From Barnesiella sp. (GTDB lineage Bacteria > Bacteroidota > Bacteroidia > Bacteroidales > Muribaculaceae), in the NCBI GenBank assembly GCA_014800945.1, contig JAAVFD010000010.1, forward strand, positions 54,656-118,655: 64,000 nucleotides of DNA, in the 5' to 3' direction. A program made the translations under genes and the position numbers. Below the pieces are notes generated by a model that was given only the letters and a program-made list of their open reading frames with translations, was not told where the DNA came from and did no database searches. Every line of letters starts with the position of its first letter. Within the stretch, counting starts at the first letter, position 1. Shown here in pieces: positions 1 through 64,000 of the stretch.

Positions 1-1119
1 TCATATAAATGGATAAGCACTTCCTCACAGACTAACGATGAACAGACTCGGAACACCACCATTGCCGACATCATGAGCCGCACGAGCGTAAGGTCATACT
101 CCGGAAAGGAGGTTGAAAGTGAAAAAATTGATACTCTGCTTCGAGCTGCAATGGCAGCCCCTACAGCAGGCAACAAACAGCCCTGGCGATTCATTGTTGT
201 AAATGATAAAGCTGTCTTGAACGCCATCGGCACAAATTTTCATTCTATGACAATGGCTAAAGAAGCATCGGTGGCTGTGGTGATGTGCGGTGACACAACC
301 GCTACATTCAAGGGCGATGCACAGGCCTATTGGGTTCAGGATGTGTCTGCCGCATCAGAAAACCTTTTACTCGCTGCCCATGCCATGGGGCTCGGTGCTG
401 TATGGTGTGGCATTTATCCACAGCTGGATAGGGTAACGCAGTTTTCACAAATGCTTGGTCTGCCTGAAAATATTATTCCTATGGCTTGTATCTGCATAGG
501 TTATCCTGCCGGTGAAACCACACCTAAAGATAAATGGAAACCGGAGAATATTCACTACAACACATGGGATAGTGCGTCTGCCAAACTGCCGGAAGCTAAA
601 GAAAAGACATTCTCTGAATTTGATGTTACTAAACAGTGGAGTGAAAATCCTTTCAATTTCTTCAGAGGGGACGGTCTGCTCCTTGCCGCCGGCAATCGTG
701 AGAGTAACAACGCCATGACCATAGGCTGGGGAGCATTAGGCAATATTTGGCAGAGAGATGCATCTACTGTTACGGTATATGTGGCTGAAGGACGTTACAC
801 ATATCAGTTTATGGAGAATAGTAAATATTTCACTGTCATGCAGTTTGACCGGGAGCACTCCAATGTGCTATCATATATGGGCAGCCATTCCGGAAGAGAC
901 GGTGACAAGGCTGCCGCACTCGGACTCCACACCCTCTATACCGAACACGGAACCCCATACTATGCCGAAGCAACTCTTGTGCTTGAATGTGAATTGCTCT
1001 ATCACTATAAGTTCATGCCCGAAGGCATGAACGCTGATATTCAGCGCTTCTACAGTAATTTCCCCGCCGGAGTTCATCATCAGTACATCGGCAAGATTGT
1101 TAAGGCACTCCGCAAATAA
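1..1119 (+). CDS. Nitroreductase-flavin reductase fusion protein (5' partial)
   Basis: The reading frame is open from base 1, and the codons before the ATG at 73 read as a polar linker running straight into the nitroreductase core, so the true start lies upstream of the window and ATG 73 is not the start. The first part has the nitroreductase signature SRTSVRSY followed by PTAGNKQPW (FMN binding) and GLGAVWCGIYP. From about base 640 a second domain begins (NPFNFF, AMTIGWG) that resembles flavin reductase-like FMN-binding folds. The expected role is an NAD(P)H-dependent oxidoreductase that both binds and may recycle FMN; the substrate is unknown. The polar N-terminal linker would fit a secreted or lipoprotein form, but the signal is outside the window. 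The next gene follows on the same strand after about 57 bases. Confidence 0.8.
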   Translation, partial: SYKWISTSSQTNDEQTRNTTIADIMSRTSVRSYSGKEVESEKIDTLLRAAMAAPTAGNKQPWRFIVVNDKAVLNAIGTNFHSMTMAKEASVAVVMCGDTTATFKGDAQAYWVQDVSAASENLLLAAHAMGLGAVWCGIYPQLDRVTQFSQMLGLPENIIPMACICIGYPAGETTPKDKWKPENIHYNTWDSASAKLPEAKEKTFSEFDVTKQWSENPFNFFRGDGLLLAAGNRESNNAMTIGWGALGNIWQRDASTVTVYVAEGRYTYQFMENSKYFTVMQFDREHSNVLSYMGSHSGRDGDKAAALGLHTLYTEHGTPYYAEATLVLECELLYHYKFMPEGMNADIQRFYSNFPAGVHHQYIGKIVKALRK

Positions 1120-1176
1120 CACAAATACCGGAACCAGACGCTTATATAATCAGGTTACAATTAATTGAACAAGATA

Positions 1177-1563
1177 ATGAGGTTGAATAAAGTACACCAC
1201 ATAGCTATCATAGCATCAGACTATGCACGCAGTCTTGACTTTTACACCGGAGTGCTTGGTCTGTCCATTATTTCTGAAAATTACCGACCGGAACGTGACT
1301 CATATAAAACTGATTTGGCTCTGAACGGAAACTATATCATCGAACTCTTCTCTTTTCCAAATCCACCGGCTCGGTTAAGTCACCCCGAAGCAACAGGATT
1401 GCGTCATCTGGCATTTGAGGTTGATGACATCAACAAGGCTGTTGAAGAATTAGATGCCAAAGGCATTGACCATGAACAGCTCCGAACCGATGAATACACA
1501 GGTAAGCGTTTTATCTTCATTCAGGATCCGGATGGACTTCCCATTGAGTTTTACGAAAAATAG
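1177..1563 (+). CDS. VOC (glyoxalase/dioxygenase) family protein, YaeR-like
   Basis: Small single-domain vicinal-oxygen-chelate protein of 128 residues, the usual length for the YaeR/SMU1112c-type lactoylglutathione lyase-like group. Candidate metal ligands are visible in the family order: His in KVHHIAI near the N-terminus, Glu in NYIIELF, His in GLRHLAFEVDD and Glu in LPIEFYEK at the C-terminus. I chose ATG 1177; a TTG four codons upstream at 1165 is also in frame but ATG gives the normal family N-terminus (MRLNKVHH). It lies downstream of the nitroreductase fusion on the same strand. The true substrate cannot be told from sequence; members are often annotated as glyoxalase without proof. 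Confidence 0.85.
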   Translation: MRLNKVHHIAIIASDYARSLDFYTGVLGLSIISENYRPERDSYKTDLALNGNYIIELFSFPNPPARLSHPEATGLRHLAFEVDDINKAVEELDAKGIDHEQLRTDEYTGKRFIFIQDPDGLPIEFYEK

Positions 1564-1623
1564 CTAATAATGAACATACGTGAAATCATTAAATGTTTTC
1601 GATGAATAGTTGCGATTATTTTT

Positions 1624-1631
1624 TAACTTTG
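1624..1631 (+). promoter_or_regulatory. Bacteroidetes -7 promoter element
   Basis: TAACTTTG matches the TAnnTTTG consensus and lies about 80 bases before the metallophosphoesterase start in a non-coding gap, giving an expected leader of about 70 nt. Confidence 0.5.
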
Positions 1632-1710
1632 CGAAATGACGGTGACTTTATGAGTGTTAAGCATTCATGTTCATTGGTGTAATTGGCTGGTGCCATAAAA
1701 ATATTAGGAA

Positions 1711-2889
1711 ATGATAATAGTTGTATTCTGCATTATAGCTCTGCTGTTCACATTAGCTGACGTATATATCGTGGTGTCTGTGCTCCACCACACATCTTGG
1801 TTTGCCAAGGTATGGTTATTTATTCCTCCGTTGGCATATTGGGCGTTGATTTTATGGATGTTTATAACAGGTGACACTCGACAGATGACTCTAAACAGTG
1901 TCATGTGGTTTACCATAGGACTTGTGTTGCCTACTCTGGTTTTCGCCCTTTTATCTATCATAGGCAAGGAGTTGGGTAGGGCATGGCATCCGTTCTATCC
2001 TATTTTCACCGGTATAGGTATTTGTGTTGCAGTAGCTTGGCTTTTCATTTTCATATTCGGTTCGGTGTTTGGGTGGCGACGTCTGGAAGTGAAGAACACG
2101 GACATTACTTTATCCAATCTGCCTGAAAATTTCAATGGCTATCGTATAGTTCAGCTTTCTGACCTTCATATCGGATTATATGAAATAGTACCGGATGCTC
2201 TGTCACGAATTGTTAAGAGAGTTAATTCTCTTAACCCCGATTTGATAGTATTTACAGGTGATCTTGTCAATATATCGCCTGAAGAGGTTGTTCCGTTTGC
2301 AGAAATGCTCAGTCAACTGAATGCAACCGACGGTGTAATTTCCATTCTCGGAAATCACGATTACTGCGTTTATAAGAAATATAGGGAAGGGGAGAATCCG
2401 GATAGTGCTCTGGCATTAGTCATAGAAGCTGAAGATTCTATTGGATGGAATTTGCTTCGCAATGAATCTGTGCAGATTGTGAGAGGAAACGACAGCATAG
2501 CTGTTGTAGGTATAGACTATACCGGTAGCAAGGATTTCCCGGATAAATCGGATATAAGGAAAGCTATGGAGAAAATACCTGAAAATGAGTGTACTATTCT
2601 ACTTTGTCATGATCCATCTTATTGGCGTAAGGAAGTATTGCTAACCACCGAAATTCCACTGATGCTTGCGGGACATACCCATGGAATGCAATTTCAGATG
2701 GGTAATTTTTCTCCGGCATCATGGTTATATCCCGAATGGAATGGGCTTTACGCTGAGAAAGACAGGTATCTGAACGTTAATACCGGAGTTGGAGGTAATT
2801 TTGCATTCAGATTTGGAGTATATCCTACTATTGATGTGCTGACTCTTCATTGTCCTGAAAGCAGTGTGCCAAGCGAGACAAATTCTTAA
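1711..2889 (+). CDS. Membrane-anchored metallophosphoesterase
   Basis: A calcineurin-like phosphoesterase of 392 residues with an N-terminal membrane region. Four hydrophobic segments lie at about residues 1-20, 30-50, 65-88 and 105-125, followed by the catalytic domain. The metal-binding motifs appear in order: DLH (151-153), GD in FTGDLVN, GNHD (214-217) and GHTHG (321-325). This matches the YkuE/YaeI-like group, which acts on phosphoester or UDP-sugar lipid substrates at the membrane in some bacteria; the substrate here is unknown. It appears monocistronic, with its own -7 element upstream and the converging tRNA-Ser terminator just downstream. Confidence 0.9.
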   Translation: MIIVVFCIIALLFTLADVYIVVSVLHHTSWFAKVWLFIPPLAYWALILWMFITGDTRQMTLNSVMWFTIGLVLPTLVFALLSIIGKELGRAWHPFYPIFTGIGICVAVAWLFIFIFGSVFGWRRLEVKNTDITLSNLPENFNGYRIVQLSDLHIGLYEIVPDALSRIVKRVNSLNPDLIVFTGDLVNISPEEVVPFAEMLSQLNATDGVISILGNHDYCVYKKYREGENPDSALALVIEAEDSIGWNLLRNESVQIVRGNDSIAVVGIDYTGSKDFPDKSDIRKAMEKIPENECTILLCHDPSYWRKEVLLTTEIPLMLAGHTHGMQFQMGNFSPASWLYPEWNGLYAEKDRYLNVNTGVGGNFAFRFGVYPTIDVLTLHCPESSVPSETNS

Positions 2890-2911
2890 GGACAATATTA
2901 CCATTTTAAGT

Positions 2912-2935
2912 AAAAAAAGCAGCCATAGGGCTGCT
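2912..2935 (-). terminator. Rho-independent terminator of tRNA-Ser
   Basis: Read on the minus strand, a 7-bp stem AGCAGCC/GGCTGCT with a four-base loop is followed by a run of seven T residues, immediately after the tRNA-Ser CCA end. Confidence 0.85.
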
Positions 2936-2938
2936 CTT

Positions 2939-3028
<90 letters not shown>

Positions 3029-3069
3029 AAAAATGGGGTCGCAATATGTCATAGCCTTTGCCAAGGCTG

Positions 3070-3159
3070 GGAAAAGCAGGGATTCTTTCTACGCTGCGCT
3101 CCGAAAGCGCTTACGCGATAACGAACCCTGAAGCCGATCGACCACTCCGGCACTTTTCC
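3070..3159 (-). pseudogene. Broken tRNA-Ser with hairpin inserted in the T loop
   Basis: The minus strand starts with the same acceptor and D-arm as the intact tRNA-Ser (GGAAAAGTGCC, GAGTGGTCGAT) and ends with AATCCCTGCTTTTCC, but the anticodon arm and the long variable arm are missing. The T arm is split exactly inside its TTCGAA loop by 37 bases (3086-3122), which contain an inverted repeat GCGCT/AGCGC. It lies 41 bases upstream of the intact tRNA-Ser, and a separate short hairpin (AGCCTT/AAGGCT, 3053-3068) lies between them. It cannot fold as a working tRNA. Seen directly; the mechanism of the insertion is inference. Confidence 0.85.
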
Positions 3160-3166
3160 GATGATG

Positions 3167-3174
3167 CAAAGTTA
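3167..3174 (-). promoter_or_regulatory. -7 promoter element of the tRNA-Ser pair
   Basis: TAACTTTG on the minus strand lies 7 bases before the 5' end of the broken tRNA-Ser. No comparable element is seen between the broken and the intact copy, so the intact tRNA is probably read through from here. Confidence 0.55.
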
Positions 3175-3193
3175 GTAAAGATTTTTTGGATAA

Positions 3194-3214
3194 CGATATT
3201 TATTTTACAAGTTC
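3194..3214. repeat. Direct repeat, left copy (end of DUF3037 gene)
   Basis: CGATATTTATTTTAC followed by one variable base and AGTTC. It matches 4358-4378 at 20 of 21 positions. Read on the minus strand it preserves the last sense codons and stop (TELVK, stop) of the DUF3037 gene whose intact 3' end is the right copy. It suggests an insertion footprint or the relic of a second DUF3037 copy. Confidence 0.7.
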
Positions 3215-3570
3215 GGTTCAAGGCGGAAGTTACTAGACGAGGAAGAAGATTCTTCATTGAGGTTTTCTGTGGAAAATATTGAAGATTCAGAAAATGTGAA
3301 GTTGGATTATTATGTAGATCCTCACTGCATACCGAAGGCTTATTACATTACATCCAATAGTTGTGCTAGTGAGATAACTATAAGATGCACGAATGCCAAT
3401 TCTTTGTTTATCGACGAGAATATTGCCAATCATGAATATGTAGCACGGATGGGCACTGGTGGGCTGAAATTGCTAATTTAAACACCGTAATATTTCATTT
3501 CGATGCAATAGATGTCAATCCGGATGAGGAAATAGCTGTTCTTTATGGAGTGTTAAATGTTTCCTCTTAA
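3194..3570 (+). pseudogene. Frameshifted remnant of an unrecognised protein
   Basis: One frame is open from 3194 to a stop at 3479-3481 and has a protein-like sequence (DYYVDPHCIPKAYYI, SEITIRCTN). A second frame then continues with equally protein-like sequence (AEIANLNTVIFHF, DAIDVNPDEEI) to a stop at 3568-3570. The switch lies near 3445-3465, where the two frames together read as one continuous soluble protein end. The only starts in the first frame are weak (TTG 3257). I see no family match. It lies between the broken tRNA-Ser and an AT-rich orphan gene, inside the segment flanked by the 21-bp direct repeat. It could instead be a short real ORF followed by chance coding potential. Confidence 0.5.
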
Positions 3571-3665
3571 ATAAATAAAAAAGGAGTGGTTAAGACCTAT
3601 ATCACAGTAAATAGGATAAATAAACCTATGAAACAAATTTGATTACATTGGGATAAGGAATAATA

Positions 3666-4289
3666 TTATTGTTGGCTTGAATCTAATATTCTTTCAAAAT
3701 CAGGTATTTTCATGTAACGATTAAACAACTCCTCACGATACTCTTCGGATGTAATTTTGTTGTCATAGTATTCCTCTATCAGGTCTTCTTCTCGCCATGA
3801 TTCTGGATCTTCGAGAATTGCTTGAGAGGTTAGAATCCTTGTTTTAAAAGCAGAGTATATGGATAGAGCAAATTGTTCGATTTCTACAACGGCAACAAGT
3901 GAATCATCTGCGACAACCTTATCAACTTCATCTTGAGAGTCAATTTTTAAGAAACAGTTCAATACGCCGTATTCTACAGAAGAATTTTTCTTATAGACAT
4001 TTGTCGGCATCATTCCAATAATAATCTTATATAATTCGCAGTCTATTTGAATAGACATAACTCCATCCTTGAAAAACCAGCCCTTAAGCATATCACGAAT
4101 ATTTTCAAGAGGGCTGTAAACTTCCGAGATACTGAAAACAAACATTCTACCATCTGAAGATGAAAGCGTAATATCAAACCATCCAAATTCAGGTTCGTCA
4201 ACTATAACATTTATTTTAGCACAAGAGATATTCCAGTCATAAATGCTTTTCCAGGATTTTTGTATCTGTTCCCAAATATATTTTTTCAT
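3666..4289 (-). CDS. Hypothetical protein, AT-rich orphan
   Basis: A 207-residue soluble acidic protein starting MKKYIWEQIQKSW. I do not recognise the family. There is no signal peptide and no membrane segment; the first half alternates beta-like stretches (KINVIVDEPEFGWFDITL, GVMSIQIDCELYKIIIG) and the end is helical and charged (EEDLIEEYYDNKITSEEYREELF). The gene is visibly more AT-rich than the genes around it and sits between a gene remnant and the 21-bp repeat, which suggests horizontal gain. The general look resembles orphan immunity proteins of polymorphic toxin systems, but that is a guess and no toxin gene is present nearby. Confidence 0.6.
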   Translation of the reverse strand: MKKYIWEQIQKSWKSIYDWNISCAKINVIVDEPEFGWFDITLSSSDGRMFVFSISEVYSPLENIRDMLKGWFFKDGVMSIQIDCELYKIIIGMMPTNVYKKNSSVEYGVLNCFLKIDSQDEVDKVVADDSLVAVVEIEQFALSIYSAFKTRILTSQAILEDPESWREEDLIEEYYDNKITSEEYREELFNRYMKIPDFERILDSSQQ

Positions 4290-4357
4290 AAATATGAACT
4301 TTATTTCAATGGTGTCAGGTTTCGAAGTATTCTATAAGGGTAACTATTGTGCAGTAT

Positions 4358-4378
4358 CGATATTTATTTTACGAGTTC
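4358..4378. repeat. Direct repeat, right copy (3' end of DUF3037 gene)
   Basis: CGATATTTATTTTAC, one variable base, AGTTC. It contains the stop codon and last codons of the minus-strand DUF3037 gene and matches 3194-3214 at 20 of 21 positions, so about 1.16 kb lies between the two copies. Confidence 0.7.
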
Positions 4379-4738
4379 TGTGAGGAGACGGTTGAAGGTG
4401 TGGTCAAGATCAAAGGTTATGCCGGGATGAGGTCGGGAGGTCTGCACACAGGTGCTTTTAACTGCAGTGAGCCATCTGAACCGTTCTTCAATAGGCATTT
4501 CCTTGAATTTGCCAATGCCTTCACACACGCTTTTGAAAACTTCAAGTTGGCTGAGGGGTAGGGTGGTGTCTGTGTCACGGGCAATAGCTTCAATACGTTT
4601 TATGTCGGGACATATCTCCACTTTTATCCATTTACTGCGTTTGCTCATCATAATGAGTCCTACATTGACAAATTCTTCCCTTTCTACTTTGGGAATAAGG
4701 CGAATCACCGCATACTCATATAATATTTTGTCTTGCAT
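4364..4738 (-). CDS. DUF3037 domain protein
   Basis: A 124-residue protein starting MQDKILYEYAVIRLIPKVEREEFVNVGLIM, the normal DUF3037 N-terminus. A longer in-frame extension (to 4828) only covers the end of the preceding HipA-like gene, so I use ATG at 4738. The two genes overlap by 23 bases, implying translational coupling. DUF3037 genes are often found next to HipA-like kinase genes, as here; the function of the pair is not established. It is the last gene of the minus-strand unit that begins with the GH29 fucosidase. Its 3' end is duplicated at 3194-3214. Confidence 0.85.
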   Translation of the reverse strand: MQDKILYEYAVIRLIPKVEREEFVNVGLIMMSKRSKWIKVEICPDIKRIEAIARDTDTTLPLSQLEVFKSVCEGIGKFKEMPIEERFRWLTAVKSTCVQTSRPHPGITFDLDHTFNRLLTELVK

Positions 4739-5501
4739 CGATAGCTGTTTTAGTGAATATAGGTGAGTACTCAAGCCGCTTGGTGAGGAAGTCGTTATAA
4801 ACCTGACGTATCTGTTCAGGCGTTTCATCGCTGCCTTCGTGTTTCAGCCATTCGTCCGGAATCATCGCAGTTATTTCATCAATATCTCCGGGTGTAATTT
4901 TTTGAAGCATCAGATGCGATGCTTCTTCTATATTTGATGCCTGATGTAGCAATGCATGGTCTTTGATGTAGGGGAAGGGGGAGGCGGCACTTTTTTCCCA
5001 GTCTTTCCATGAATGGTGAAACATCAGTGATGCTCCGTGGTCAATAAGCCAAGGCTCGGAGTGCCACATAAGCATATTGGTGTTTCGTGTAGTACGATCA
5101 ACATTTGTAAGAAATGAGTCGAGCCAAACTATTTTAGAGGCTTCGAGAGGGTCAATTCTATTCAGATAGGGGTCAAGCGTAACCGCCCCTGATAGAAAGT
5201 GCATGCCAAGATTGAGACCCCGGCTTGCCTTGAGCAGATCCTGCACCTCTTCATCGGGTTCGGTTCTTCCAAAGTTCTCGTCAAGGTCAAGAAAAATGAG
5301 CTCAGGCACTCTCAGCCCGGCCTTACGGGCTATCTCTCCGCCAATCAGCTCAGCAATAAGCGCTTTAGCACCATGCCCGGCGCCGCGCATCTTGACAACG
5401 TATTTGAAATCGTCATCAGCCTCAGCGAGGACGGGTAGAGACCCGCCCTCGCGCAATGGCATGATGAATCGTGTAACCTGTTGGTGTCGTAGTTCAGACA
5501 T
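4716..5501 (-). CDS. HipA-like kinase family protein
   Basis: A 261-residue protein resembling the short stand-alone HipA-like kinase group (HipA_2 type) rather than the long HipA toxin. Visible features are an N-terminal nucleotide-binding half (YVVKMRGAG with a candidate catalytic lysine, then LIAELIGGEIARKAGL), WLDSFLTNVDRTTRNTNML as the catalytic loop with Asp and Asn, and LIDHGASLMFHHSW as the metal-binding DHG-like segment. Its start overlaps the stop of the transglutaminase gene by one base (TAATG) and its end overlaps the DUF3037 gene by 23 bases. No HipB-like antitoxin is nearby, so a classic HipBA module is unlikely; a conserved kinase/DUF3037 pair is the better description. Confidence 0.8.
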   Translation of the reverse strand: MSELRHQQVTRFIMPLREGGSLPVLAEADDDFKYVVKMRGAGHGAKALIAELIGGEIARKAGLRVPELIFLDLDENFGRTEPDEEVQDLLKASRGLNLGMHFLSGAVTLDPYLNRIDPLEASKIVWLDSFLTNVDRTTRNTNMLMWHSEPWLIDHGASLMFHHSWKDWEKSAASPFPYIKDHALLHQASNIEEASHLMLQKITPGDIDEITAMIPDEWLKHEGSDETPEQIRQVYNDFLTKRLEYSPIFTKTAIDARQNII

Positions 5502-8122
5502 TATTCAGCGAGTTGGTGGATGGTGTCAACCAATTGCTCTCCGAGTCCGATAGTGTAGCCTTGCGACACAAATACGATACGGTTGAATGTGTCGGCTATA
5601 ATGAATATCGGTCTTTCGGTTTCAGGCAGTTTGAGCGCACTGATAATCTCGGCTGCAATTTTGCCGTTTGTGTCAATTCCGAATGAAGCGGTAGAGGGGA
5701 GAGGCGGGAGCAGTGAAGCATCAAATCGTTCTGCGTCCTGCTTGTCCTTGAACAAGAGAATCATTGAGCGACCCCATTTCTCAAATTCCGGATTAAGTGC
5801 GGCTATGTCTCGTAGGGCATGATTTGTCGGCTCATGGTTGGGTGTGAGAATACCGATAACATAGTAGCCTCTTCCGGTAGTTGAAAGAACCGATTTTTCA
5901 GTACCCGTAGTAAGGTCGGTGTAGAGGTTTTCAGAGTTGAAATTGCCGATAACCTGAACTCCTTTTTCATCTTGACGGAGAACGAGAGTATCTTTGAGTT
6001 CCTGACCGGGTTCTATGGTAATGAAATCCGTTCTTGCAAGCACTCCTCCGTCAGCCATCCTTTGTCCGGTAACAATCATATACTGTCCGGGGTCTATCTC
6101 AGCACCGTTGGCGAAGATGCTTTTCCATGTGCCGTCTTCGGGATACCCCATAAGCTGAGGCTCACCGTCAACGATTTTTGATATAGAGAATTGGGTATAG
6201 TAGCGGGGATCGTCTATTCTGCCGGTTTTTGTAAAGTCAAGTGTGAGTTTACCGGGTTTGGCGGCAATTGCCTGACTGTCATTACCGGAGAAATTCACAT
6301 CCTGCCAATTACCGTTTTCATCTGCCCACTGAGTTTTTCCTGTGACAGGGTCAATTCGCGCCGGAATGCCGGCAGTTCTTGCAAGAGTGACGAAATAAAT
6401 GTCCCGTGAGGCTGCATTTGCCGCCTTAGCCTTGTGAACAGCTTCGGGACTCATCCTCACATTGCCTGGATACCAGTCGGGCAGAAGTGTTATAGTCTCA
6501 CTTATCTCCTTAACCAAAGTGGCGGGATTAGCCTTATATGATGCAAGTTTACGAGCCGGAATATTATTTGAGAAATATGAACGGAAAAGTGACAGAGCCT
6601 CGTTGTCAACCCTTGGATTAAGAATATAATCCACATAAAGTTCACCGATAGCAACCGGAGTTGTAAGCTGGTCAACGAGAATAGGATATGTGATATCACT
6701 ACGGTCTTTCATTGAGATAGCTCCGAGCAGTGCCATAGCTCTTTCTCTGTCAGATGCAGGTGTTGAGTGCAGGAAGTCAGATAGGACCTGATGGTTTCCT
6801 CTTGCATCAGTCATAATAGATGTGAGTCTGTCAGCATCAACTCCAAGCTCAGCAGCAAGGGCTGCGCTTTGTGCGGCTGTCATGAAAGTGGCTGTATATG
6901 CACCTCTCAGTGAATCCTCATACACTTTTCTTCTCTCATTTTCAGCTGCTTGTTCGGGTGTTACATAAACGGCGGCATTAGAGGGTGCCGGAGGAATTAT
7001 GTCCATATTATAAGCGCCCGTAGTTGCCGGTGTTTTGTTGATAGTCAAAGTTACATTTCTCTCCTTGCCGACAGAGCCTTTGGTAAATCCGAAATTTTTA
7101 CCATCCGTAGCCCATATAACAAGGTCACCGAGACCGGTGCTGAGGGAAGCGTTACCATTGGCATCAGATTTTTTTGTCGCAATCGGGTAAAATTCAGCAT
7201 AGTTATAAAGGCGGAAGCTGACAGTAGCGTCTTTTACCGGTTTTCCGTCTTTATTTAGAACGGTAACAGTTATTGTGTCAACTGGAGCATAGTTTGAAGT
7301 AACATTAATGTCTGTATAACCGGCGGGGCGTGACAGCACTTCCTCCGGTCCATCATAGTTGCCCGGCACTCTGGTATTCATCATCATGCCACGAGAGGCG
7401 GGTGCGTTGAACCATCCGAGGTTAAGGACCGGTTCCGGTTCGCAGGCTCCGAGAAAATACCATTTTCCATCAGCCCAAGCCTCAACCCAAGCATGGTTGT
7501 CATCGGTATGTGCCCAGCGTGGAGTGTAAATCTGGCGGGCAGGAATACCCATAGAGCGGAGAGCTGCAACAGTAAAGGTTGATTCCTCACCGCACCTGCC
7601 GATAGCGGTGTAAACGGTGGCGAGAGGCGAGTGAGTGCGTCCGTCCGATGGCTGATAGGTAGCTTTTTCATGACACCAGTGGTTAATTTCAAGAATGGCA
7701 TCTTTCATTGACAGATTTTTTACTCTGTCCTTGAGCTCCTCGTAGAAAACCTTTCTGTACCCATCCAGATACTCATTATTAATTCGTACAGGGAGCACGA
7801 AATGCCTGAATTCTCTGTCAGGAACTTTACTACCCCAAGGCATTTCTTTTCTTGCTTTTAGTGAATAATCCACATTTTCAAGAAAGAAGTCGCCCGAATT
7901 GTCAGCCATGTCGGGCAGGGGCATATAAGCGTACAGCACTTCAAGAGCCTGTTTCTGCTCCGGAGTGAGTTGCTTGTCAAATACAGAAAAATATTCTTTA
8001 TTGCCAACTGTTTTCTTTCTTTCAGCAAAGTCAGCCTCGACAACAGGCGATGCTATCTGAGCTGATGCGACTGCTCCGGCAAACAGGGCAAATGATATGA
8101 GTGTAATTCTTTTCACAGACAT
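5501..8122 (-). CDS. Secreted transglutaminase-like domain protein
   Basis: An 873-residue exported protein. I use ATG 8122, which gives a clean signal peptide (MSVKRITLISFALFAG...ASAQ) and leaves only 4 bases to the stop of cutC; an upstream in-frame ATG at 8194 would run inside cutC. The transglutaminase core has Cys177 in GRCGEES, His210 in NHAWVEAW and a following acidic residue. It is followed by an Ig-like segment (TVTVLNKDGKPVKDATVSF), a helical region and a second transglutaminase-like stretch (ASRDIYFVTLARTAGIPARI) that has Ser where the catalytic Cys would be, so it looks degenerate. The C-terminus has a thioredoxin-like feel (GYYVIGILTPNHEPTNHALRDI). The likely place is periplasm or surface; the substrate is unknown. 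It lies in the GH29-cutC unit. Confidence 0.85.
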   Translation of the reverse strand: MSVKRITLISFALFAGAVASAQIASPVVEADFAERKKTVGNKEYFSVFDKQLTPEQKQALEVLYAYMPLPDMADNSGDFFLENVDYSLKARKEMPWGSKVPDREFRHFVLPVRINNEYLDGYRKVFYEELKDRVKNLSMKDAILEINHWCHEKATYQPSDGRTHSPLATVYTAIGRCGEESTFTVAALRSMGIPARQIYTPRWAHTDDNHAWVEAWADGKWYFLGACEPEPVLNLGWFNAPASRGMMMNTRVPGNYDGPEEVLSRPAGYTDINVTSNYAPVDTITVTVLNKDGKPVKDATVSFRLYNYAEFYPIATKKSDANGNASLSTGLGDLVIWATDGKNFGFTKGSVGKERNVTLTINKTPATTGAYNMDIIPPAPSNAAVYVTPEQAAENERRKVYEDSLRGAYTATFMTAAQSAALAAELGVDADRLTSIMTDARGNHQVLSDFLHSTPASDRERAMALLGAISMKDRSDITYPILVDQLTTPVAIGELYVDYILNPRVDNEALSLFRSYFSNNIPARKLASYKANPATLVKEISETITLLPDWYPGNVRMSPEAVHKAKAANAASRDIYFVTLARTAGIPARIDPVTGKTQWADENGNWQDVNFSGNDSQAIAAKPGKLTLDFTKTGRIDDPRYYTQFSISKIVDGEPQLMGYPEDGTWKSIFANGAEIDPGQYMIVTGQRMADGGVLARTDFITIEPGQELKDTLVLRQDEKGVQVIGNFNSENLYTDLTTGTEKSVLSTTGRGYYVIGILTPNHEPTNHALRDIAALNPEFEKWGRSMILLFKDKQDAERFDASLLPPLPSTASFGIDTNGKIAAEIISALKLPETERPIFIIADTFNRIVFVSQGYTIGLGEQLVDTIHQLAE

Positions 8123-8126
8123 ACGT

Positions 8127-8867
8127 TTAAGAATTAATTTGTGATACAATTTGTTTAACGATATCGGCTGAGGTGGTTTTGCGGGAATATTCATCGCTCC
8201 CCGGTGTACCCATCGACACTCCGCTGTGGCGGAATTTCATGCCACTTTCAACAGAAGTCCTTGCGGAAGCGTGTATTTCGCCTGTACCGGAAGCATTGAG
8301 AATTTCCGCTGCATTAGACTGTGAAACACCGGCACCGGCGAGGATGATAATTCTGCCGTCAGCTTGCTTTACAAGTTCTGCAAGATTCTCCTTACCCTCG
8401 AGAGCTGTCTGTGCTTGTCCGGAGGTGAGTATTCTGTCACAACCCAGAGAAATAATATCTTCAAGAGCTTTGAATGGGTCACGGCATAGGTCGAATGCCC
8501 GGTGAAACGTCACGCTTATTCCCGCCGCAGCTTCCATCATCTTTCTGCACGCATTCATATCTATCTCGCCGTCAGGGGTAAGAGCTCCGATGACAACACC
8601 GTGTACCCCTGCCTCGCGGGCAGCAACAATGTCATCAACCATGCAATCCACCTCCTGCGGTGTGTATAGAAAGTCTCCGCCCCTTGGGCGGATTAGTACA
8701 TGGACTCTAATCCCCGGCACTTTTAATGCGCTTCGGATAAATCCAATGGATGGGGTCACCCCTCCCTCTCCAAGAGCGGAGCAGAGTTCCACACGTGAGG
8801 CACCTCCTTGAGCGGCAGCGATTACGCTGTCAATATCGCCTGCGCAGACTTCAAGCAGATTTTTCAT
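8127..8867 (-). CDS. cutC: CutC family protein
   Basis: A 246-residue TIM-barrel protein with the CutC family pattern: LEVCAGDIDSVIAAAQGGASRVELC at the N-terminus, VHVLIRPRGGDFLYT, GVVIGALTPDGEID and SVTFHRAFD. CutC was named for copper homeostasis in E. coli, but this role has been questioned and the true reaction is unknown. It overlaps the GH29 fucosidase stop by 4 bases (ATGA) and is followed after 4 bases by the transglutaminase-like gene, so it is translated as part of one operon. Confidence 0.93.
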   Translation of the reverse strand: MKNLLEVCAGDIDSVIAAAQGGASRVELCSALGEGGVTPSIGFIRSALKVPGIRVHVLIRPRGGDFLYTPQEVDCMVDDIVAAREAGVHGVVIGALTPDGEIDMNACRKMMEAAAGISVTFHRAFDLCRDPFKALEDIISLGCDRILTSGQAQTALEGKENLAELVKQADGRIIILAGAGVSQSNAAEILNASGTGEIHASARTSVESGMKFRHSGVSMGTPGSDEYSRKTTSADIVKQIVSQINS

Positions 8868-10183
8868 TTTGCGGCAGTTTCAAGTTCAATGATGTAGTCA
8901 ATAGTATTTTCAGGAATCTCAGGAAGTGCGATGGATATTCCACCCTCTTTGAGTTTTGTGAACTTAACGGGAGTTCTGTCATCGTAAGCGGTTGCTTTCT
9001 TAACCTTTACAGAAACAGGTACTTTGATTTCCTTAGCTTTTGTGTCAAGCACATGGAGGTATAGCTTATTTCCCTTTCTTGTAGAAGTGCCCCAATCCTG
9101 CGCTTCAAAATCGCCGGCAGTGGTAGCATAGAAAGTCTCACCATATTTGTTCATCCATTCTCCGATCTCCTTGAGTCTCACAAGAGCAGCTTCAGGCAGA
9201 TTGCCGTCGGGTTGCGGGCCGATGTTAAGCAGCAGATTGGCACCCATTCCGGCAGCTTTTACAAGATATGAGATAAGTTCGGGGGTAGATTTATAATTCT
9301 GGTCCTTGATTTTATAACCCCACATACCGTTCATGGTCTGGCAAGTTTCAAGCGGCAGTCGTGAGATATCCTGACCTGAAAGTCCTGCGGTGTTTTCCCC
9401 GGGAAGGTCACGCTCAAAAATCTGAATATCTTCGCCGGCAAATGGGGTGATATGATGATTGTTGCCAATAAGACACTGAGGCTGAAGTTTGTGTATAAGG
9501 GCATATTGCTCCGGAAGCTGCCAGTTGAAAGGCACGCTGTCCTGATCATGATCCCAGTGACCGTCAAACCAGATGGCACCTACTTTACCATAGTTAGTAA
9601 GCAATTCTGTAAGCTGCTTATTCATAAAGTCATAGTAAGCGGGCCAGTTGCGCAACGTAGTGTCTCTACCGGTATTGAGTCCGGTTCTTCCGCTCGGATA
9701 ATCAGGTCTTGTCCAGTCGATGTGAGAATAATAAAGGTGTAGCTTAATACCTTGTTTTTCACACTCATCAGCAAGTTCCTTAAGAATATCTCTCTTGAAT
9801 GGGGTTGCATCTACTATATTATAGTCACTCTGGTCGGTATCCCACATGGAGAATCCGTCATGATGCCGGGTTGTGAAGGTAATATACTTAGCTCCGGACT
9901 CCTTGATTGCTTTCACCCATTTTGCAGCGTCAAAGTTAGCCGGATAGAATCCTCCGGCAGCTTTAGCATACTCGTCAGCGGTAATATTGTCATAGTTAAG
10001 ATACCATTCCCCCTGGGCAAACATGCTGTAAATACCCCAGTGGAGGAAAATACCGAAGCCATTGTCGGCAAACTCCTGACGTGCTTTCAAATTTTCAGCG
10101 GTAGGGATATAAGCCGGAGTTTCATCCGCCAAAGCTCCAAGAGCAATAGAAGCAGCTGTCAGACAACTGATGATTTTTTTCAT
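8864..10183 (-). CDS. Alpha-L-fucosidase, GH29
   Basis: A 439-residue exported glycoside hydrolase that removes alpha-linked L-fucose from glycans. The signal peptide is MKKIISCLTAASIALGALA. The GH29 core is clear: GIFLHWGIYSMFAQGEWY, TRHHDGFSMWDT, and the nucleophile Asp207 in IWFDGHWDHD. The C-terminal part is a short beta domain and there is no extra carbohydrate-binding module, so it is a compact single-enzyme form. It is the first gene of a five-gene minus-strand unit (GH29, cutC, transglutaminase-like, HipA-like, DUF3037). No SusC/SusD pair is nearby, so this is not a standard polysaccharide utilisation locus. A gut mucin or milk glycan role is plausible but inferred. Confidence 0.93.
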   Translation of the reverse strand: MKKIISCLTAASIALGALADETPAYIPTAENLKARQEFADNGFGIFLHWGIYSMFAQGEWYLNYDNITADEYAKAAGGFYPANFDAAKWVKAIKESGAKYITFTTRHHDGFSMWDTDQSDYNIVDATPFKRDILKELADECEKQGIKLHLYYSHIDWTRPDYPSGRTGLNTGRDTTLRNWPAYYDFMNKQLTELLTNYGKVGAIWFDGHWDHDQDSVPFNWQLPEQYALIHKLQPQCLIGNNHHITPFAGEDIQIFERDLPGENTAGLSGQDISRLPLETCQTMNGMWGYKIKDQNYKSTPELISYLVKAAGMGANLLLNIGPQPDGNLPEAALVRLKEIGEWMNKYGETFYATTAGDFEAQDWGTSTRKGNKLYLHVLDTKAKEIKVPVSVKVKKATAYDDRTPVKFTKLKEGGISIALPEIPENTIDYIIELETAAK

Positions 10184-10227
10184 ATTTGATATTAAATTTA
10201 AGAATTACACACTATTTATTATAAGGT

Positions 10228-10260
10228 GAAAGGAACTCTCACACCGGTGGGGTTCCTTTC
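10228..10260 (-). terminator. Hairpin terminator after DUF3127 gene
   Basis: Nine-bp stem GAAAGGAAC/GTTCCTTTC in the 125-bp gap between the DUF3127 stop and the GH29 start. On the minus strand the following tract (ACCTTATAATAAAT) is AT-rich but lacks a continuous T run, so termination is likely rather than certain. Confidence 0.5.
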
Positions 10261-10308
10261 AAAATATTGTAAATTAATCCGATACCGGACAAAGAGGTGA
10301 CTGTCTTA

Positions 10309-10677
10309 TCAGAAAGGCAGGTCATCGTTGTCGTTAGGGGCGGCAGGCGGAGGAGGTATATTATCCATAGGAGGAATATCACTGCCGGGGACAGGAGTGG
10401 TGGCTGAACCAACTTTTTCAGCTTTCCAACCGCGGATACTTGTGTACCATCTGCCATTATATTCACGGCTTTCGATATCGAATGAAAGGGTTATTTCATC
10501 ACCGGGAGTGAGGATATACTGGTCAGCGCGATCGCCAAAGAAGTCAAAATGCACTTTTTTGGGGAAGCTATCCTGGGTTTCAAGAACATATTCTCTTTTT
10601 TTCCAGGCCTTTCCACTTGTTTTAGACTCGCCTGACTGTTCGGGTAGGGCTAAAATTACTTTGCCTTTAATTTCCAT
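10309..10677 (-). CDS. DUF3127 protein with SSB-like acidic tip
   Basis: A 122-residue protein of the DUF3127 family, a small OB-fold-like family common in Bacteroidetes. The body holds KGKVILALPEQSG, KREYVLETQ, VHFDFFGDRAD and GDEITLSFDIESREYNGRWYT, followed by a proline-rich linker and the ending NDNDDLPF. That ending closely resembles the acidic C-terminal tip of single-stranded DNA-binding protein (DDDIPF type), through which SSB recruits repair proteins. A role in single-strand DNA metabolism is therefore a reasonable inference but not proven. It is expressed from its own -7 element at 10707-10714, divergent from the DUF695 gene. Confidence 0.85.
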   Translation of the reverse strand: MEIKGKVILALPEQSGESKTSGKAWKKREYVLETQDSFPKKVHFDFFGDRADQYILTPGDEITLSFDIESREYNGRWYTSIRGWKAEKVGSATTPVPGSDIPPMDNIPPPPAAPNDNDDLPF

Positions 10678-10706
10678 TAATCTTATATTTATTATTTAGA
10701 CTCTTG

Positions 10707-10714
10707 CAAAATTA
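10707..10714 (-). promoter_or_regulatory. -7 promoter element of the DUF3127 gene
   Basis: TAATTTTG on the minus strand, about 30 bases before the DUF3127 start codon, in the divergent gap to the DUF695 gene. Confidence 0.5.
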
Positions 10715-10813
10715 ACTACCACAAGCGGAAGTGCCAAATTAAAAGTTCTAAAAAATATGACGTGTGTGATATTTTTGAATAACTTTACGACAAAGAATAA
10801 AATTATAGATGTT

Positions 10814-11239
10814 ATGGCAGAATGGTGGACAGCCCCGGCAGAGGGTAGCGACGGCAAACTGATAATGGTGACAGGTCGCAGAGACGTTAAGAAATTCAGA
10901 GATAATCCCCGATTTGACAAGCGGGTGGAGGTGAGCTGGAAATACACCTCCGCATCAGACGGGATGCCGAGCAAGGAGGATTCTGAAATGATGGATGAGG
11001 TGCAAAAACGCCTCACCGAGGCATTTGACAAGGATCCGGTTGCCGTTCTCACCGGAATATACACCGGCGATGGGGAGCGCAATTGGATTTTCTATACTTT
11101 GAGTACCAATATTTTCGGTAAAAAACTGAATGAAGCCCTGGCTTCGCTGCCCACATTGCCTCTGGAAATTTATGCCGAGAACGATGCGGAGTGGGCAGAG
11201 TACGACGAAATGAGCGAGTGTGAAATAAATATTGATTAA
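10814..11239 (+). CDS. DUF695 domain protein
   Basis: A 141-residue protein with the DUF695 pattern: WWTAPAEGSDGKLIMVTGRRD, FDKRVEVSWKY, GDGERNWIFYT and NDAEWAEYDEM near the C-terminus. I use ATG 10814 (MAEWWTAPAEG); the in-frame codons upstream to 10757 lie in a promoter-like AT-rich gap and do not look like protein. No signal peptide or membrane segment, so it is cytoplasmic. The function of DUF695 is unknown. It converges with the beta-barrel gene, whose stop lies 1 base further. Confidence 0.88.
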   Translation: MAEWWTAPAEGSDGKLIMVTGRRDVKKFRDNPRFDKRVEVSWKYTSASDGMPSKEDSEMMDEVQKRLTEAFDKDPVAVLTGIYTGDGERNWIFYTLSTNIFGKKLNEALASLPTLPLEIYAENDAEWAEYDEMSECEINID

Positions 11240-11240
11240 G

Positions 11241-12449
11241 CTAAAAAGCTTCTCCGATAGCAAACACAAAGCCGCAGGTGTGTCTTCCTATACCGAAGTC
11301 AATCCTTGCGTTGACATTATGCTTGAACTCAAAGCGCAGTCCCAGGCCGCCGTTAGGCAGCCATTCCGGTCGGATTTTCTCTCGGTTGAAATCACTGAGA
11401 GATGAGAATACGGTAGCACCCCCAATCCATGCTGTTGCTCCGATACGTCCCCATATATGCTGTCTCAGCTCCGCCTGAATAGATATCTGGCTGTTGTCGA
11501 TATACGATCCCATGTAATATCCTCGCATTCTTATGCCGTCAGAGGCAACCATCTCTCTCATGGTCCACGGTGCTTTGGAGCTGTTGAGTTTGGCATAAAA
11601 ATCAAAACCTACAAGAGCATCTTTCCATAGTCCGGCGTAAAGATTGCCAATGAAAGTGTGACTGTTGAAAAACCTCGGAGCGTTGCCGAAGCACTCCGGA
11701 TAAAACATTGCAGAGTAGGCGAGGCGAATACCTCTTGTAGGGGTGATAATACTGTTACGCGAATCTATTTCAGCAGACATTCCGATGCCGGTTACATAAA
11801 TATTTTTTCTTTCTCCGAGTAGATATTCCGGATTAGCAATTCTTTTTGCATCGGTATAATCTGCCTGAAATTTCGCCCCTAAATAAAGATTATGCGTGAT
11901 TCTATACACGTAATTGATTTTTACACCAATGTTTCTACGGTCATAAACCGATTTAGGATTCATAGCCGTTTGCTCCGAGTTGATACCCCAGAAATCAAGT
12001 CTCTTTTTATAAAGATCCACTCTATAGTTCAGCCTTGACCTATTGTCCGGAAACAGTACATTTCCTTTAAGAAAGAACACGAAGAAACCGTTAAGTGATG
12101 CATTTACACAAGCGACCACATCGCTCGGGCTGGGAAGGGAGTCGTTTCGGTCAATTCTGTACAGTCCGGTGCAGAGGGCACCTATGCCGAAGGAAGCCTC
12201 TCTTGTGTAGGAAGGCATGGCACCAAAACTAACATCAAATGCTTTTTCTCTTGTGCGGTCAACATTACCTTGTATTAGAGAGTTCAGGTATTTCTTAGCC
12301 CATACCGGCGCCTTGTTGAGCAGGGGAATGGAGTCAACGAATGCAAGCGAGTCACCCGGCTCACCTGCAAATAGCCTCTCTTGAGCAATTACGCTCAATG
12401 AGATAAGCAGCATGGTTATTAAAGTCAGAACTCTCCGAATCTGACACAT
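11241..12449 (-). CDS. Outer-membrane beta-barrel protein, Omp85/D15-like C-terminal barrel
   Basis: A 402-residue exported protein with a signal peptide (MCQIRRVLTLITMLLISLSVIAQ) and alternating strands ending in a terminal Phe (FAIGEAF), as expected for an outer-membrane barrel. The strand pattern YRIDRND, NRSRLNYRVDLYKKRLDFWG, KINYVYRITHNLYLGAKF, RGIRLAYSAMFYPE and GLGLRFEFKHNVNARIDFGIG resembles the surface-antigen (bacterial Omp85) barrel without POTRA domains. Cargo and function are unknown. It lies downstream of the ftsH terminator, so it probably has its own promoter. Confidence 0.8.
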   Translation of the reverse strand: MCQIRRVLTLITMLLISLSVIAQERLFAGEPGDSLAFVDSIPLLNKAPVWAKKYLNSLIQGNVDRTREKAFDVSFGAMPSYTREASFGIGALCTGLYRIDRNDSLPSPSDVVACVNASLNGFFVFFLKGNVLFPDNRSRLNYRVDLYKKRLDFWGINSEQTAMNPKSVYDRRNIGVKINYVYRITHNLYLGAKFQADYTDAKRIANPEYLLGERKNIYVTGIGMSAEIDSRNSIITPTRGIRLAYSAMFYPECFGNAPRFFNSHTFIGNLYAGLWKDALVGFDFYAKLNSSKAPWTMREMVASDGIRMRGYYMGSYIDNSQISIQAELRQHIWGRIGATAWIGGATVFSSLSDFNREKIRPEWLPNGGLGLRFEFKHNVNARIDFGIGRHTCGFVFAIGEAF

Positions 12450-12466
12450 AGCAAAAAAAATACTTG

Positions 12467-12503
12467 AAAGGCTGAGTCAAAAAAGAATTCTGACTCAGCC
12501 TTT
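12467..12503 (-). terminator. Rho-independent terminator of the rsfS-ftsH unit
   Basis: Inverted repeat of 13 bp (AAAGGCTGAGTCA/TGACTCAGCCTTT) with an 11-base loop holding a T run on the minus strand, placed 3 bases after the ftsH stop and before the beta-barrel gene. Confidence 0.8.
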
Positions 12504-12505
12504 TA

Positions 12506-14593
12506 TTAATCGTTTTTATCTTCCGGTTGTTCGGACTGTTCGTTTGGCTCAGCCTCTTCCTGAGGAGTAGGAGCAGGCAGTCCCTTGAATGGAGGTGGGG
12601 TTTCAATAGGAGTTACATCCTCTATATCCTTATCCTTGTTTTTGTCTTCCTTACTCTGAGTCTCACTCTTTTTGGCGCTATTCTCATTAATGGCAAGAAT
12701 TTCTTCAGTTCTGGAAGTCCAGGGACGTTTGCCGAATATATTCTCCACATCCTCAGTGAAAATCACCTCTCTTGTGATAAGTGTTTCTGCCAATTTGGCA
12801 TGTCCTTCGGCGTGCTCGCGTAGAATCGCTTTAGCCCTTTCGTATTGCTCGCTGATGATTCTTGACACCTCTTCATCAATCATCTTGGCGCGGTCATCGC
12901 TGTAAGGTTTGGAAAATCCGTAGTCCTGACCTGTGGAATCATAATAGCAAAGGTTTGGCAACTTGTCGCTCATGCCATAATAAACCACCATTGCGTATGC
13001 CTGCTTGGTAACACGCTCAAGGTCATTTGCGGCACCGGTAGATATTCTGCCGAGAAACAGTTCTTCTGCCGCTCTGCCGCCGAGAGTCGAGCACATTTCG
13101 TCAAGGAGTGCCTGAGTTGGGGTAATCTGACGCTCTTCCGGCAGATACCATGCAGCACCGAGTGCTTTTCCACGGGGGACTATAGTAACCTTAATCAGCG
13201 GATTTGCATATTGGAGATGCCATGAGATAGTGGCATGTCCTGCTTCATGAACCGCGATAGATTTCTTTTCCTCGTCAGTGGTTATTTTCGAGCGCTTCTC
13301 AAGTCCTCCTATTATCCTATCCACTGCATCGATAAAGTCTTGTCTGCCTACAGACTTCTTGTTGTGGCGAGCAGCTATAAGAGCAGCTTCGTTACAAACA
13401 TTAGCTATATCAGCTCCAGAGAATCCGGGGGTCTGGCGGGCGAGGAGGTCAACATCCACAGTGTCATCTGTCTTGATGCGCCGCAGATGTACATTGAAAA
13501 TAGCCACTCGGTCATTGAGGTCCGGCAGATCAACGTAAATCTGTCGGTCAAAACGTCCGGCACGCAGAAGAGCCTTGTCAAGAATATCAGCACGGTTTGT
13601 AGCAGCAAGGATAATTACACCGCTATTAGTCCCGAAACCATCCATTTCGGTAAGTAGCTGGTTGAGGGTGTTTTCGCGCTCATCGTTAGCCCCCATGTTG
13701 GGGTTCTTGCCTCTTGCGCGGCCAACTGCATCAATCTCATCTATAAATACAATACAGGGTGCTTTCTCCTTAGCCTGGCGGAATAGATCACGGACACGTG
13801 ATGCTCCTACTCCGACAAACATTTCCACAAAATCACTGCCGCTCATAGAGAAGAAAGGCACATTTGCTTCGCCGGCTACAGCCTTGGCAAGTAGAGTTTT
13901 ACCGGTTCCGGGAGGTCCTACAAGCAGGGCTCCCTTTGGAATTTTGCCGCCGAGGTCGGTGTAGCGCTGAGGATTTTTGAGAAATTCCACAATCTCCTCA
14001 ATCTCGGTTTTTGCTTCAGATAGTCCGGCAACATCTTTGAATGTCACCTGAATATCACCGTCTTTGTCAAATATTTTAGCCTTTGATTTACCCACACTGA
14101 AAACTCCGGAGCCGCTGCCGTCCTTGCCGCTCATTCTGCGCATCATATAGAACCAGAATACTACCAGCAGAATGACCGGACCGAATGTCCATAGTAAGCC
14201 GCTGTAGTTTGTAGCGCTCTCATAGTCAACCTTTCCGGTGAATTTACCATCTGCTTTCCATTTATCTATGTTTTCCTGAAGCTGGTCGGGAGAGGAAATC
14301 TCGGCAACCACTTTGGCATCCATTCCTCCCTTGGGTTTGTATGCGTTAGGAAATACGGCTTTGGCAAGCGAGTCGTTAAGAAAAGCTTCTGCTTTGGGGT
14401 CGGTGCCTCGAAGCACAAGGATTTTGTCAACACCTCCTGATTCCACATATTCCTCAAATTCGGAATACGATACTCTCTTGGTGAGTGAATTGTCATCAAA
14501 ATAAAGTATTCCGACCAAAGAAATTATTACAATGGCATACATCCAGTACATACTGAATTTGAATGTCGGTTTTTTGGGCTTCTTTTTTTCCAT
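12506..14593 (-). CDS. ftsH: ATP-dependent zinc metalloprotease FtsH
   Basis: A 695-residue membrane-anchored AAA+ protease that degrades unfolded and regulated membrane and cytosolic proteins as a hexamer. Two TM segments (about residues 16-28 and 126-147) flank the periplasmic FtsH_ext domain. The AAA domain has Walker A GPPGTGKT (226-233), Walker [13 protein letters not shown] and the second-region-of-homology arginines. The zinc site is HEAGH (449-453). The C-terminus carries a long charged, proline-rich tail ([13 protein letters not shown] ... EQPEDKND) that is common in Bacteroidetes FtsH. It follows rsfS by 35 bases on the same strand. Confidence 0.97.
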
Positions 14594-14628
14594 TATATAA
14601 TATAGGTGTCAAAAATTATCAATCAATA

Positions 14629-14976
14629 TCAGGAATTTCGGTGCTTGGCATCGCTCCAAAGCTCTTCGAGATTGTAGAGCTCTCTCATTTCGCGTGTAAA
14701 AACATGCACAAGAGTGTCTCCATAATCAAGCACAATCCACTGGCTGTTTTTATATCCGTCGTAATTATAGGGTTTAATGCTTCCTTGCTCAAGCAGATAG
14801 TCGCGAATGTTGTCGGCAATAGCGCTTACCTGCATTGATGAAGTGCCTTCGCAAATAATAAAATTAGATGCGGCAGCGGTTTCTATGTCTGAAAGGTCAA
14901 GGCATACAATACGCTTGCCTTTTTTGTCTTGAATAGCTTCTGTGATGAGTTTTACAATGTCAGTGTTTCTTGTCAT
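14629..14976 (-). CDS. rsfS: Ribosomal silencing factor RsfS
   Basis: A 115-residue member of the RsfS/DUF143 family, which binds ribosomal protein uL14 and keeps subunits apart when nutrients are low. Family hallmarks are KGKRIVCLDLSDIE, ASNFIICEGTSSMQVSAIADNI, QWIVLDYGDTLVHVF and YNLEELWSDA at the C-terminus. It is directly upstream of ftsH, a common Bacteroidetes order. Confidence 0.95.
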   Translation of the reverse strand: MTRNTDIVKLITEAIQDKKGKRIVCLDLSDIETAAASNFIICEGTSSMQVSAIADNIRDYLLEQGSIKPYNYDGYKNSQWIVLDYGDTLVHVFTREMRELYNLEELWSDAKHRNS

Positions 14977-15067
14977 AATTATATTATGGCGTGTAATTAT
15001 AATGTGACTAATTTATAAACAAATATTATGCCAAAATAGGTCGGTGAAAAATAAAAGTATCTGCATA

Positions 15068-16294
15068 TTATTCATAACGCATTGTTTCAGAGGGAGAGAG
15101 GGTTGAAATAATATGCGAGGGGAGTACCAGCAGAATGAAACTTAATGCAATCACGGCAACATCCAGTGCCAATATGGATACCCAGTTGATGCTTACAGGC
15201 ACGTAACTGAGGTAATAGGCTTCCGGGTCAAGCGGAATGATATGCCATATCTTTTGGGCAAATAGAAGGGCAAGAGCGAACAGATTGCCAATTATCAATC
15301 CTCTGCTTACCAGTCGGCAAGCCATATATATGAATATTCGCCTTATCATTCCGTCGGTAGCTCCGAGGGCTTTAAGCAGTCCTATCATCCTTACTCTTTC
15401 AAGAACAATTATGAAAAGGCATGATACCAATGTGAACCCCGCAACACATCCCATTAGCAGCAGAATAACAACGACATTTGTGTCAAGTAATTCCAGCCAG
15501 TTAAAGTACATTGCTCCGGCGGTGTTTATAGTTTCGATACGGTATTGCGGATAACCTTTATCCTCTTCTCTTATTTCGCAAAGGCGGAGCCTCAGATTAT
15601 TAGCTGTTTCCTCTATATCCTTTCCGACACCGTCTATGCTTACCGAGCTTCCGGTCATACTATCTACCCTGCATATTTTCTGGAGTAATTCAATAGGGGT
15701 GAAAGCGTATGTCTTGTCATATTCTCCGAAATGGGTGTTGAAAATGGCGGCAACATTCAATTTGCGTGTGTAAAGGTTATCACCTATAAAAAAGTGAGCC
15801 ATCACGGCATCATCTATTTTTAACCCTAATGCAGATGCTGTTGATTCCGATATCAGTACAGGATAAGTGTCAAACTCACTGCTCCAGTCCGGTATTTCTC
15901 CTTCTGTTATCTGGTTGGTTATAAAAGTGTTGCCGGATTTATCAACGCCTTTTATAACAATGCCTTCAAAATCATTGTCGGTTTTGAATATCGCCGGTTG
16001 GCGTATTTCCAGCGCAATTTTGGCATCAGGGGAAATTTCATCTATAACCTTTTTAAGCGAGTCGCTAAGCTGTATGCCGTTGTTTACATATTCATCTGAA
16101 GGCACAACCCCCGGGTATATTGAAATCTCGTGCTCAAAACCGGTGACCTTGTCTCTTATCTGGTGCTTGAAACCTGACACAATGGCAATTGACAGCAGCA
16201 TTACAGCTACTGACAGTGCTATTCCTGCAACAGCAACCGGAATACCGGGTGCCTTCAGGCTCAGCCTGCCGGCAATTGCGAGTTCAAGCCTCAT
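15068..16294 (-). CDS. ABC transporter permease, FtsX/LolE-like
   Basis: A 408-residue MacB/FtsX-fold permease: one N-terminal TM (VAVAGIALSVAVMLLSIAIVSGF), a large periplasmic domain (about residues 45-265) and three C-terminal TMs (VVVILLLMGCVAGFTLVSCLF, RGLIIGNLFALALLFAQK, ILALDVAVIALSFILLVLP). This layout fits the LolC/LolE lipoprotein-release family. The ATPase partner (LolD-like) is not adjacent. It overlaps the preceding aminotransferase stop by 4 bases (ATGA), so the two are co-translated. Confidence 0.85.
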   Translation of the reverse strand: MRLELAIAGRLSLKAPGIPVAVAGIALSVAVMLLSIAIVSGFKHQIRDKVTGFEHEISIYPGVVPSDEYVNNGIQLSDSLKKVIDEISPDAKIALEIRQPAIFKTDNDFEGIVIKGVDKSGNTFITNQITEGEIPDWSSEFDTYPVLISESTASALGLKIDDAVMAHFFIGDNLYTRKLNVAAIFNTHFGEYDKTYAFTPIELLQKICRVDSMTGSSVSIDGVGKDIEETANNLRLRLCEIREEDKGYPQYRIETINTAGAMYFNWLELLDTNVVVILLLMGCVAGFTLVSCLFIIVLERVRMIGLLKALGATDGMIRRIFIYMACRLVSRGLIIGNLFALALLFAQKIWHIIPLDPEAYYLSYVPVSINWVSILALDVAVIALSFILLVLPSHIISTLSPSETMRYE

Positions 16295-17502
16295 TTTGTG
16301 GTGTTCTCAGTTCTTCCTGGATACACTTTCAAAGCTTCGGCAAGAACTTTGAGTGCCTTACCAAGGTCTTCTTTATTGATAACGTATGCCATTCTAACCT
16401 CATTTTTACCAACGTTAGGCGAGGTGTAGAATCCGCTTGCAGGTGCCATAAAAACGGTAGCTCCCTCATATTCAAATTCTTTAAGGCACCATTCGCAGAA
16501 TTTGTCTGCATCATCTACAGGCAGGCTGACCACTGTGTAAAATGCACCCATAGGTATGGGAGAATAGCATCCGGGGATACGGTTGATGCCGTCAATAAGG
16601 AATTTGCGGCGGTCAACATACTCGTTATAAGTCATCAAAAGATAATCCTTGTCGGCATCGATTGATGCTTCTGCCACAAGTTGACCCAGAAGAGGGGGAC
16701 TCAGGCGCGCCTGACAGAATTTCATGAAGTTTCTTTTGAGGTGCTCATTTTTTGTTATTAAAGCGCCTATTCTTATTCCGCATTCGCTGTATCTTTTTGA
16801 TACAGAGTCAATCAGCACAACCTGTTCTTCGATTCCGGGAAGATGAAACGCGGAGATATATGGCGCACCGGTGTAGCAGAACTCGCGGTAAACTTCGTCA
16901 GAAAATAAGAATAGGTCATATTTCTTAACAATGTCCCTTATCTGGTTCATCTCTTTTTGAGTGTAGAGGTAACCTGTGGGATTGTTCGGGTTGCAGATAA
17001 GAATACCTTTTGTGCGTTCGGTGATAAGCTCTTCAAATTTCTCCACGGGAGGAAGGGCGAATCCTTCATCAATATACGAGGGTACGGTAATGATTTTTGC
17101 ACCGGCAGAAATTGCAAATGCCATATAGTTGGCATACGCCGGTTCCGGTACAATAATTTCATCTCCGGGATCCAGGCATGCCATGAATGCAAACAGCACG
17201 GCTTCGGAACCACCTGTAGTCACAATAATGTCATCGGCATCAACATTGATGTTGTAGCGGTGATAATACTCCGCGAGCTTTTGTCTCAGCGACAGAATGC
17301 CTTCAGAAGGACTGTACTCAAGAGTAGTCCGGTCTATTTTTTTCAGCGCGTCAAGTCCTTCTTTAGGTGAGGGCAGGTCCGGCTGACCGATATTGAGGTG
17401 ATATACTTTAAGACCTCTCGCTTTGGCATCGTTGGCAAGCGGGACAAGTTTTCTTATAGGTGAGGCGGGCATAGCTTCGCCGCGCTGTGACATTTTTGGC
17501 AT
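16291..17502 (-). CDS. Class I/II pyridoxal phosphate aminotransferase
   Basis: A 403-residue fold-type I aminotransferase. Visible motifs are LNIGQPDLPSPKEG, TTGGSEAVLFAF, ICNPNNPTGYLYT, FSDEVYREFCYTG and the PLP-lysine segment LIDSVSKRYSECGIRIG. I chose the ATG at 17502 (MPKMSQRGEAMPASPIRKL); ATG 17493 is a close alternative, while the open frame upstream crosses the promoter. It probably acts on aspartate or aromatic/branched amino acids; substrate cannot be fixed by sequence alone. The -7 element at 17557-17564 gives a leader of about 45 nt, and it is followed by the LolE-like gene with a 4-base overlap. Confidence 0.9.
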   Translation of the reverse strand: MPKMSQRGEAMPASPIRKLVPLANDAKARGLKVYHLNIGQPDLPSPKEGLDALKKIDRTTLEYSPSEGILSLRQKLAEYYHRYNINVDADDIIVTTGGSEAVLFAFMACLDPGDEIIVPEPAYANYMAFAISAGAKIITVPSYIDEGFALPPVEKFEELITERTKGILICNPNNPTGYLYTQKEMNQIRDIVKKYDLFLFSDEVYREFCYTGAPYISAFHLPGIEEQVVLIDSVSKRYSECGIRIGALITKNEHLKRNFMKFCQARLSPPLLGQLVAEASIDADKDYLLMTYNEYVDRRKFLIDGINRIPGCYSPIPMGAFYTVVSLPVDDADKFCEWCLKEFEYEGATVFMAPASGFYTSPNVGKNEVRMAYVINKEDLGKALKVLAEALKVYPGRTENTTK

Positions 17503-17556
17503 ATTCGTTTGTTTATACTTAGTACCTCTTTTATTATTAAGGTGTTCATATATGCG

Positions 17557-17588
17557 CAAAGATACGATAAATATTTTATATGGAACAA
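17557..17588 (-). promoter_or_regulatory. Promoter of the aminotransferase-permease unit
   Basis: TATCTTTG at 17557-17564 with a TTG -33 element at 17586-17588, spacing 21 bases, in the divergent gap to the TPR gene. Confidence 0.65.
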
Positions 17589-17618
17589 TGTAAATGAGGT
17601 GTATGGCATTGTTTTTGC

Positions 17619-17626
17619 TACATTTG
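17619..17626 (+). promoter_or_regulatory. -7 promoter element of the TPR gene
   Basis: TACATTTG about 28 bases before the start of the TPR protein, back to back with the aminotransferase promoter. Confidence 0.55.
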
Positions 17627-17653
17627 TAATTAAAAAATAGAAATTCAGAGTAG

Positions 17654-19837
17654 ATGGCAGATAATAATATGGCTTCTTTACGCAACAGTGTGGCTGAGGA
17701 TGCTGTTGTTGGACGATTCGGAAGAATGTTTGACACGCTTGATAATATGCTGGGATCGCATCCCCGGTGGATGGATCAGGCAAGGGCTTTGCGCACTCAG
17801 TATGATGCGCTGTGCTCATACGCACTGGCGGGTGCTCCCGATCCAACAAGACCGTTAATGAGGGCGGAAATAGCTGCTGAGGCGATTAGTCTGGCAGATA
17901 CAGCTCTGTATAATTCGCGTGTTGCTGATTCTCCGCAGATATATTACTCGAAGTATAGGTTCGAAAAATTACAGAAGGAGTCGTTGAGGCAGCTGTTTGA
18001 CAGATTGAACGAGTATAATTCTTTGCTCGGTCTTGCTGCACTGACCGGAAGGAAGGATGCAGAGAATCCTCAGGGGGAATCGGTGAGAAAGCTTATGGAG
18101 GAAACTCTAACCCGTCTGTTTAACCGTTTATGGTCTTATTATGATTTCTCTTCGGAGGATTATGTCGAAATAGAGAAATTCGTAACCGACAATACGCAAC
18201 CGGCAGAGGCGAGGGAGCTGATGATTTGGGCTTTGATGCTCGGTGGACTGGAATATTTTCAGGTGCGTAGGCTGATGATTCTCAGTAAAGTATATATTGG
18301 AGAGAATAGCAAGAGGCTAAGGCTTGCCGCCATGATTGCTTTTATGCTGATGCTATGGTGTCACCGCAATGTACCTGTTGGTATTAAGTTGCATGGGTTA
18401 ATTGATTTGATGAAACAGAAACAGACCTGGAACGAGGATTTATCGGTGGTGGCTATGCAGTTTGTAAAGACCAGAGATACAGAAAGAATTACTAATAAGC
18501 TCAAGACTGAGGTGTTTCCGGCAATGATGAAACTACGACCCGATTTGCAGAAACTCGGAGATTTGTCAGCAGATATGGATTTGACTTCGCTTGAAGATAA
18601 TCCGGAGTGGGAGGAACTGCTGGATAAAAGCGGACTCACTGAAAAACTTAAGGAACTGACAGAGTTGCAGAGTGATGGGGCTGATTTGATGATGGCTACA
18701 TTTTCTGGACTCAAGAGTTTCCCGTTTTTCAATGAGGTGGCGAACTGGTTTGTGCCGTTTTCAATGGATAGGCTTGCGGTTTCAGAGGCTGTGTCAGGAC
18801 GGCTTAAGCAACTTGCTGAAATAATTGGAGCATCACCTTTTTTATGTGATAGCGATAAATACTCGATGATATTTTCTTTCAATCATATCCCTGAGTCCCA
18901 AAGAAAAATGTTTACTGAGCAAATTGAGGCTCAGAGTCTTAATCAGGCTGAAATAGATGCCGGCTCATTAGAGATGAGGGATAAAAAGAGTGAAGCTATA
19001 GTGTCGGTGCTTGTCCAGAATCTCTATCGTTTCTTCAAACTTTTTAGAAGAAAGCGGGAAATGAATGATCCTTTTGTTAATTCACCTGATTTGGCTTCTC
19101 TTGCCTTGTTTAAGGATACACTCGGCACACCTGAAAACATAAGACTTGTATCTGAGTTTTACCTTAAAAGAGGATATTATACGGAGGCTCTGTTGCATTT
19201 CAATTCTTTGATTGCCGATACTCCTGACGATTATCAGCTGTTGCAAAAAGCCGGATATTGTTATGCGGCTCTCGGCGAAATTGAAAAAGCTGTTGAGATG
19301 TACTCCCGAAGTGAGCTATTGGCTCCTGATAGTCTTTGGACTCTCAAGCGCCTTGCCTCTTCCTACAGGTTGTTGGGCAATCATTCCAAAGCGCTCGAGT
19401 ACTATAGAAAGATTGAGGCTAAGCGTCCGGATGATTTGAATATAGCTTATGCTATTGGACATTGTCTGATGGAGATTGGTTCAATAAAGGATGCTCTGAA
19501 AATGTTCTATAAAGTGGAATACCTTGCGCCGGATTCTGCTAAGGCACTCCGCCCTATTGCCTGGTGCTCATTTTTGCTCGGTGATTATGAAAAATCAGCA
19601 GTTTATTTTGGTAAAGTTCAGTTGGATAATCCGGTAGCGTCCGATTACCTGAATTTTGGACACCTTAGTCTCGCTACAGGTAATTATAATGACGCGCTTG
19701 ATAATTACAAAAAGTGCATCAATCATTCATCTCCTGATGATTTCTTGCGTTTGCTCGCCGGTGATATGAAGGTGCTTGAAAATGCCGGAGTTGATAGTGT
19801 TATCCTTGAAATTGTGGTAGATAAAGCATTGTCTTAA
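17654..19837 (+). CDS. Tetratricopeptide repeat protein
   Basis: A 727-residue cytoplasmic protein. The first 480 residues are helical with no recognised catalytic motif; an acidic stretch near LSADMDLTSLEDNPEWEELLDKSGL precedes the second half. From about residue 490 there are at least five TPR units (for example YLKRGYYTEALLHFNSLI, YCYAALGEIEKAVEMYSRSE, SYRLLGNHSKALEYYRKIE, HCLMEIGSIKDALKMFYKVE, SLATGNYNDALDNYKKC). TPRs bind protein partners; the partner is unknown. It is followed after 18 bases by the M3 oligopeptidase, so they may form an operon. I know the family only as a Bacteroidales conserved protein. Confidence 0.85.
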   Translation: MADNNMASLRNSVAEDAVVGRFGRMFDTLDNMLGSHPRWMDQARALRTQYDALCSYALAGAPDPTRPLMRAEIAAEAISLADTALYNSRVADSPQIYYSKYRFEKLQKESLRQLFDRLNEYNSLLGLAALTGRKDAENPQGESVRKLMEETLTRLFNRLWSYYDFSSEDYVEIEKFVTDNTQPAEARELMIWALMLGGLEYFQVRRLMILSKVYIGENSKRLRLAAMIAFMLMLWCHRNVPVGIKLHGLIDLMKQKQTWNEDLSVVAMQFVKTRDTERITNKLKTEVFPAMMKLRPDLQKLGDLSADMDLTSLEDNPEWEELLDKSGLTEKLKELTELQSDGADLMMATFSGLKSFPFFNEVANWFVPFSMDRLAVSEAVSGRLKQLAEIIGASPFLCDSDKYSMIFSFNHIPESQRKMFTEQIEAQSLNQAEIDAGSLEMRDKKSEAIVSVLVQNLYRFFKLFRRKREMNDPFVNSPDLASLALFKDTLGTPENIRLVSEFYLKRGYYTEALLHFNSLIADTPDDYQLLQKAGYCYAALGEIEKAVEMYSRSELLAPDSLWTLKRLASSYRLLGNHSKALEYYRKIEAKRPDDLNIAYAIGHCLMEIGSIKDALKMFYKVEYLAPDSAKALRPIAWCSFLLGDYEKSAVYFGKVQLDNPVASDYLNFGHLSLATGNYNDALDNYKKCINHSSPDDFLRLLAGDMKVLENAGVDSVILEIVVDKALS

Positions 19838-19855
19838 AATTAAATTGGTTAGAAA

Positions 19856-21880
19856 ATGAATCCGTTATATAACGACTTTAAGGGTAGATATGCCGAGGTA
19901 CCGTTCAGTGAAATTAAAACAGAACATTTTGAGCCGGCTATCGAGCGTGGCATAAAACTTGCCAAAGATGAGATAGAAGCGATTTGCACTAATGAGGAAG
20001 CTCCTGATTTTAAGAATACGATTGTGGCTCTTGAAAAGGCAGGAAAAGACCTGGACAGAGTTTTGAATGTATTCTATCCCCTTAATTCGGCTCTTTCAGA
20101 TGACGAATTAATGGATATTTCATTGAAGGTGGCACCATTGCTTTCAGAGTATTCCACATCAATTACTCTAAATGAAAGGCTTTGGGAGAGAATTAAATAT
20201 GTGTATGATCATCGTGATGAATATAATCTTGACGGTGAGGATAATATGCTGCTATCCGAAACTTATGACTCCTTTAGGAGAAGTGGTGCTCTTCTTGATG
20301 ATAATGGGCGAGAACGACTAAAGAAAATTAATGCGGAACTTACTGAACTGACAACGGTTTTTGGGCAGAATGTACTCAAGGAGCTTAAGACATACCGCAT
20401 ATTTCTTGATGCAGAGGATGTGGAAGGATTACCGCAAAGAATTCTAAATCAGGCTGCCGATGATGCCGTAAAAGCAGAGAAGCCTGGAAAATATCTTTTC
20501 AATCTTTCTCAGCCTGTATATATGGCGGTGATGAAATATTGTAAAAGTCGAGATGTAAGGGAGCGGTTTTACAGGCTTTATACCGGCAGAAATATTTCCG
20601 GTGAGTTCTCTAATTCAGATGTGGTTCTCAAAATAGTAAGATTGAGATTGGAAAAAGCACGCCTGCTCGGCTATGATACTTACGCTGATCTAAAGCTTAG
20701 TCATACTATGGCTAAGAATAAGGTCAATGTTTTCAATCTTCTTGACAAACTGGCTGAAGCATACCGCCCGGCACAACTGAAAGAGTTCTCTGAACTGAAT
20801 AAGTTTGCAAAGGAGAGAGGGATTCTTACTGAAGATATGAAGCCATGGGATTATAGTTTTGTAGCCAACAAGCTCAAAGAGGCAAAATATAATTGCGATG
20901 AGGAGCAGTTCCGTCCATATTTTCCGGTTGATGCTGTGGTTAAAGGTGTTTTCTCATTGGCAAATCGACTCTATGGCATATCATTTGAAAAAGTGAATAT
21001 TGATGTGTATCACCCGGATGTTGAGGCTTTTGAGGTGAAAGATGAGGATGGTTCATATCTTGGATTGCTTTATACTGATTTCTTTCCTCGTGACAATAAG
21101 CGTCCAGGGGCTTGGATGACTGATTTCGGAGGGTTCTGGATTGAGGATGACGGTAAAGAGCATCGTCCGCATGTTTCAATAGTTATGAATTTCACTAAGC
21201 CCCACGGTGATTCTCCCTCATTGTTATCTACCTCGGAGGTTGAAACTTTTCTCCATGAATTCGGACACGCTCTGCATGGATTGTTGACTAAAACACGTTA
21301 TGCTTCTCTTTCCGGTACAAATGTGTACCGTGACTTTGTGGAATTGCCGTCACAGTTCAATGAAAATTTCCTTACTAATGAGGATTTTCTCAAAACATTC
21401 GCACATCATTGGCGCACCGGTGAACTTATTCCGGCTGAAATGATTGCCAATCTTGTGCGCTCGCGTCAGTTCGGGGCTGCGTATGCTTGTTTGAGGCAGC
21501 TCGGTTTCGGCTTCCTTGATATGATGTGGCACACTATAACCGAGCCTGTTGCGGATGTAGCTGATTTTGAGAAGCAGGCAATAGATAAGGTTAAAGTTTT
21601 TGAGGATATAGATAATTCGCTCATATCTCCTCAGTTCAGTCATATATTTTCAGGTGGTTATGCTTCCGGATATTATAGCTATAAATGGGCGGAGCTACTT
21701 GATGCGGATGCGTTTGCAGCATTTGAGGAGAGTGGTATATATAATAAAGAAACAGCCACCTCTTTCCGTAAAAACATTCTGGAAAAAGGTGGCTCGGTAT
21801 ATCCTGATGTGCTATATCGCAGATTCAGAGGCAGAGATGCCGACATATCCGCATTGCTGAAGCGCGATGGAATAATCTGA
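19856..21880 (+). CDS. M3 family peptidase (peptidyl-dipeptidase Dcp/oligopeptidase A-like)
   Basis: A 674-residue cytoplasmic zinc metallopeptidase without signal peptide that cuts short peptides. The zinc motif HEFGH (467-471) lies in FLHEFGHALHGLL, with the third ligand expected in YRDFVELPSQFNEN. Other family parts are HMAKNK-like SHTMAKNKVNVF and GGYASGYYSYKWAELLDADAFAAF near the end. Length fits Dcp/OpdA. Converges with fmt, with 11 bases between the stops and no clear shared terminator. Confidence 0.94.
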   Translation: MNPLYNDFKGRYAEVPFSEIKTEHFEPAIERGIKLAKDEIEAICTNEEAPDFKNTIVALEKAGKDLDRVLNVFYPLNSALSDDELMDISLKVAPLLSEYSTSITLNERLWERIKYVYDHRDEYNLDGEDNMLLSETYDSFRRSGALLDDNGRERLKKINAELTELTTVFGQNVLKELKTYRIFLDAEDVEGLPQRILNQAADDAVKAEKPGKYLFNLSQPVYMAVMKYCKSRDVRERFYRLYTGRNISGEFSNSDVVLKIVRLRLEKARLLGYDTYADLKLSHTMAKNKVNVFNLLDKLAEAYRPAQLKEFSELNKFAKERGILTEDMKPWDYSFVANKLKEAKYNCDEEQFRPYFPVDAVVKGVFSLANRLYGISFEKVNIDVYHPDVEAFEVKDEDGSYLGLLYTDFFPRDNKRPGAWMTDFGGFWIEDDGKEHRPHVSIVMNFTKPHGDSPSLLSTSEVETFLHEFGHALHGLLTKTRYASLSGTNVYRDFVELPSQFNENFLTNEDFLKTFAHHWRTGELIPAEMIANLVRSRQFGAAYACLRQLGFGFLDMMWHTITEPVADVADFEKQAIDKVKVFEDIDNSLISPQFSHIFSGGYASGYYSYKWAELLDADAFAAFEESGIYNKETATSFRKNILEKGGSVYPDVLYRRFRGRDADISALLKRDGII

Positions 21881-21891
21881 TAAAAAACACT

Positions 21892-22842
21892 TTACACAGT
21901 TCGCGGGTTTTCAAGACGGTTTCCTCTTAGAAAATCCGCGATTTCCATTCTTTTCTTTCCTTGTACTTGAACAGAAAGAATTTCAAGCTGTTTGTCAGCA
22001 CAGTCAATTCTCATTCCTTTGGGAGAAATGTGGATTGCTCCCGGATTTACTGCAGGAGTATCTGTTATTGATGATTTGAAAACTTTCATCACTGTTTCAC
22101 TTTTATCATCGGCAATTGTGGTCCATGCTCCGGGCACAGGAGAAACGCCGCGTATCAGATTATGCACTTTAAGTGCTGGCTGATTCCAGTCAATATGGCA
22201 GTCCTCTTTGAATATTTTGGGTGCGGGGCAGGGAGTTGCCTCAAATTCATCCTGAGGCACTCGGGTTATATTTCCTTCTGCGATGTTCTTGACGGTTTCC
22301 ACTGCAAGTTCAGCACCCATTTTCATCAATTTTTCATACAGACTGCCGAAGTCATCATCTGGAAGTATATCGGTAGCCATACTACCAATAATATCACCGG
22401 TATCTATCTCATGCGAGAGATAGAATGTTGACACTCCGGTTCGTGTCTCACCCGCCATAAGAGCGCGGTTAATAGGTGCGGCTCCGCGATATCGCGGTAG
22501 CAGTGAGCCATGAACATTGAATGTGCCGAGGCGTGGCATTGCCCAAACGCTCTGGGGCAACATCCTGAAAGCTATCACAATAAAGAGGTCGGCACCGATT
22601 GCTTTTAGTTCAGTCTGAAAGTCCTCCGATTTCAGATTGGTTGGCTGAAGAATAGGCAGATGGTGATCTACGGCATATTTCTTGACAGCACTTTCAAGCA
22701 GCTTGTGTCCTCTGCCGGCGGGTTTGTCAGGTGCGGTTACAACAGCCGCTATATCGCAGCCTTCTTTTATAAGGGCATCCAGACTTTCTACAGCAAAGTC
22801 CGGAGTGCCGAAAAAAACAATTTTGATGTCCTTATAATTCAT
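21892..22842 (-). CDS. fmt: Methionyl-tRNA formyltransferase
   Basis: A 316-residue enzyme that formylates initiator Met-tRNA using 10-formyl-THF. N-terminal domain: IVFFGTPDFAVESLDALI, the catalytic region HGSLLPRYRGAAPINRAL with the conserved Asn/His set, and SHEIDTGDIIG; the C-terminal OB-like domain starts near FKEDCHIDWNQPA. It starts 3 bases after the stop of the ROK-like kinase gene on the same strand. Confidence 0.97.
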   Translation of the reverse strand: MNYKDIKIVFFGTPDFAVESLDALIKEGCDIAAVVTAPDKPAGRGHKLLESAVKKYAVDHHLPILQPTNLKSEDFQTELKAIGADLFIVIAFRMLPQSVWAMPRLGTFNVHGSLLPRYRGAAPINRALMAGETRTGVSTFYLSHEIDTGDIIGSMATDILPDDDFGSLYEKLMKMGAELAVETVKNIAEGNITRVPQDEFEATPCPAPKIFKEDCHIDWNQPALKVHNLIRGVSPVPGAWTTIADDKSETVMKVFKSSITDTPAVNPGAIHISPKGMRIDCADKQLEILSVQVQGKKRMEIADFLRGNRLENPRTV

Positions 22843-22845
22843 TCT

Positions 22846-23976
22846 TTATTCTGTTACTTCTACCTCCTGCTCGTTAGCTGCCGCATCAATCTGAGAGAGG
22901 GCGAAAGAATATGCGCCTATAGATATAGCTTTGCTTGCACCTAGTTTGGAGGTTATTATTCCGACTCGTTTCATGGGGTCGTAAGGCACTGTTCTCTCTG
23001 AGCCGTAAACCTTTATCATGCGTTCCTCTCCTTTGGCAAATGCCTGGAACTCATCCTCGTTATCCAGATCAAATACTCTCATCTGCACTCTGTTAAGCTC
23101 TTCGCCTTTGAGCGATTTAAGCTTGCCGCGCAGCTCTCCCAGGAGGGTAGGCATAAAATATTTGCGGGCGCCGGTGAGTCCTCCGCCTATTACAATCAGA
23201 CCGTCAACAAGAGTAACTCCGGTGGCAATAGCATCCCCGGCTATTTCACCGAACTCCTCAAATGCTTTTATTGCAGCTTCCCGATTTCCGGGCTTTGTTC
23301 CATCCGCAATTTCGCATATATCCTTAGGCTCAAATTTATGGTCTTTATCGCCTGAGAGTTCACCGTAAACACGCTTGATAGCTCGTATTGCGGCTCCTTC
23401 TTCTACAAATATCTCAATATTTTTTTTGTGTCGCAGGCAGAAGGTTTCCACGCAACTGTTATCACCGCGGTTAAGTCTGTCACCAACAACCATACCAATG
23501 CCCAGTCCGGTGCCGAATGTATAGCCTAACAAGTTGTGGTAGCGTTTCGAACTGCCGGCTTCTGCCAGTTTGGCGTTTATTTCCGGTAAAGCACCGCCAA
23601 TAGCCTCACCAAAGGCAAAAAGGTCACCGTCGTTATTGATGAAAACCGGAATTCCGAATGTGTCGGAAAGGAACGGGCCGAGCGCAACACCATCGCGGAA
23701 GGATGGGAAGTTGGGAAGATAGCCGCCTATAACCCCGTTAGGGTAGTCCGCCGGTCCAGGGAAAGCAAAACTGATGGCAACGGGCTTGGTGTCAAGTTTG
23801 GAAATGACCATCCTGAATCCTTCAACCATTGTTGACAGACACAAATCAAGATTATGTGCCATGCTCGGAAGAGTGATAGGCTCTACAATAAACTTATTAG
23901 CCTGCATAGCTCCAAAAACAAGGTTTGTGCCTCCGGCATCAAGAGTTATAACTATTCTTTTGTCAAATTTGTACAT
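22846..23976 (-). CDS. ROK-like sugar kinase
   Basis: A 376-residue ASKHA-fold kinase. ATP-binding phosphate-1 motif is LDAGGTNLVFG, the sugar-binding loop with catalytic Asp is in PVFINNDGDLFAFGEA, and the adenosine motif is IVIGGGLTGARKYF. The usual ROK zinc motif (CGCGxxGC) is not visible, and the protein is longer than the typical 300 residues, so this is a divergent ROK or N-acetylhexosamine/glucokinase-like member. Its -7 element is at 24009-24016 and fmt follows in the same direction. Confidence 0.85.
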   Translation of the reverse strand: MYKFDKRIVITLDAGGTNLVFGAMQANKFIVEPITLPSMAHNLDLCLSTMVEGFRMVISKLDTKPVAISFAFPGPADYPNGVIGGYLPNFPSFRDGVALGPFLSDTFGIPVFINNDGDLFAFGEAIGGALPEINAKLAEAGSSKRYHNLLGYTFGTGLGIGMVVGDRLNRGDNSCVETFCLRHKKNIEIFVEEGAAIRAIKRVYGELSGDKDHKFEPKDICEIADGTKPGNREAAIKAFEEFGEIAGDAIATGVTLVDGLIVIGGGLTGARKYFMPTLLGELRGKLKSLKGEELNRVQMRVFDLDNEDEFQAFAKGEERMIKVYGSERTVPYDPMKRVGIITSKLGASKAISIGAYSFALSQIDAAANEQEVEVTE

Positions 23977-24008
23977 GGGTTGAAAGATATTAAGGTGAAT
24001 AATATGTG

Positions 24009-24016
24009 CAAAAATA
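24009..24016 (-). promoter_or_regulatory. -7 promoter element of the ROK-like kinase gene
   Basis: TATTTTTG on the minus strand, about 33 bases before the kinase start codon and directly downstream of the preceding operon's terminator. Confidence 0.5.
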
Positions 24017-24026
24017 CAAAAAAGCT

Positions 24027-24065
24027 AAAAAAAATGCACCATCTGATGTTTATTTCAGATGGTGC
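24027..24065 (-). terminator. Rho-independent terminator of the giant-protein/ABC operon
   Basis: Perfect 11-bp stem GCACCATCTGA/TCAGATGGTGC with an 8-base loop followed on the minus strand by ATTTTTTTTAG. It lies 24 bases after the ABC permease stop. Confidence 0.9.
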
Positions 24066-24089
24066 GGATATGATTGTGGGATGGAGAGG

Positions 24090-25397
24090 TTATTTGTAGC
24101 GTGCCCAGCGGATGAGATCCTTGAAAGTTGGTTTCTTTCCGTACATGAAGATGCCTACACGGTAAATTTTAGCAGCAATCCACACTGCAGCGAGGAATGA
24201 AGCGTACAGAATTATCAGTGAAACAGCTATTTCCCATCCCGGAATACCTGAAGGGATACGCGCCATCATAACCATAGGGGAGGTGAATGGAATGAAACTC
24301 ATCCACATAGACAGAGATGATGTGGGATCGCCTGCCGCTGTCATGCCGAAGATTATACCTATTATAATAGGGAAGATTATGAAGCTCTGCAGTTGACCGG
24401 CATCCTGAATGTTATCTACAGCAGAACCGATAGCTGCATAGATAGCAGAGTAGAGGAGGAAGCCCCCGGCAAGGAACAGGATAAGGAGTACGAAAAGCTG
24501 AATTATGTAGCCTACATTACCGAGCACTGACATTGCCTGAAGTAAATCTATATCTGTTGTGGCAGAAGCGGCATCAAGGTTGCCGGCATTCAGGGCGGCG
24601 AGCTCGGCTGACATTTCAGGAGGTGTGAGTGCGGGGAGAACAAATGCGCTCATTGCCGCAATTAGAATCCCCCAGATAATAATCTGAGTAACCGCTACAA
24701 GTCCGATACCGAGAATTTTGCCAAGCATAATCTGGGTGGGCTTGACAGATGATACCACAATTTCAAGAACGCGGTTGTTTTTCTCCTCAATAATACTTGT
24801 CATAACCATCTGACCATAAAGAAGCAGACACATATAAAGCAGGAAAGTCAAAATGACACCGAGGAAGTAGCTGAGTTCGGTAGAACTTTGTTCATCTTCG
24901 CTTTTGTCGGTTCTGATACTTTGAAGCTTGACATCGCTGTGAATCTTTTTCATTATTTCATCAAGATTGTCTATGTCATAGCTTTTGAGTCTTACAGACT
25001 CGATGATGGAATTAACTTTGTCGGTGATACCGCTTTCAAGGCTCAGCGATGATGCACCGTTTGAGTAAAAACGGATAGATTTGTTTCCTGACACCACTTC
25101 TCCAGGAATGTAAAGCACACCGCTCGCATCACTATCGGCAAGCGCAGAGTCAAGAGGTACGGAAACGGGTGTAAAAGTTGTTTCCTCTGAACTTTTGAGG
25201 TTCTGGGCTATAATCCCGCTTTCGTCAACCACAAGAATATTTCTTGTTTCTCCGGAAGACATCATCATTATCAGAGCGGGTGCCGCCATCATGGCGAGCA
25301 TGAAAACCGGCATGAGCAGTGTTGTTATGATAAAACTTTTTTTGTGAACTCGCTCTTTGAACTCACGACCTATAATAATTCCGATTTTTGTAGCCAT
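24090..25397 (-). CDS. ABC-2 type exporter permease (NatB-like)
   Basis: A 435-residue permease: one N-terminal TM (SFIITTLLMPVFMLAMMAAPALIMMM), an extracytoplasmic domain (about residues 50-175), and five or six TMs in the C-terminal half (YFLGVILTFLLYMCLLLYGQ, VTQIIIWGILIAAMSAFVLP, FVLLILFLAGGFLLYSAIY, FPIIIGIIFGMTA, IAVSLIILYASFLAAVWIAAK). This is the NatB/ABC2_membrane_3 layout. Its ATPase lies 8 bases upstream. Known relatives export sodium or small molecules; the cargo here is unknown. Confidence 0.9.
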   Translation of the reverse strand: MATKIGIIIGREFKERVHKKSFIITTLLMPVFMLAMMAAPALIMMMSSGETRNILVVDESGIIAQNLKSSEETTFTPVSVPLDSALADSDASGVLYIPGEVVSGNKSIRFYSNGASSLSLESGITDKVNSIIESVRLKSYDIDNLDEIMKKIHSDVKLQSIRTDKSEDEQSSTELSYFLGVILTFLLYMCLLLYGQMVMTSIIEEKNNRVLEIVVSSVKPTQIMLGKILGIGLVAVTQIIIWGILIAAMSAFVLPALTPPEMSAELAALNAGNLDAASATTDIDLLQAMSVLGNVGYIIQLFVLLILFLAGGFLLYSAIYAAIGSAVDNIQDAGQLQSFIIFPIIIGIIFGMTAAGDPTSSLSMWMSFIPFTSPMVMMARIPSGIPGWEIAVSLIILYASFLAAVWIAAKIYRVGIFMYGKKPTFKDLIRWARYK

Positions 25398-25405
25398 AGT
25401 GTAAT

Positions 25406-26338
25406 TTATTGAATTTCGAGGTCAGCAGTGCCTACTGTGCTTATAAAAATATCGTTCATGGATGCCATAACTTCATTTATGGCTGAAATCTCAACAGTGT
25501 TGTTGGCAATCTCGATAATATCGCGAAGGGATGTGCCTTGATTAAGAAGCAATCTGAGCGATGAGCGGTCTCGTGCAGCTTCGCTGATTTCAAAATTACC
25601 GGCAAGCGGCTGGAGCGCAGCCATCAGCTCACGCGAATCACCTGAGAAAAGAATATCGTATCGTCCGTCGGAGTACTCCCGTCGAATATTATCCACATTG
25701 CCGGTGAGAATATTTTTTCCGCGATTTATAAGAGTGATATTTTCACATAGCTCCTCAACAGATGCCATATTATGAGTTGAGAAGATAACAGTTGAACCCT
25801 CATTTTTGAGACGGATAATTTCTTCCTTGAGCAGATTGGCGTTAATCGGGTCGAATCCTGAAAAAGGTTCATCAAAAATGAGCAGTTTCGGGCGATGCAG
25901 CACTGTGACAATAAATTGAACTTTCTGTGCCATGCCCTTAGACAGTTCCTCAACCTTTCGGTTCCACCATGAAAGGATGTCAAACCGTTCAAACCATTCC
26001 CTGAGACTTCTTGTCGCCTCTGCTTTTGAGAGTCCTTTGAGTCTGGCAAAAAAGACCGCCTGCTCACCGACTTTCATTTTTTTGTACAGCCCTCTCTCTT
26101 CCGGCAGATAACCGATATTGGCAACGTCCGCAGCAGTGAGAGGATGGCCGTTAAAGATAACGCTTCCGCTGTCCGGAGCTGTAATGTGATTGATTATTCT
26201 GATAAGGGTCGTCTTACCGGCGCCGTTCGGTCCGAGGAGCCCGTAAATAGTACCTTCAGGAACCGAAAGGCTCACATTGTCAAGAGCTTTGTGTCCTGTG
26301 TAGTTTTTTGACACATCGCTGACTTCAAGTAAATTCAT
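25406..26338 (-). CDS. ABC transporter ATP-binding protein (NatA-like)
   Basis: A 310-residue ATPase. Walker A is GLLGPNGAGKTT, the signature is VEELSKGMAQKVQF (LSKGM in place of LSGGQ, as is common in the NatA/DUF4162 group), Walker B is KLLIFDEPFSGFDP and the H-loop is STHNM. The C-terminal about 80 residues form a DUF4162-like domain. It overlaps the symporter stop by 4 bases (ATGA) and pairs with the permease downstream. Confidence 0.95.
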   Translation of the reverse strand: MNLLEVSDVSKNYTGHKALDNVSLSVPEGTIYGLLGPNGAGKTTLIRIINHITAPDSGSVIFNGHPLTAADVANIGYLPEERGLYKKMKVGEQAVFFARLKGLSKAEATRSLREWFERFDILSWWNRKVEELSKGMAQKVQFIVTVLHRPKLLIFDEPFSGFDPINANLLKEEIIRLKNEGSTVIFSTHNMASVEELCENITLINRGKNILTGNVDNIRREYSDGRYDILFSGDSRELMAALQPLAGNFEISEAARDRSSLRLLLNQGTSLRDIIEIANNTVEISAINEVMASMNDIFISTVGTADLEIQ

Positions 26339-27528
26339 TCTGTAACTATATTGGTTGTGTTATTATTCTTTTTTCCGAAAAAGCGGTCAATTATAACAGC
26401 GAGTGAACCGTCTCCGGTAACATTACATGCCGTTCCGAAGCTGTCCATCGCTATATACAGCGCAATCATAAGCGCATTCTGTGTCTCTGAGAAACCGAGG
26501 ATTCCGCTCAACAATCCGAGTGAAGCCATGATGGCTCCGCCGGGAATACCGGGAGCCGCAACAATGGTCACTCCAAGCATTGTGATGAAATGAGCAAACA
26601 TTCCTAAATCGTAGGGAATACCCTGTAGAATCATGATGGCGAGCGCACAAGCAACAATCTTCAGTGTACTTCCGCTCATGTGAATAGTAGCGCAAAGCGG
26701 AATCACAAATCCTGCCACTTCCTCACTCACTCCCATCTTTATTGTTTGCCGTAGAGTAACAGGAATGGTAGCAGCCGAAGATTGTGTGCCGAGAGCGGTA
26801 AAGTAAGCCGGCATCATATTCCATAACATCTTGAATGGATTCTTACCGTTGAACAGTGCCGCCACGCAAAACTGGAATACAAGGATGAAAATATGAATAC
26901 AGAAAATCACCACTATAACCTTGAAAAACGCACGGAGCATTATTCCAACCTGACCGCTGACTGTCATATTCATAAAGATTCCAAGAATATAGAAGGGCAG
27001 GAGTGGAATCACAGCCTTGCGTATAGCCATAGAAATAATATCCCGAAACTCGTCAGCTCCTTTTTTCAAAGTATCACCTTTAACAAAGGCAATTCCGAGT
27101 CCAACCATAAAGGATAGTACCAGAGCTGTCATGACAGACATTACCGGAGGCATTGGCATGGTAAACCACGGCTGAGCTGTTTCAGCCGAATTCTCAACCG
27201 CCATAAGTTCCGGAGCTTTGGTGATAAGATGCGGGAAAACACTTTCGCAAGTGAAAAAAGAGAAGAATCCCGCGAATAATGTTGCACCATAAGCCAGCAG
27301 TGCAGTGGCTACAAGCATTTTGCCCGCCGACTTGCCTATATCACCAATCGCAGGGGTAACGAATCCAACAATAATCAGAGGAATTAGAAATCCGAGGAAT
27401 GATCCGAAAATTTCATTGAATGTAGCACAAAGGCGTGCAAGCCACAGCGGAGCTGCATAGCCGAGTGCGATTCCGGCGGCTATAGCAACCGCTATGCGTG
27501 GGAGTAATCCGAACTTTATCTTTTTCAT
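26335..27528 (-). CDS. Dicarboxylate/amino acid:cation symporter (SLC1/GltT family)
   Basis: A 397-residue transporter with about eight TM segments plus re-entrant hairpins. The serine-rich HP1 tip motif is present as TALGTQSSAATIPVTL, HP2 as APGIPGGAIMASLGLL, and TM8 as ALYIAMDSFGTACNVTGDG with the Asp and Asn/Thr that bind substrate and sodium. Members import glutamate, aspartate, C4-dicarboxylates or Ser/Thr with sodium or protons. Its start overlaps the giant gene's stop by 4 bases and its end overlaps the ABC ATPase by 4 bases, an unusual operon. Confidence 0.92.
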   Translation of the reverse strand: MKKIKFGLLPRIAVAIAAGIALGYAAPLWLARLCATFNEIFGSFLGFLIPLIIVGFVTPAIGDIGKSAGKMLVATALLAYGATLFAGFFSFFTCESVFPHLITKAPELMAVENSAETAQPWFTMPMPPVMSVMTALVLSFMVGLGIAFVKGDTLKKGADEFRDIISMAIRKAVIPLLPFYILGIFMNMTVSGQVGIMLRAFFKVIVVIFCIHIFILVFQFCVAALFNGKNPFKMLWNMMPAYFTALGTQSSAATIPVTLRQTIKMGVSEEVAGFVIPLCATIHMSGSTLKIVACALAIMILQGIPYDLGMFAHFITMLGVTIVAAPGIPGGAIMASLGLLSGILGFSETQNALMIALYIAMDSFGTACNVTGDGSLAVIIDRFFGKKNNNTTNIVTE

Positions 27529-30500
27529 CTGATGATAATTTTTTCAGATTTTTTACCTGTGCGGCGAATGTAAATACCGGGAGTGAGATTATCGCCGTTC
27601 ACCCTTACACCGCTAAGGTTGAAGTATTCGGCTTTGCCATCGTTTTCTTCAGGAGAATATACCGGAGAAATAGCGGTCACTTCAATATTTCCGTTGAATG
27701 TTCCCGATATTCTCAAACCCTCTTCAATCCATTCGATATCCATCAGTAGATTGAATTTATCTGACAAATCTGCATAACCGTGGAGGTTTATGTCAAGTGT
27801 CATGCCGGGTTGAACTTTTACCTCAGTTGCCGCTCCGTCATAAGCCTTGAAGCCATTAGACATAGCTGTGACGCTTACACTCGGCACTGCAACCGAGTTG
27901 CCTATGGCAGCGGCTCTTGAACCGGTAAGGTCAATGCCTTCGATAACAACATCCGAGCGATTATCGTAAGAGGGTGTAAGATAGATTCTCACATTATGGT
28001 CCTTTACAGAATTTTCGGTCTCAGTGGTGAGAGTTCCGGAATAAATAGCTTTTTCTGCTTTAACGGGAGTTTCTTCCGCATTGCTGAATTTTACAAGAAT
28101 GGGCACTCTCCGGTTATCGTCCATATACCAGGTCACATCCACATTGATTCTTACTTCATTGGCTGTGGTAACAGTGCCGTCAACTTTCACACCCGCTACT
28201 ATTTCGCCCCCGGCAAGAATCATGCGGTCAACTTTACCGGTATAGCGGTCAAATCCTTCGCCGGGTGTGAGAGTAATATCGTCAACTTTTATGTCACCGA
28301 GTTTAGCAGGTTCTGATGCTGCGTCAAGAGCAATGGAGAAATCAGGAAGCAGGAATGTGTAGAGTCCGTTTTCTCCTGTCTGAGCAATTTTTATAACCGC
28401 ATCTTCACCGCCCTCGGTAATATCATACCCTTCAATGGCAACAGTCAGTTTACCGGCAATGGTCATCCATTGAATTTCGTTGCGCTTGCCGTTGAATTCC
28501 ACATTGATAGGAATACTCTCCTCATCGCTCGCTTTCCAAAGCACCTGAATTGTCATCTTTGCATTGCCCGAAGCATCAACGGTACCTGTAAGATTGATAT
28601 CGGCAATGATTTCGCCATCAATAAATTCCATATCCGGAACATAGCCGCTGTAGTTAGTGATACCGTTCTCATTTTCAACATTCACGTCATTGACAATAAT
28701 ATCACCGAGAGTGAGCTGGGTACCGTCAAGGTCAATGCTGAAATCCGGCAGCTTGAAGATGCATTTGCCGTTGACCGCATCAGTGATATATACGGTGGCC
28801 TTCTGGTTTTCCGCAATATATGAACCTGCCATTTCAATTGACAGTGTGCCGTCAAAGTCGGTCCACTCTTCGCTTGGTGCAGGATTGTTATTACCTGTCT
28901 CAGCAGTTTTGACACCATTGAATTCAACATTGATTTCAATGCCCTCCCAAAGCACAAGAATCTTCATTTTAGCGTTGCCAAGAGCATCGGTACTACCGGT
29001 AAGTGTCACATCAGCGACAATTGAACCTTCTGCAAGTTCGAGACCTGAAACCTCACCGGAATATGTGTAGCCGCCATTGCCATCAGGTGTCATGGTCACA
29101 TTTTCCACAACTATGTCACCGAGCGGAGCGGGACCATCACCAAGGTCCAGGCTGAAGTTCGGCAGACTGAAAGTGCAAGTGCCGTCATTGCCTTCCTTAA
29201 TCTCAATCTTGGCTTCCTGTCCGCCTCCGGTGATATCGTCCCCCATCATAAATATGTTGAGAGTACCGGTATATTCCACAGTCTTGCCGGTTGAGGGAGC
29301 CGGAGTTTCCCCCTTTTTGAAATTAAGAGTATATGTATGAACATTTTTGCCGTCCTCATCAGCTCCATCGGCTGTCACTGTTATAGTTACCGCAAACTTA
29401 GCCGAATCATAAGCAATAGTGATTTTTGCATCCGGGTTGGAACTTTCGGCGGTAACGGCTCCTTCCGCAGGCATCTCCACAGAAGTGAGACGATATGTGA
29501 ATATATCTGTGTCAAAGTCGGCGAGGGGAGTACCATTGATGTGTATAGCTGAGAGTCTTGAATTAATAGGCTTGTCGAAACGGAGAGTGTAAGTATGGGT
29601 TTTCTGACCATCGAGATCCACACCACCGGAGTTGGTCACGGTGACGGTAGCTGTACCTTCAGCAACATTGCGTGAAACTGACACCGATGCTCTGCCCGAA
29701 GCTTTCATTGGAGTTCCCACAATCTCGTTCTGAGCCGGAAGCACTCCGCTAAGAGTGTATTCAAATTTGTCTTTGTCAAATTCCGCTACATCTTCTCCTC
29801 TCACCTTAAGCGAAGCGAGTCGGGAGAAATAGGGCAGATCGAAATGCAGTGTATAAATAGTGCTTGATGAATAATTGCCATCAGCATCACCTCCGTTTGT
29901 AACCGTAACTGTAGCGGTTGCCGACTCAATATCGGTAGCTACTTTGTAGTCACAGGTACCATTGCCGTTATATACCTGAACTCCGATTTTATCAGCAGCC
30001 GGGAGCTGTCCGGTCAAAGTATAATCGAGCTGAGCCGGTGTGAAATCCGGTATTTCCTCACCGTCAACGGTTATAGAAGCTGCAAATGATAGGAACGGAG
30101 GATTGAACTGAATGATATAAAGATGACTTGTCTTGCCGTCAGTGTCTTTCTGTCCTGAATTGGTAACTGTTACTCTGGCGATAGCGTTGATATGGTCGAA
30201 TACAACGGTTGCAACAGGGTTGCCTGAGCTTTTCTTGAATTTATAGCTGAAAAGAGCCTGTGCTTCTTCATCGGTTGCCGGAAGTTGCCCTGCAAAAGCT
30301 ATCGGTGTCTTGCTATCCTGAGGTAGCCCGGTAAGTTCCTGACCACCGATAGTGAGAGATTCAAGTCGGCTGAAATAGGGCAGGGCGTATTGAACTGTGT
30401 AAGTGTGACTGCTTTCTCCGTCAATGTCCGGCTGAGTATTTGTCACAACCACAGTTACCAACGCCTTTTCCGCATCGGCAGATTTATCCTTAATCTCAGC

Positions 30501-33479
30501 CTTACCCTCTGCATTGCTCCCCTTTATCACCGTAGGTGTGATTGTGGGGTTTGCCGGCATCTGTGCATCAATAGTGTAGGTAAATACATTGCGGTTGAAG
30601 CCGGGCACTGCAGCTCCACCGATAACCAGCGACTCAAGGCGTGAGAAGAACGGTGCATCATACTTGAGAGTATATGTGCGGCTTGAGATACCGTCAACGT
30701 CAGGCTTGCTGTTTGATACTTTCAACGTTGCGGTAGCGGTTTCAGGATTCAAACTCACCTCATGCTGAATAGCACCGGCTGTTTTGTCGGGGAATTCAAA
30801 AGTTGCCTCAATTTCAGCTTGGCTCTTTGGCATCTGTCCCGGCACAGTCACTCTTATAGTCTCGCCGGTTTCCTCCAGCAAATCTACTTTTTCATCAGCG
30901 GTTTTTATTGCCGCGAGTCGTGAATAATAGGGGAGGAAGTGAAGGGTATAGATGCGTTCATCTTCTCCCTCACTGTTTGAAATCTCGTTGCTCACAAGGA
31001 TGGTCACTGTTGCCGCATTGGTGTCAATGTTCACATCCACCTTGGTGCCGTCGGTAGTGTGTCCGTCATACTCCAGCAAACTATAACCAATCTCGTTGTC
31101 AGACTCAATGACGGGGCGGTCAAGATAATATTCAAAAATATCGCTGTCAAATCCGGGCACTACTGCTCCGCCTACCGACAGGCTGGCTAATGAAACTGAG
31201 CGGTTGTCGTGTGTGCGCTGGTTGAAAGTAAATGTATAAGTGTGAGATTTCTCTCCATCATAGTCTGTGCCTCCGTTTGGATTGCTGACTTTAACAAGAA
31301 GTTTTGGTGTAGGAGAGTCATACTCATCTCCTTCTGTGGTTATCTCAGTTGTTAGCTCTTTTCCCTCAAACCACTCGAAGCGAACACGTTCATCAATATT
31401 ATCATCATGCCGGTAGCCGTTTACGGTATATGCGAATTTCTTGGAATCGAATGCCGGAGTTAGAGTGAGCGCCTTGTTGTTTGCAGCGTTCATTATAGTG
31501 ATGGTCTTGGGACGCGACAAATCCACACTGTCAAAAATCAGATCGTAAGTGTGGCTGCTGAGTCCGTCATAATCTGTGCCCTCACTGTTGGTAACGGTTA
31601 TTGTACCGCTTCCGGTTTCGGTGTTAACTGTAACTTTTGCGGTCTGATTTCCGTCGGGGAGAATATAGTCAGGCTTAATGTCAGTTACCGCCGGCATGAG
31701 TCCTATTGCCCGGAGGTCAATCGACTTTCCGTCCTCGCTTACCGGATAGGTTTTGCCATTAATAATCACACCACTGATTCGTGACGATATGGGTGAGTCA
31801 TATACCAAAGTATAGTTCTTTGTCAGCACCGGATCTGCCTCGGTATTGGTTACTGTGATTACTATCCGGGGATTATTGATATCCTCCGGAGCGCCGAAAT
31901 CACGGTTGAGCGTTACCGTGCCGCTTATACCCGAGGCTTTGGTTACACTCTGTGGAAGAGTGTTGGTGCTGTATTGCTCTCCAACAGTCACATTGTCACC
32001 GCTAACGTGCACATGGCTACCGTTGGCAAGAACAATCTCTTCAATAGCAGCACGATAGGGCAAAAAGCTTAGGGTGTAGTTGCGCAGTGTCTCCGGGTCA
32101 TCAGGATGAGAAACAGTCAGCTGCGCGGTAGGATTGTCATTATTGCCTCCACGGACAATAGGAGCGACAACTGAGCTGTCTGTACCTAAAGTTTCGATGC
32201 TAATCTGAGTTGTGAATGGCATCTCGGTTGCGATAATGGCATCGTTTGCAAATGCGTTGCCGGTCTCCGGCTCAATCTCTTTGTCGCCAATAATTATTTT
32301 TGTGAGGTCAAGCTGGAGTGCTTTTTTGAACTTGAGTGTGTAAGTGTGAGATGTCTGTCCGTCAATATCCTCAAATCCTTCACCGCTGCCGTTGGAATTG
32401 GTTACGGTTACAGAGTAAGTTACCTCTTTTGCAGTGCGGGAGGTTTCTGTTACGGTAGCCTTCGATGAGCCGCTTGGTGACAGCACTTTTGGTGAAATAG
32501 CAGTCGGTAGGTTGTTAACCGCAATTTCGTAATCATATTTCTGCGAATCAAAATCAGGCACGGCAACAGATTTCCCGTCAGCAGTATAGTTGATGCCGCT
32601 CAGACGAGAGTAATAAACGAGCTTGACGTCATCGATGGTTAAAGCGTCATCACCCTTGAGATTGGAACGATCTGCAAAATAATCTCCGGAAGCAAAAATT
32701 ACATTAATTCGTTCCGGTTTTTTAGATTGTTCAAAGTATTCAAGCTCAATAGTTTTAGAAAGCCAATTGCTATTAGGTTCCGTTATTGAGTATTCGGCTT
32801 TGGCTATAAGGGAAAAGTCATCAGATTTTGTGACCGTACCTCCTAATATAGTCTGAATGTCTAATATGTTTCTTTCACGATTGATCATCGTTACTTTGGC
32901 AGGATCTTTCGGCGTACTTAAAAAGTTATATGTATTTGCAGCGGGAACATCAGCTTGTCTCGTTTCACCGGTCCAAAAATAAACAATAGCGGTTGCGGGT
33001 TGATTGGATCCAGACCCTTGTTCCCTGATATAAGCAAAAGAATATGCATCCGGACGGAAAGAAAATTCATATCCTCCCCAGGTACCACCATCAGCCGTTC
33101 CGTTCATGGGACTTGTCCCTTTTACTTTTGCCGTTGCCCACGTTGTGCCAAGTGTAAAATATCCAGGGACAACCTGACCTGCTGTAGATTTATTGAAAAC
33201 TCTAATGGCAGTTCCACTATCGTTATATCCGGGTGACTTTTTTTCGCCAACAGTTGCATTTCCTAAACTCATGCCGGGAGTTACAACATTTGAGATACAC
33301 CAATTAGCAGGATTAGTGCCTTGCTTATCCGTAGTATTGGCACTGTTCCAAGGAATACAATCAACCCAACTTTCCTCAAATCCGTTATTCGGGAGCTGTT
33401 GGGCTGAAGAATTAAGAGAAGCACTTAGAAGCAGTGCGGCTGTGCATAGCGATGATGCAAATATTTTTAGTCGTGACAT
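27525..33479 (-). CDS. Giant secreted repeat protein: PCMD-like domain, 12 beta-sandwich repeats, 4 calycin-like domains, sorting tail
   Basis: A 1,984-residue exported protein. Signal peptide MSRLKIFASSLCTAALLLSASLNSSAQ is followed by a PCMD-like (putative carbohydrate metabolism) domain at about 28-289 (NNGFEESWVDCIPW, LTIDDVKLVYYS). Then come twelve cadherin-like beta-sandwich repeats of about 90 residues (290-1390), each opening near SRLxSLxIGG and closing with VTVTNSxGxDxDGxxSHTYTLxF. Four calycin-like repeats follow (about 1400-1930; GTLxIxxxG, LPxFSxxLD, LGDIxVxxVT, NVEFNG). The end (EYFNLSGVRV, LTPGIYIRR, EKIIIR) looks like a type A C-terminal sorting signal. The likely place is the cell surface, as an adhesin or glycan-binding protein. 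It has a strong own promoter and is coupled to the downstream symporter by a 4-base overlap. Confidence 0.85.
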   Translation of the reverse strand: MSRLKIFASSLCTAALLLSASLNSSAQQLPNNGFEESWVDCIPWNSANTTDKQGTNPANWCISNVVTPGMSLGNATVGEKKSPGYNDSGTAIRVFNKSTAGQVVPGYFTLGTTWATAKVKGTSPMNGTADGGTWGGYEFSFRPDAYSFAYIREQGSGSNQPATAIVYFWTGETRQADVPAANTYNFLSTPKDPAKVTMINRERNILDIQTILGGTVTKSDDFSLIAKAEYSITEPNSNWLSKTIELEYFEQSKKPERINVIFASGDYFADRSNLKGDDALTIDDVKLVYYSRLSGINYTADGKSVAVPDFDSQKYDYEIAVNNLPTAISPKVLSPSGSSKATVTETSRTAKEVTYSVTVTNSNGSGEGFEDIDGQTSHTYTLKFKKALQLDLTKIIIGDKEIEPETGNAFANDAIIATEMPFTTQISIETLGTDSSVVAPIVRGGNNDNPTAQLTVSHPDDPETLRNYTLSFLPYRAAIEEIVLANGSHVHVSGDNVTVGEQYSTNTLPQSVTKASGISGTVTLNRDFGAPEDINNPRIVITVTNTEADPVLTKNYTLVYDSPISSRISGVIINGKTYPVSEDGKSIDLRAIGLMPAVTDIKPDYILPDGNQTAKVTVNTETGSGTITVTNSEGTDYDGLSSHTYDLIFDSVDLSRPKTITIMNAANNKALTLTPAFDSKKFAYTVNGYRHDDNIDERVRFEWFEGKELTTEITTEGDEYDSPTPKLLVKVSNPNGGTDYDGEKSHTYTFTFNQRTHDNRSVSLASLSVGGAVVPGFDSDIFEYYLDRPVIESDNEIGYSLLEYDGHTTDGTKVDVNIDTNAATVTILVSNEISNSEGEDERIYTLHFLPYYSRLAAIKTADEKVDLLEETGETIRVTVPGQMPKSQAEIEATFEFPDKTAGAIQHEVSLNPETATATLKVSNSKPDVDGISSRTYTLKYDAPFFSRLESLVIGGAAVPGFNRNVFTYTIDAQMPANPTITPTVIKGSNAEGKAEIKDKSADAEKALVTVVVTNTQPDIDGESSHTYTVQYALPYFSRLESLTIGGQELTGLPQDSKTPIAFAGQLPATDEEAQALFSYKFKKSSGNPVATVVFDHINAIARVTVTNSGQKDTDGKTSHLYIIQFNPPFLSFAASITVDGEEIPDFTPAQLDYTLTGQLPAADKIGVQVYNGNGTCDYKVATDIESATATVTVTNGGDADGNYSSSTIYTLHFDLPYFSRLASLKVRGEDVAEFDKDKFEYTLSGVLPAQNEIVGTPMKASGRASVSVSRNVAEGTATVTVTNSGGVDLDGQKTHTYTLRFDKPINSRLSAIHINGTPLADFDTDIFTYRLTSVEMPAEGAVTAESSNPDAKITIAYDSAKFAVTITVTADGADEDGKNVHTYTLNFKKGETPAPSTGKTVEYTGTLNIFMMGDDITGGGQEAKIEIKEGNDGTCTFSLPNFSLDLGDGPAPLGDIVVENVTMTPDGNGGYTYSGEVSGLELAEGSIVADVTLTGSTDALGNAKMKILVLWEGIEINVEFNGVKTAETGNNNPAPSEEWTDFDGTLSIEMAGSYIAENQKATVYITDAVNGKCIFKLPDFSIDLDGTQLTLGDIIVNDVNVENENGITNYSGYVPDMEFIDGEIIADINLTGTVDASGNAKMTIQVLWKASDEESIPINVEFNGKRNEIQWMTIAGKLTVAIEGYDITEGGEDAVIKIAQTGENGLYTFLLPDFSIALDAASEPAKLGDIKVDDITLTPGEGFDRYTGKVDRMILAGGEIVAGVKVDGTVTTANEVRINVDVTWYMDDNRRVPILVKFSNAEETPVKAEKAIYSGTLTTETENSVKDHNVRIYLTPSYDNRSDVVIEGIDLTGSRAAAIGNSVAVPSVSVTAMSNGFKAYDGAATEVKVQPGMTLDINLHGYADLSDKFNLLMDIEWIEEGLRISGTFNGNIEVTAISPVYSPEENDGKAEYFNLSGVRVNGDNLTPGIYIRRTGKKSEKIIIR

Positions 33480-33506
33480 AATCTCAACTGATTGGTTTAC
33501 TATCCT

Positions 33507-33534
33507 ATACGCGTATGCGTATGCGCCCGCGTAT
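33507..33534 (-). promoter_or_regulatory. Alternating purine-pyrimidine inverted repeat in the giant-gene leader
   Basis: The 5' leader contains ATACGCG at one end and CGCGTAT at the other, with nearly alternating purine-pyrimidine sequence between (CGCATACGCATA). It can form a 7-bp stem in the mRNA or a left-handed DNA segment. Its role is unknown. Confidence 0.5.
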
Positions 33535-33546
33535 TAAATCAAGGTG

Positions 33547-33578
33547 CAAAGATACATAATCTTCCCATCCCCGCCAAA
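33547..33578 (-). promoter_or_regulatory. Promoter of the giant-protein operon
   Basis: TATCTTTG at 33547-33554 and TTTG at 33575-33578 on the minus strand, spaced 20 bases, a close match to the Bacteroidetes consensus. The expected leader is about 60 nt and contains the inverted repeat at 33507-33534. Confidence 0.8.
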
Positions 33579-33596
33579 AAATACCATCCCCAATAA

Positions 33597-34003
33597 GCTC
33601 CGCAGGAGCGGGTCTGTGAATAAACACCACTCATATAACCACAGCATCGCCACTTCGAGGCTCATTATTTTTCTTCTGAGCTATCCCTAAGCTGCGCTAT
33701 CGCTTGCTCAGGGTTACTCACAGAGTCGCACCTTCGGTGCTCATCAGTTAGCCGTTGTAAATGTCTTCAGCCGAAGGATAGTTCCGCAGGAACTAACTGG
33801 TGGCTGAACTCGAACGATGTAAGCCCGGAGGGCTTCTGATTTTGTTTGCCGGGTACGTTTACGTGCCCGGAACGGAGCCCCGTCCATCCAACGCCGGAGG
33901 TGTTGAACTCAGCTCCGTAGGAGCGCACCTGTGGATAACCCCAACCAAGCGTTAGCGCAGGTTGGGGCACGCATAACCCTCTCTCCCTGAGCCTCGAAGA
34001 GGC
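33597..34003. repeat. Non-coding array of mini-hairpins with GNA triloops
   Basis: This 0.4 kb stretch between two promoters holds a string of short perfect inverted repeats: GCTCC-GCA-GGAGC (33597-33609), GCACC-TTC-GGTGC (33728-33740, GAA loop on the other strand), GTTCC-GCA-GGAAC (33781-33793), AAGCCC-GGA-GGGCTT (33821-33835), ACGCC-GGA-GGTGT (33891-33903, one G-T pair), GCTCC-GTA-GGAGC (33912-33924) and GCCTC-GAA-GAGGC (33991-34003). Two longer ones lie at 33849-33870 (CCGGGTACG/CGTGCCCGG) and 33939-33967 (CCCCAACC/GGTTGGGG). Open frames across it are low-complexity by-products of the repeats. Similar CTCCGNAGGAG sequences are, from memory, scattered in other Bacteroidetes genomes. No gene or known ncRNA is recognised. 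Confidence 0.8.
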
Positions 34004-34039
34004 GATGCTGTGTGATTCTATATTTTTTGCCACTTCGCA

Positions 34040-34071
34040 TTTGCATATTAACAAAATACGCATTATCTTTG
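34040..34071 (+). promoter_or_regulatory. Promoter of the DUF6291-like gene
   Basis: TTTG at 34040-34043, 20-base spacer, TATCTTTG at 34064-34071: a near-perfect Bacteroidetes promoter. Expected leader of about 30 nt to ATG 34107. Confidence 0.8.
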
Positions 34072-34106
34072 CGCCAACAAACGCACCCAAAATATTTTAT
34101 ATTACT

Positions 34107-34679
34107 ATGAAAAAATTCACATTCGCCATCAAATGGTACGAGATTCTCAAACCCTATTCCGACGATATCCGTCGTGAAGTTTATGACGCTATTATTGAAT
34201 ATGTTGCCACAGGTACCATTATCGAGATGCAACCTGTTTCGCGCATGGCATTCGACTTTATCCGATATGAGATAGATGAAAAAGAACGCCGCAAAGAAGA
34301 GCGCTTGGCAAAAAAGCAATCTCAAGCAAAAGCACAAGCAGAGCAGAAGGAGACATTTGACCCTGATGAGATTACCGATTCGTATATCGGTACAGGCAAG
34401 CTATCCACTCCACTGGTTGTGCAATCTAACGGAGTGGCAATAATTGTTTCCAACGACAAGATACACAGTTTTGTCCGACGATGCGTCAGTGATATGCTTG
34501 ACCGCGAACTGACACCTTCCGGTGATGAAAACCGCTTTTTCAACACGCTCCATATCATAGCGTCAAATAGGCTCGATATTATCCGTGAGGATATCAAGAA
34601 GCATCACACTGATGAAGAATTTACCGATGAATTATGGAATTCGATATTGAATGATGCCTGTGCCAAGTTCCCCAAATAG
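34107..34679 (+). CDS. DUF6291-like orphan protein
   Basis: A 190-residue protein. I use ATG 34107 (MKKFTFAIKWYEILKPYSDD) because the promoter lies just upstream; the longer open frame to 34005 overlaps the promoter. The N-terminal part (DDIRREVYDAIIEYVATGTI, SRMAFDFIRYEIDEKERR) looks like the DUF6291 family, found mostly on plasmids and phages, followed by a lysine/glutamine-rich coiled coil (KKQSQAKAQAEQKE) and a helical C-terminal domain. No replication or mobility gene is nearby, so this may be a domesticated or stranded element gene. Function unknown. Confidence 0.65.
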   Translation: MKKFTFAIKWYEILKPYSDDIRREVYDAIIEYVATGTIIEMQPVSRMAFDFIRYEIDEKERRKEERLAKKQSQAKAQAEQKETFDPDEITDSYIGTGKLSTPLVVQSNGVAIIVSNDKIHSFVRRCVSDMLDRELTPSGDENRFFNTLHIIASNRLDIIREDIKKHHTDEEFTDELWNSILNDACAKFPK

Positions 34680-34711
34680 CACCTTTTGCACCACTTATGG
34701 AAATTATTTAG

Positions 34712-34719
34712 TAACTTTG
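34712..34719 (+). promoter_or_regulatory. -7 promoter element of the small membrane gene/dxs unit
   Basis: TAACTTTG about 43 bases before the small membrane protein start; TTTG at 34685-34688 could serve as -33 element with a slightly long spacer. Confidence 0.55.
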
Positions 34720-34762
34720 CGCTGACTCATTATGCAAACCGGCATTTTAGAATGATAAACCA

Positions 34763-34969
34763 ATGAAATTGAGAGGACAAGATATTTTTCGCCTTAGCTG
34801 CATCACACTCCTTTGGCTCGCGCTTTGCTATCTGGTAGTAAGCACTCAGAGATTCAATCTCAGGGTCGCTTTTATTCTTGTAGCTTCCGCAATAATTATT
34901 TTTGTACCTCTTTATAAAAAATATATCCGCTCAAAAGATCATGACAACTCTAAAAGTTCCGACCGATGA
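34763..34969 (+). CDS. Small two-TM membrane protein
   Basis: A 68-residue protein with two hydrophobic segments (LSCITLLWLALCYLVVST and VAFILVASAIIIFVPLY) and a charged tail (KDHDNSKSSDR). It starts 43 bases after a -7 element and overlaps the start of dxs by 29 bases in another frame, so it probably leads the dxs-trkA-trkH unit. No family recognised. It could be a leader-type ORF that tunes dxs translation. Confidence 0.65.
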   Translation: MKLRGQDIFRLSCITLLWLALCYLVVSTQRFNLRVAFILVASAIIIFVPLYKKYIRSKDHDNSKSSDR

Positions 34970-36905
34970 GTCTGTTATTAAACCGGATTCTGCAAAGTAT
35001 CCGCTGCTGAGTGCTATCAATTCGCCCGAGGATCTGCGCAATCTCCCTCTTGACAAGTTGGGAGGGGTGTGCAATGATATCCGCGGCTTTCTCATAGAAA
35101 ATCTTTCAACAAACCCGGGACATTTCGCATCAAGCATGGGTGCGGTTGAGCTCACGGTTGCACTCCATTATGTTTTCAACACTCCTTACGACCGCATTGT
35201 GTGGGATGTCGGTCATCAGGCTTACGGACATAAATTGCTTACAGGCAGGGCAGGGCGTTTTCACACCAACCGCAAGCTCGGAGGGTTAAGCGGTTTTCCA
35301 AACCCGGATGAAAGTGAATATGATACATTTACAGCGGGTCATGCCTCCAACTCAATTTCGGCGGCTCTTGGAATGGCAGCTGCAGGTGCTTTGAAGCATG
35401 AATCACCCGCTCGTCATGTGGTGGCTGTTATAGGCGATGCGTCCATTGGCGGCGGTCTCGCTTTCGAGGGGCTCAATAATGCGGCTAATGCAAACAGCAA
35501 TCTGCTCATTATTCTCAACGACAACGATATGTCGATAGACCGTAATGTGGGCTCGCTCAACTCTTATCTCGCTCATCTCACTGCCTCTAAGGGCTATAAC
35601 AGCGTGAGGTACCGTTTCGGTAGGCTTGCGCGTAAAATGGGTTTGGTGACAGATAGCGGCAAGGGGCGCATACAGAGGTTTAACAACAGCCTGAAATCGC
35701 TGATTACTAAGGAACAGAATATTTTCGAGGGACTTAACATCAGGTATTTCGGACCATTTGACGGACACGATTTACCTCGAATAATAAAGGTTCTCAACGA
35801 CATCAAGGATATACCCGGTCCGAGGCTGCTGCATCTGCGCACGGTCAAGGGCAAAGGTTATGCTCCTGCCGAGAATGACCCGGCTCCGTGGCATGCTCCG
35901 GGCTGTTTTGACCCGGAGAGCGGCGAGCGCAAGGGTGAGGCTGACGATAAGCATAACCCCAAATTTCAGCAGGTGTTCGGCAACACTATCACCGCACTTG
36001 CTGAGAAGAATGACAGAATAGTGGGAATCACAGCGGCAATGTCTTCCGGCACATCGCTGAATATAATGCAGAAGGTGATGCCTGAAAGGGTATTTGATGT
36101 GGGAATTTCAGAAGGGCATGCCGTTACTTTTGCCGGCGGTCTCGCTAAAGAGGGTATGCTGCCTTTTGTCGCTATTTATTCTGCGTTCATCCAGAGGGCT
36201 TACGACAATATTATTCATGATGTGGCGGTGCAGGAACTTCCTGTTACTTTCTGCATTGATCGCGCGGGGCTTGTTGGTGAGGATGGCGTCACTCATCACG
36301 GTGTGCTTGATCTGGCATATATGAGGGCTATTCCTGGAATGACTGTTGCAGCTCCGCGGGATGCCGACACTCTACGCTCGCTGCTCTACACGGCACAGTT
36401 GCCGGAAAGAAAGGGCGCATGGGCTATACGCTATCCGCGCGGCAGAGGATATTGCTCAAATCCTGATGCTCCTTTTACTCCAATAGTCATTGGTAAGGGG
36501 GAGCAACTCCGTGAGGGAGCAGACGTGAATGTCTTGAGCCTCGGAGCGTTGGCTTCGGAGGTAGAGAAGGCTCTTGATATGGCGGCTCAGAAGGGAGTTG
36601 AGTGCGCGCACTATGATATGATTTTTCTGAAACCGCTCGATGAAGATATTCTTGAAAAGGTGGCTAAGACCGGCAAACCGATTGTTACGGTTGAGGATGG
36701 TACCGTAGAGGGCGGACTTGGCGGTGCTGTGCTCGAATGGCTTGCAAAAAAAGGCTATCAGCTGCCTGTAACAAGAATAGGTGTGCCTGATGCTTTTGTG
36801 CCTCACGGCAAGGTGCCGCAGCTTTTCAAGCTTTGTGGTATGGATGCTGATGCTATTGCCAAAGCGGTTGTTGCTGCGGCGGGAAAGGAGGTTGCTGAAC
36901 TATGA
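34941..36905 (+). CDS. dxs: 1-deoxy-D-xylulose-5-phosphate synthase
   Basis: A 654-residue thiamine-diphosphate enzyme that condenses pyruvate and glyceraldehyde 3-phosphate in the first step of the MEP isoprenoid pathway. Motifs: WDVGHQAYGHKLLTGR, the TPP/Mg site GDASIGGGLAFEGLNN through NDNDMSI, AGGLAKEGMLPFVAIYSAF and HHGVLDLAYMR. I use ATG 34941 (MTTLKVPTDES) after an in-frame upstream ATG at 34902 whose codons belong to the small membrane gene. Its end overlaps trkA by 4 bases. Confidence 0.96.
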   Translation: MTTLKVPTDESVIKPDSAKYPLLSAINSPEDLRNLPLDKLGGVCNDIRGFLIENLSTNPGHFASSMGAVELTVALHYVFNTPYDRIVWDVGHQAYGHKLLTGRAGRFHTNRKLGGLSGFPNPDESEYDTFTAGHASNSISAALGMAAAGALKHESPARHVVAVIGDASIGGGLAFEGLNNAANANSNLLIILNDNDMSIDRNVGSLNSYLAHLTASKGYNSVRYRFGRLARKMGLVTDSGKGRIQRFNNSLKSLITKEQNIFEGLNIRYFGPFDGHDLPRIIKVLNDIKDIPGPRLLHLRTVKGKGYAPAENDPAPWHAPGCFDPESGERKGEADDKHNPKFQQVFGNTITALAEKNDRIVGITAAMSSGTSLNIMQKVMPERVFDVGISEGHAVTFAGGLAKEGMLPFVAIYSAFIQRAYDNIIHDVAVQELPVTFCIDRAGLVGEDGVTHHGVLDLAYMRAIPGMTVAAPRDADTLRSLLYTAQLPERKGAWAIRYPRGRGYCSNPDAPFTPIVIGKGEQLREGADVNVLSLGALASEVEKALDMAAQKGVECAHYDMIFLKPLDEDILEKVAKTGKPIVTVEDGTVEGGLGGAVLEWLAKKGYQLPVTRIGVPDAFVPHGKVPQLFKLCGMDADAIAKAVVAAAGKEVAEL

Positions 36906-38239
36906 AGATTGTTATAGCCGGCGCCGGAGAGGTAGGCTCTCATCTCGCCAAACTGTTGTCTCGCGAGGAGCAGGATATAATTCTTATAGATAAGGATGCT
37001 GATAAGCTGTCGGCTATAGATGCCAACTATAATCTTATGACCATGACCGGTTCACCAATGTCTTTCAATGTACTCAGGGAGGCGGGAGTGGAACATTGCG
37101 ACCTGTTTGTTGCCGTAACGCCTTTTGAAACCAACAATGTTATTGCTGCATCGGTAGCAAAGAGTCTCGGAGCGCATAAAACCGTTGCAAGAATCGATAA
37201 CTATGAGTTTATGGAGCGGAGCCACGCAGAGTTTTTCTCGCGTATGGGCGTCAATCAACTTATATATCCTGAGTATCTTGCTGCCAAGGAGATCATGACC
37301 TCGCTCGAGAGAACATGGGTGCGTACTTGGTTTGAGATTCATAACGGGGAGCTGATTGTTGTGGGCGTAAAGATTCGTGATGCGTCTGCCGAGCTATGCG
37401 GTATGCAGCTCAAGCAACTTGCCATGCAGCAGCATTTCTTTCATGTGGCTGCGATTCGTCGTTCGCAGGAAACAATTATTCCGCGTGGTGATGACATTAT
37501 TCAGCAGAATGATATCCTTTATTTTACAACCACTCGCGATCACCTTGACTCTATCCGAGAAATGTGCGGCAAGAAGCAGGAGGACATAAAAAAAGTGCTT
37601 ATTATGGGTGGTAGCCGAATAGCTATCAGACTTGTGGCGCTTGCAGGGAATAAGTATAAATTCAAAATCATAGATATTGACCGCAATAGGTGCGAAAAAC
37701 TCTGCGAGCGGTGTGATGATACCCGTATTATTCTTGGAGATGCCAGAAATATTGACACTCTTATTGAGGAGGGTATTGATGATATGGATGCCTTTATTGC
37801 TCTTACGGATAGCTCTGAAACAAATATCCTTGCTTGTCTCTCGGCTAAGGAGCATGGAGTGAGCAAGACAATAGCCGAGGTTGAGGATCTGCAGTTTATC
37901 TCGGCTGCTGAAAATCTCAATATCGGCACGGTGATTAATAAGAAACTGTTGGCGTCAAGCAATATCTTCCAGATTCTTCTGGACACTGATTCCTCTTCCT
38001 CGAAATTTATGGCTCTTGCCGATGCTGATGTTGCCGAGATAGAGGTTAAACCAAAGTCAAAAATCACTAAAGCACCGGTTAAGGATTTGAATCTTAGCAG
38101 AGATATGACAATAGCCGGACTTATTAGAAACGGTAAGGGTATGCTTGTGAGCGGTAATACTCTCATAGAAGCGGGAGACAGGGTTGTGGTATTTTGTCTT
38201 TCCGGTGCAATCCATAAGATTGAGAAACTGTTCGGCTGA
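36902..38239 (+). CDS. trkA: Potassium uptake regulatory protein TrkA
   Basis: A 445-residue cytoplasmic gating subunit with two tandem RCK modules. The first NAD-binding motif is VIAGAGEVGSHLAKLLS at the N-terminus and the second is VLIMGGSRIAIRLVALAG near residue 230; each is followed by a TrkA_C domain. It overlaps dxs by 4 bases and trkH by 1 base, so it is translated together with its channel partner. Confidence 0.95.
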   Translation: MKIVIAGAGEVGSHLAKLLSREEQDIILIDKDADKLSAIDANYNLMTMTGSPMSFNVLREAGVEHCDLFVAVTPFETNNVIAASVAKSLGAHKTVARIDNYEFMERSHAEFFSRMGVNQLIYPEYLAAKEIMTSLERTWVRTWFEIHNGELIVVGVKIRDASAELCGMQLKQLAMQQHFFHVAAIRRSQETIIPRGDDIIQQNDILYFTTTRDHLDSIREMCGKKQEDIKKVLIMGGSRIAIRLVALAGNKYKFKIIDIDRNRCEKLCERCDDTRIILGDARNIDTLIEEGIDDMDAFIALTDSSETNILACLSAKEHGVSKTIAEVEDLQFISAAENLNIGTVINKKLLASSNIFQILLDTDSSSSKFMALADADVAEIEVKPKSKITKAPVKDLNLSRDMTIAGLIRNGKGMLVSGNTLIEAGDRVVVFCLSGAIHKIEKLFG

Positions 38240-39714
38240 TGGGTGTAAAAAGATTCGGCATAAATTACCCTATGGTTCTAAGGGTAATAGGGTGGCTTCT
38301 TATGATAGAGGCTTGCTTTCTGCTTTTTCCCGCAGTAACTTGTATTATTTATGAGGAAAATGCCGATTTTAAGGCATTTGCTATAAGCGCGGCTGTTACC
38401 GTTGTGTCCGGTTGCGCTATGACTTTCGGAATCCGCCCCTCCAGGCATGAAATGGGTAAGCGTGAGGGGTTTCTGCTGACGGCTTGTGTTTGGGTGTTCT
38501 TCACTATCTTCGGAATGTTGCCGTTTATGCTTTGCAAGAATCCTCTATCTCTCAGCGATGCTTTTTTTGAGGGTATGAGTGGATTTACAACTACCGGAGC
38601 AACAGTTCTGGATTCGGTGGAGCATCTCGGACACGGTATGCAGTTATGGCGTTGCCTCATGCAGTGGATAGGCGGCATGGGAATAATTCTTTTCACGCTC
38701 GCGGTATTGCCTATGCTTAACTATAGTGGTGGTATGCAGATGTTTAATGCAGAGGTGACAGGTATTACTCACGATAAAATTCGACCGCGAATATCTCAGA
38801 CAGCAAAAGGACTGTGGGGAGTGTATTTTGCGCTTACTGCTGCTCTTACTATTTTGCTATGGGTTGGGCCAATGGATTTTTTTGATAGTATCTGCCATGC
38901 TTTTGCATCTATTTCTACCGGAGGCTATTCAACCAGAGACGATAGTATCGGCGCGTGGAATTCATCTTATGTCACAGCGGTGATAACAGTGTTTATGTTT
39001 CTCGGTGGGGTCAATTTCGCATTGCTCTTTAAGGCAGCTCGGGGTAATGTCAAGTCTCTGTGGAGCAACGATGTGTTCCGGGCTTACATAATTATTATCG
39101 GTGTCGCTTACATTTTATTTGTAACCTCAATTGTTGGCAAGGGACTTTACACGGGAATCGCGTCTGTTACTCTTGACCCTATTTTTCAAATCATCTCTAC
39201 TATCACATCTACCGGTCTTACGGCAAATAATTTTGAGGAATGGGGCACCTTCGTACTTGCCATTCTTATTGTGCTTATGTTTTTCGGAGCTTGTGCCGGC
39301 TCAACAAGTGGTGGTGCCAAGATTGACCGACTGATATATCTCTTCAAAAACACCCGAAACGAGCTTTACCGTTGCGTTCACCCTTCAGCAATTCTCAGCG
39401 TGAGAGTCAATGGCAAGGTCATTCCTACTGACACTGTGAACAAGGTGATTGCGTTCCTCTGTATATATGTCATGGTCATAGCTGTTGGAGGAATAGTGCT
39501 AACCGGTTTGAATGTACCTCTTGTCGATGCCTTTTTCTCTTCATTTTCCTGTGTCAGCAACACCGGTCTTGGTGCTGGTGTAACCGGTTACGGTGAAAAC
39601 TATGGTGCTATTCCTGACCTTGGCAAGTGGATTCTTTCTCTGCTAATGCTTATCGGGCGTCTTGAATTGTTTACGGTTCTGATTCTTTTTACTCCGGGAT
39701 TTTGGCGCAAATAA
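38239..39714 (+). CDS. trkH: Potassium uptake protein TrkH
   Basis: A 491-residue K+ channel-like membrane protein with four pore repeats. Selectivity-filter-like segments are visible: MSGFTTTGATVL, FASISTGGYST, ISTITSTGLTANN and SFSCVSNTGLGAGV. Pairs with the TrkA encoded immediately upstream (one-base overlap TGATG). No terminator is clear after it; uvrA follows with its own promoter. Confidence 0.95.
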   Translation: MGVKRFGINYPMVLRVIGWLLMIEACFLLFPAVTCIIYEENADFKAFAISAAVTVVSGCAMTFGIRPSRHEMGKREGFLLTACVWVFFTIFGMLPFMLCKNPLSLSDAFFEGMSGFTTTGATVLDSVEHLGHGMQLWRCLMQWIGGMGIILFTLAVLPMLNYSGGMQMFNAEVTGITHDKIRPRISQTAKGLWGVYFALTAALTILLWVGPMDFFDSICHAFASISTGGYSTRDDSIGAWNSSYVTAVITVFMFLGGVNFALLFKAARGNVKSLWSNDVFRAYIIIIGVAYILFVTSIVGKGLYTGIASVTLDPIFQIISTITSTGLTANNFEEWGTFVLAILIVLMFFGACAGSTSGGAKIDRLIYLFKNTRNELYRCVHPSAILSVRVNGKVIPTDTVNKVIAFLCIYVMVIAVGGIVLTGLNVPLVDAFFSSFSCVSNTGLGAGVTGYGENYGAIPDLGKWILSLLMLIGRLELFTVLILFTPGFWRK

Positions 39715-39769
39715 CAGTTAAATTGAGTTAGGGGAATTTAAGAGCTTTTTCTTATAGCTTGAAAATGTG

Positions 39770-39777
39770 TAATTTTG
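39770..39777 (+). promoter_or_regulatory. -7 promoter element of uvrA, leaderless-type position
   Basis: TAATTTTG ends only 6 bases before the uvrA ATG at 39784, so the transcription start would fall at or next to the start codon. Confidence 0.5.
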
Positions 39778-39783
39778 CAAGCT

Positions 39784-42630
39784 ATGGCTAAAAAAATCAA
39801 GGAAAAACAATATAATGCCGACTCTGAGGGTGCTATAAGCGCAAAGGGAGTCAGGGTTAACAATCTCAAGAATATTGATGTAGAAATTGAGCGTGGGGCA
39901 ATGACGGTTGTCACCGGAGTGAGTGGCAGCGGCAAGTCAAGTCTTGCATTCGATACCTTATACGCTGAAGGGCAACGACGCTATGTGGAGAGTCTGAGCT
40001 CTTACGCAAGGCAGTTTTTAGGCAGAATGCCCAAGCCCGAGGCGGAGTGGATTAAAGGGCTTCCACCGGCTGTTGCAATTGAGCAAAAGGTTACAACGCG
40101 AAATCCCAGAAGCACTGTTGGCACTGCTACGGAGATTTACGATTATCTGCGTCTGCTTTTTGCGCGCATCGGCAGAACATATTCTCCGGTGTCGAATCAG
40201 GAGGTTAAGAAGCATACCGTTGAGGATGTGGTGGATACTCTTTACACTTTTCCGGAAGGTACTAGATATGCTGTTACTGCGCCGGTTACCATGCCTGAAA
40301 AGCGTCGCCTCGTGTCACAACTTGACGTCTATCTTAAAGGTGGATATAGCAGGCTGCTGAAGGAGGGCAACTTCGTGGATATAGCCTCGCTGATTGCAGA
40401 GGAACCGACTGATGCTACCGGACTGGAGTTGGTTGTTGACCGAAGCATGGTCAAGGATGATGCCGATGAGCGCAGCCGTCTTGCTGAGAGTGCAGAAGCT
40501 GCTTTTTTTGAGGGGCATGGAGTTCTCAATCTTTGGATTTGGGTACCCGGGGAGGAGAATCCGCGTCGGCTGGAATTTTCAAAAAGGTTTGAGGCTGACG
40601 GAATTGAGTTTGTTGAACCGAGTGAGATGATGTTCAACTTCAATAACCCTTACGGAGCGTGTCCGGTGTGTGAGGGTCTCGGGCAGGTTGAAGGTATTGA
40701 TGAGAGAAAAGTAGTGCCGGATACCTCTAAAAGCGTTTATGAAGGTGCGGTTGCTCCTTGGCGAGGCGAAAAACTCGGGCTGTGGAAGCAGGAGCTGATA
40801 GCTATGGCGGATTCGGTGAATTTTCCGATACACAGGGCTTACAATCAACTGACACGTGCTCAGAAAGATTTTCTGTGGCATGGTGGAAATGGATTTGAAG
40901 GCATAGACGGTTTCTTCCGCATGGTGGATGCTAACCGACACAAGGTGCAGTATTCTGTCTTAAAAGCACGCTATCGCGGACGCACGACCTGTATGGAGTG
41001 TCACGGTTCGCGTCTCAGAAAAGATACCGAGTATGTCAAGATTGATGGTAAATCTATCAGCGACCTCTGCAATACACCTATTGAAAAACTGGCAGACTTT
41101 TTTGATAATCTCAGGCTTGACAATCACGATGAAAAGATTGCAGGGAGAATACTTACAGAAATTAAATCACGCCTGGCTTATTTGAAAGATGTGGGTCTCG
41201 GTTATCTAACTCTTAGCCGTCGTGCGGCTTCACTTTCCGGTGGTGAGAGTCAGCGAATTAATCTTGCAACATCTCTCGGCTCACCTCTAATGGGCTCTAT
41301 GTATATTCTTGATGAGCCGAGTATCGGACTGCATCCGCGTGACACCGGCAGGCTCGTCAATGTGATGCATAAACTGCGCGATGCCGGAAACACTGTGATT
41401 GTTGTTGAGCATGATGAGGATATTATGCGTGCTGCGGACAATCTTATTGATGTTGGTCCGGATGCAGGTAGTCTCGGAGGAGAAATAGTTTGGTCAGGAA
41501 AGGTGAACGATATTTCTGCTTCTACACCGGGGCATACAGCGGAGTTTCTTACCGGCAGAGATTCCATTCCGGTTCCTTCTTCAAGACGTAAATGGCGCGA
41601 TTCCATAGTAGTAGAAGGTGCCCGGGAGAATAATCTTAAGAATATTGATGTAAAGTTCCCTCTTGGGGTTCTGACGGCGGTTACCGGTGTCAGCGGTAGC
41701 GGTAAATCAACCCTTGTGCGCTCCATTCTCTATCCGGCCCTTCTCGCTCATCTGGACATTGTGCCATCCGGTGATAAACGTGTTACAGGTGAATTCAGTG
41801 CTCTTAAGGGAGACCTTTCGAGAATCTGCGGTGTGGAACTGGTTGATCAGAATCCGCTCGGCAGGTCATCGCGTTCTAATCCTGCGACTTACATGAAGGC
41901 ATTCGACGAAATTAGAAGGCTATATTCAGAGCAGCAGATGAGTAAACAGATGGGTTTCAAGCCCGGATATTTCAGCTTCAATGCCGAAGGCGGTCGCTGT
42001 GAGGAGTGCAAGGGTGACGGCACTCTAACTATTGAGATGCAGTTTATGGCTGACATAACTATGGTCTGTCCGGAATGCGGAGGTAAGCGATACAAGCGTG
42101 AGGTTCTTGAAGTTCTGTATCGGGGAAAAAGCATTTCCGATGTGCTGGATATGACTGTTGCCGATGCGATTGACTTTTTCGGCAGTGCTCCTGAAGGGTC
42201 GCTTACCGAGAAAAAGATAGTAAAACTGCTGAAGCCGCTTTATGACGTGGGTTTAGGTTACATAAAGCTGGGGCAGAGCACATCCACTCTTTCAGGTGGA
42301 GAGAGCCAGCGCCTTAAACTTGCAGGATACTTCGCATCAGAGAAGATGCAACCCACACTGTTTATACTTGATGAACCCACCACCGGGCTGCATTCGGCTG
42401 ATATATCAAGGCTTATGAAGTCGCTTGACGCGCTTGTGTCACGAGGACACACAGTTATAGTTATCGAGCACAATCTTGATGTTATAAAATCCGCCGACTA
42501 TGTGATAGACCTCGGGCCGGAAGGAGGAGAAGCCGGCGGAAACATTGTAGCCTCCGGCACCCCCGAGGATGTAGCTGCCAACCCGTCCTCCCTTACCGGT
42601 GCCTACCTCCGCCCCAAACTCTCCTCCTGA
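39784..42630 (+). CDS. uvrA: Excinuclease ABC subunit A
   Basis: A 948-residue DNA damage sensor of nucleotide excision repair. Two ATPase modules have Walker A GVSGSGKSS (45-53) and GVSGSGKST (about 635-643), two signature motifs LSGGESQRI and LSGGESQRLKL, and Walker B regions YILDEPSIGLHP and FILDEPTTGLHS. Zinc-finger cysteines appear in CPVCEGLG, CMECHG, CEECKGDGT and CPECGGKRY. I use ATG 39784 rather than the TTG at 39775, since the -7 element covers that region. Confidence 0.97.
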   Translation: MAKKIKEKQYNADSEGAISAKGVRVNNLKNIDVEIERGAMTVVTGVSGSGKSSLAFDTLYAEGQRRYVESLSSYARQFLGRMPKPEAEWIKGLPPAVAIEQKVTTRNPRSTVGTATEIYDYLRLLFARIGRTYSPVSNQEVKKHTVEDVVDTLYTFPEGTRYAVTAPVTMPEKRRLVSQLDVYLKGGYSRLLKEGNFVDIASLIAEEPTDATGLELVVDRSMVKDDADERSRLAESAEAAFFEGHGVLNLWIWVPGEENPRRLEFSKRFEADGIEFVEPSEMMFNFNNPYGACPVCEGLGQVEGIDERKVVPDTSKSVYEGAVAPWRGEKLGLWKQELIAMADSVNFPIHRAYNQLTRAQKDFLWHGGNGFEGIDGFFRMVDANRHKVQYSVLKARYRGRTTCMECHGSRLRKDTEYVKIDGKSISDLCNTPIEKLADFFDNLRLDNHDEKIAGRILTEIKSRLAYLKDVGLGYLTLSRRAASLSGGESQRINLATSLGSPLMGSMYILDEPSIGLHPRDTGRLVNVMHKLRDAGNTVIVVEHDEDIMRAADNLIDVGPDAGSLGGEIVWSGKVNDISASTPGHTAEFLTGRDSIPVPSSRRKWRDSIVVEGARENNLKNIDVKFPLGVLTAVTGVSGSGKSTLVRSILYPALLAHLDIVPSGDKRVTGEFSALKGDLSRICGVELVDQNPLGRSSRSNPATYMKAFDEIRRLYSEQQMSKQMGFKPGYFSFNAEGGRCEECKGDGTLTIEMQFMADITMVCPECGGKRYKREVLEVLYRGKSISDVLDMTVADAIDFFGSAPEGSLTEKKIVKLLKPLYDVGLGYIKLGQSTSTLSGGESQRLKLAGYFASEKMQPTLFILDEPTTGLHSADISRLMKSLDALVSRGHTVIVIEHNLDVIKSADYVIDLGPEGGEAGGNIVASGTPEDVAANPSSLTGAYLRPKLSS

Positions 42631-42664
42631 ATCTCCACCAATCGAGATCTGACTTATTAAATGT

Positions 42665-42705
42665 AGCCTTTCTATCTGTCATAAACCATGAAAGATAGGA
42701 GGGCT
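42665..42705 (+). terminator. Imperfect hairpin after uvrA
   Basis: AGCC plus CTATCT pair with AGATAG plus GGCT across a 16-base loop with a small bulge, followed by a pyrimidine-rich tract (TTCTCACTTATTTTTT). It separates uvrA from the defence-type operon. Confidence 0.5.
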
Positions 42706-42722
42706 TTCTCACTTATTTTTTA

Positions 42723-42730
42723 TATCTTTG
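42723..42730 (+). promoter_or_regulatory. -7 promoter element of the defence-type operon
   Basis: TATCTTTG about 35 bases before the methyltransferase start. It is the only good promoter-like element seen for the five coupled genes 42765-50227. Confidence 0.6.
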
Positions 42731-42764
42731 TATTCATCTACCACCAAATTTTCTTATTAAACAG

Positions 42765-45512
42765 ATGGCAAAGAAGACCAAATCATATTCACAGGTTGAA
42801 GCGACCGATGCATTGGAGCAACTCGGGCAACGTGGCACGTCGGCTCCGGAGTTTATATATGAGTTACTCCGTATTTTCGTCGGATACGGTGACGGTCAAA
42901 TACGAAGGACTAAAGAGGGTGCCGGTAATCTTGCCAAAGATGGTGAAACAGTACTAATAAAGAATCTTGTCGCATATCGCGACGCTGCCGTTAATACTCT
43001 TGCCGGCGATTGCTCGAAGATGTATGATGTTATCAACGCTATGCGCGATGACGCCAAGATTGCCAAACAATCGCCACGTCTATACATTACAAGTAATGGC
43101 GTCCATGTTGTAGCTTACGACCCTAAGGAAAATGATTGGTACGAGAACAGTATCGAATTGCTATGGAAAGACTTTGAGTTTTTCACTCCACTTGCGGGTA
43201 TTGAAAAAATTCAGTTTACCGAGGAGGCAGAGGCGGATGTTAAATCGGCTGAACTGATGGCGAAACTATTTGATGATATCCGTCGCTACAACAATATCCG
43301 TGACCCGCAGACAGTCCATGCCCTCAATGTGTTTATGTCGCGTCTGCTTTTCTGTTTCTTCGCCGAAGATACAGGTTTGTTTCCCGAAGAAAATCTTTTT
43401 ACCAATACGCTTAGAACCCATACAAAAGAGGACGGCTGTGATCTCCGCGAGTTTATTGATCGAGCATTCTTTGCAATGTCAACCAACGACGAGAACGCAC
43501 TGGATACATTACCAGAACTATACAAATCTTTTCCATACGTCAATGGTGGCTTATTCAAAGAACGTTTCCCTATTCCCGTTCTCTCTCGCCGTGCCCGTAC
43601 TTTGATAATAAACTGCGGTGAATATAATTGGAAGGAGATTAACCCTGATATTTTCGGCTCGATGATTCAGGCTGTAATTACTCCTGAGCAACGTGCCGGA
43701 CTGGGTATGCACTATACCTCTGTGCCGAATATTGAAAAAGTTATCCGCCCACTATTCCTTGACGCTCTTGAGGAAGAATTTGAGGATGCTTGTGCCGAGG
43801 CTCGCGAAAAGATGGCGAAGAAGATTAATCAAGAACGTGCCTCACAGCGTCTGCGCAACTTGCTCACACGCTTGTCGCAGATTAAATTCTTTGACCCCGC
43901 TTGCGGTAGCGGTAACTTTCTTATTATCTCCTATAAGAGATTACGCGAACTCGAAATCCGAATTTGGAAAGCCCTGCGCGATATAACAGGGGTAGCGATT
44001 CTGCCGTTCCCTAATATCACGCTTACGCAATTCTACGGCATCGAACTTGATGAATATGCTTGCGACACCGCTACACTCTCACTTTGGCTTGCCGAGCATC
44101 AGATGAACGTCAAGTTTAAGGAAGAACTCTACGTACTTCCCGAATCATTGCCCCTGAAACCCTCGGGCCATATCGTCTGTGGTAACGCTTGTCGTCTTGA
44201 CTGGAATACAGTCTGCCCCCACACTCCCGACGATGAAGTGTACATCATGGGAAATCCGCCGTATCTAGGCAGTCGAAATCAGGATGAATCGCAAAAAGAG
44301 GATGGGGCTATTGCTACTAACAACTTGAAAGGTTATAGAAAACTCGATTATATAGCCTCATGGTTCTATAAGGCAGCTCTTTATATAAAGGGTACAAGAT
44401 GTATGTCTGCATTTGTTACTACTAATTCAATTTGTCAAGGCGAACAAATCGAAATTCTATGGCCTAAAATCTTTGAATTAGGTATAGAAATTGCATTCGC
44501 ATATGAAAGTTTCAAGTGGAGCAATAATGCAAAATACAATGCCGGAGTAACGGTTAATATCATAGGACTAAGAAACGTGTCTGCATTAGACAAGTTTATT
44601 TATTCTCTAAGTTCGAAATCTAAAGTCAGCGACATTTCTCCACGGCTGTCAGACAAAAAAGAAATATCCGTCACCAAAGCGACTAAACCAATTTCTGACT
44701 ATCTACCTGAAATGCGTCGAGGTAATATGCCTAACGACCATGAGTATCTTAGACTCAGTTCCTCTGAAAGGAATGAGATATTAGACAAGTATCCAGATGC
44801 AGCGAAGTTCATTAGATTACAGATCGGTGCTGATGAACTTATCAATGGAATTGAGCGATATTGCTACTGGATATCGGATGAGGACTTAGTCAAAGCTAAA
44901 GAAATTCCCCAGATCCGTACCGCTATCGATAATACATATAATTATAGAATAAATAGTAAAGATGTAACCCTTCATGCTCAAGCGAACAAATCCCATCAGT
45001 TTAGGGAGTTCTTTTCCTGCGGAAAAAACTCTCTAGTCATTCCTATAGTTTCTTCCGAGCGACGAGAAATTATTCCAATTGCGTTTGTTCCGGAGCATAC
45101 CATTGTCCCTAACTCGGCTCAAGTTGTCTATGATGCTAACTTACTTGTGTTTGCTTTGATTAATTCAAGATTACATAATGTTTGGGTTAGAGCCACAGCT
45201 GGTAGGCTTGAAAATCGATTTAGATATTCGATTTTTCTATGTTATAACACCTATCCTGTTCCTAAGCTGACAACAGCCGAGAAAGCGGAATTAGAGCGTT
45301 ATGCTCAAAATATTCTCAATATACGCGACGAGAACTTTGATATGACGCTTGGCGAAATGTATAATCCGGAATCTATGCCGGAGGATCTTCGCGAGGCTCA
45401 CCATCAGCTTGACCTCGCCGTGGAGCGCATCTATCGACCAGAGCCTTTCCCCTCCGATGAAGAACGCCTCGAACACCTCTTCAAACTCTACTCCAAAATG
45501 ACAAAGAAATGA
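42765..45512 (+). CDS. MmeI-like N6-adenine DNA methyltransferase, no visible nuclease motif
   Basis: A 915-residue protein in the architecture of class I SAM-dependent MmeI-type enzymes: N-terminal domain (about 1-150), helical spacer (160-350), methyltransferase (about 370-560), target-recognition domain (about 600-850) and helical C-terminus. SAM motif DPACGSGNF is at 377-385 and the catalytic NPPY at 497-500, which points to N6-adenine. In MmeI-type enzymes the N-terminal domain carries a PD-(D/E)XK nuclease; here the matching region (RRTKEGAGNLAKDGETVLI, LVAYRDAAVNT) shows no D...ExK set, so this is probably a methyltransferase only. The TRD part (about 44280-45245) looks more AT-rich than the flanks. 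Its stop overlaps the next gene by 4 bases (ATGA). Confidence 0.88.
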   Translation: MAKKTKSYSQVEATDALEQLGQRGTSAPEFIYELLRIFVGYGDGQIRRTKEGAGNLAKDGETVLIKNLVAYRDAAVNTLAGDCSKMYDVINAMRDDAKIAKQSPRLYITSNGVHVVAYDPKENDWYENSIELLWKDFEFFTPLAGIEKIQFTEEAEADVKSAELMAKLFDDIRRYNNIRDPQTVHALNVFMSRLLFCFFAEDTGLFPEENLFTNTLRTHTKEDGCDLREFIDRAFFAMSTNDENALDTLPELYKSFPYVNGGLFKERFPIPVLSRRARTLIINCGEYNWKEINPDIFGSMIQAVITPEQRAGLGMHYTSVPNIEKVIRPLFLDALEEEFEDACAEAREKMAKKINQERASQRLRNLLTRLSQIKFFDPACGSGNFLIISYKRLRELEIRIWKALRDITGVAILPFPNITLTQFYGIELDEYACDTATLSLWLAEHQMNVKFKEELYVLPESLPLKPSGHIVCGNACRLDWNTVCPHTPDDEVYIMGNPPYLGSRNQDESQKEDGAIATNNLKGYRKLDYIASWFYKAALYIKGTRCMSAFVTTNSICQGEQIEILWPKIFELGIEIAFAYESFKWSNNAKYNAGVTVNIIGLRNVSALDKFIYSLSSKSKVSDISPRLSDKKEISVTKATKPISDYLPEMRRGNMPNDHEYLRLSSSERNEILDKYPDAAKFIRLQIGADELINGIERYCYWISDEDLVKAKEIPQIRTAIDNTYNYRINSKDVTLHAQANKSHQFREFFSCGKNSLVIPIVSSERREIIPIAFVPEHTIVPNSAQVVYDANLLVFALINSRLHNVWVRATAGRLENRFRYSIFLCYNTYPVPKLTTAEKAELERYAQNILNIRDENFDMTLGEMYNPESMPEDLREAHHQLDLAVERIYRPEPFPSDEERLEHLFKLYSKMTKK

Positions 45513-46375
45513 ATACCCCATTTTCTCAAAGAAACGGTTATGTTAAGGCAGAAAAAGTTTTAATTAGAGAACAACTAACTGGAACAGTTTTAAATGCTGT
45601 GATGAACGCTACCTCTGATATGTTCGTAAGATTAAACAATCCTAACATCACGAATTTGGGTGAGAGACTTATCAATGAATTTAAGCTGAAGTATCTTAAT
45701 TTAAGATATGAGCAGATGCAATATTATAATGGTCCGATAGAATACATAGACGATGAAGAAAAAGAATGGTATTATCGTCTCGATGTCATTGAATGGGTCA
45801 TTAGTCAGCTTAGACTATTTATTCATGACATGTATCAAAACTCCCAAATATCAAATCGTTATGTAAAGAATGCTTTTGAGTCAGTTCTTGAAAATTATAT
45901 TAATTCATTAAATAAAGAATTAGAACGCCTGAATTACGGATATCGAATAATTGGTGATGTTTTTGTCGAAATTACATCTTCATCCGAAATGGCCGTAATT
46001 CAGGAATCATTGCAGGAAGCTGACACTAATACTGTCACACATTTGCAAGAAAGCCTTAAACTGCTATCTCCTAGTAATCAGGAGTTGAGTACACGCAATG
46101 CAATAAAAGAAGCCATAAGTGCAGTTGAGGTAACCGCTCGCCAAATAACAAACACGAGTACTCTTGATGAAGCATTTAAAAAGTTGAGAGATATTCATCC
46201 AATGATAAAACTCTCAATGGAGAAACTATATCACTATACTAATCAGAAAGATACCGGTATTAGGCATGGTTGGATGGAACAAAGCTATGAACCAACAATT
46301 AACGAAGCCATCTTCGTGCTTGTCACAAGTTGCTCATTTATAAATTATCTAAATAAAGTTTGTTGTAATGCATAA
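45509..46375 (+). CDS. AbiJ-NTD4/HEPN-like abortive-infection type protein
   Basis: A 288-residue soluble protein. The N-terminus has FSQRNGY (5-11) and LTGTVLNAVMNATSDMF, like the N-terminal domain of AbiJ-family phage-exclusion proteins. The C-terminus (RNAIKEAISAVEVTARQIT, IHPMIKLSMEKLYHYTNQ, GIRHGWMEQ with Arg252-His253, VLVTSCSFINYLNKV) resembles the HEPN-like C-terminal region of the same families, where the Arg/His pair belongs to the candidate RNase site. Similarity is by eye. The gene is more AT-rich than the methyltransferase core. It overlaps the methyltransferase by 4 bases and the next gene by 8, so it is built into the operon. The inferred role is growth arrest or RNA cleavage on infection. 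Confidence 0.65.
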   Translation: MNTPFSQRNGYVKAEKVLIREQLTGTVLNAVMNATSDMFVRLNNPNITNLGERLINEFKLKYLNLRYEQMQYYNGPIEYIDDEEKEWYYRLDVIEWVISQLRLFIHDMYQNSQISNRYVKNAFESVLENYINSLNKELERLNYGYRIIGDVFVEITSSSEMAVIQESLQEADTNTVTHLQESLKLLSPSNQELSTRNAIKEAISAVEVTARQITNTSTLDEAFKKLRDIHPMIKLSMEKLYHYTNQKDTGIRHGWMEQSYEPTINEAIFVLVTSCSFINYLNKVCCNA

Positions 46376-47084
46376 AGAAATGAAGAAACAATTAGCCTTT
46401 TGGTTGGCGTTAATCTCATTTGTAATCTCTATTATTACGATGACACTTTTCTTTATAAAGGTGTCACCGAATAGTATTGTTGACGGTTTGACTTTTATTG
46501 GTGTCATAGCTGCTTTTATTGGGATAAGCGTAACTCTCTTAATCGGTTATCAAATATATAATGCCGTAGAAATAAAGAATCGGTTGGACGAGATTACTGT
46601 ATTACGCTCTGAAATTGAAACTATCAAACAAAAGACCAATACACAACAAAATGAATTATATGAGGCAATTCATATTTTGCAATCTCGCGATCCTCAATTA
46701 AGAAATACATATGATCCTAACGTATTCCTGCATTTTCTCGCTGCTATACCATTTTCTTTATCATTGCCTGATAAAAAGGGTGGTTATAAATTCCTTTTAG
46801 ATGAATTGGAAGAAGATATGATGCATATTGTATTACCGTCATTCGGTAGCGGAACAAAGGATGTATTTGAAAAAGGAGTCAAACACTTAAAAGACTTATA
46901 CAAAGAAACTGATGAAGCAATACGAAAGCATGAAAATTATGCTTTTATAAAAGATCGGTATGAGGATTTAATGACTAAGTTTGACACTCGCTTGAGTATC
47001 ATTTCGCAAATGAAAAATCCATCCTTAATATACCTTGATATGATTAGTGGCGAAGAACCCGAATTTAAAAGTAGGAATAAATAA
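46368..47084 (+). CDS. Two-TM coiled-coil membrane protein
   Basis: A 238-residue protein with two N-terminal TM segments (about 10-31 LAFWLALISFVISIITMTLF and 40-62 GLTFIGVIAAFIGISVTLLI), then a coiled coil (about 66-105, EIKNRLDEITVLRSEIETIKQKT-like heptads) and a cytoplasmic helical domain. ATG 46368 overlaps the AbiJ-like gene by 8 bases; ATG 46380 is a possible alternative. No known family. The topology is like membrane partners of abortive-infection proteins, so a membrane sensor or anchor for the AbiJ-like protein is a hypothesis. The helicase gene starts 3 bases after its stop. Confidence 0.75.
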   Translation: MHKEMKKQLAFWLALISFVISIITMTLFFIKVSPNSIVDGLTFIGVIAAFIGISVTLLIGYQIYNAVEIKNRLDEITVLRSEIETIKQKTNTQQNELYEAIHILQSRDPQLRNTYDPNVFLHFLAAIPFSLSLPDKKGGYKFLLDELEEDMMHIVLPSFGSGTKDVFEKGVKHLKDLYKETDEAIRKHENYAFIKDRYEDLMTKFDTRLSIISQMKNPSLIYLDMISGEEPEFKSRNK

Positions 47085-47087
47085 GAT

Positions 47088-49058
47088 ATGACTAACCTTG
47101 TTGAAGTACAATATGCCCAAACGGGCAAATCGAGCAATACCGATAATCTCGGTATGCGTGAGATGCAAGCTATGGTCTATGCACAGCGTCATCGTCAGCA
47201 CTTGCTTGTAAAGGCTCCACCTGCATCGGGCAAAAGCCGCGCCATGATGTTCGTGGCTCTCGATAAACTCGCAAATCAAGGTGTGAGAAAGGTTATCGTT
47301 GCTGTTCCGCAGCAGAATATCGGTCGTAGTTTCAATGATACTCCACTGAAGAAATTTGGATTTTTTGAGGATTGGCGCGTGGCTCCGTATTGGAATCTAT
47401 GCATGGCAGCCGGAAGTGAGAACTCCAAAAAGTCGATTGTCCGAGAGTTTCTTGATCACCCAACTGCGACCAAACTTGTCTGCACACATGCCACTCTTCT
47501 TAACTCGCTCAATGGCATTGACGCAAGAAAACTTGACAATGTGTTCTTCGGTATCGATGAGTTTCATCACGGCTCGGCTGATGAGGACAACCGTCTCGGC
47601 ACTCTCATTCGACGACTTCTCAACGAGACATCGGCTCATATTCTTGCCATGACCGGTTCATATTTCCGAGGCGACGCTGTCCCTGTTATGCGTCCTGAAG
47701 ACGAGGCTATGTTTCAACCGACAATTAACTATAATTACTATCAACAATTAAACGGTTACAAGTGGTTAAAAAGTCTCGGCATCGGTTACAGCTTTTTCAA
47801 AAGCAACTATCTAACCGCTATCCCTGACGTTCTTGACACGACAAAGAAAACTCTTATTCATATTCCGCAACCCAACAGCAAGACCGGGGCGTTTATGAAT
47901 AAGCACGACCAGGTAGCTGAGATTATCAAGTATGTCGGAGAGATTGAAAGTCAGGATTATAATAATTGCATCTATAATGTACGAACTGCTGACGGAAGAC
48001 TTCTTAAAGTCGGTAACTTGGTAGAGGATAAAGCCGAGCAGAGAGCTCTTTTACAGTCTTATCTGCAACGCATGAATAGCCGCGATTCTCTTGATATACT
48101 TATAGCACTCGGTACTGCCAAAGAGGGTTTTGATTGGGAATGGTGCGAGCATTGTATCACAATCGGTATCCGTGCATCGCTTACCGAGGTCGTTCAGATC
48201 ATCGGTCGTTGTACCCGCGACTGTGAGGGTAAAACTCATGCGCAGTTTACCAATCTCATTCCTTGCCCAGATGCGGCGCAAGATGATGTTTCAATGGCGG
48301 TCAACGATTTCTTGAAAGCCATCTCCGCCTCATTGCTCATGGAGCAGGTTATGGCTCCCAAATGGAACTTCAAGACTAAAATTGATGATGAGGAGAAGCC
48401 CGAAGAACCGATACCGGGTGAGGATGATCATGTAATAGAAGTAAAGGGTTTGCCTACTCTAAATGAAAAGACCAAGGCTATAGTTGAAAATGACCGTGAT
48501 ACTTTGGTTGCCACCACACTCTCTGACAAGAATATCCGTGAGGCAATCATCGGTGAGGGCATGGCTGAAATGATTACTGAGGTCTATATCCCCAAAATTA
48601 TCCGTGATACGTATCCCGACCTGAACGAAGAAGAAACCGATGCAGTGGCAAATCACACCATCCTGACAATTGCTATGCAAGGAGAACAAGTTACAGTGGA
48701 TGATTCAGGTAATAAATTTATCAAGATTGCCAACAAGTTTGTAAATCTCAACGACCTTGATATCAATCTTATTGCCGAGATAAATCCCTTCCAACGAGCT
48801 TACGAGGTAGTCAGCAAATCGCTAACCCCCGAAGTTCTACGCACCATTCAGTATGCTATAGAGGATAAACGCTCCGAGAAACTGACCGATGAAGAAGCTA
48901 TTTTACTCTTTACTAAATATCTTCCTAAGTGGCGAGAGGAAAACCCGGGTAAAACAAAACCGGAGATTACCGATAGCGACCCATTAGCCCGAAGAATCGC
49001 TATGGCTATTGAACACCTCAGAAACCTTAAACGTCAGAGATTAGCACAGCAACGATGA
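47088..49058 (+). CDS. SF2 DEAD/DEAH-type helicase of the defence-type operon
   Basis: A 656-residue superfamily 2 DNA translocase/helicase. Motif I (Walker A) is APPASGKS at 43-50, motif II is IDEFHHG with DEFH at 157-160, motif III-like MTGSYFRGD, motif V-like GTAKEGFDWEW near 343, and motif VI QIIGRCTR at 370-377. The helicase core ends near residue 410; the last 240 residues are helical, acidic and not recognised and may dock the nuclease or methyltransferase. The DEFH box and compact core resemble restriction-type translocases rather than RNA helicases. It overlaps the GIY-YIG gene by 4 bases (ATGA). Confidence 0.88.
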   Translation: MTNLVEVQYAQTGKSSNTDNLGMREMQAMVYAQRHRQHLLVKAPPASGKSRAMMFVALDKLANQGVRKVIVAVPQQNIGRSFNDTPLKKFGFFEDWRVAPYWNLCMAAGSENSKKSIVREFLDHPTATKLVCTHATLLNSLNGIDARKLDNVFFGIDEFHHGSADEDNRLGTLIRRLLNETSAHILAMTGSYFRGDAVPVMRPEDEAMFQPTINYNYYQQLNGYKWLKSLGIGYSFFKSNYLTAIPDVLDTTKKTLIHIPQPNSKTGAFMNKHDQVAEIIKYVGEIESQDYNNCIYNVRTADGRLLKVGNLVEDKAEQRALLQSYLQRMNSRDSLDILIALGTAKEGFDWEWCEHCITIGIRASLTEVVQIIGRCTRDCEGKTHAQFTNLIPCPDAAQDDVSMAVNDFLKAISASLLMEQVMAPKWNFKTKIDDEEKPEEPIPGEDDHVIEVKGLPTLNEKTKAIVENDRDTLVATTLSDKNIREAIIGEGMAEMITEVYIPKIIRDTYPDLNEEETDAVANHTILTIAMQGEQVTVDDSGNKFIKIANKFVNLNDLDINLIAEINPFQRAYEVVSKSLTPEVLRTIQYAIEDKRSEKLTDEEAILLFTKYLPKWREENPGKTKPEITDSDPLARRIAMAIEHLRNLKRQRLAQQR

Positions 49059-50227
49059 TAAACTGGGACAAAGAACTTGAAAAGATTTTTGAAGACCCGC
49101 TTTTGGCTGATGTTACTGCGCCGCGCAAGCGGACGACATCTAGCGACCGCCTTGTTGCTGGTTTCCATGAGATTCTGGTCTTTTACGAAACCAATGGCCG
49201 ACTACCCGAAGACACGCCTGAAGAGGCCTCACTTTTCCATAAATGGAAAGGAATTCTGAAAAGTGGGAAGAAGATTGAGCGTTGCCGTCCATTTGATGAC
49301 CTCGGTATTCTTCCTCAGCCAGCCCAGGCGGTGGATCAGCGTGAGCTTACAGAGGAAGAACAGATAGAATCAATCCTTAACGACCCATTGCTCGCTGATA
49401 TTGAAAGCGATGCGGACCTAGGACTCTTTGACATTCCTGAATATATGCGCCAACGTCTTGATGCTCGAAAAGAAGCTGAGTATGTTGGTAAACGTAGGCC
49501 GTGTGAAGATTTTGACAAATATGCTGATGGCTTTAAGGAGATTCATGAAGGACTGAAATCAGGAACTCATAAATTGGTCAAATTCAGTATTAAACATCTA
49601 AAAGTAGGTAGATACTTCGTTGAAGATGGCATAATTGGCTATCTTGCTGCTTTTGAAGATGAAGGTGTTAATAAGCATGGAGACCGTGACGGTCGTACCC
49701 GGGTTATTTATGAGAATGGTTCTGAATCTGACATCAAATATAAAACCATCACTAAAAATCTTTCAGTTACTGGCTATTCCGTGATTGACTGCACAGATAT
49801 AACGGATGAAGATTTTGAAAAATACTTCACCCTCACAGATAAGGATGTAGAAAGCGGTACTATTTATGTGTTGCGTTCAAAATCTACTCGTCCGGAGATT
49901 GCAGCAATCAAAGACCTCTATAAAATTGGCTTTACCGTTACCTCTGTAGAGAGTCGCATTGCTAATGCTAAGAATGAGCCGACCTATCTTTGTTCAGATG
50001 TCGAAGTTGTTGCAACTTGGAAAGTCTATAATGTAAAATCATCGACGTTTGAGGCGCTTATTCATAAGCTGTTTGCCCCGGTACAATTACAGATAATTGT
50101 TGATGGTCAAAGACCAAAGGAATGGTTTATAGTGTCTTTCAGGATAATTGAGGAAGCAGTAAAAGCGATAATATTGGGAAAACAGATAGAGTATAACCCG
50201 GATCTACAATGTCTTATTTATCGCTAA
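49055..50227 (+). CDS. GIY-YIG nuclease (T5orf172/MUG113-like) of the defence-type operon
   Basis: A 390-residue protein. The C-terminal domain is a GIY-YIG nuclease of the T5orf172/MUG113 kind: GTIYVLRS (268-275, Tyr271), YKIGFT (289-294), conserved Arg301 in SVESRIANA, Glu333 and His337 in TFEALIHKLF, giving the full set of expected catalytic residues. The N-terminal 230 residues are helical and carry a repeated phrase DPLLAD at about 14-19 and 110-115, and a segment ending in a small beta domain. It is the last gene of the operon. It would supply the DNA cutting activity that the methyltransferase N-terminus appears to lack. Confidence 0.88.
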   Translation: MINWDKELEKIFEDPLLADVTAPRKRTTSSDRLVAGFHEILVFYETNGRLPEDTPEEASLFHKWKGILKSGKKIERCRPFDDLGILPQPAQAVDQRELTEEEQIESILNDPLLADIESDADLGLFDIPEYMRQRLDARKEAEYVGKRRPCEDFDKYADGFKEIHEGLKSGTHKLVKFSIKHLKVGRYFVEDGIIGYLAAFEDEGVNKHGDRDGRTRVIYENGSESDIKYKTITKNLSVTGYSVIDCTDITDEDFEKYFTLTDKDVESGTIYVLRSKSTRPEIAAIKDLYKIGFTVTSVESRIANAKNEPTYLCSDVEVVATWKVYNVKSSTFEALIHKLFAPVQLQIIVDGQRPKEWFIVSFRIIEEAVKAIILGKQIEYNPDLQCLIYR

Positions 50228-50313
50228 TGATATCGTTTATCTCGGAAATGGAGTAAACAGAAGAGGGGGGCTGAGCGTTGTTTTTGTTAGACAATTGAAT
50301 AAAACATCGCATT

Positions 50314-51624
50314 ATGAATAATAAAGATATGTCGCGCAGTTCAGCTCGTGAAAAAATTGTGGTTATAGGTGGCGGATTCGCCGGTCTTAATATGGTTAAA
50401 AAACTGGATAAGAAAAAGTTTGAGGTTGTATTGGTAGATGCTAATAATTATCATTCCTTTCCTCCACTATTCTATCAGATAGCGAGCAGCGGTCTGGATC
50501 CGTCAAGCATTTCTTTTCCGTTTAGAAGGGAGATGCGTAAGGGCAAAGTGAAAGGTGTCAAGTATCAGATGGGAAAGGTCGAGACAATTGATTTTGATCG
50601 CAAGGAGGTTAAAACCCAGTATGAATCAATATGTTATGATAAGCTTGTTGTTGCGGCGGGCACGACAAACAATTTTTTCGGAAATCCCGATCTGGTGAAG
50701 AGTGTCTATACCATAAAGTCTGTGCCAGAGGCTATACGTTGCCGTGATGAAATTCTTGAGCGTATGGAGTGTGCCACTATTACTGAAGATGCCGAACAAA
50801 GAAAGAAACTCCTCACTTTCACGGTTATTGGTGGCGGACCCACAGGAGTTGAAATAGCCGGTGCTCTCGGTGAGATGAAACGGTATATCCTTCCCCGGGA
50901 ATATCCCACTATTTCACCGGATGAACTTAAAATAGTTATCATAGAGGGTAATAACCGACTTCTCGGTACCATGAGCGAAGAATCATCAGCAAAGGCGGAG
51001 AAGTATCTTAACAAGCTGATGGTGGATGTTAAGCTCAATCAGTTGATGAAGTCTTACGAGGACGGAGTGGTGACACTTGGTGATGGTTCTCAGTTTAACG
51101 GAGGTATGGTGATTTGGACTGCCGGAGTGACCTCTCAGAAATTTGACATGAAGGGGAGTGGTCCTGAGCTTGACCGTTCAGGCAGATTTCCGGTTGATGG
51201 TACCTGCGCAGTGAAGGGAGCCAAAGAAGTTTATGCTCTCGGAGATATCGCTTTCATGCCTTCGGATGACAATCCGAAGGGTTTACCACAGCTTGCGCAG
51301 GTGGCAATTCAGCAGGCTCGGCATCTTGCCAAAGAGCTTAATAAGGGTGAATTTCAAGAATTCCGATACAAGGATAAAGGTTCAATGGCAACAGTAGGAA
51401 GGAATCTCGCAGTAGCCGATTTGCCTCACATGCATCTATCGGGATTCTTTGCTTGGCTAACGTGGATGTTTATACACCTGATTTCTATTCTCGGTATGAG
51501 GAATAAGATTACAGTGCTAATCACTTGGATATGGGCATACTGCTCTTATCCTACATCGCTGCGCCTTATCATGTCTCCTTCACGTTATCCGCTCAAATCG
51601 GGCAGGAAGGACGGTTTGGTGTGA
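50314..51624 (+). CDS. ndh: Type II NADH dehydrogenase (NDH-2)
   Basis: A 436-residue FAD flavoprotein that passes electrons from NADH to quinone without pumping protons. FAD motif VVIGGGFAGLNMVKKL, substrate loop NYHSFPPLFYQIASSGLDP, NADH motif VIGGGPTGVEIAGALGE, FAD-binding ALGDIAFM and the quinone-site region LPQLAQVAIQQARHLAKEL are all present. The C-terminus is hydrophobic (FFAWLTWMFIHLISILG, ITVLITWIWAYCSY) and would sit on the membrane. It is followed directly by rnpB. Confidence 0.94.
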   Translation: MNNKDMSRSSAREKIVVIGGGFAGLNMVKKLDKKKFEVVLVDANNYHSFPPLFYQIASSGLDPSSISFPFRREMRKGKVKGVKYQMGKVETIDFDRKEVKTQYESICYDKLVVAAGTTNNFFGNPDLVKSVYTIKSVPEAIRCRDEILERMECATITEDAEQRKKLLTFTVIGGGPTGVEIAGALGEMKRYILPREYPTISPDELKIVIIEGNNRLLGTMSEESSAKAEKYLNKLMVDVKLNQLMKSYEDGVVTLGDGSQFNGGMVIWTAGVTSQKFDMKGSGPELDRSGRFPVDGTCAVKGAKEVYALGDIAFMPSDDNPKGLPQLAQVAIQQARHLAKELNKGEFQEFRYKDKGSMATVGRNLAVADLPHMHLSGFFAWLTWMFIHLISILGMRNKITVLITWIWAYCSYPTSLRLIMSPSRYPLKSGRKDGLV

Positions 51625-51644
51625 TGCTTGTAGGAATTTTTGCT

Positions 51645-51652
51645 TACCTTTG
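51645..51652 (+). promoter_or_regulatory. -7 promoter element of rnpB
   Basis: TACCTTTG about 12 bases before the start of helix P1 of the RNase P RNA. Confidence 0.6.
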
Positions 51653-51663
51653 CAGAAATATAA

Positions 51664-52035
51664 GACAGTCGGGCGTTTCGTCGCTCGCCGATGAACAAGC
51701 GGCGTGAGGAAAGTCCGGGCAACATAGAGCACCACACTTTCTAACGGAAAGCTGCGGGTGACCGCAGAGTAGTGTGACAGAAAAAAACCGCCACATAAGT
51801 GGTAAGGGTGAAAAGGCGGGGTAAGAGCCCACCGGGCTTCATGGTGACATGAGGTGCCGCACATCTTTGGGTTGCAAGGCCATGTATACCGGCATTTAAG
51901 GATTGCTCGTCCATTGTCGGGGGGTAGGCTGCTACAGCCGACTGGCAACAGCCGGCGCAGATAAATGACGAAACATCGGAGCAAGCCTAAGGGAACTGCT
52001 TCCGGTGACATAACCCGGCTTATAGCCCGGCTGTC
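51664..52035 (+). ncRNA. rnpB: RNase P RNA (class A)
   Basis: The catalytic RNA of RNase P, which trims tRNA 5' ends. The universally conserved 5' core GAGGAAAGTCCGGGC is at about 51705 and the 3' core ACATAACCCGGCTTATAG near 52007-52024, with the P15-type element GGGTAAGAGCCCACCG between. Helix P1 is GACAGTCGGGC (51664-51674) paired with GCCCGGCTGTC (52025-52035). A T-rich tract (TTTTCTT) right after P1 would end transcription. Ends are set by P1 and may be off by a few bases. Confidence 0.95.
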
Positions 52036-52073
52036 TTTTCTTATATAATATATACGCTGAGAGGATTATTTGC

Positions 52074-52081
52074 TATTTTTG
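52074..52081 (+). promoter_or_regulatory. -7 promoter element of the HAD gene
   Basis: TATTTTTG about 30 bases before the HAD phosphatase start. Confidence 0.5.
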
Positions 52082-52110
52082 CATAAATTAATTATTAGTA
52101 AAAGATTTTT

Positions 52111-52725
52111 ATGAAAGCTGCTTTATTTGACCTTGACGGCGTGATAATTGATAGTGAACGACTTTACACAGTTTTTTGGGATGGGATAGAAAAGATTTAT
52201 CCCACTGGAATAGAAAATTTTGCTGTGGCAATCAAGGGATCTACACTACCTGAAATATTGTCGTTATATAAGTCAGATGAGGAGAGGGAAGATATTACAA
52301 GTCGTCTGCTTGATTTTCAGGATAATATGATGTTTCCTCTTATGCCGGGGGCAATGGAGTTTCTGAAAAAGTTGAAAGATAACGGGATACCGAGAGCGTT
52401 GGTGACGAGTAGTGACAGCCGCAAAATGGATTGTTTGTTCAAGCAGTTGCCTGAGTTGAAAGATATGTTTGATGTGATAATTGATGCATCTAAGGTCACG
52501 AAGTCGAAACCTGATCCTCAGGGGTATCTTCTTGCAGCGGAGGCACTTGGCGTTAATGCCGGTGATTGCGTGGTTTTTGAAGACAGCCTGAACGGTTTGA
52601 AGGCTGGTCGTGCGAGTGGTGCCAAAGTGGTTGGTCTGGCAACAACTTTGCCGGCAGCATCCCTGGAGGGTATGGCAGATTTGATTGTTGGTGGATGGGA
52701 TGAGGTTGAGGCTGAGGAACTTTGA
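52111..52725 (+). CDS. HAD-superfamily hydrolase, beta-phosphoglucomutase-like
   Basis: A 204-residue HAD phosphatase/mutase with the helical cap of subclass IA. Motif I is DLDGVIIDS with Asp7 and Asp9, motif II ALVTSSDS, motif III Lys in SKPDPQGYLLAA and motif IV VFEDSLNGLKAG. Substrate is unknown; YcjU/YvdM-like sugar phosphates are plausible. Its stop lies 5 bases from the stop of the converging DUF5009 gene. Confidence 0.9.
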   Translation: MKAALFDLDGVIIDSERLYTVFWDGIEKIYPTGIENFAVAIKGSTLPEILSLYKSDEEREDITSRLLDFQDNMMFPLMPGAMEFLKKLKDNGIPRALVTSSDSRKMDCLFKQLPELKDMFDVIIDASKVTKSKPDPQGYLLAAEALGVNAGDCVVFEDSLNGLKAGRASGAKVVGLATTLPAASLEGMADLIVGGWDEVEAEEL

Positions 52726-52730
52726 GGCTG

Positions 52731-53810
52731 TTAGATTTTGAGGAAGATTTTTCGGCGATACATCTCTCTCAGAATAAAAAAGAGAATCAGGAAGTTGCCG
52801 AAGGTAAGCCATGCATTGTAGTAACTGCCAAGAATTGGCTGTAAGCCATAGCTTACCGAACTTACTATGCTTCTGAAATTGATGACCTCTCCCAAAAGAT
52901 AAGCAGTAATTGCGTTCATCCCATATATTTTCAACCAGTTCAGTCCTCGTGTATATCCTAAACAATCAATGATATAGTAGAAGAGTGACATTAGAATAAA
53001 ACAAAGCCCACTTGAAAATAGGGTCATACTGGATGTCCATAGCCTTTTTATAATAGGCATTTCCAGACTCCATAAAAGTCCGGCTGCGGTTAATGCTATG
53101 CCTGTTGCAAATAGAATATATGCTGCACGAGGTTTGTTTGCCGAGTGATTACGAATAATAACTCCGGCGAAGTAACCGGTCAAAACAGTTACACCGAAGT
53201 TGATGCTGCTCCAAATCCATGTGTAGGTGATATCTCCTCTGAATTTACCGATAATAGCTTCATCAACAAAGTAAGCAAATGAGCCATAAAGTGAATAGTC
53301 CCCGCAAAATTTCATCGGAATCCAATATATTACAAGGAGCGATACTGTTACAGCTATCTGCGCTCTTAGTGGAAGGGAGAGAATAATTATTGATGCTATA
53401 AGATAGCCTATTGCGATAGCCTGAAGTGTATTGGTGTAGATATAAATCCGGGATAAGTCAAAACCAAGGATATTTCCCTGCACGATCATGCCGAAAAAGA
53501 ACAATATTATAACCCGCCTGATTATTTTCCGATACAAACCGGCATAGTCTTTGTTTCTGATGTACTTGCTGAATGAAAAAGGCATAGAGGTGCCAACCAT
53601 AAACAGGAACAACGGCATAACAAGATCCCAAACTCTGAATCCTTCCCACACTTCATGGTCAAGTTGGTAAAGTAGTGTGTTCAGCCAAGGTATATCCGCA
53701 GCTTGCCCAATGGCAATAATTACAGGCTGAGCAAATACAAGCAGGAATAAATCCAATCCCCTGAGTATGTCAAGAGATGCAAGACGTAACTTATGGTGCA
53801 TATATTCCAT
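52731..53810 (-). CDS. DUF5009 acyltransferase-like membrane protein (HGSNAT-like)
   Basis: A 359-residue protein with about ten TM segments. The N-terminal signature RLASLDILRGLDLFLLVF and the following WDLVMPLFLFMVGTSMPFSFSKY match the DUF5009/heparan-alpha-glucosaminide N-acetyltransferase-like group, which moves acetyl groups across the membrane to sugars. NAITAYLLGE near the C-terminus is also typical. I use ATG 53810; the open frame begins with a TTG at 53822, and ATG 53801 is another option. It follows tRNA-Thr and its terminator on the same strand. Confidence 0.85.
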   Translation of the reverse strand: MEYMHHKLRLASLDILRGLDLFLLVFAQPVIIAIGQAADIPWLNTLLYQLDHEVWEGFRVWDLVMPLFLFMVGTSMPFSFSKYIRNKDYAGLYRKIIRRVIILFFFGMIVQGNILGFDLSRIYIYTNTLQAIAIGYLIASIIILSLPLRAQIAVTVSLLVIYWIPMKFCGDYSLYGSFAYFVDEAIIGKFRGDITYTWIWSSINFGVTVLTGYFAGVIIRNHSANKPRAAYILFATGIALTAAGLLWSLEMPIIKRLWTSSMTLFSSGLCFILMSLFYYIIDCLGYTRGLNWLKIYGMNAITAYLLGEVINFRSIVSSVSYGLQPILGSYYNAWLTFGNFLILFFILREMYRRKIFLKI

Positions 53811-53840
53811 GAAGTTAAGCAAGTAATTTACACGACTTGC

Positions 53841-53879
53841 TAAATAAAAAACTCAGCCGATTATACAAGACTGAGTTTT
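53841..53879 (-). terminator. Rho-independent terminator of tRNA-Thr
   Basis: Nine-bp stem AAAACTCAG/CTGAGTTTT with a 14-base loop followed on the minus strand by TTATTTA, 12 bases after the tRNA-Thr 3' end. Confidence 0.8.
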
Positions 53880-53891
53880 AATTTAGCTTTG

Positions 53892-53964
53892 AGCCGCGAG
53901 TGGGACTCGAACCCACGACCTTCTCGTTACGAATGAGATGCTCTACCAACTAAGCTATTGCGGC
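53892..53964 (-). tRNA. tRNA-Thr (anticodon CGT)
   Basis: Minus-strand 73-nt cloverleaf: acceptor GCCGCAA with TCGCGGC, D arm GCTTAGTTGGTAGAGC, anticodon arm CTCATTCGTAACGAG with anticodon CGT, T arm GTGGG-TTCGAGT-CCCAC and discriminator T. CCA is not encoded. Acceptor pair 6-67 is an A-C mismatch, which is unusual in an otherwise regular tRNA. Confidence 0.93.
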
Positions 53965-53996
53965 AAACCGTATTTCTGCTTCTATGAAAATCAGAA

Positions 53997-54004
53997 CAAA
54001 GATA
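53997..54004 (-). promoter_or_regulatory. -7 promoter element of tRNA-Thr
   Basis: TATCTTTG on the minus strand 33 bases before the mature tRNA 5' end, right after the DUF4270 stop. Confidence 0.55.
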
Positions 54005-54008
54005 CGAA

Positions 54009-55388
54009 TTATTTTGAGTATTGACGTGTATATGTCAGTTTAATCTTAGCGTTATTTATATCTAACTTAACCATAGCAGGCTTTTGAACGTAGGGGCTTA
54101 TTGTGGTAATATAAGAAACGGTTGAACCGTAGTTTGAATTACTTTCTGTCTCAATATTAACGGGTACGAGCAAGAATGTATAATCCTCAGGTTCAAGCGT
54201 GTCCTTTTTCAGCATCTCAACAAGGTAATCTCTCATAGCTGTGAAGCTATAAGATTTATTTAATGAATTGTAAGAGGCTGAAAATGAGGTCAGATTGTCT
54301 GTAATCTTATTCTCGGCAAAGAATTTATCTTTATCTTTTTCAAGTATGAGCAACACATCAGCCGGTGGCTCGATGCCATAAGTGTTTTCAATAGTTTCAG
54401 CCGGAATTTCAAAAGACAATCCGTTCAGCACCGAAAGGTTTCCTGCACCTTTGCGATATGTCTGAACCAGAGCCGGGGTCGGGAAGATAATTTTTGTTTC
54501 CATACCAGCCGGTGCAACAAGCAGCGAGTTGCCTTGTTGAGCGAGCTCAGTGAGCTGTTCGCTGAGTTTCAAAGAAATATTGTTATTTGTTATAACTTCC
54601 GGTGTAACAGCGAAGTAAGAGCGAACTTTATTGTAAATAGTATCTTTTTCAACATCATCAACCGTTGCTGTTGTGTGCTGGCGGTAATAGATGTTTATTC
54701 TGGTTTCAGAAATATTTATAACACGTCCAGATCCAAAAGATGTTGTAACATAAAGTCCCGGAAAGAGAGTGGTGAATTTATCTGGAAGAGCGAACATTGA
54801 TGAGTCCTGAAGGTAAGCGCTGTACAAATCCTGTCCGAGCGATCTCGGTAAAGTGATGCTGAAAGATCTGAAATTGAGTGCATTTACGGAGTCGTTATAC
54901 ATAGCGTGCGCTGTGTATATGGTTGAGCCGAGTTTTTTAGACTCGTCATAGTACCCTTTAGGATCGAAGTCGCTATAGATGGGATAGGGGAGTTGCTTGG
55001 TGAGCGGATACACCTCAATGCCCATAGGCACGAGTGAGTCACCGGTAAAATCACCTGGCACCATAAACATAATGAGTTTTGCCGAGTCGATATCTTCAAC
55101 AGTAACGCCCTTTGTTTCCATGCTGAGCGAAGGGAGGAACTGGCAAACGAAGTCAGATTTGAAAGATCCGAACTCCTTAGCATCCAGACATCCAAGCAGC
55201 TGGGTTATTGTTCGAGACTGCACAACCGGGTCAAGCAAAGTTGTTCCTGAAGCAGTAAATGTACTGTCAATAATTATTTCGGTCTGCTCTGTAATAAGAG
55301 ATGAGCCGACGGTTGTGGTATCATCCTGACAAGCGTATAGTGCGCTAGCGGAGATAAGAACAGTAGCTAATAATTTGATTGATTTCAT
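54009..55388 (-). CDS. DUF4270 lipoprotein
   Basis: A 459-residue lipoprotein with signal MKSIKLLATVLISASALYAC, whose Cys20 would be lipidated (lipobox ALYAC). After DDTTTVGSSLI the protein is beta-rich with motifs of the DUF4270 family (LLGCLDAKEFGSFKSDFVCQF, IDSAKLIMFM, TRINIYYRQ). DUF4270 proteins are common outer-membrane-associated lipoproteins in Bacteroidetes of unknown function. It follows the GT5 half-protein gene by 11 bases, a conserved order in the order Bacteroidales as far as I remember. Confidence 0.9.
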   Translation of the reverse strand: MKSIKLLATVLISASALYACQDDTTTVGSSLITEQTEIIIDSTFTASGTTLLDPVVQSRTITQLLGCLDAKEFGSFKSDFVCQFLPSLSMETKGVTVEDIDSAKLIMFMVPGDFTGDSLVPMGIEVYPLTKQLPYPIYSDFDPKGYYDESKKLGSTIYTAHAMYNDSVNALNFRSFSITLPRSLGQDLYSAYLQDSSMFALPDKFTTLFPGLYVTTSFGSGRVINISETRINIYYRQHTTATVDDVEKDTIYNKVRSYFAVTPEVITNNNISLKLSEQLTELAQQGNSLLVAPAGMETKIIFPTPALVQTYRKGAGNLSVLNGLSFEIPAETIENTYGIEPPADVLLILEKDKDKFFAENKITDNLTSFSASYNSLNKSYSFTAMRDYLVEMLKKDTLEPEDYTFLLVPVNIETESNSNYGSTVSYITTISPYVQKPAMVKLDINNAKIKLTYTRQYSK

Positions 55389-55399
55389 CGGTATCAGGC

Positions 55400-56221
55400 T
55401 TATTTGCCTTCCTCAACAAGAGAGGTGTAGAATTCAGAATATTTGTCCGCGTAATCTTCATTGCCGGTATAATCAAGAATCGGCTTGGAGAGTGACCGAG
55501 CGTATTCAATAAGCTCAGTATCAACATCGGGAGATGTAATTACCACAGCATCAGAATGAAGAATCGCAAGTTTATTTAATGCCGTGTTGTCGGCAGGCTG
55601 TGAACCAAGAATAGCAAGATCCTCTTCCGGGAACTGTAGGGATTTGAGCTTATCAATGAGTCGAGCATCGAGGGTGCCTTCAAATTTTTCCGGTCTTATA
55701 GAGAATACTATTTTGGATTTTGCGAGTGCCGGGTCATCCTGATACATTCTCTTGACATACATAGGCACGAGTGTAGAAATCCATCCAGTGCAGTGTATCA
55801 CAGCAGGATCCCAGCGGAGTTTCTTCACTGTTTCAATAACTCCTTTGGCAAAAAACATCATTCTCTCATCGTTGTCATGAGGAGAGATAACAGTTTCAAG
55901 TTCTTTAGCACCCGCACGCTGGAAATAGTCATCATTATCGATGAAATACACCTGCATTCTCGAGGGTTGCAAAGTTGCCACCTTAATAATTAGAGGGTGG
56001 TCACTGTCATCAATTATAATATTCATACCGGAAAGGCGAATAACTTCGTGCAGCTGGTTTCTGCGCTCGTTTATACAGCCATATTTGGGCATGAATGTGC
56101 GCACCTCATATCCTTTTTCCTGCACTTTCTGAGGAAGTTCCCTTCCATAAAGTGACAAAGGAGATTCAGGGAGATAGGGTGCGATCTCCTGAGAGATGTA
56201 GAGTATTTTTTTGTTTTCCAT
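55400..56221 (-). CDS. Glycogen/starch synthase-like GT5 N-terminal half
   Basis: A 273-residue protein that matches only the N-terminal Rossmann half of GT5 glycogen synthase: ILYISQEIAPYLPESPLSLYGRELPQ (where GlgA has the KxGG ADP-binding region, here changed), VRTFMPKYGCINERR, QVYFIDNDDYFQRAG and VIHCTGWISTLVPMYVK. The C-terminal GT1-like half with the nucleotide-sugar site is absent, so it is probably not a complete glucosyltransferase. Such short forms are regular in Bacteroidetes, so this is a family trait rather than a local truncation. Confidence 0.88.
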   Translation of the reverse strand: MENKKILYISQEIAPYLPESPLSLYGRELPQKVQEKGYEVRTFMPKYGCINERRNQLHEVIRLSGMNIIIDDSDHPLIIKVATLQPSRMQVYFIDNDDYFQRAGAKELETVISPHDNDERMMFFAKGVIETVKKLRWDPAVIHCTGWISTLVPMYVKRMYQDDPALAKSKIVFSIRPEKFEGTLDARLIDKLKSLQFPEEDLAILGSQPADNTALNKLAILHSDAVVITSPDVDTELIEYARSLSKPILDYTGNEDYADKYSEFYTSLVEEGK

Positions 56222-56256
56222 AACCTTAGGAGTGTTACTTTACAGTTTTGGTAGTG

Positions 56257-56264
56257 CAAAGGTA
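56257..56264 (-). promoter_or_regulatory. -7 promoter element of the GT5-DUF4270 unit
   Basis: TACCTTTG on the minus strand, 36 bases before the GT5 half-protein start. Confidence 0.55.
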
Positions 56265-56360
56265 CGAATAATTTTTGGATTTCAGCGCATTGATTGAGTA
56301 ATAGGTCATATAACGGTCTTAAAAAAACTTATAATGGTGTGGAATATGGTCAAGTTGGTG

Positions 56361-56368
56361 TATCTTTG
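56361..56368 (+). promoter_or_regulatory. -7 promoter element of the dsbD cluster
   Basis: TATCTTTG 24 bases before the first DsbD-related gene, divergent from the GT5 promoter. A long run of closely spaced plus-strand genes follows to 62580. Confidence 0.6.
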
Positions 56369-56391
56369 CAAAAAAAATCAAAATAGCGATT

Positions 56392-56853
56392 ATGCGTAGA
56401 TTATTACTATCACTATTACTTATCAGCTGTGGCTTTGTTGCCGGGCTGTGTCAGGCTCCGGGTGAGTCACCGGTAAAATGGCAGGTTACAGTAAAAATGA
56501 ATGGTGCAGAAAAAGGAACTGTTGTTTTCAAAGCACGAGTACAGTCCGGCTGGCATCTTTATGGAATGAACCTTCCGAAAGGAGGTCCAAAGTCAACAGC
56601 AATAGACATGAGTGAGAGTACTGGTGTAGAATTCACAACCCCTCTAAAGCCTGACAGGGCACCGTTAAAAGTGCATGATGATATGTTCGGGCTTGATTTG
56701 ACCTGGTGGGACAGTGACATAGCATTCCGCCGTGACTTCAAGGTGAAAAATAAAGCAAATGCGAGAATAGCCGGTAAAATCAGCTATATGAGTTGTAATA
56801 ACGAGACCTGTTCTCCTCCTAAAACTCAGTCTTTTGACAAAATTATCAAATGA
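56392..56853 (+). CDS. Stand-alone DsbD N-terminal domain protein
   Basis: A 153-residue exported protein: signal peptide MRRLLLSLLLISCGFVAGLCQ, then one DsbD N-terminal-like beta domain (VKWQVTVKMNG, WHLYGMNLPKGGPKSTAID, GKISYMSCNNETCSPP). The last motif with two Cys matches the alpha-DsbD redox pair. It is clearly a paralogue of the N-terminal domain of the next gene and overlaps it by 4 bases (ATGA), so it may be an extra electron acceptor in the periplasm. Confidence 0.88.
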   Translation: MRRLLLSLLLISCGFVAGLCQAPGESPVKWQVTVKMNGAEKGTVVFKARVQSGWHLYGMNLPKGGPKSTAIDMSESTGVEFTTPLKPDRAPLKVHDDMFGLDLTWWDSDIAFRRDFKVKNKANARIAGKISYMSCNNETCSPPKTQSFDKIIK

Positions 56854-58823
56854 TATCTGCTATGAGAAAGCTTATATTGTGGTGCACGATGTTTTTTGCC
56901 GGTGTTTTGGCTGCCGGTGCTCAGATAGTTTCGCCCATAGTCTGGAATGTGTCCTCTTCCATGACAACCGATACTGAAGGTGAAATAGTTTTTTCAGCAT
57001 CAATTGAAGACGGCTGGCATCTTTATGGGCTACATTTGCCCGAGGGTGGCCCCAAAGCCACATCCATAGTGTTTGACAAGCTCGAGGGGCTGACACTTGT
57101 AGGAGAAATAACACCATCGGCGGCTCCTATAGAGAAGGTTGATATGGTGTTTCATCTCAACCTCAACTGGTGGGAGAAAGATGTGAATTTTGTTCAGAAA
57201 TTTAAGGTTGAAGGTGAAAAAGGATATTCCGCATCCGGTGTCATAACTTTTCAGGGATGCAATGATGGCAGCTGTATTCCACCGAGCCGAGAGCCTTTCG
57301 ATGTGAGTTCACCCGGCTATATATCATCTCCTTCCGAGGAAAAAGCAACAGGGGATGTAGCCATTGAAGCAGCTCAAACAGTAAGCGACAGCAAATGGTG
57401 GGCTCCTGTGACATTTCCGGAAGGTGAGAGCGGTGCCCATTCAATAGCAGATTCCTCATGGTGGTACATCTTCATCTGGGGTTTTGTGGGTGGTTTGATT
57501 GCCCTCCTGACTCCTTGTGTCTGGCCAATGATTCCGTTGACTGTTAGTTTCTTCCTCAAGAAGAATGGTTCTAAAGGAAAATCAGTGAGAGATGCCATGA
57601 TGTATGGTGCAGGTATCATAGTCATTTATCTGGTGCTCGGTCTTGCAATAACCTTGATTTTCGGGGCAAGCAAATTGAATGACCTCGCTACAAATGCGGT
57701 GTTTAATCTAATATTCTTCCTGCTGCTGGTGGTGTTTGCCATATCATTCTTTGGCGCTTTTGATATAAAGTTGCCTTCAAAATGGAGCAACGGAGTGGAT
57801 AGCAAAGCGGAGAAAACAACCGGTCTGATAAGCATTTTCTTTATGGCGTTTACCCTTGTGCTGGTGTCATTCTCATGTACCGGACCAATTATCGGAACCC
57901 TTTTGGTAGAAGCTGCTTCGGTAGGTGATATCACCGGCCCTGCCATAGGCATGGGTGCTTTTGCTCTTGCTCTTGCAATACCGTTCACACTCTTTGCAAT
58001 TTTCCCGTCCTGGCTTAAGGAGATGCCCCGTTCCGGCGGATGGCTCAATTCAGTCAAGGTGGTTTTAGGATTTCTGGAACTGGCTCTATCGCTTAAATTC
58101 CTTTCGGTAGCGGACCTTGCTTATGGCTGGGGAATTCTTGACAGAGAGGTGTTTGTTTCCCTCTGGATAGTGATATTCATCCTGTTGGGAATGTATCTTC
58201 TCGGTAAAATCAGATTCAGCCACGATTCTCCTCTTGAATATGTGTCTATAGGCAGATTCTTTATGGCACTTATATCCTTCAGTTTTGCAATGTATCTTGT
58301 TCCCGGTCTATGGGGAGCTCCGCTTAAGAGTGTGAGTGCCTTTGTTCCCCCTCTTTACACTCAGGATTTCAACCTTTATGCCGGCGGTCAATTCAAGGAG
58401 TTTGACGACTATGACGAAGGAATGCGTTTTGCCGCAGAATCAGGTCGCCCGGTGCTTATTGATTTTTCCGGATATGGATGCGTTAACTGCCGCAAAATGG
58501 AGGGTGCGGTATTTGATACTGAGGTGATAAGCGACATTATCAAGAAAGATTTCGTGCTCATCAAGCTTATGGTTGATGACAAGCAGGCTCTTGAAGCGCC
58601 GGTCACTGTAGTTGAAAACGGTAAGAATGTCAAACTCACTACAGTGGGTGAGAAGTGGAGCTATTTGCAACGTTCAAAATTCGCTGCCAACTCTCAACCC
58701 TATTATGTGATGCTCGATAACTCCGGCGATGCTCTTGCCGCTCCATATTACTATGATGAGAATGTGGAGAAATTCGGCAACTGGCTTGAGTTGGGTGTTG
58801 AACATTATGGCAACAAAAGATAA
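56850..58823 (+). CDS. dsbD: Thiol:disulfide interchange protein DsbD
   Basis: A 657-residue inner-membrane electron carrier that passes cytoplasmic thioredoxin electrons to the periplasm. Order: signal peptide (about 1-24), DsbD N-domain with GCNDGSCIPP, a CcdA-like eight-TM core with cysteines in LLTPCVWPMIPLT and VSFSCTGPIIG, and a C-terminal thioredoxin-like domain with CVNC (544-547) in DFSGYGCVNCRKME. The full set of cysteine pairs is present. Confidence 0.95.
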   Translation: MISAMRKLILWCTMFFAGVLAAGAQIVSPIVWNVSSSMTTDTEGEIVFSASIEDGWHLYGLHLPEGGPKATSIVFDKLEGLTLVGEITPSAAPIEKVDMVFHLNLNWWEKDVNFVQKFKVEGEKGYSASGVITFQGCNDGSCIPPSREPFDVSSPGYISSPSEEKATGDVAIEAAQTVSDSKWWAPVTFPEGESGAHSIADSSWWYIFIWGFVGGLIALLTPCVWPMIPLTVSFFLKKNGSKGKSVRDAMMYGAGIIVIYLVLGLAITLIFGASKLNDLATNAVFNLIFFLLLVVFAISFFGAFDIKLPSKWSNGVDSKAEKTTGLISIFFMAFTLVLVSFSCTGPIIGTLLVEAASVGDITGPAIGMGAFALALAIPFTLFAIFPSWLKEMPRSGGWLNSVKVVLGFLELALSLKFLSVADLAYGWGILDREVFVSLWIVIFILLGMYLLGKIRFSHDSPLEYVSIGRFFMALISFSFAMYLVPGLWGAPLKSVSAFVPPLYTQDFNLYAGGQFKEFDDYDEGMRFAAESGRPVLIDFSGYGCVNCRKMEGAVFDTEVISDIIKKDFVLIKLMVDDKQALEAPVTVVENGKNVKLTTVGEKWSYLQRSKFAANSQPYYVMLDNSGDALAAPYYYDENVEKFGNWLELGVEHYGNKR

Positions 58824-59602
58824 TGAGTACATCAGAAGAGAAAGCTGAATCACTCCGCAAAGTTATAGAGACTCTTGACATCCTGAGGGTGAAATGCCCT
58901 TGGGATGCCAAGCAGACTAACGAGAGTCTGCGCACCAATACAGTTGAAGAGGTGTATGAACTTTGCGACGCTCTGATTAAAGAGGATGATGACAACATAA
59001 AGAAGGAACTTGGCGATGTGCTCCTTCATGTATTGTTTTATTCAAAAATCGGTGAGGAGAAAGGAAAATTTGATATAGGGGATGTGGCGGAAGCCCTTAA
59101 TTCCAAGTTGATTTTCCGTCATCCTCATGTGTTTGGTGACGCTAAAGCCGAAACTGCCGGAGAGGTGTCACAGAATTGGGAACAGATTAAGCTGAAAGAG
59201 AAAGGCGGCAACCGGACAGTTCTTGCCGGGGTGCCGGATGCTCTACCTTCAATTATTAAAGCATTCCGTATTCAGGAGAAAGCGGCAAATGTCGGTTTTG
59301 ACTGGGCTGATCGCCGAGATGCCTGGAATAAGGTGCGTGAGGAAAGCGATGAACTTGCATCTGAAATAGAGCGGATGGATGCGCAGAAAATGGAGGAAGA
59401 GATGGGCGATTTGCTGTTCAGCATCATTAATGTGAGCAGGCTTTATGGTATCAACCCGGAGAATGCGCTTGAAAAGACAAACAGGAAATTTATAAAACGC
59501 TTTAACTACATAGAAAGCAAAGCTAAAGAAAGAGGTGTATCCTTAAACGATATGACTCTTGACCAAATGGATGAATTGTGGAATGAAGCAAAATCTCTTT
59601 AA
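58823..59602 (+). CDS. mazG: Nucleoside triphosphate pyrophosphohydrolase MazG
   Basis: A 259-residue all-alpha NTP pyrophosphohydrolase with two tandem MazG domains. The first carries KCPWDAKQTNESL, EEVYELCDAL and KKELGDVLLHVLF (EExxE..ExxD metal site); the second carries EESDELASEIE and EEMGDLLFSIINVSR. It hydrolyses NTPs and can lower (p)ppGpp or damaged nucleotides in other bacteria. Starts within the dsbD stop (TAATG). Confidence 0.95.
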   Translation: MSTSEEKAESLRKVIETLDILRVKCPWDAKQTNESLRTNTVEEVYELCDALIKEDDDNIKKELGDVLLHVLFYSKIGEEKGKFDIGDVAEALNSKLIFRHPHVFGDAKAETAGEVSQNWEQIKLKEKGGNRTVLAGVPDALPSIIKAFRIQEKAANVGFDWADRRDAWNKVREESDELASEIERMDAQKMEEEMGDLLFSIINVSRLYGINPENALEKTNRKFIKRFNYIESKAKERGVSLNDMTLDQMDELWNEAKSL

Positions 59603-60017
59603 TATATTAATAGCGCTATGTTTGTCCTTTACTTATTTAAGTATGGACGGAAAATGCCTGAAAGTTAAGTCTTCCAGGAGTACCGGAACTCCGGTGCTGA
59701 TATGTGACAGTGTGGATTTCCGTTCCGACCTGACAAGAGTTTACGGAAAACTTAAAGGCGCTCCACACACATCTCACCGAATAGATGCAGTGAAATTGCA
59801 GTCAAGCGGTGTGCCGGCTACAGACATAGACGGCGTTGATATCAAACGTTGGTTTCAGTGGGAGGAAGATGGTGAGATACCGGTTGAGATAGATTTTCCT
59901 CCTATGAAAGAACGCTCGTCTCTTATAATAGAAGCTGCAACCCCGAGAGAAACAGCAATATGGACAATAGAAACAGTGCCGACGCGTGCTGCTAAACGGA
60001 AAAAGAACACTAAGTGA
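59583..60017 (+). CDS. Small secreted protein of unknown function
   Basis: A 144-residue protein with a signal-like N-terminus (MKQNLFNILIALCLSFTYLS). I use ATG 59583, which overlaps mazG by 20 bases; the TTG at 59559 would break the signal peptide. The mature part is beta-like (LICDSVDFRSDLTRVYGKL, HRIDAVKLQSSG, DGEIPVEIDFPP) and ends in a basic tail (TRAAKRKKNTK). Its stop overlaps the GTG start of topB. No family recognised. Confidence 0.8.
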   Translation: MKQNLFNILIALCLSFTYLSMDGKCLKVKSSRSTGTPVLICDSVDFRSDLTRVYGKLKGAPHTSHRIDAVKLQSSGVPATDIDGVDIKRWFQWEEDGEIPVEIDFPPMKERSSLIIEAATPRETAIWTIETVPTRAAKRKKNTK

Positions 60018-62056
60018 GAGTCTGTATAACCGAGAAACCAAGTGTAGCCAGAGATATAGCCCAGATAATAGGTGCCCCAACCAAACGCGATGGCTATTTT
60101 GAGGGGCAAGATGTGAAAGTTACCTGGACTTTCGGTCATCTTTGTACCCTTAAAGAACCGGCTGATTACACAGACCTTTGGAAGCGATGGTCGCTTGGCT
60201 CACTTCCGATGATTCCCGAAAAATTCGGCATTAAACTGATTGACCAGGCAAGCATAAAACATCAATTTTCAGTAATAAAAAGCCTTGTTGAGCAAGCCGA
60301 CGAAGTGGTGAACTGCGGTGATGCCGGTCAGGAAGGTGAACTGATACAGAGATGGGTAATGCAGAAGGCGGGGGTAAAATGTCCTGTATTGAGATTGTGG
60401 ATATCATCTCTTACAGATGATGCCATTAGGGAAGGATTCCGGCACCTTAAGCCGCAGAGTGATTATGATAATCTGTACTTTGCCGGTTTATCCCGTGCAA
60501 TAGGTGACTGGATTTTAGGTTTGAATGCAACAAGGCTTTACTCCTTGAAGTATTCACCGGGTGGAGGGGTGCTGTCAATTGGCAGGGTGCAGACTCCAAC
60601 ACTTGCGCTTATAGTAAAACGTTTCAAGGAAATAACTGAATTTAAGCCGGAGGATTATTGGGAACTCAAGACGGTGTATCGTGACACAACCTTCAGCGCA
60701 ACTGAGGGAAAATTCAAGAGTGAGGATGACGCTCAGAAGGCTATTGAGGAAATTAAGAACAATCCCATTGTTATAACTGATATCAAGCAGAAAAGTGGTA
60801 AGGAAGCACCTCCACGTCTGTTTGACTTGACATCGCTGCAGGTTGAATGCAACAAGCGATGGGGATGGACAGCTGATGAAACTCTCAAACTAATTCAGTC
60901 ACTGTATGAGAAGAAAGTAACCACTTATCCACGTGTTGACACAACATATCTTAGTGACGACATATATAATAAGGTGCCTGATATATTGAAGAGAATGACA
61001 CCTTACGAGAAATTTACCGGGTTGCTTCTTTCAAAAAAACTGCCAAAAAGTAAAAAGGTTTTTGACAGTTCCAAAGTTACCGACCACCATGCTATCATTC
61101 CGACAGGTGAATCACCCTCAACCCTATATGGGGACGAGAAGAAAATGTATCACCTTATAGCTATGCGTTTTATTGCCGCTTTCTATCCTGATTGTCTTTT
61201 TGAAACAACAGCTGTAGAAGCGAAGGTGGGTAAAATAGGTTTTAAGGCAAACGGTAAAGTGATAACATCTCCCGGGTGGCGCGAGATTTTATTGCCGGCG
61301 CAGGAAGACAGCAAAGGCAATGATGATGAGGCTACTTTGCCGGAATTTACGGTAGGAGAGTCTGGAAATCATGAACCTGCATTACAGAAAAAGACTACTC
61401 AACCGCCAAAATATTATACTGAGGGCACTCTGCTACGCGCTATGGAAAGCGCCGGCAAGCTTGTTGATGAGGAGAGTCTTAGAGAGGCTTTGAAGGAAAA
61501 CGGTATTGGACGCCCATCAACTCGCGCAGCAATTATCGAAACCCTTTTCAAGCGAAATTATCTGAAGCGTGAACGAAAAAATATTCTTCCTACTCAGGCA
61601 GGGATAGACCTCATTGCAACAATTAAAGACCCGCTGCTTAAGAGTGCGGAGCTTACCGGAATATGGGAAAACAAGCTTCGCAGAATAGAGAGGGGTGATT
61701 TTTCAGCCGGGGAGTTTGTCAATGAACTTAAGGCGATGATTAATACCATAGTGGTGGAAGTGCTTTCAGATAATACCTCTGCCCGGATAGAAATCAAAGC
61801 CCCTGAAGAGGTTAAAAAAGCATCAGCTAAATCGACTGTCCAAGCTGAGAAAAAGCCACGGAAGCCGTCAATAAAATCATTGGAGGCAATACAGTGTCCG
61901 GTTTGCGGTTCCGGTCATTTGTTAAAGGGTAAGCAGGCGTACGGATGCTCGCGTTTCCGTGAAGGTTGCACCATGTTGCTCTTCTTTGAAGAATATCCGG
62001 CGGACATTACACCGGCAGCACTTGCCAAACTCATCAAGAAAAATTTTAAAAAGTGA
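60014..62056 (+). CDS. topB: DNA topoisomerase III
   Basis: A 680-residue type IA topoisomerase that untangles DNA through a single-strand break. TOPRIM domain begins CITEKPSVARDIAQIIGA with Glu and later GDAGQEGELI; the catalytic Tyr305 is in TTYPRVDTTYLS; GIGRPSTRAAIIE and SIGRVQTPTLALIV are also present. The C-terminus has a zinc-ribbon-like patch (CPVCGSG ... YGCSRFREGC). The start is GTG 60014, overlapping the previous stop (GTGA). Confidence 0.95.
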   Translation: MRVCITEKPSVARDIAQIIGAPTKRDGYFEGQDVKVTWTFGHLCTLKEPADYTDLWKRWSLGSLPMIPEKFGIKLIDQASIKHQFSVIKSLVEQADEVVNCGDAGQEGELIQRWVMQKAGVKCPVLRLWISSLTDDAIREGFRHLKPQSDYDNLYFAGLSRAIGDWILGLNATRLYSLKYSPGGGVLSIGRVQTPTLALIVKRFKEITEFKPEDYWELKTVYRDTTFSATEGKFKSEDDAQKAIEEIKNNPIVITDIKQKSGKEAPPRLFDLTSLQVECNKRWGWTADETLKLIQSLYEKKVTTYPRVDTTYLSDDIYNKVPDILKRMTPYEKFTGLLLSKKLPKSKKVFDSSKVTDHHAIIPTGESPSTLYGDEKKMYHLIAMRFIAAFYPDCLFETTAVEAKVGKIGFKANGKVITSPGWREILLPAQEDSKGNDDEATLPEFTVGESGNHEPALQKKTTQPPKYYTEGTLLRAMESAGKLVDEESLREALKENGIGRPSTRAAIIETLFKRNYLKRERKNILPTQAGIDLIATIKDPLLKSAELTGIWENKLRRIERGDFSAGEFVNELKAMINTIVVEVLSDNTSARIEIKAPEEVKKASAKSTVQAEKKPRKPSIKSLEAIQCPVCGSGHLLKGKQAYGCSRFREGCTMLLFFEEYPADITPAALAKLIKKNFKK

Positions 62057-62580
62057 AGCATAATCCGGACGAAAGATTTCCTATTGTTGAGGAAGATGGT
62101 ACAGTGATAGGCAGTGCTACAAGAGCAGAGTGTCATGGCGGATCCATGCTTCTGCATCCTGTGGTTCATCTTCATGTGGTTACAAAGGATGGGAGTGTTT
62201 TTCTTCAGAAAAGGTCTATGACCAAAGATATTCAGCCGGGAAAATGGGATACGGCTGTCGGAGGCCATGTTGATTGTGGCGAAACAATAGCGCAGGCGGT
62301 TGCTAGAGAAGCAATGGAGGAGCTGGATATTGATGCTTCTGATGCGAAATTGCTAAAGCGTTATGTATTCACCAGCTCTGTTGAGCGCGAATTGGTCAAC
62401 ACACATTATATAGTAGTGGATACTGAGAGTTTTAATCCGGTTCCAGCTACAGACGAGGTGGATGATGCAAGATTTTGGTCAAGAAAGGAGATAGAGGAAG
62501 CATTAGGAAAAGATATTCTGACACCCAATCTGGAGATGGAATTGAAAAACATACTCCCGCTGATATCGACAGACATTTGA
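62053..62580 (+). CDS. NUDIX hydrolase
   Basis: A 175-residue NUDIX protein. The Nudix box runs from Gly71 with GHVDCGE and continues AREAMEEL (85-91), giving the Gx5Ex7REUxEE pattern. The middle part VHLHVVTKDGSVFLQKRS and the context YVFTSSVERELVNTHYIV resemble the isopentenyl-diphosphate isomerase-like/YfcD-type group. The start is GTG 62053, overlapping the topB stop by 4 bases (GTGA), the second GTG-type coupling in a row. Substrate unknown. Confidence 0.9.
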   Translation: MKHNPDERFPIVEEDGTVIGSATRAECHGGSMLLHPVVHLHVVTKDGSVFLQKRSMTKDIQPGKWDTAVGGHVDCGETIAQAVAREAMEELDIDASDAKLLKRYVFTSSVERELVNTHYIVVDTESFNPVPATDEVDDARFWSRKEIEEALGKDILTPNLEMELKNILPLISTDI

Positions 62581-62805
62581 CACTTTCAGCCTGTTCCCCG
62601 ATATTTGTTATTAGACCGAGGCGATAATAATATTGAGCATAATGTGAGTAAAAATAGTTTTAGGTCAAATATTACTTTAATAGAAATGACATGTAAACTA
62701 AATAAATTTAGCATCGTACTGCATCTCTCTGGCGCATGTTGCTATGTGTCAGTCATGATGCCGCAGCGCTGCTCCATCAACACAAGACGAAATCTATACT
62801 AAGAT

Positions 62806-63027
62806 ATGCGACCCTGTATTTTAACGACTATTGGTGATCAGGCTATTAACGATTATCTCCAGCTGGCGGGAGTCATAATAGCCCTTGTTATATGCTTAAT
62901 CTATATCATCCGTAGAATCAAGGCTGGTAGAAACAGGAAGAATGGTTCCTGTGGTGATTGCAGCGGATGCCCGCTTGCGGATAATTGCAAGGGGCATCAC
63001 AATTCAGGCTCGTGCGGGTGCAGCTGA
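62806..63027 (+). CDS. FeoB-associated Cys-rich membrane peptide
   Basis: A 73-residue protein: one TM helix (LQLAGVIIALVICLIYIIRRI) followed by a Cys-rich tail (CGDCSGCPLADNCK ... GSCGCS). This matches the small FeoB-associated Cys-rich family (FeoC-like role, possible iron binding). The feoA/feoB genes are not in the window, so the association here is by sequence only. It lies 225 bases after the NUDIX gene in a stretch where I see nothing else. Confidence 0.8.
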   Translation: MRPCILTTIGDQAINDYLQLAGVIIALVICLIYIIRRIKAGRNRKNGSCGDCSGCPLADNCKGHHNSGSCGCS

Positions 63028-63029
63028 AT

Positions 63030-64000
63030 TTAGAACGTGACAGACATTTGAACCTGAAGTCTGTTGGAGTGCAATATCTTACCTGCAAAATCTTTTCGTA
63101 ATCCGTAGTCATATTCAATTCCGGCACCTACAAATCTGTTGACATTGTACAGCACGTTGGCAACAAAATAGTCACCGTATCTGTAAGTATCGCTTGCTAC
63201 TGTTGCATTCTCCGGTAAATAGTTGACCAGATGACTGAAAACCAGGTTGGAAGATACTTTGGAGCTGAATTTATAGTTTAATCCTGCTGTCATACCGAGG
63301 TTCTTTACCATTTCAAGTTTGCCGGTTGTGGCTGTTGGTACAGCATCAAGATTAAGTCCGGTATCATCCTGAAGGTATGTTGAGATACCCTTACCATAAA
63401 CAATATTATAGTTAAGACTTAACGGTCCGGCAATAGGATTCATTCCGGACAGCTGAATACCAATACCTCCAAGAACTTTATTTTGTTCTCGTTCAAGATT
63501 CCTATATTGCATAGCACGCACTATACCCGAAATTCGAGTGTGAGCTTTACCGCTGTTCCATGCATACTGTAAATAAATGGGAATTACAGGGATTCTTTGA
63601 TTTACTTGCTGAGTTGCGCTATTTGTAGTCAGTGCAGTTGTGGTTGATTCCACAGCTATTGCTCCCGAGAAGTTTTTTGTGAAGTTTTGTGTCCACGACG
63701 CGGTGAAGGCATAGAGAAACGGGTAGCCGTTAGGTCCTTCGTTGTCTATTGTCATCGGTTCGGCGGAGGCATCTGTGAACAAGCTTGTGGTATAGCCAAT
63801 TTTCAGTCCTCTGTATCTGGCGTATAAGTGTTTTACTTTTAGTGAATTATTATTTCCGGTAAAATTAGCTTTGAAGAACATTCCCACTTGATTGCTTTCA
63901 CCGGGTAGTGCCAAAATATTCATATAAAATGATGATGTCTGCCATCCGAAACCGAGAGAACTGCCGTTTCCCGGAGTTGAAGGGGTGATAGCAGATGGTG
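63030..64000 (-). CDS. DcaP-like porin/outer-membrane beta-barrel (5' partial)
   Basis: The minus-strand frame is open to base 64000, so the start lies beyond the window; the ATG at 63923 is internal. The 323 visible residues are alternating beta strands with aromatic girdles (KHLYARYRGLKIGYTTSLF, FLYAFTASWTQNF, PIYLQYAWNSGKAHTRISG, IEYDYGLRKDF) and end with a terminal Phe (QMSVTF). This fits a trimeric DcaP-like porin of the outer membrane. Substrate unknown. Confidence 0.8.
   Translation of the reverse strand, partial: PSAITPSTPGNGSSLGFGWQTSSFYMNILALPGESNQVGMFFKANFTGNNNSLKVKHLYARYRGLKIGYTTSLFTDASAEPMTIDNEGPNGYPFLYAFTASWTQNFTKNFSGAIAVESTTTALTTNSATQQVNQRIPVIPIYLQYAWNSGKAHTRISGIVRAMQYRNLEREQNKVLGGIGIQLSGMNPIAGPLSLNYNIVYGKGISTYLQDDTGLNLDAVPTATTGKLEMVKNLGMTAGLNYKFSSKVSSNLVFSHLVNYLPENATVASDTYRYGDYFVANVLYNVNRFVGAGIEYDYGLRKDFAGKILHSNRLQVQMSVTF

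Follow-up and report, generated by a model that had tools for sequence, protein, structure and literature searches.

A DnmA-YeeB-YeeC restriction-modification core in Barnesiella with exchangeable putative defence cargo between methyltransferase and helicase

Introduction

Five genes on one strand of a Barnesiella sp. contig, encoding an N6-adenine methyltransferase, an AbiJ/HEPN protein, a two-TM protein, an SF2 helicase and a GIY-YIG protein, raise the question of whether they form one defence system or whether some of them are guests in another. A preliminary description of the window (the whole stretch of 64,000 nucleotides that was analysed) took them for a single novel five-gene system in which modification is split from cleavage. 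Three of the genes recall the dnmA-yeeB-yeeC cluster, which the available text of PMC7261158 and PMC9973331 presents as an MmeI homologue without a nuclease motif, an SF2 helicase and a T5orf172/GIY-YIG protein, earlier suggested to constitute a Type I-like restriction-modification (RM) system. Not only this core but also the idea of embedded defence genes is already known: the PADLOC PDC-S candidates arose from 'guilt by embedding' (Payne et al. 2024 preprint, as cited in the available text of PMC12988326 and PMC12255303), and both a precedent for guards and the proposal that HEPN proteins work together with RM systems have been published (available text of PMC3710099 and PMC12707154). No description of a slot between methyltransferase and helicase was found in the literature searched, within which it is apparently undescribed.

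Results

The RM core

All five open reading frames were confirmed on the plus strand, and ORF coordinates, Pfam and PADLOC reproduced the overlaps and domains described previously. In gene order, the junctions are an overlap of 4 bases, an overlap of 8, a gap of 3 and an overlap of 4. Upstream of the operon, TATCTTTG (42723..42730, plus strand), read by eye, is a candidate match to TANNTTTG, which we take to be the consensus of the Bacteroides -7 promoter element; it is the single -7 match there, and inspection by eye found no clear -33 element in this region. One promoter for all five genes, as first described, is putative, and internal promoters may exist. The two scanned flanking genes encode UvrA and NDH-2.

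The first gene (42765..45512, plus strand) encodes a DnmA/YeeA-type N6-adenine methyltransferase of the MmeI family with a target-recognition domain, as is the first protein of the DnmA cluster. It contains five MmeI Pfam domains (PF20464-PF20467 and PF20473), matches MmeI 5hr4 with an E-value of 3.6e-256, and is typed as RM Type IIG by individual protein matches to PADLOC models. Its nuclease motif, as judged by alignment, is lost, as in the published DnmA cluster. Among 24 MmeI-type relatives from genomes where no such helicase was found, 21 keep a D-x9/10-E-x-K motif (19 as D-x9-E-x-K at residue 65 or 73, two with x10 spacing), and the other three open reading frames start downstream of it. 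Across 63 cluster-type proteins, by contrast, no aspartate or glutamate conserved in at least 60% was found in the first 100 positions of the window protein, except for a glutamate at position 14 (40/63), and the strict pattern occurs in only two of the 63, located elsewhere. Motif alignments thus did not find in gene 1 the combination of methyltransferase and PD-(D/E)xK nuclease in one chain that defines Type IIG/IIL enzymes. Since the MmeI motif is lost, cutting must fall to other subunits, and the proposed separation of modification from cleavage is upheld.

Downstream of the methyltransferase, as in the DnmA cluster, an SF2 helicase gene is followed by one for a T5orf172/GIY-YIG protein. 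The YeeB-type helicase (gene 4; 47088..49058, plus strand) has Pfam DEAD/ResIII domains, and its GKS (48-50), DE (157-158) and QIIGR (370-374) motifs are invariant in 15 sequences. The YeeC-type protein (gene 5; 49055..50227, plus strand), assigned from its T5orf172/MUG113 (GIY-YIG) Pfam domains, invariant residues and a model, possesses an extra N-terminal half. Eight residues, Gly268, Tyr271, Lys290, Gly292, Arg301, Glu333, His337 and Glu356, are invariant across 50 aligned GIY sequences, which bears out the claim that the expected catalytic residues are in place. This alignment comprises the window and 49 others, restricted to open reading frames of 330-520 aa scoring above 250 bits: of 80 other loci, 55 had a long nearest GIY-matching frame above 250 bits, six of which were unused, while in about 25 the nearest was short or low-scoring. 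Some GIY-matching frame above 250 bits is nevertheless present in 76 of 79 loci. The helicase/GIY-YIG pair is likely to be the restriction part, as had been suggested.

Genes 1, 4 and 5 are the published DnmA-YeeB-YeeC cluster, the YeeB and YeeC types being assigned from domains and gene order and set against the B. subtilis proteins by their published description only. The helicase of a Bacillus mediterraneensis cluster (L116) is 47% identical to that of the window. A helicase match occurs in 20 of 393 Bacteroidales genomes (three of them weak), and the methyltransferase-helicase-GIY order is kept in 70 of 81 loci; this recurrence shows that the operon is more than a chance arrangement. The 80 loci other than the window are the best of at least 558 confirmed relatives, so that these counts describe the nearer relatives.

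The cargo slot

The region from the methyltransferase stop to the helicase start (45513..47087, plus strand) is replaced between relatives. DNA similarity to the near relatives L022, L038, L039, L040 and L042 stops at 45505-45514 and restarts at 47079-47093, with other genes between. The methyltransferase-helicase gap is bimodal: it measures 532-4357 nt and holds extra genes in 38 of 71 loci, never measures 100-500 nt, and is free of cargo in the remaining 33. The helicase-GIY gap, on the other hand, exceeds 92 nt in none of the 80 measured among 81 loci, an asymmetry with a Fisher p of 2.5e-16 on loci that share ancestry. At least 16 changes between occupied and empty were counted on a 71-row helicase tree; cargo classes there were assigned by hand from sequences, with every unclassified cargo as its own class, and the result taken from the tree is therefore limited to the count of occupied/empty changes. 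The GC content of the cargo is 0.325-0.338, versus 0.414-0.450 for the core.

In the window, the slot is filled by two genes. Gene 2 (45509..46375, plus strand) encodes an AbiJ_NTD4 protein (PF18863, E 6.5e-15, 56.3 bits against a cut-off of 34) with a HEPN fold at its C-terminus, and corresponds to the PADLOC candidate PDC-S32 (E 7e-53); several phylum-level matches to PDC-S32 are partial and are missed by the window's own AbiJ sequence. The catalytic motif of HEPN proteins is Rx4-6H; in gene 2 the invariant Arg252 and His253 adjoin each other, and Asn197, Lys200 and Glu201 are also invariant. Gene 3 (46368..47084, plus strand; GC 0.325) encodes a protein, earlier described as coiled-coil, with two hydrophobic segments (residues 5-23 and 41-59), for which no Pfam family scored above cut-off and PADLOC returned only weak matches, one of them SLATT-like.

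Elsewhere the slot holds unrelated families, including RhuM, AlbA_2, YhcG, Fic, AbiJ/HEPN and two-TM proteins. Other cargo matches PDC-S02, S05, S23 and S31, and for a family of 243-248 aa no Pfam or PADLOC family match was found. These families are among the 25 commonest listed of each library, from scans of 60 of 66 cargo open reading frames; the six left out are near-duplicates (L059, L060), short or overlapping frames and one helicase fragment. Several occupied loci (L045, L064 and L082) have, by score, a broken or partial methyltransferase.

In 141 further helicase loci, no combination of AbiJ and TM genes turned up: AbiJ was detected only at L044 and the TM family at four loci (L023, L043, L046 and L068), never together, with search models that included those same rows. 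The two locus sets overlap (for example L025/L050 and L031/L073), so the 141 loci are not all independent. These comparisons show genes 2 and 3 to be exchangeable cargo in one core junction only, and not obligate parts. The proposal of a single novel five-gene system fails accordingly, as the three core genes travel together and all five do not. The earlier description also leaves out that the core trio is a known cluster, and PADLOC models match genes 1 and 2 and give gene 3 weak matches only.

The whole segment (42628..50249, unstranded) is missing from a sister haplotype of 98% identity; at the corresponding place that haplotype carries a gene for 849 aa on the minus strand. This absence counts in favour of acquisition of the operon.

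Discussion

We consider it probable that the locus joins a DnmA-YeeB-YeeC RM core to a two-gene defence cassette at the methyltransferase-helicase junction, combining methylation-guided restriction with a HEPN back-up that arrests growth. DnmA would place N6-methyladenine on self DNA, while on unmarked DNA the YeeB helicase would load or translocate in a DnmA-dependent, Type I-like manner and the GIY-YIG domain of YeeC would cut. The AbiJ-NTD4/HEPN protein may be a latent RNase that brings the cell to a halt when the core fails or is blocked, following the logic of PrrC in EcoprrI, and the two-TM protein could anchor it or act as a further effector. An abortive-infection back-up, as first suggested, is plausible given the HEPN fold and the PrrC precedent. 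The weakest step is the extent to which cargo and core would be physically coupled and not merely co-expressed. That the junction is a dedicated 'guard socket', in which unrelated effectors are swapped in at gene ends by recombination and all restrained by one restriction complex, is a bolder extension that we regard as unlikely.

The strongest rival, to which we would give somewhat less than an even chance, is that the core restricts DNA while the AbiJ and TM genes are autonomous abortive-infection genes that use the operon solely for transcription and transport and detect phage directly. AbiJ homologues occur alone in 42 viral contigs, where no RM gene was detected by similarity to 14 query proteins and core profiles within up to 5 kb on either side; each cargo family also occurs without the other, and the slot accepts unrelated ones. 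However, cargo enters just one of the two junctions within the core, and both families recur in or beside other RM operons: relatives of AbiJ in or next to Type I and Type ISP operons and a methylase-plus-specificity pair, those of the TM protein inside Type I operons and beside an N6_N4 methylase. RM genes were found in the vicinity of 7 of 17 AbiJ loci versus 3 of 27 controls (one-sided Fisher p 0.027), a modest difference, the controls being the 27 obtained of 40 regions at fixed positions, some of them short. Because the RM queries were drawn from the test loci, there are self-matches at L141, L142, L144, L146, L149, L151 and L156; Pfam was used to check these loci and also L177, L178 and L179.

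It is rather improbable that the core is a dead relic, retained for methylation-based gene regulation, with the cargo as passing freight. This role has been argued for B. subtilis DnmA, where restriction of unmethylated DNA was negative, in the available text of PMC9973331 and PMC7261158. Against it, the aligned sequences conserve the catalytic residues of the core and the window's open reading frames are intact; moreover, in Vibrio crassostreae, deletion of the homologues of dnmA and yeeB reportedly increased sensitivity to some phages (second-hand in the available text of PMC9973331). Finally, an obligate five-gene system, despite genes that overlap or nearly abut on one strand, is very hard to reconcile with the failure to find the AbiJ-TM pair at the 141 other helicase loci, the cargo-free loci and the relatives whose helicases are 70-92% identical yet hold other cargo.

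The locus represents a restriction core that is widespread and little studied and that admits exchangeable defence genes at one fixed position, offering a clean way into how layered bacterial immunity is assembled. Because near cores hold different cargo and the sister haplotype lacks the operon, cargo can be swapped in a constant background, and such swaps could show whether the embedded genes respond to the condition of the RM complex or are simply its passengers. The slot names effector candidates by the same logic as the PDC families. Should the guard socket prove true, one RM core would arm many suicide modules, and the two-TM and 243-248 aa families would be new effector families.

Comparison with known systems

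DISARM Class 1 is resembled in the separate methylase and helicase and in a match of gene 1 to DrmMI (E 1.6e-32, a far weaker hit than the one to Type IIG); it was rejected, as drmA, drmB and drmC had no match among the five proteins (for gene 1, among the best 25 of 33 families listed). With Type IIG/IIL MmeI, gene 1 shares the methyltransferase, spacer, target-recognition and C-terminal domains but not the nuclease motif. The PDC-S candidates include gene 2 and some of the other slot cargo, whereas gene 3 has weak PADLOC matches and the 243-248 aa family none. Like PrrC, the anticodon nuclease embedded in the Type Ic system EcoprrI, gene 2 encodes a HEPN-fold protein inside an RM operon; the likeness is one of gene position and fold, for PrrC has an ABC ATPase and the window protein an AbiJ-NTD4 domain. 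Closest is DnmA-YeeB-YeeC, whose available descriptions give the same nuclease-less MmeI-family methyltransferase, SF2 helicase and T5orf172/GIY-YIG protein in the same order and strand. The window's operon belongs to another phylum and differs in the two additional genes that separate its helicase gene from the methyltransferase gene.

Operon layout and the separation of modification from cleavage

The preliminary description had reported five closely joined genes; ORF calling places them on the plus strand and reproduced both their coordinates and their overlaps. Gene 1 (42765..45512; DnmA) encodes an MmeI-type methyltransferase in which five MmeI Pfam domains are recognised, gene 2 (45509..46375) an AbiJ_NTD4 protein that matches PDC-S32 in PADLOC, and gene 3 (46368..47084) a two-TM protein for which the Pfam scan returned no family over cut-off. 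They are followed by a DEAD/ResIII helicase (gene 4, 47088..49058; YeeB) and a T5orf172/MUG113 GIY-YIG protein (gene 5, 49055..50227; YeeC), both assigned by Pfam. The scanned flanking genes, encoding UvrA and NDH-2, are both ordinary. The single promoter of the preliminary description is a putative one.

Cluster-type methyltransferases were compared with 24 MmeI-type loci from genomes without a match to the window-type helicase. In 19 of these loci D-x9-E-x-K is found at residue 65 or 73, two further loci carry the motif with x10 spacing, and three ORFs start downstream of the nuclease-motif region. Across 63 cluster-type proteins (the window and 62 others), no acidic pair is conserved in this region, and two carry the nuclease pattern elsewhere in the chain. 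The aligned window protein has a gap in place of the motif D, and R and A in place of E and K. Since the methyltransferase lacks the nuclease motif, while the GIY-YIG residues are invariant across 50 aligned sequences and the helicase motifs across 15, genes 4 and 5, as the predicted cleavage part, are the best candidates for any cutting that takes place. As judged from these motifs, the earlier proposal that restriction is performed by the helicase/GIY-YIG pair appears correct.

Two MmeI-type ORFs of 777-786 aa (loci L307 and L312) begin 3' of the nuclease-motif position and score nearer the cluster type than the remaining 22 loci; these possibly represent another split RM arrangement.

A variable slot between methyltransferase and helicase

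Of 81 loci, comprising the window and the best 80 of at least 558 helicase relatives, 71 have a methyltransferase 5' of the helicase and 80 have a GIY-matching ORF 3' of it. No methyltransferase is seen in ten loci; the upstream sequence is 2.4 kb or shorter in nine of them, and L050 lacks the gene nearby. The methyltransferase-helicase gap (n = 71) is either shorter than 100 nt (33 loci) or 532-4357 nt long (38 loci), the 100-500 nt range being empty, and the helicase-GIY gap ranges from -227 to 92 nt (n = 80). Among 45 viral-contig loci, the first gap reaches at least 300 nt in 11 of the 35 measurable cases, some adjoining a broken methyltransferase, and the second does so in none of 39.

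At the same place as L050, L025:3635-8583 holds helicase and GIY genes preceded by SIR2_2, HerA (DUF87) and AlbA_2 genes, with the methyltransferase absent nearby. In L028, the GIY gene appears split into two adjacent ORFs (10722-10991 and 10993-12216, flipped coordinates), and short first GIY pieces are present in other loci as well.

The window's slot spans 45513..47087. DNA similarity to five loci (L022, L038, L039, L040 and L042) ends at 45505-45514, at most 7 bases from the methyltransferase stop. It picks up again at 47079-47093, bracketing the helicase start (47088), and no DNA between the two breakpoints matches. The breakpoints are less neat against L041 (45515 and 47063), and similarity to L068 ends at 45508 and resumes only at 47151. 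A quick helicase tree of 71 rows, with cargo classes labeled by eye, implies at least 16 changes between occupied and empty slots, and slots differ within the close pairs L044/L045, L099/L117 and L076/L102. The GC content of the two cargo genes is 0.338 and 0.325, versus 0.414-0.450 for the core.

Of 66 cargo ORFs, 60 were scanned against Pfam and PADLOC, giving AlbA_2 (8), RhuM (7), Fic (3), YhcG (2), AbiJ_NTD4 (2) and many singletons in Pfam, and PDC-S23, PDC-S05, PDC-S02, PDC-S31 and others in PADLOC. The slot is occupied in all eight nearest of the best 80 relatives (L038-L045; helicase 70-92% identical), none of which carries the AbiJ-TM pair. Across 141 helicase loci from overlapping collections, window excluded, a single locus (L044) has AbiJ and four (L023, L043, L046 and L068) have the TM family, the latter by a model that included these rows; the window's single TM sequence matches only L023 and L068. 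A cargo family of 243-248 aa, 37-76% identical, is common to L022 (9231-9977, minus strand), L038 (4153-4893), L041 (6672-7418) and L045 (8261-8992). It has no Pfam match, and the three copies compared with PADLOC gave none there either; it is a candidate new effector family.

Absence of the operon from a sister haplotype

The window's assembly contains a second haplotype (contig C4, locus L334), approximately 98% identical over window positions 34667-57341 and 56000-63900. Similarity stops at 42627 and restarts at 50250, and the uvrA to NDH-2 interval of C4 holds a single minus-strand gene (L334:7976-10525; 849 aa, weak MG2-domain match). A related gene of 857 aa occupies the same place in a same-genus genome (L335:2441-5014, plus strand). 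The assembly, with a listed completeness of 82%, has one operon copy, and its parallel haplotypes probably reflect a strain mixture. The whole operon appears to be mobile, as judged by comparison with the sister haplotype of this putative mixture. The second haplotype also has approximately 1.2 kb of DNA (L334:13091-14337), containing two ORFs of 296 and 95 aa, that the window lacks at about 52680-52715.

Proposed mechanism and cargo genes in other contexts

Our best reading is that DnmA would mark self DNA and YeeB/YeeC would restrict, as protein families and conservation suggest, with AbiJ as a back-up. By analogy, AbiJ may be a latent RNase that halts the cell upon failed restriction, and the TM protein may act as a second effector or anchor. 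In the main rival reading, the core and its cargo work independently and only have the operon in common.

Counting the window's own, 6 of 393 same-order genomes have an AbiJ homologue. Of the five other loci, one sits between the hsdM and hsdS genes of a Type I operon, one follows an N6 methylase and specificity gene, and one is separated by 7 nt from the gene for a Type ISP enzyme; near the other two, no RM gene was detected. When 12 phylum-level PDC-S32 hits are included, 7 of 17 AbiJ loci have RM genes in the stretches fetched, versus 3 of 27 fixed-position controls (one-sided Fisher p 0.027). On viral contigs, an RM gene was detected beside none of 42 AbiJ-NTD4/HEPN homologues (L209-L250), and the gene in prophage-like contigs is apparently free-standing too. 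Matches to the TM family, many of them weak, come from 17 of the 393 genomes; of 11 TM-focused contexts, Type I operons account for three, and a further one adjoins an N6_N4 methylase.

Relation to known systems

Searches of open-licence PubMed Central listed no description of this cluster's methyltransferase-helicase junction as a slot, and a 2024 preprint on embedded defences may include it. The core, the cargo family and the concept of embedding defence genes have all been published already. Among same-order genomes, 20 of 393 have a helicase match, weak in three cases; so do 263 of 72,556 plasmid records, of which 118 are predicted to be conjugative, and the relatives are spread over several phyla.

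The window's core is of an already published cluster type. According to passages of PMC9973331 and PMC7261158, B. subtilis dnmA-yeeB-yeeC comprises an MmeI homologue without the nuclease motif, then a helicase, then a T5orf172/GIY-YIG gene, an order kept across other bacteria; the same passages relate that this cluster was not protective against the three phages tested. A Type I-like RM system was proposed by Morgan et al. 2009, as cited in PMC7261158, and the Vibrio crassostreae homologues reportedly alter sensitivity to some phages, as relayed in PMC9973331.
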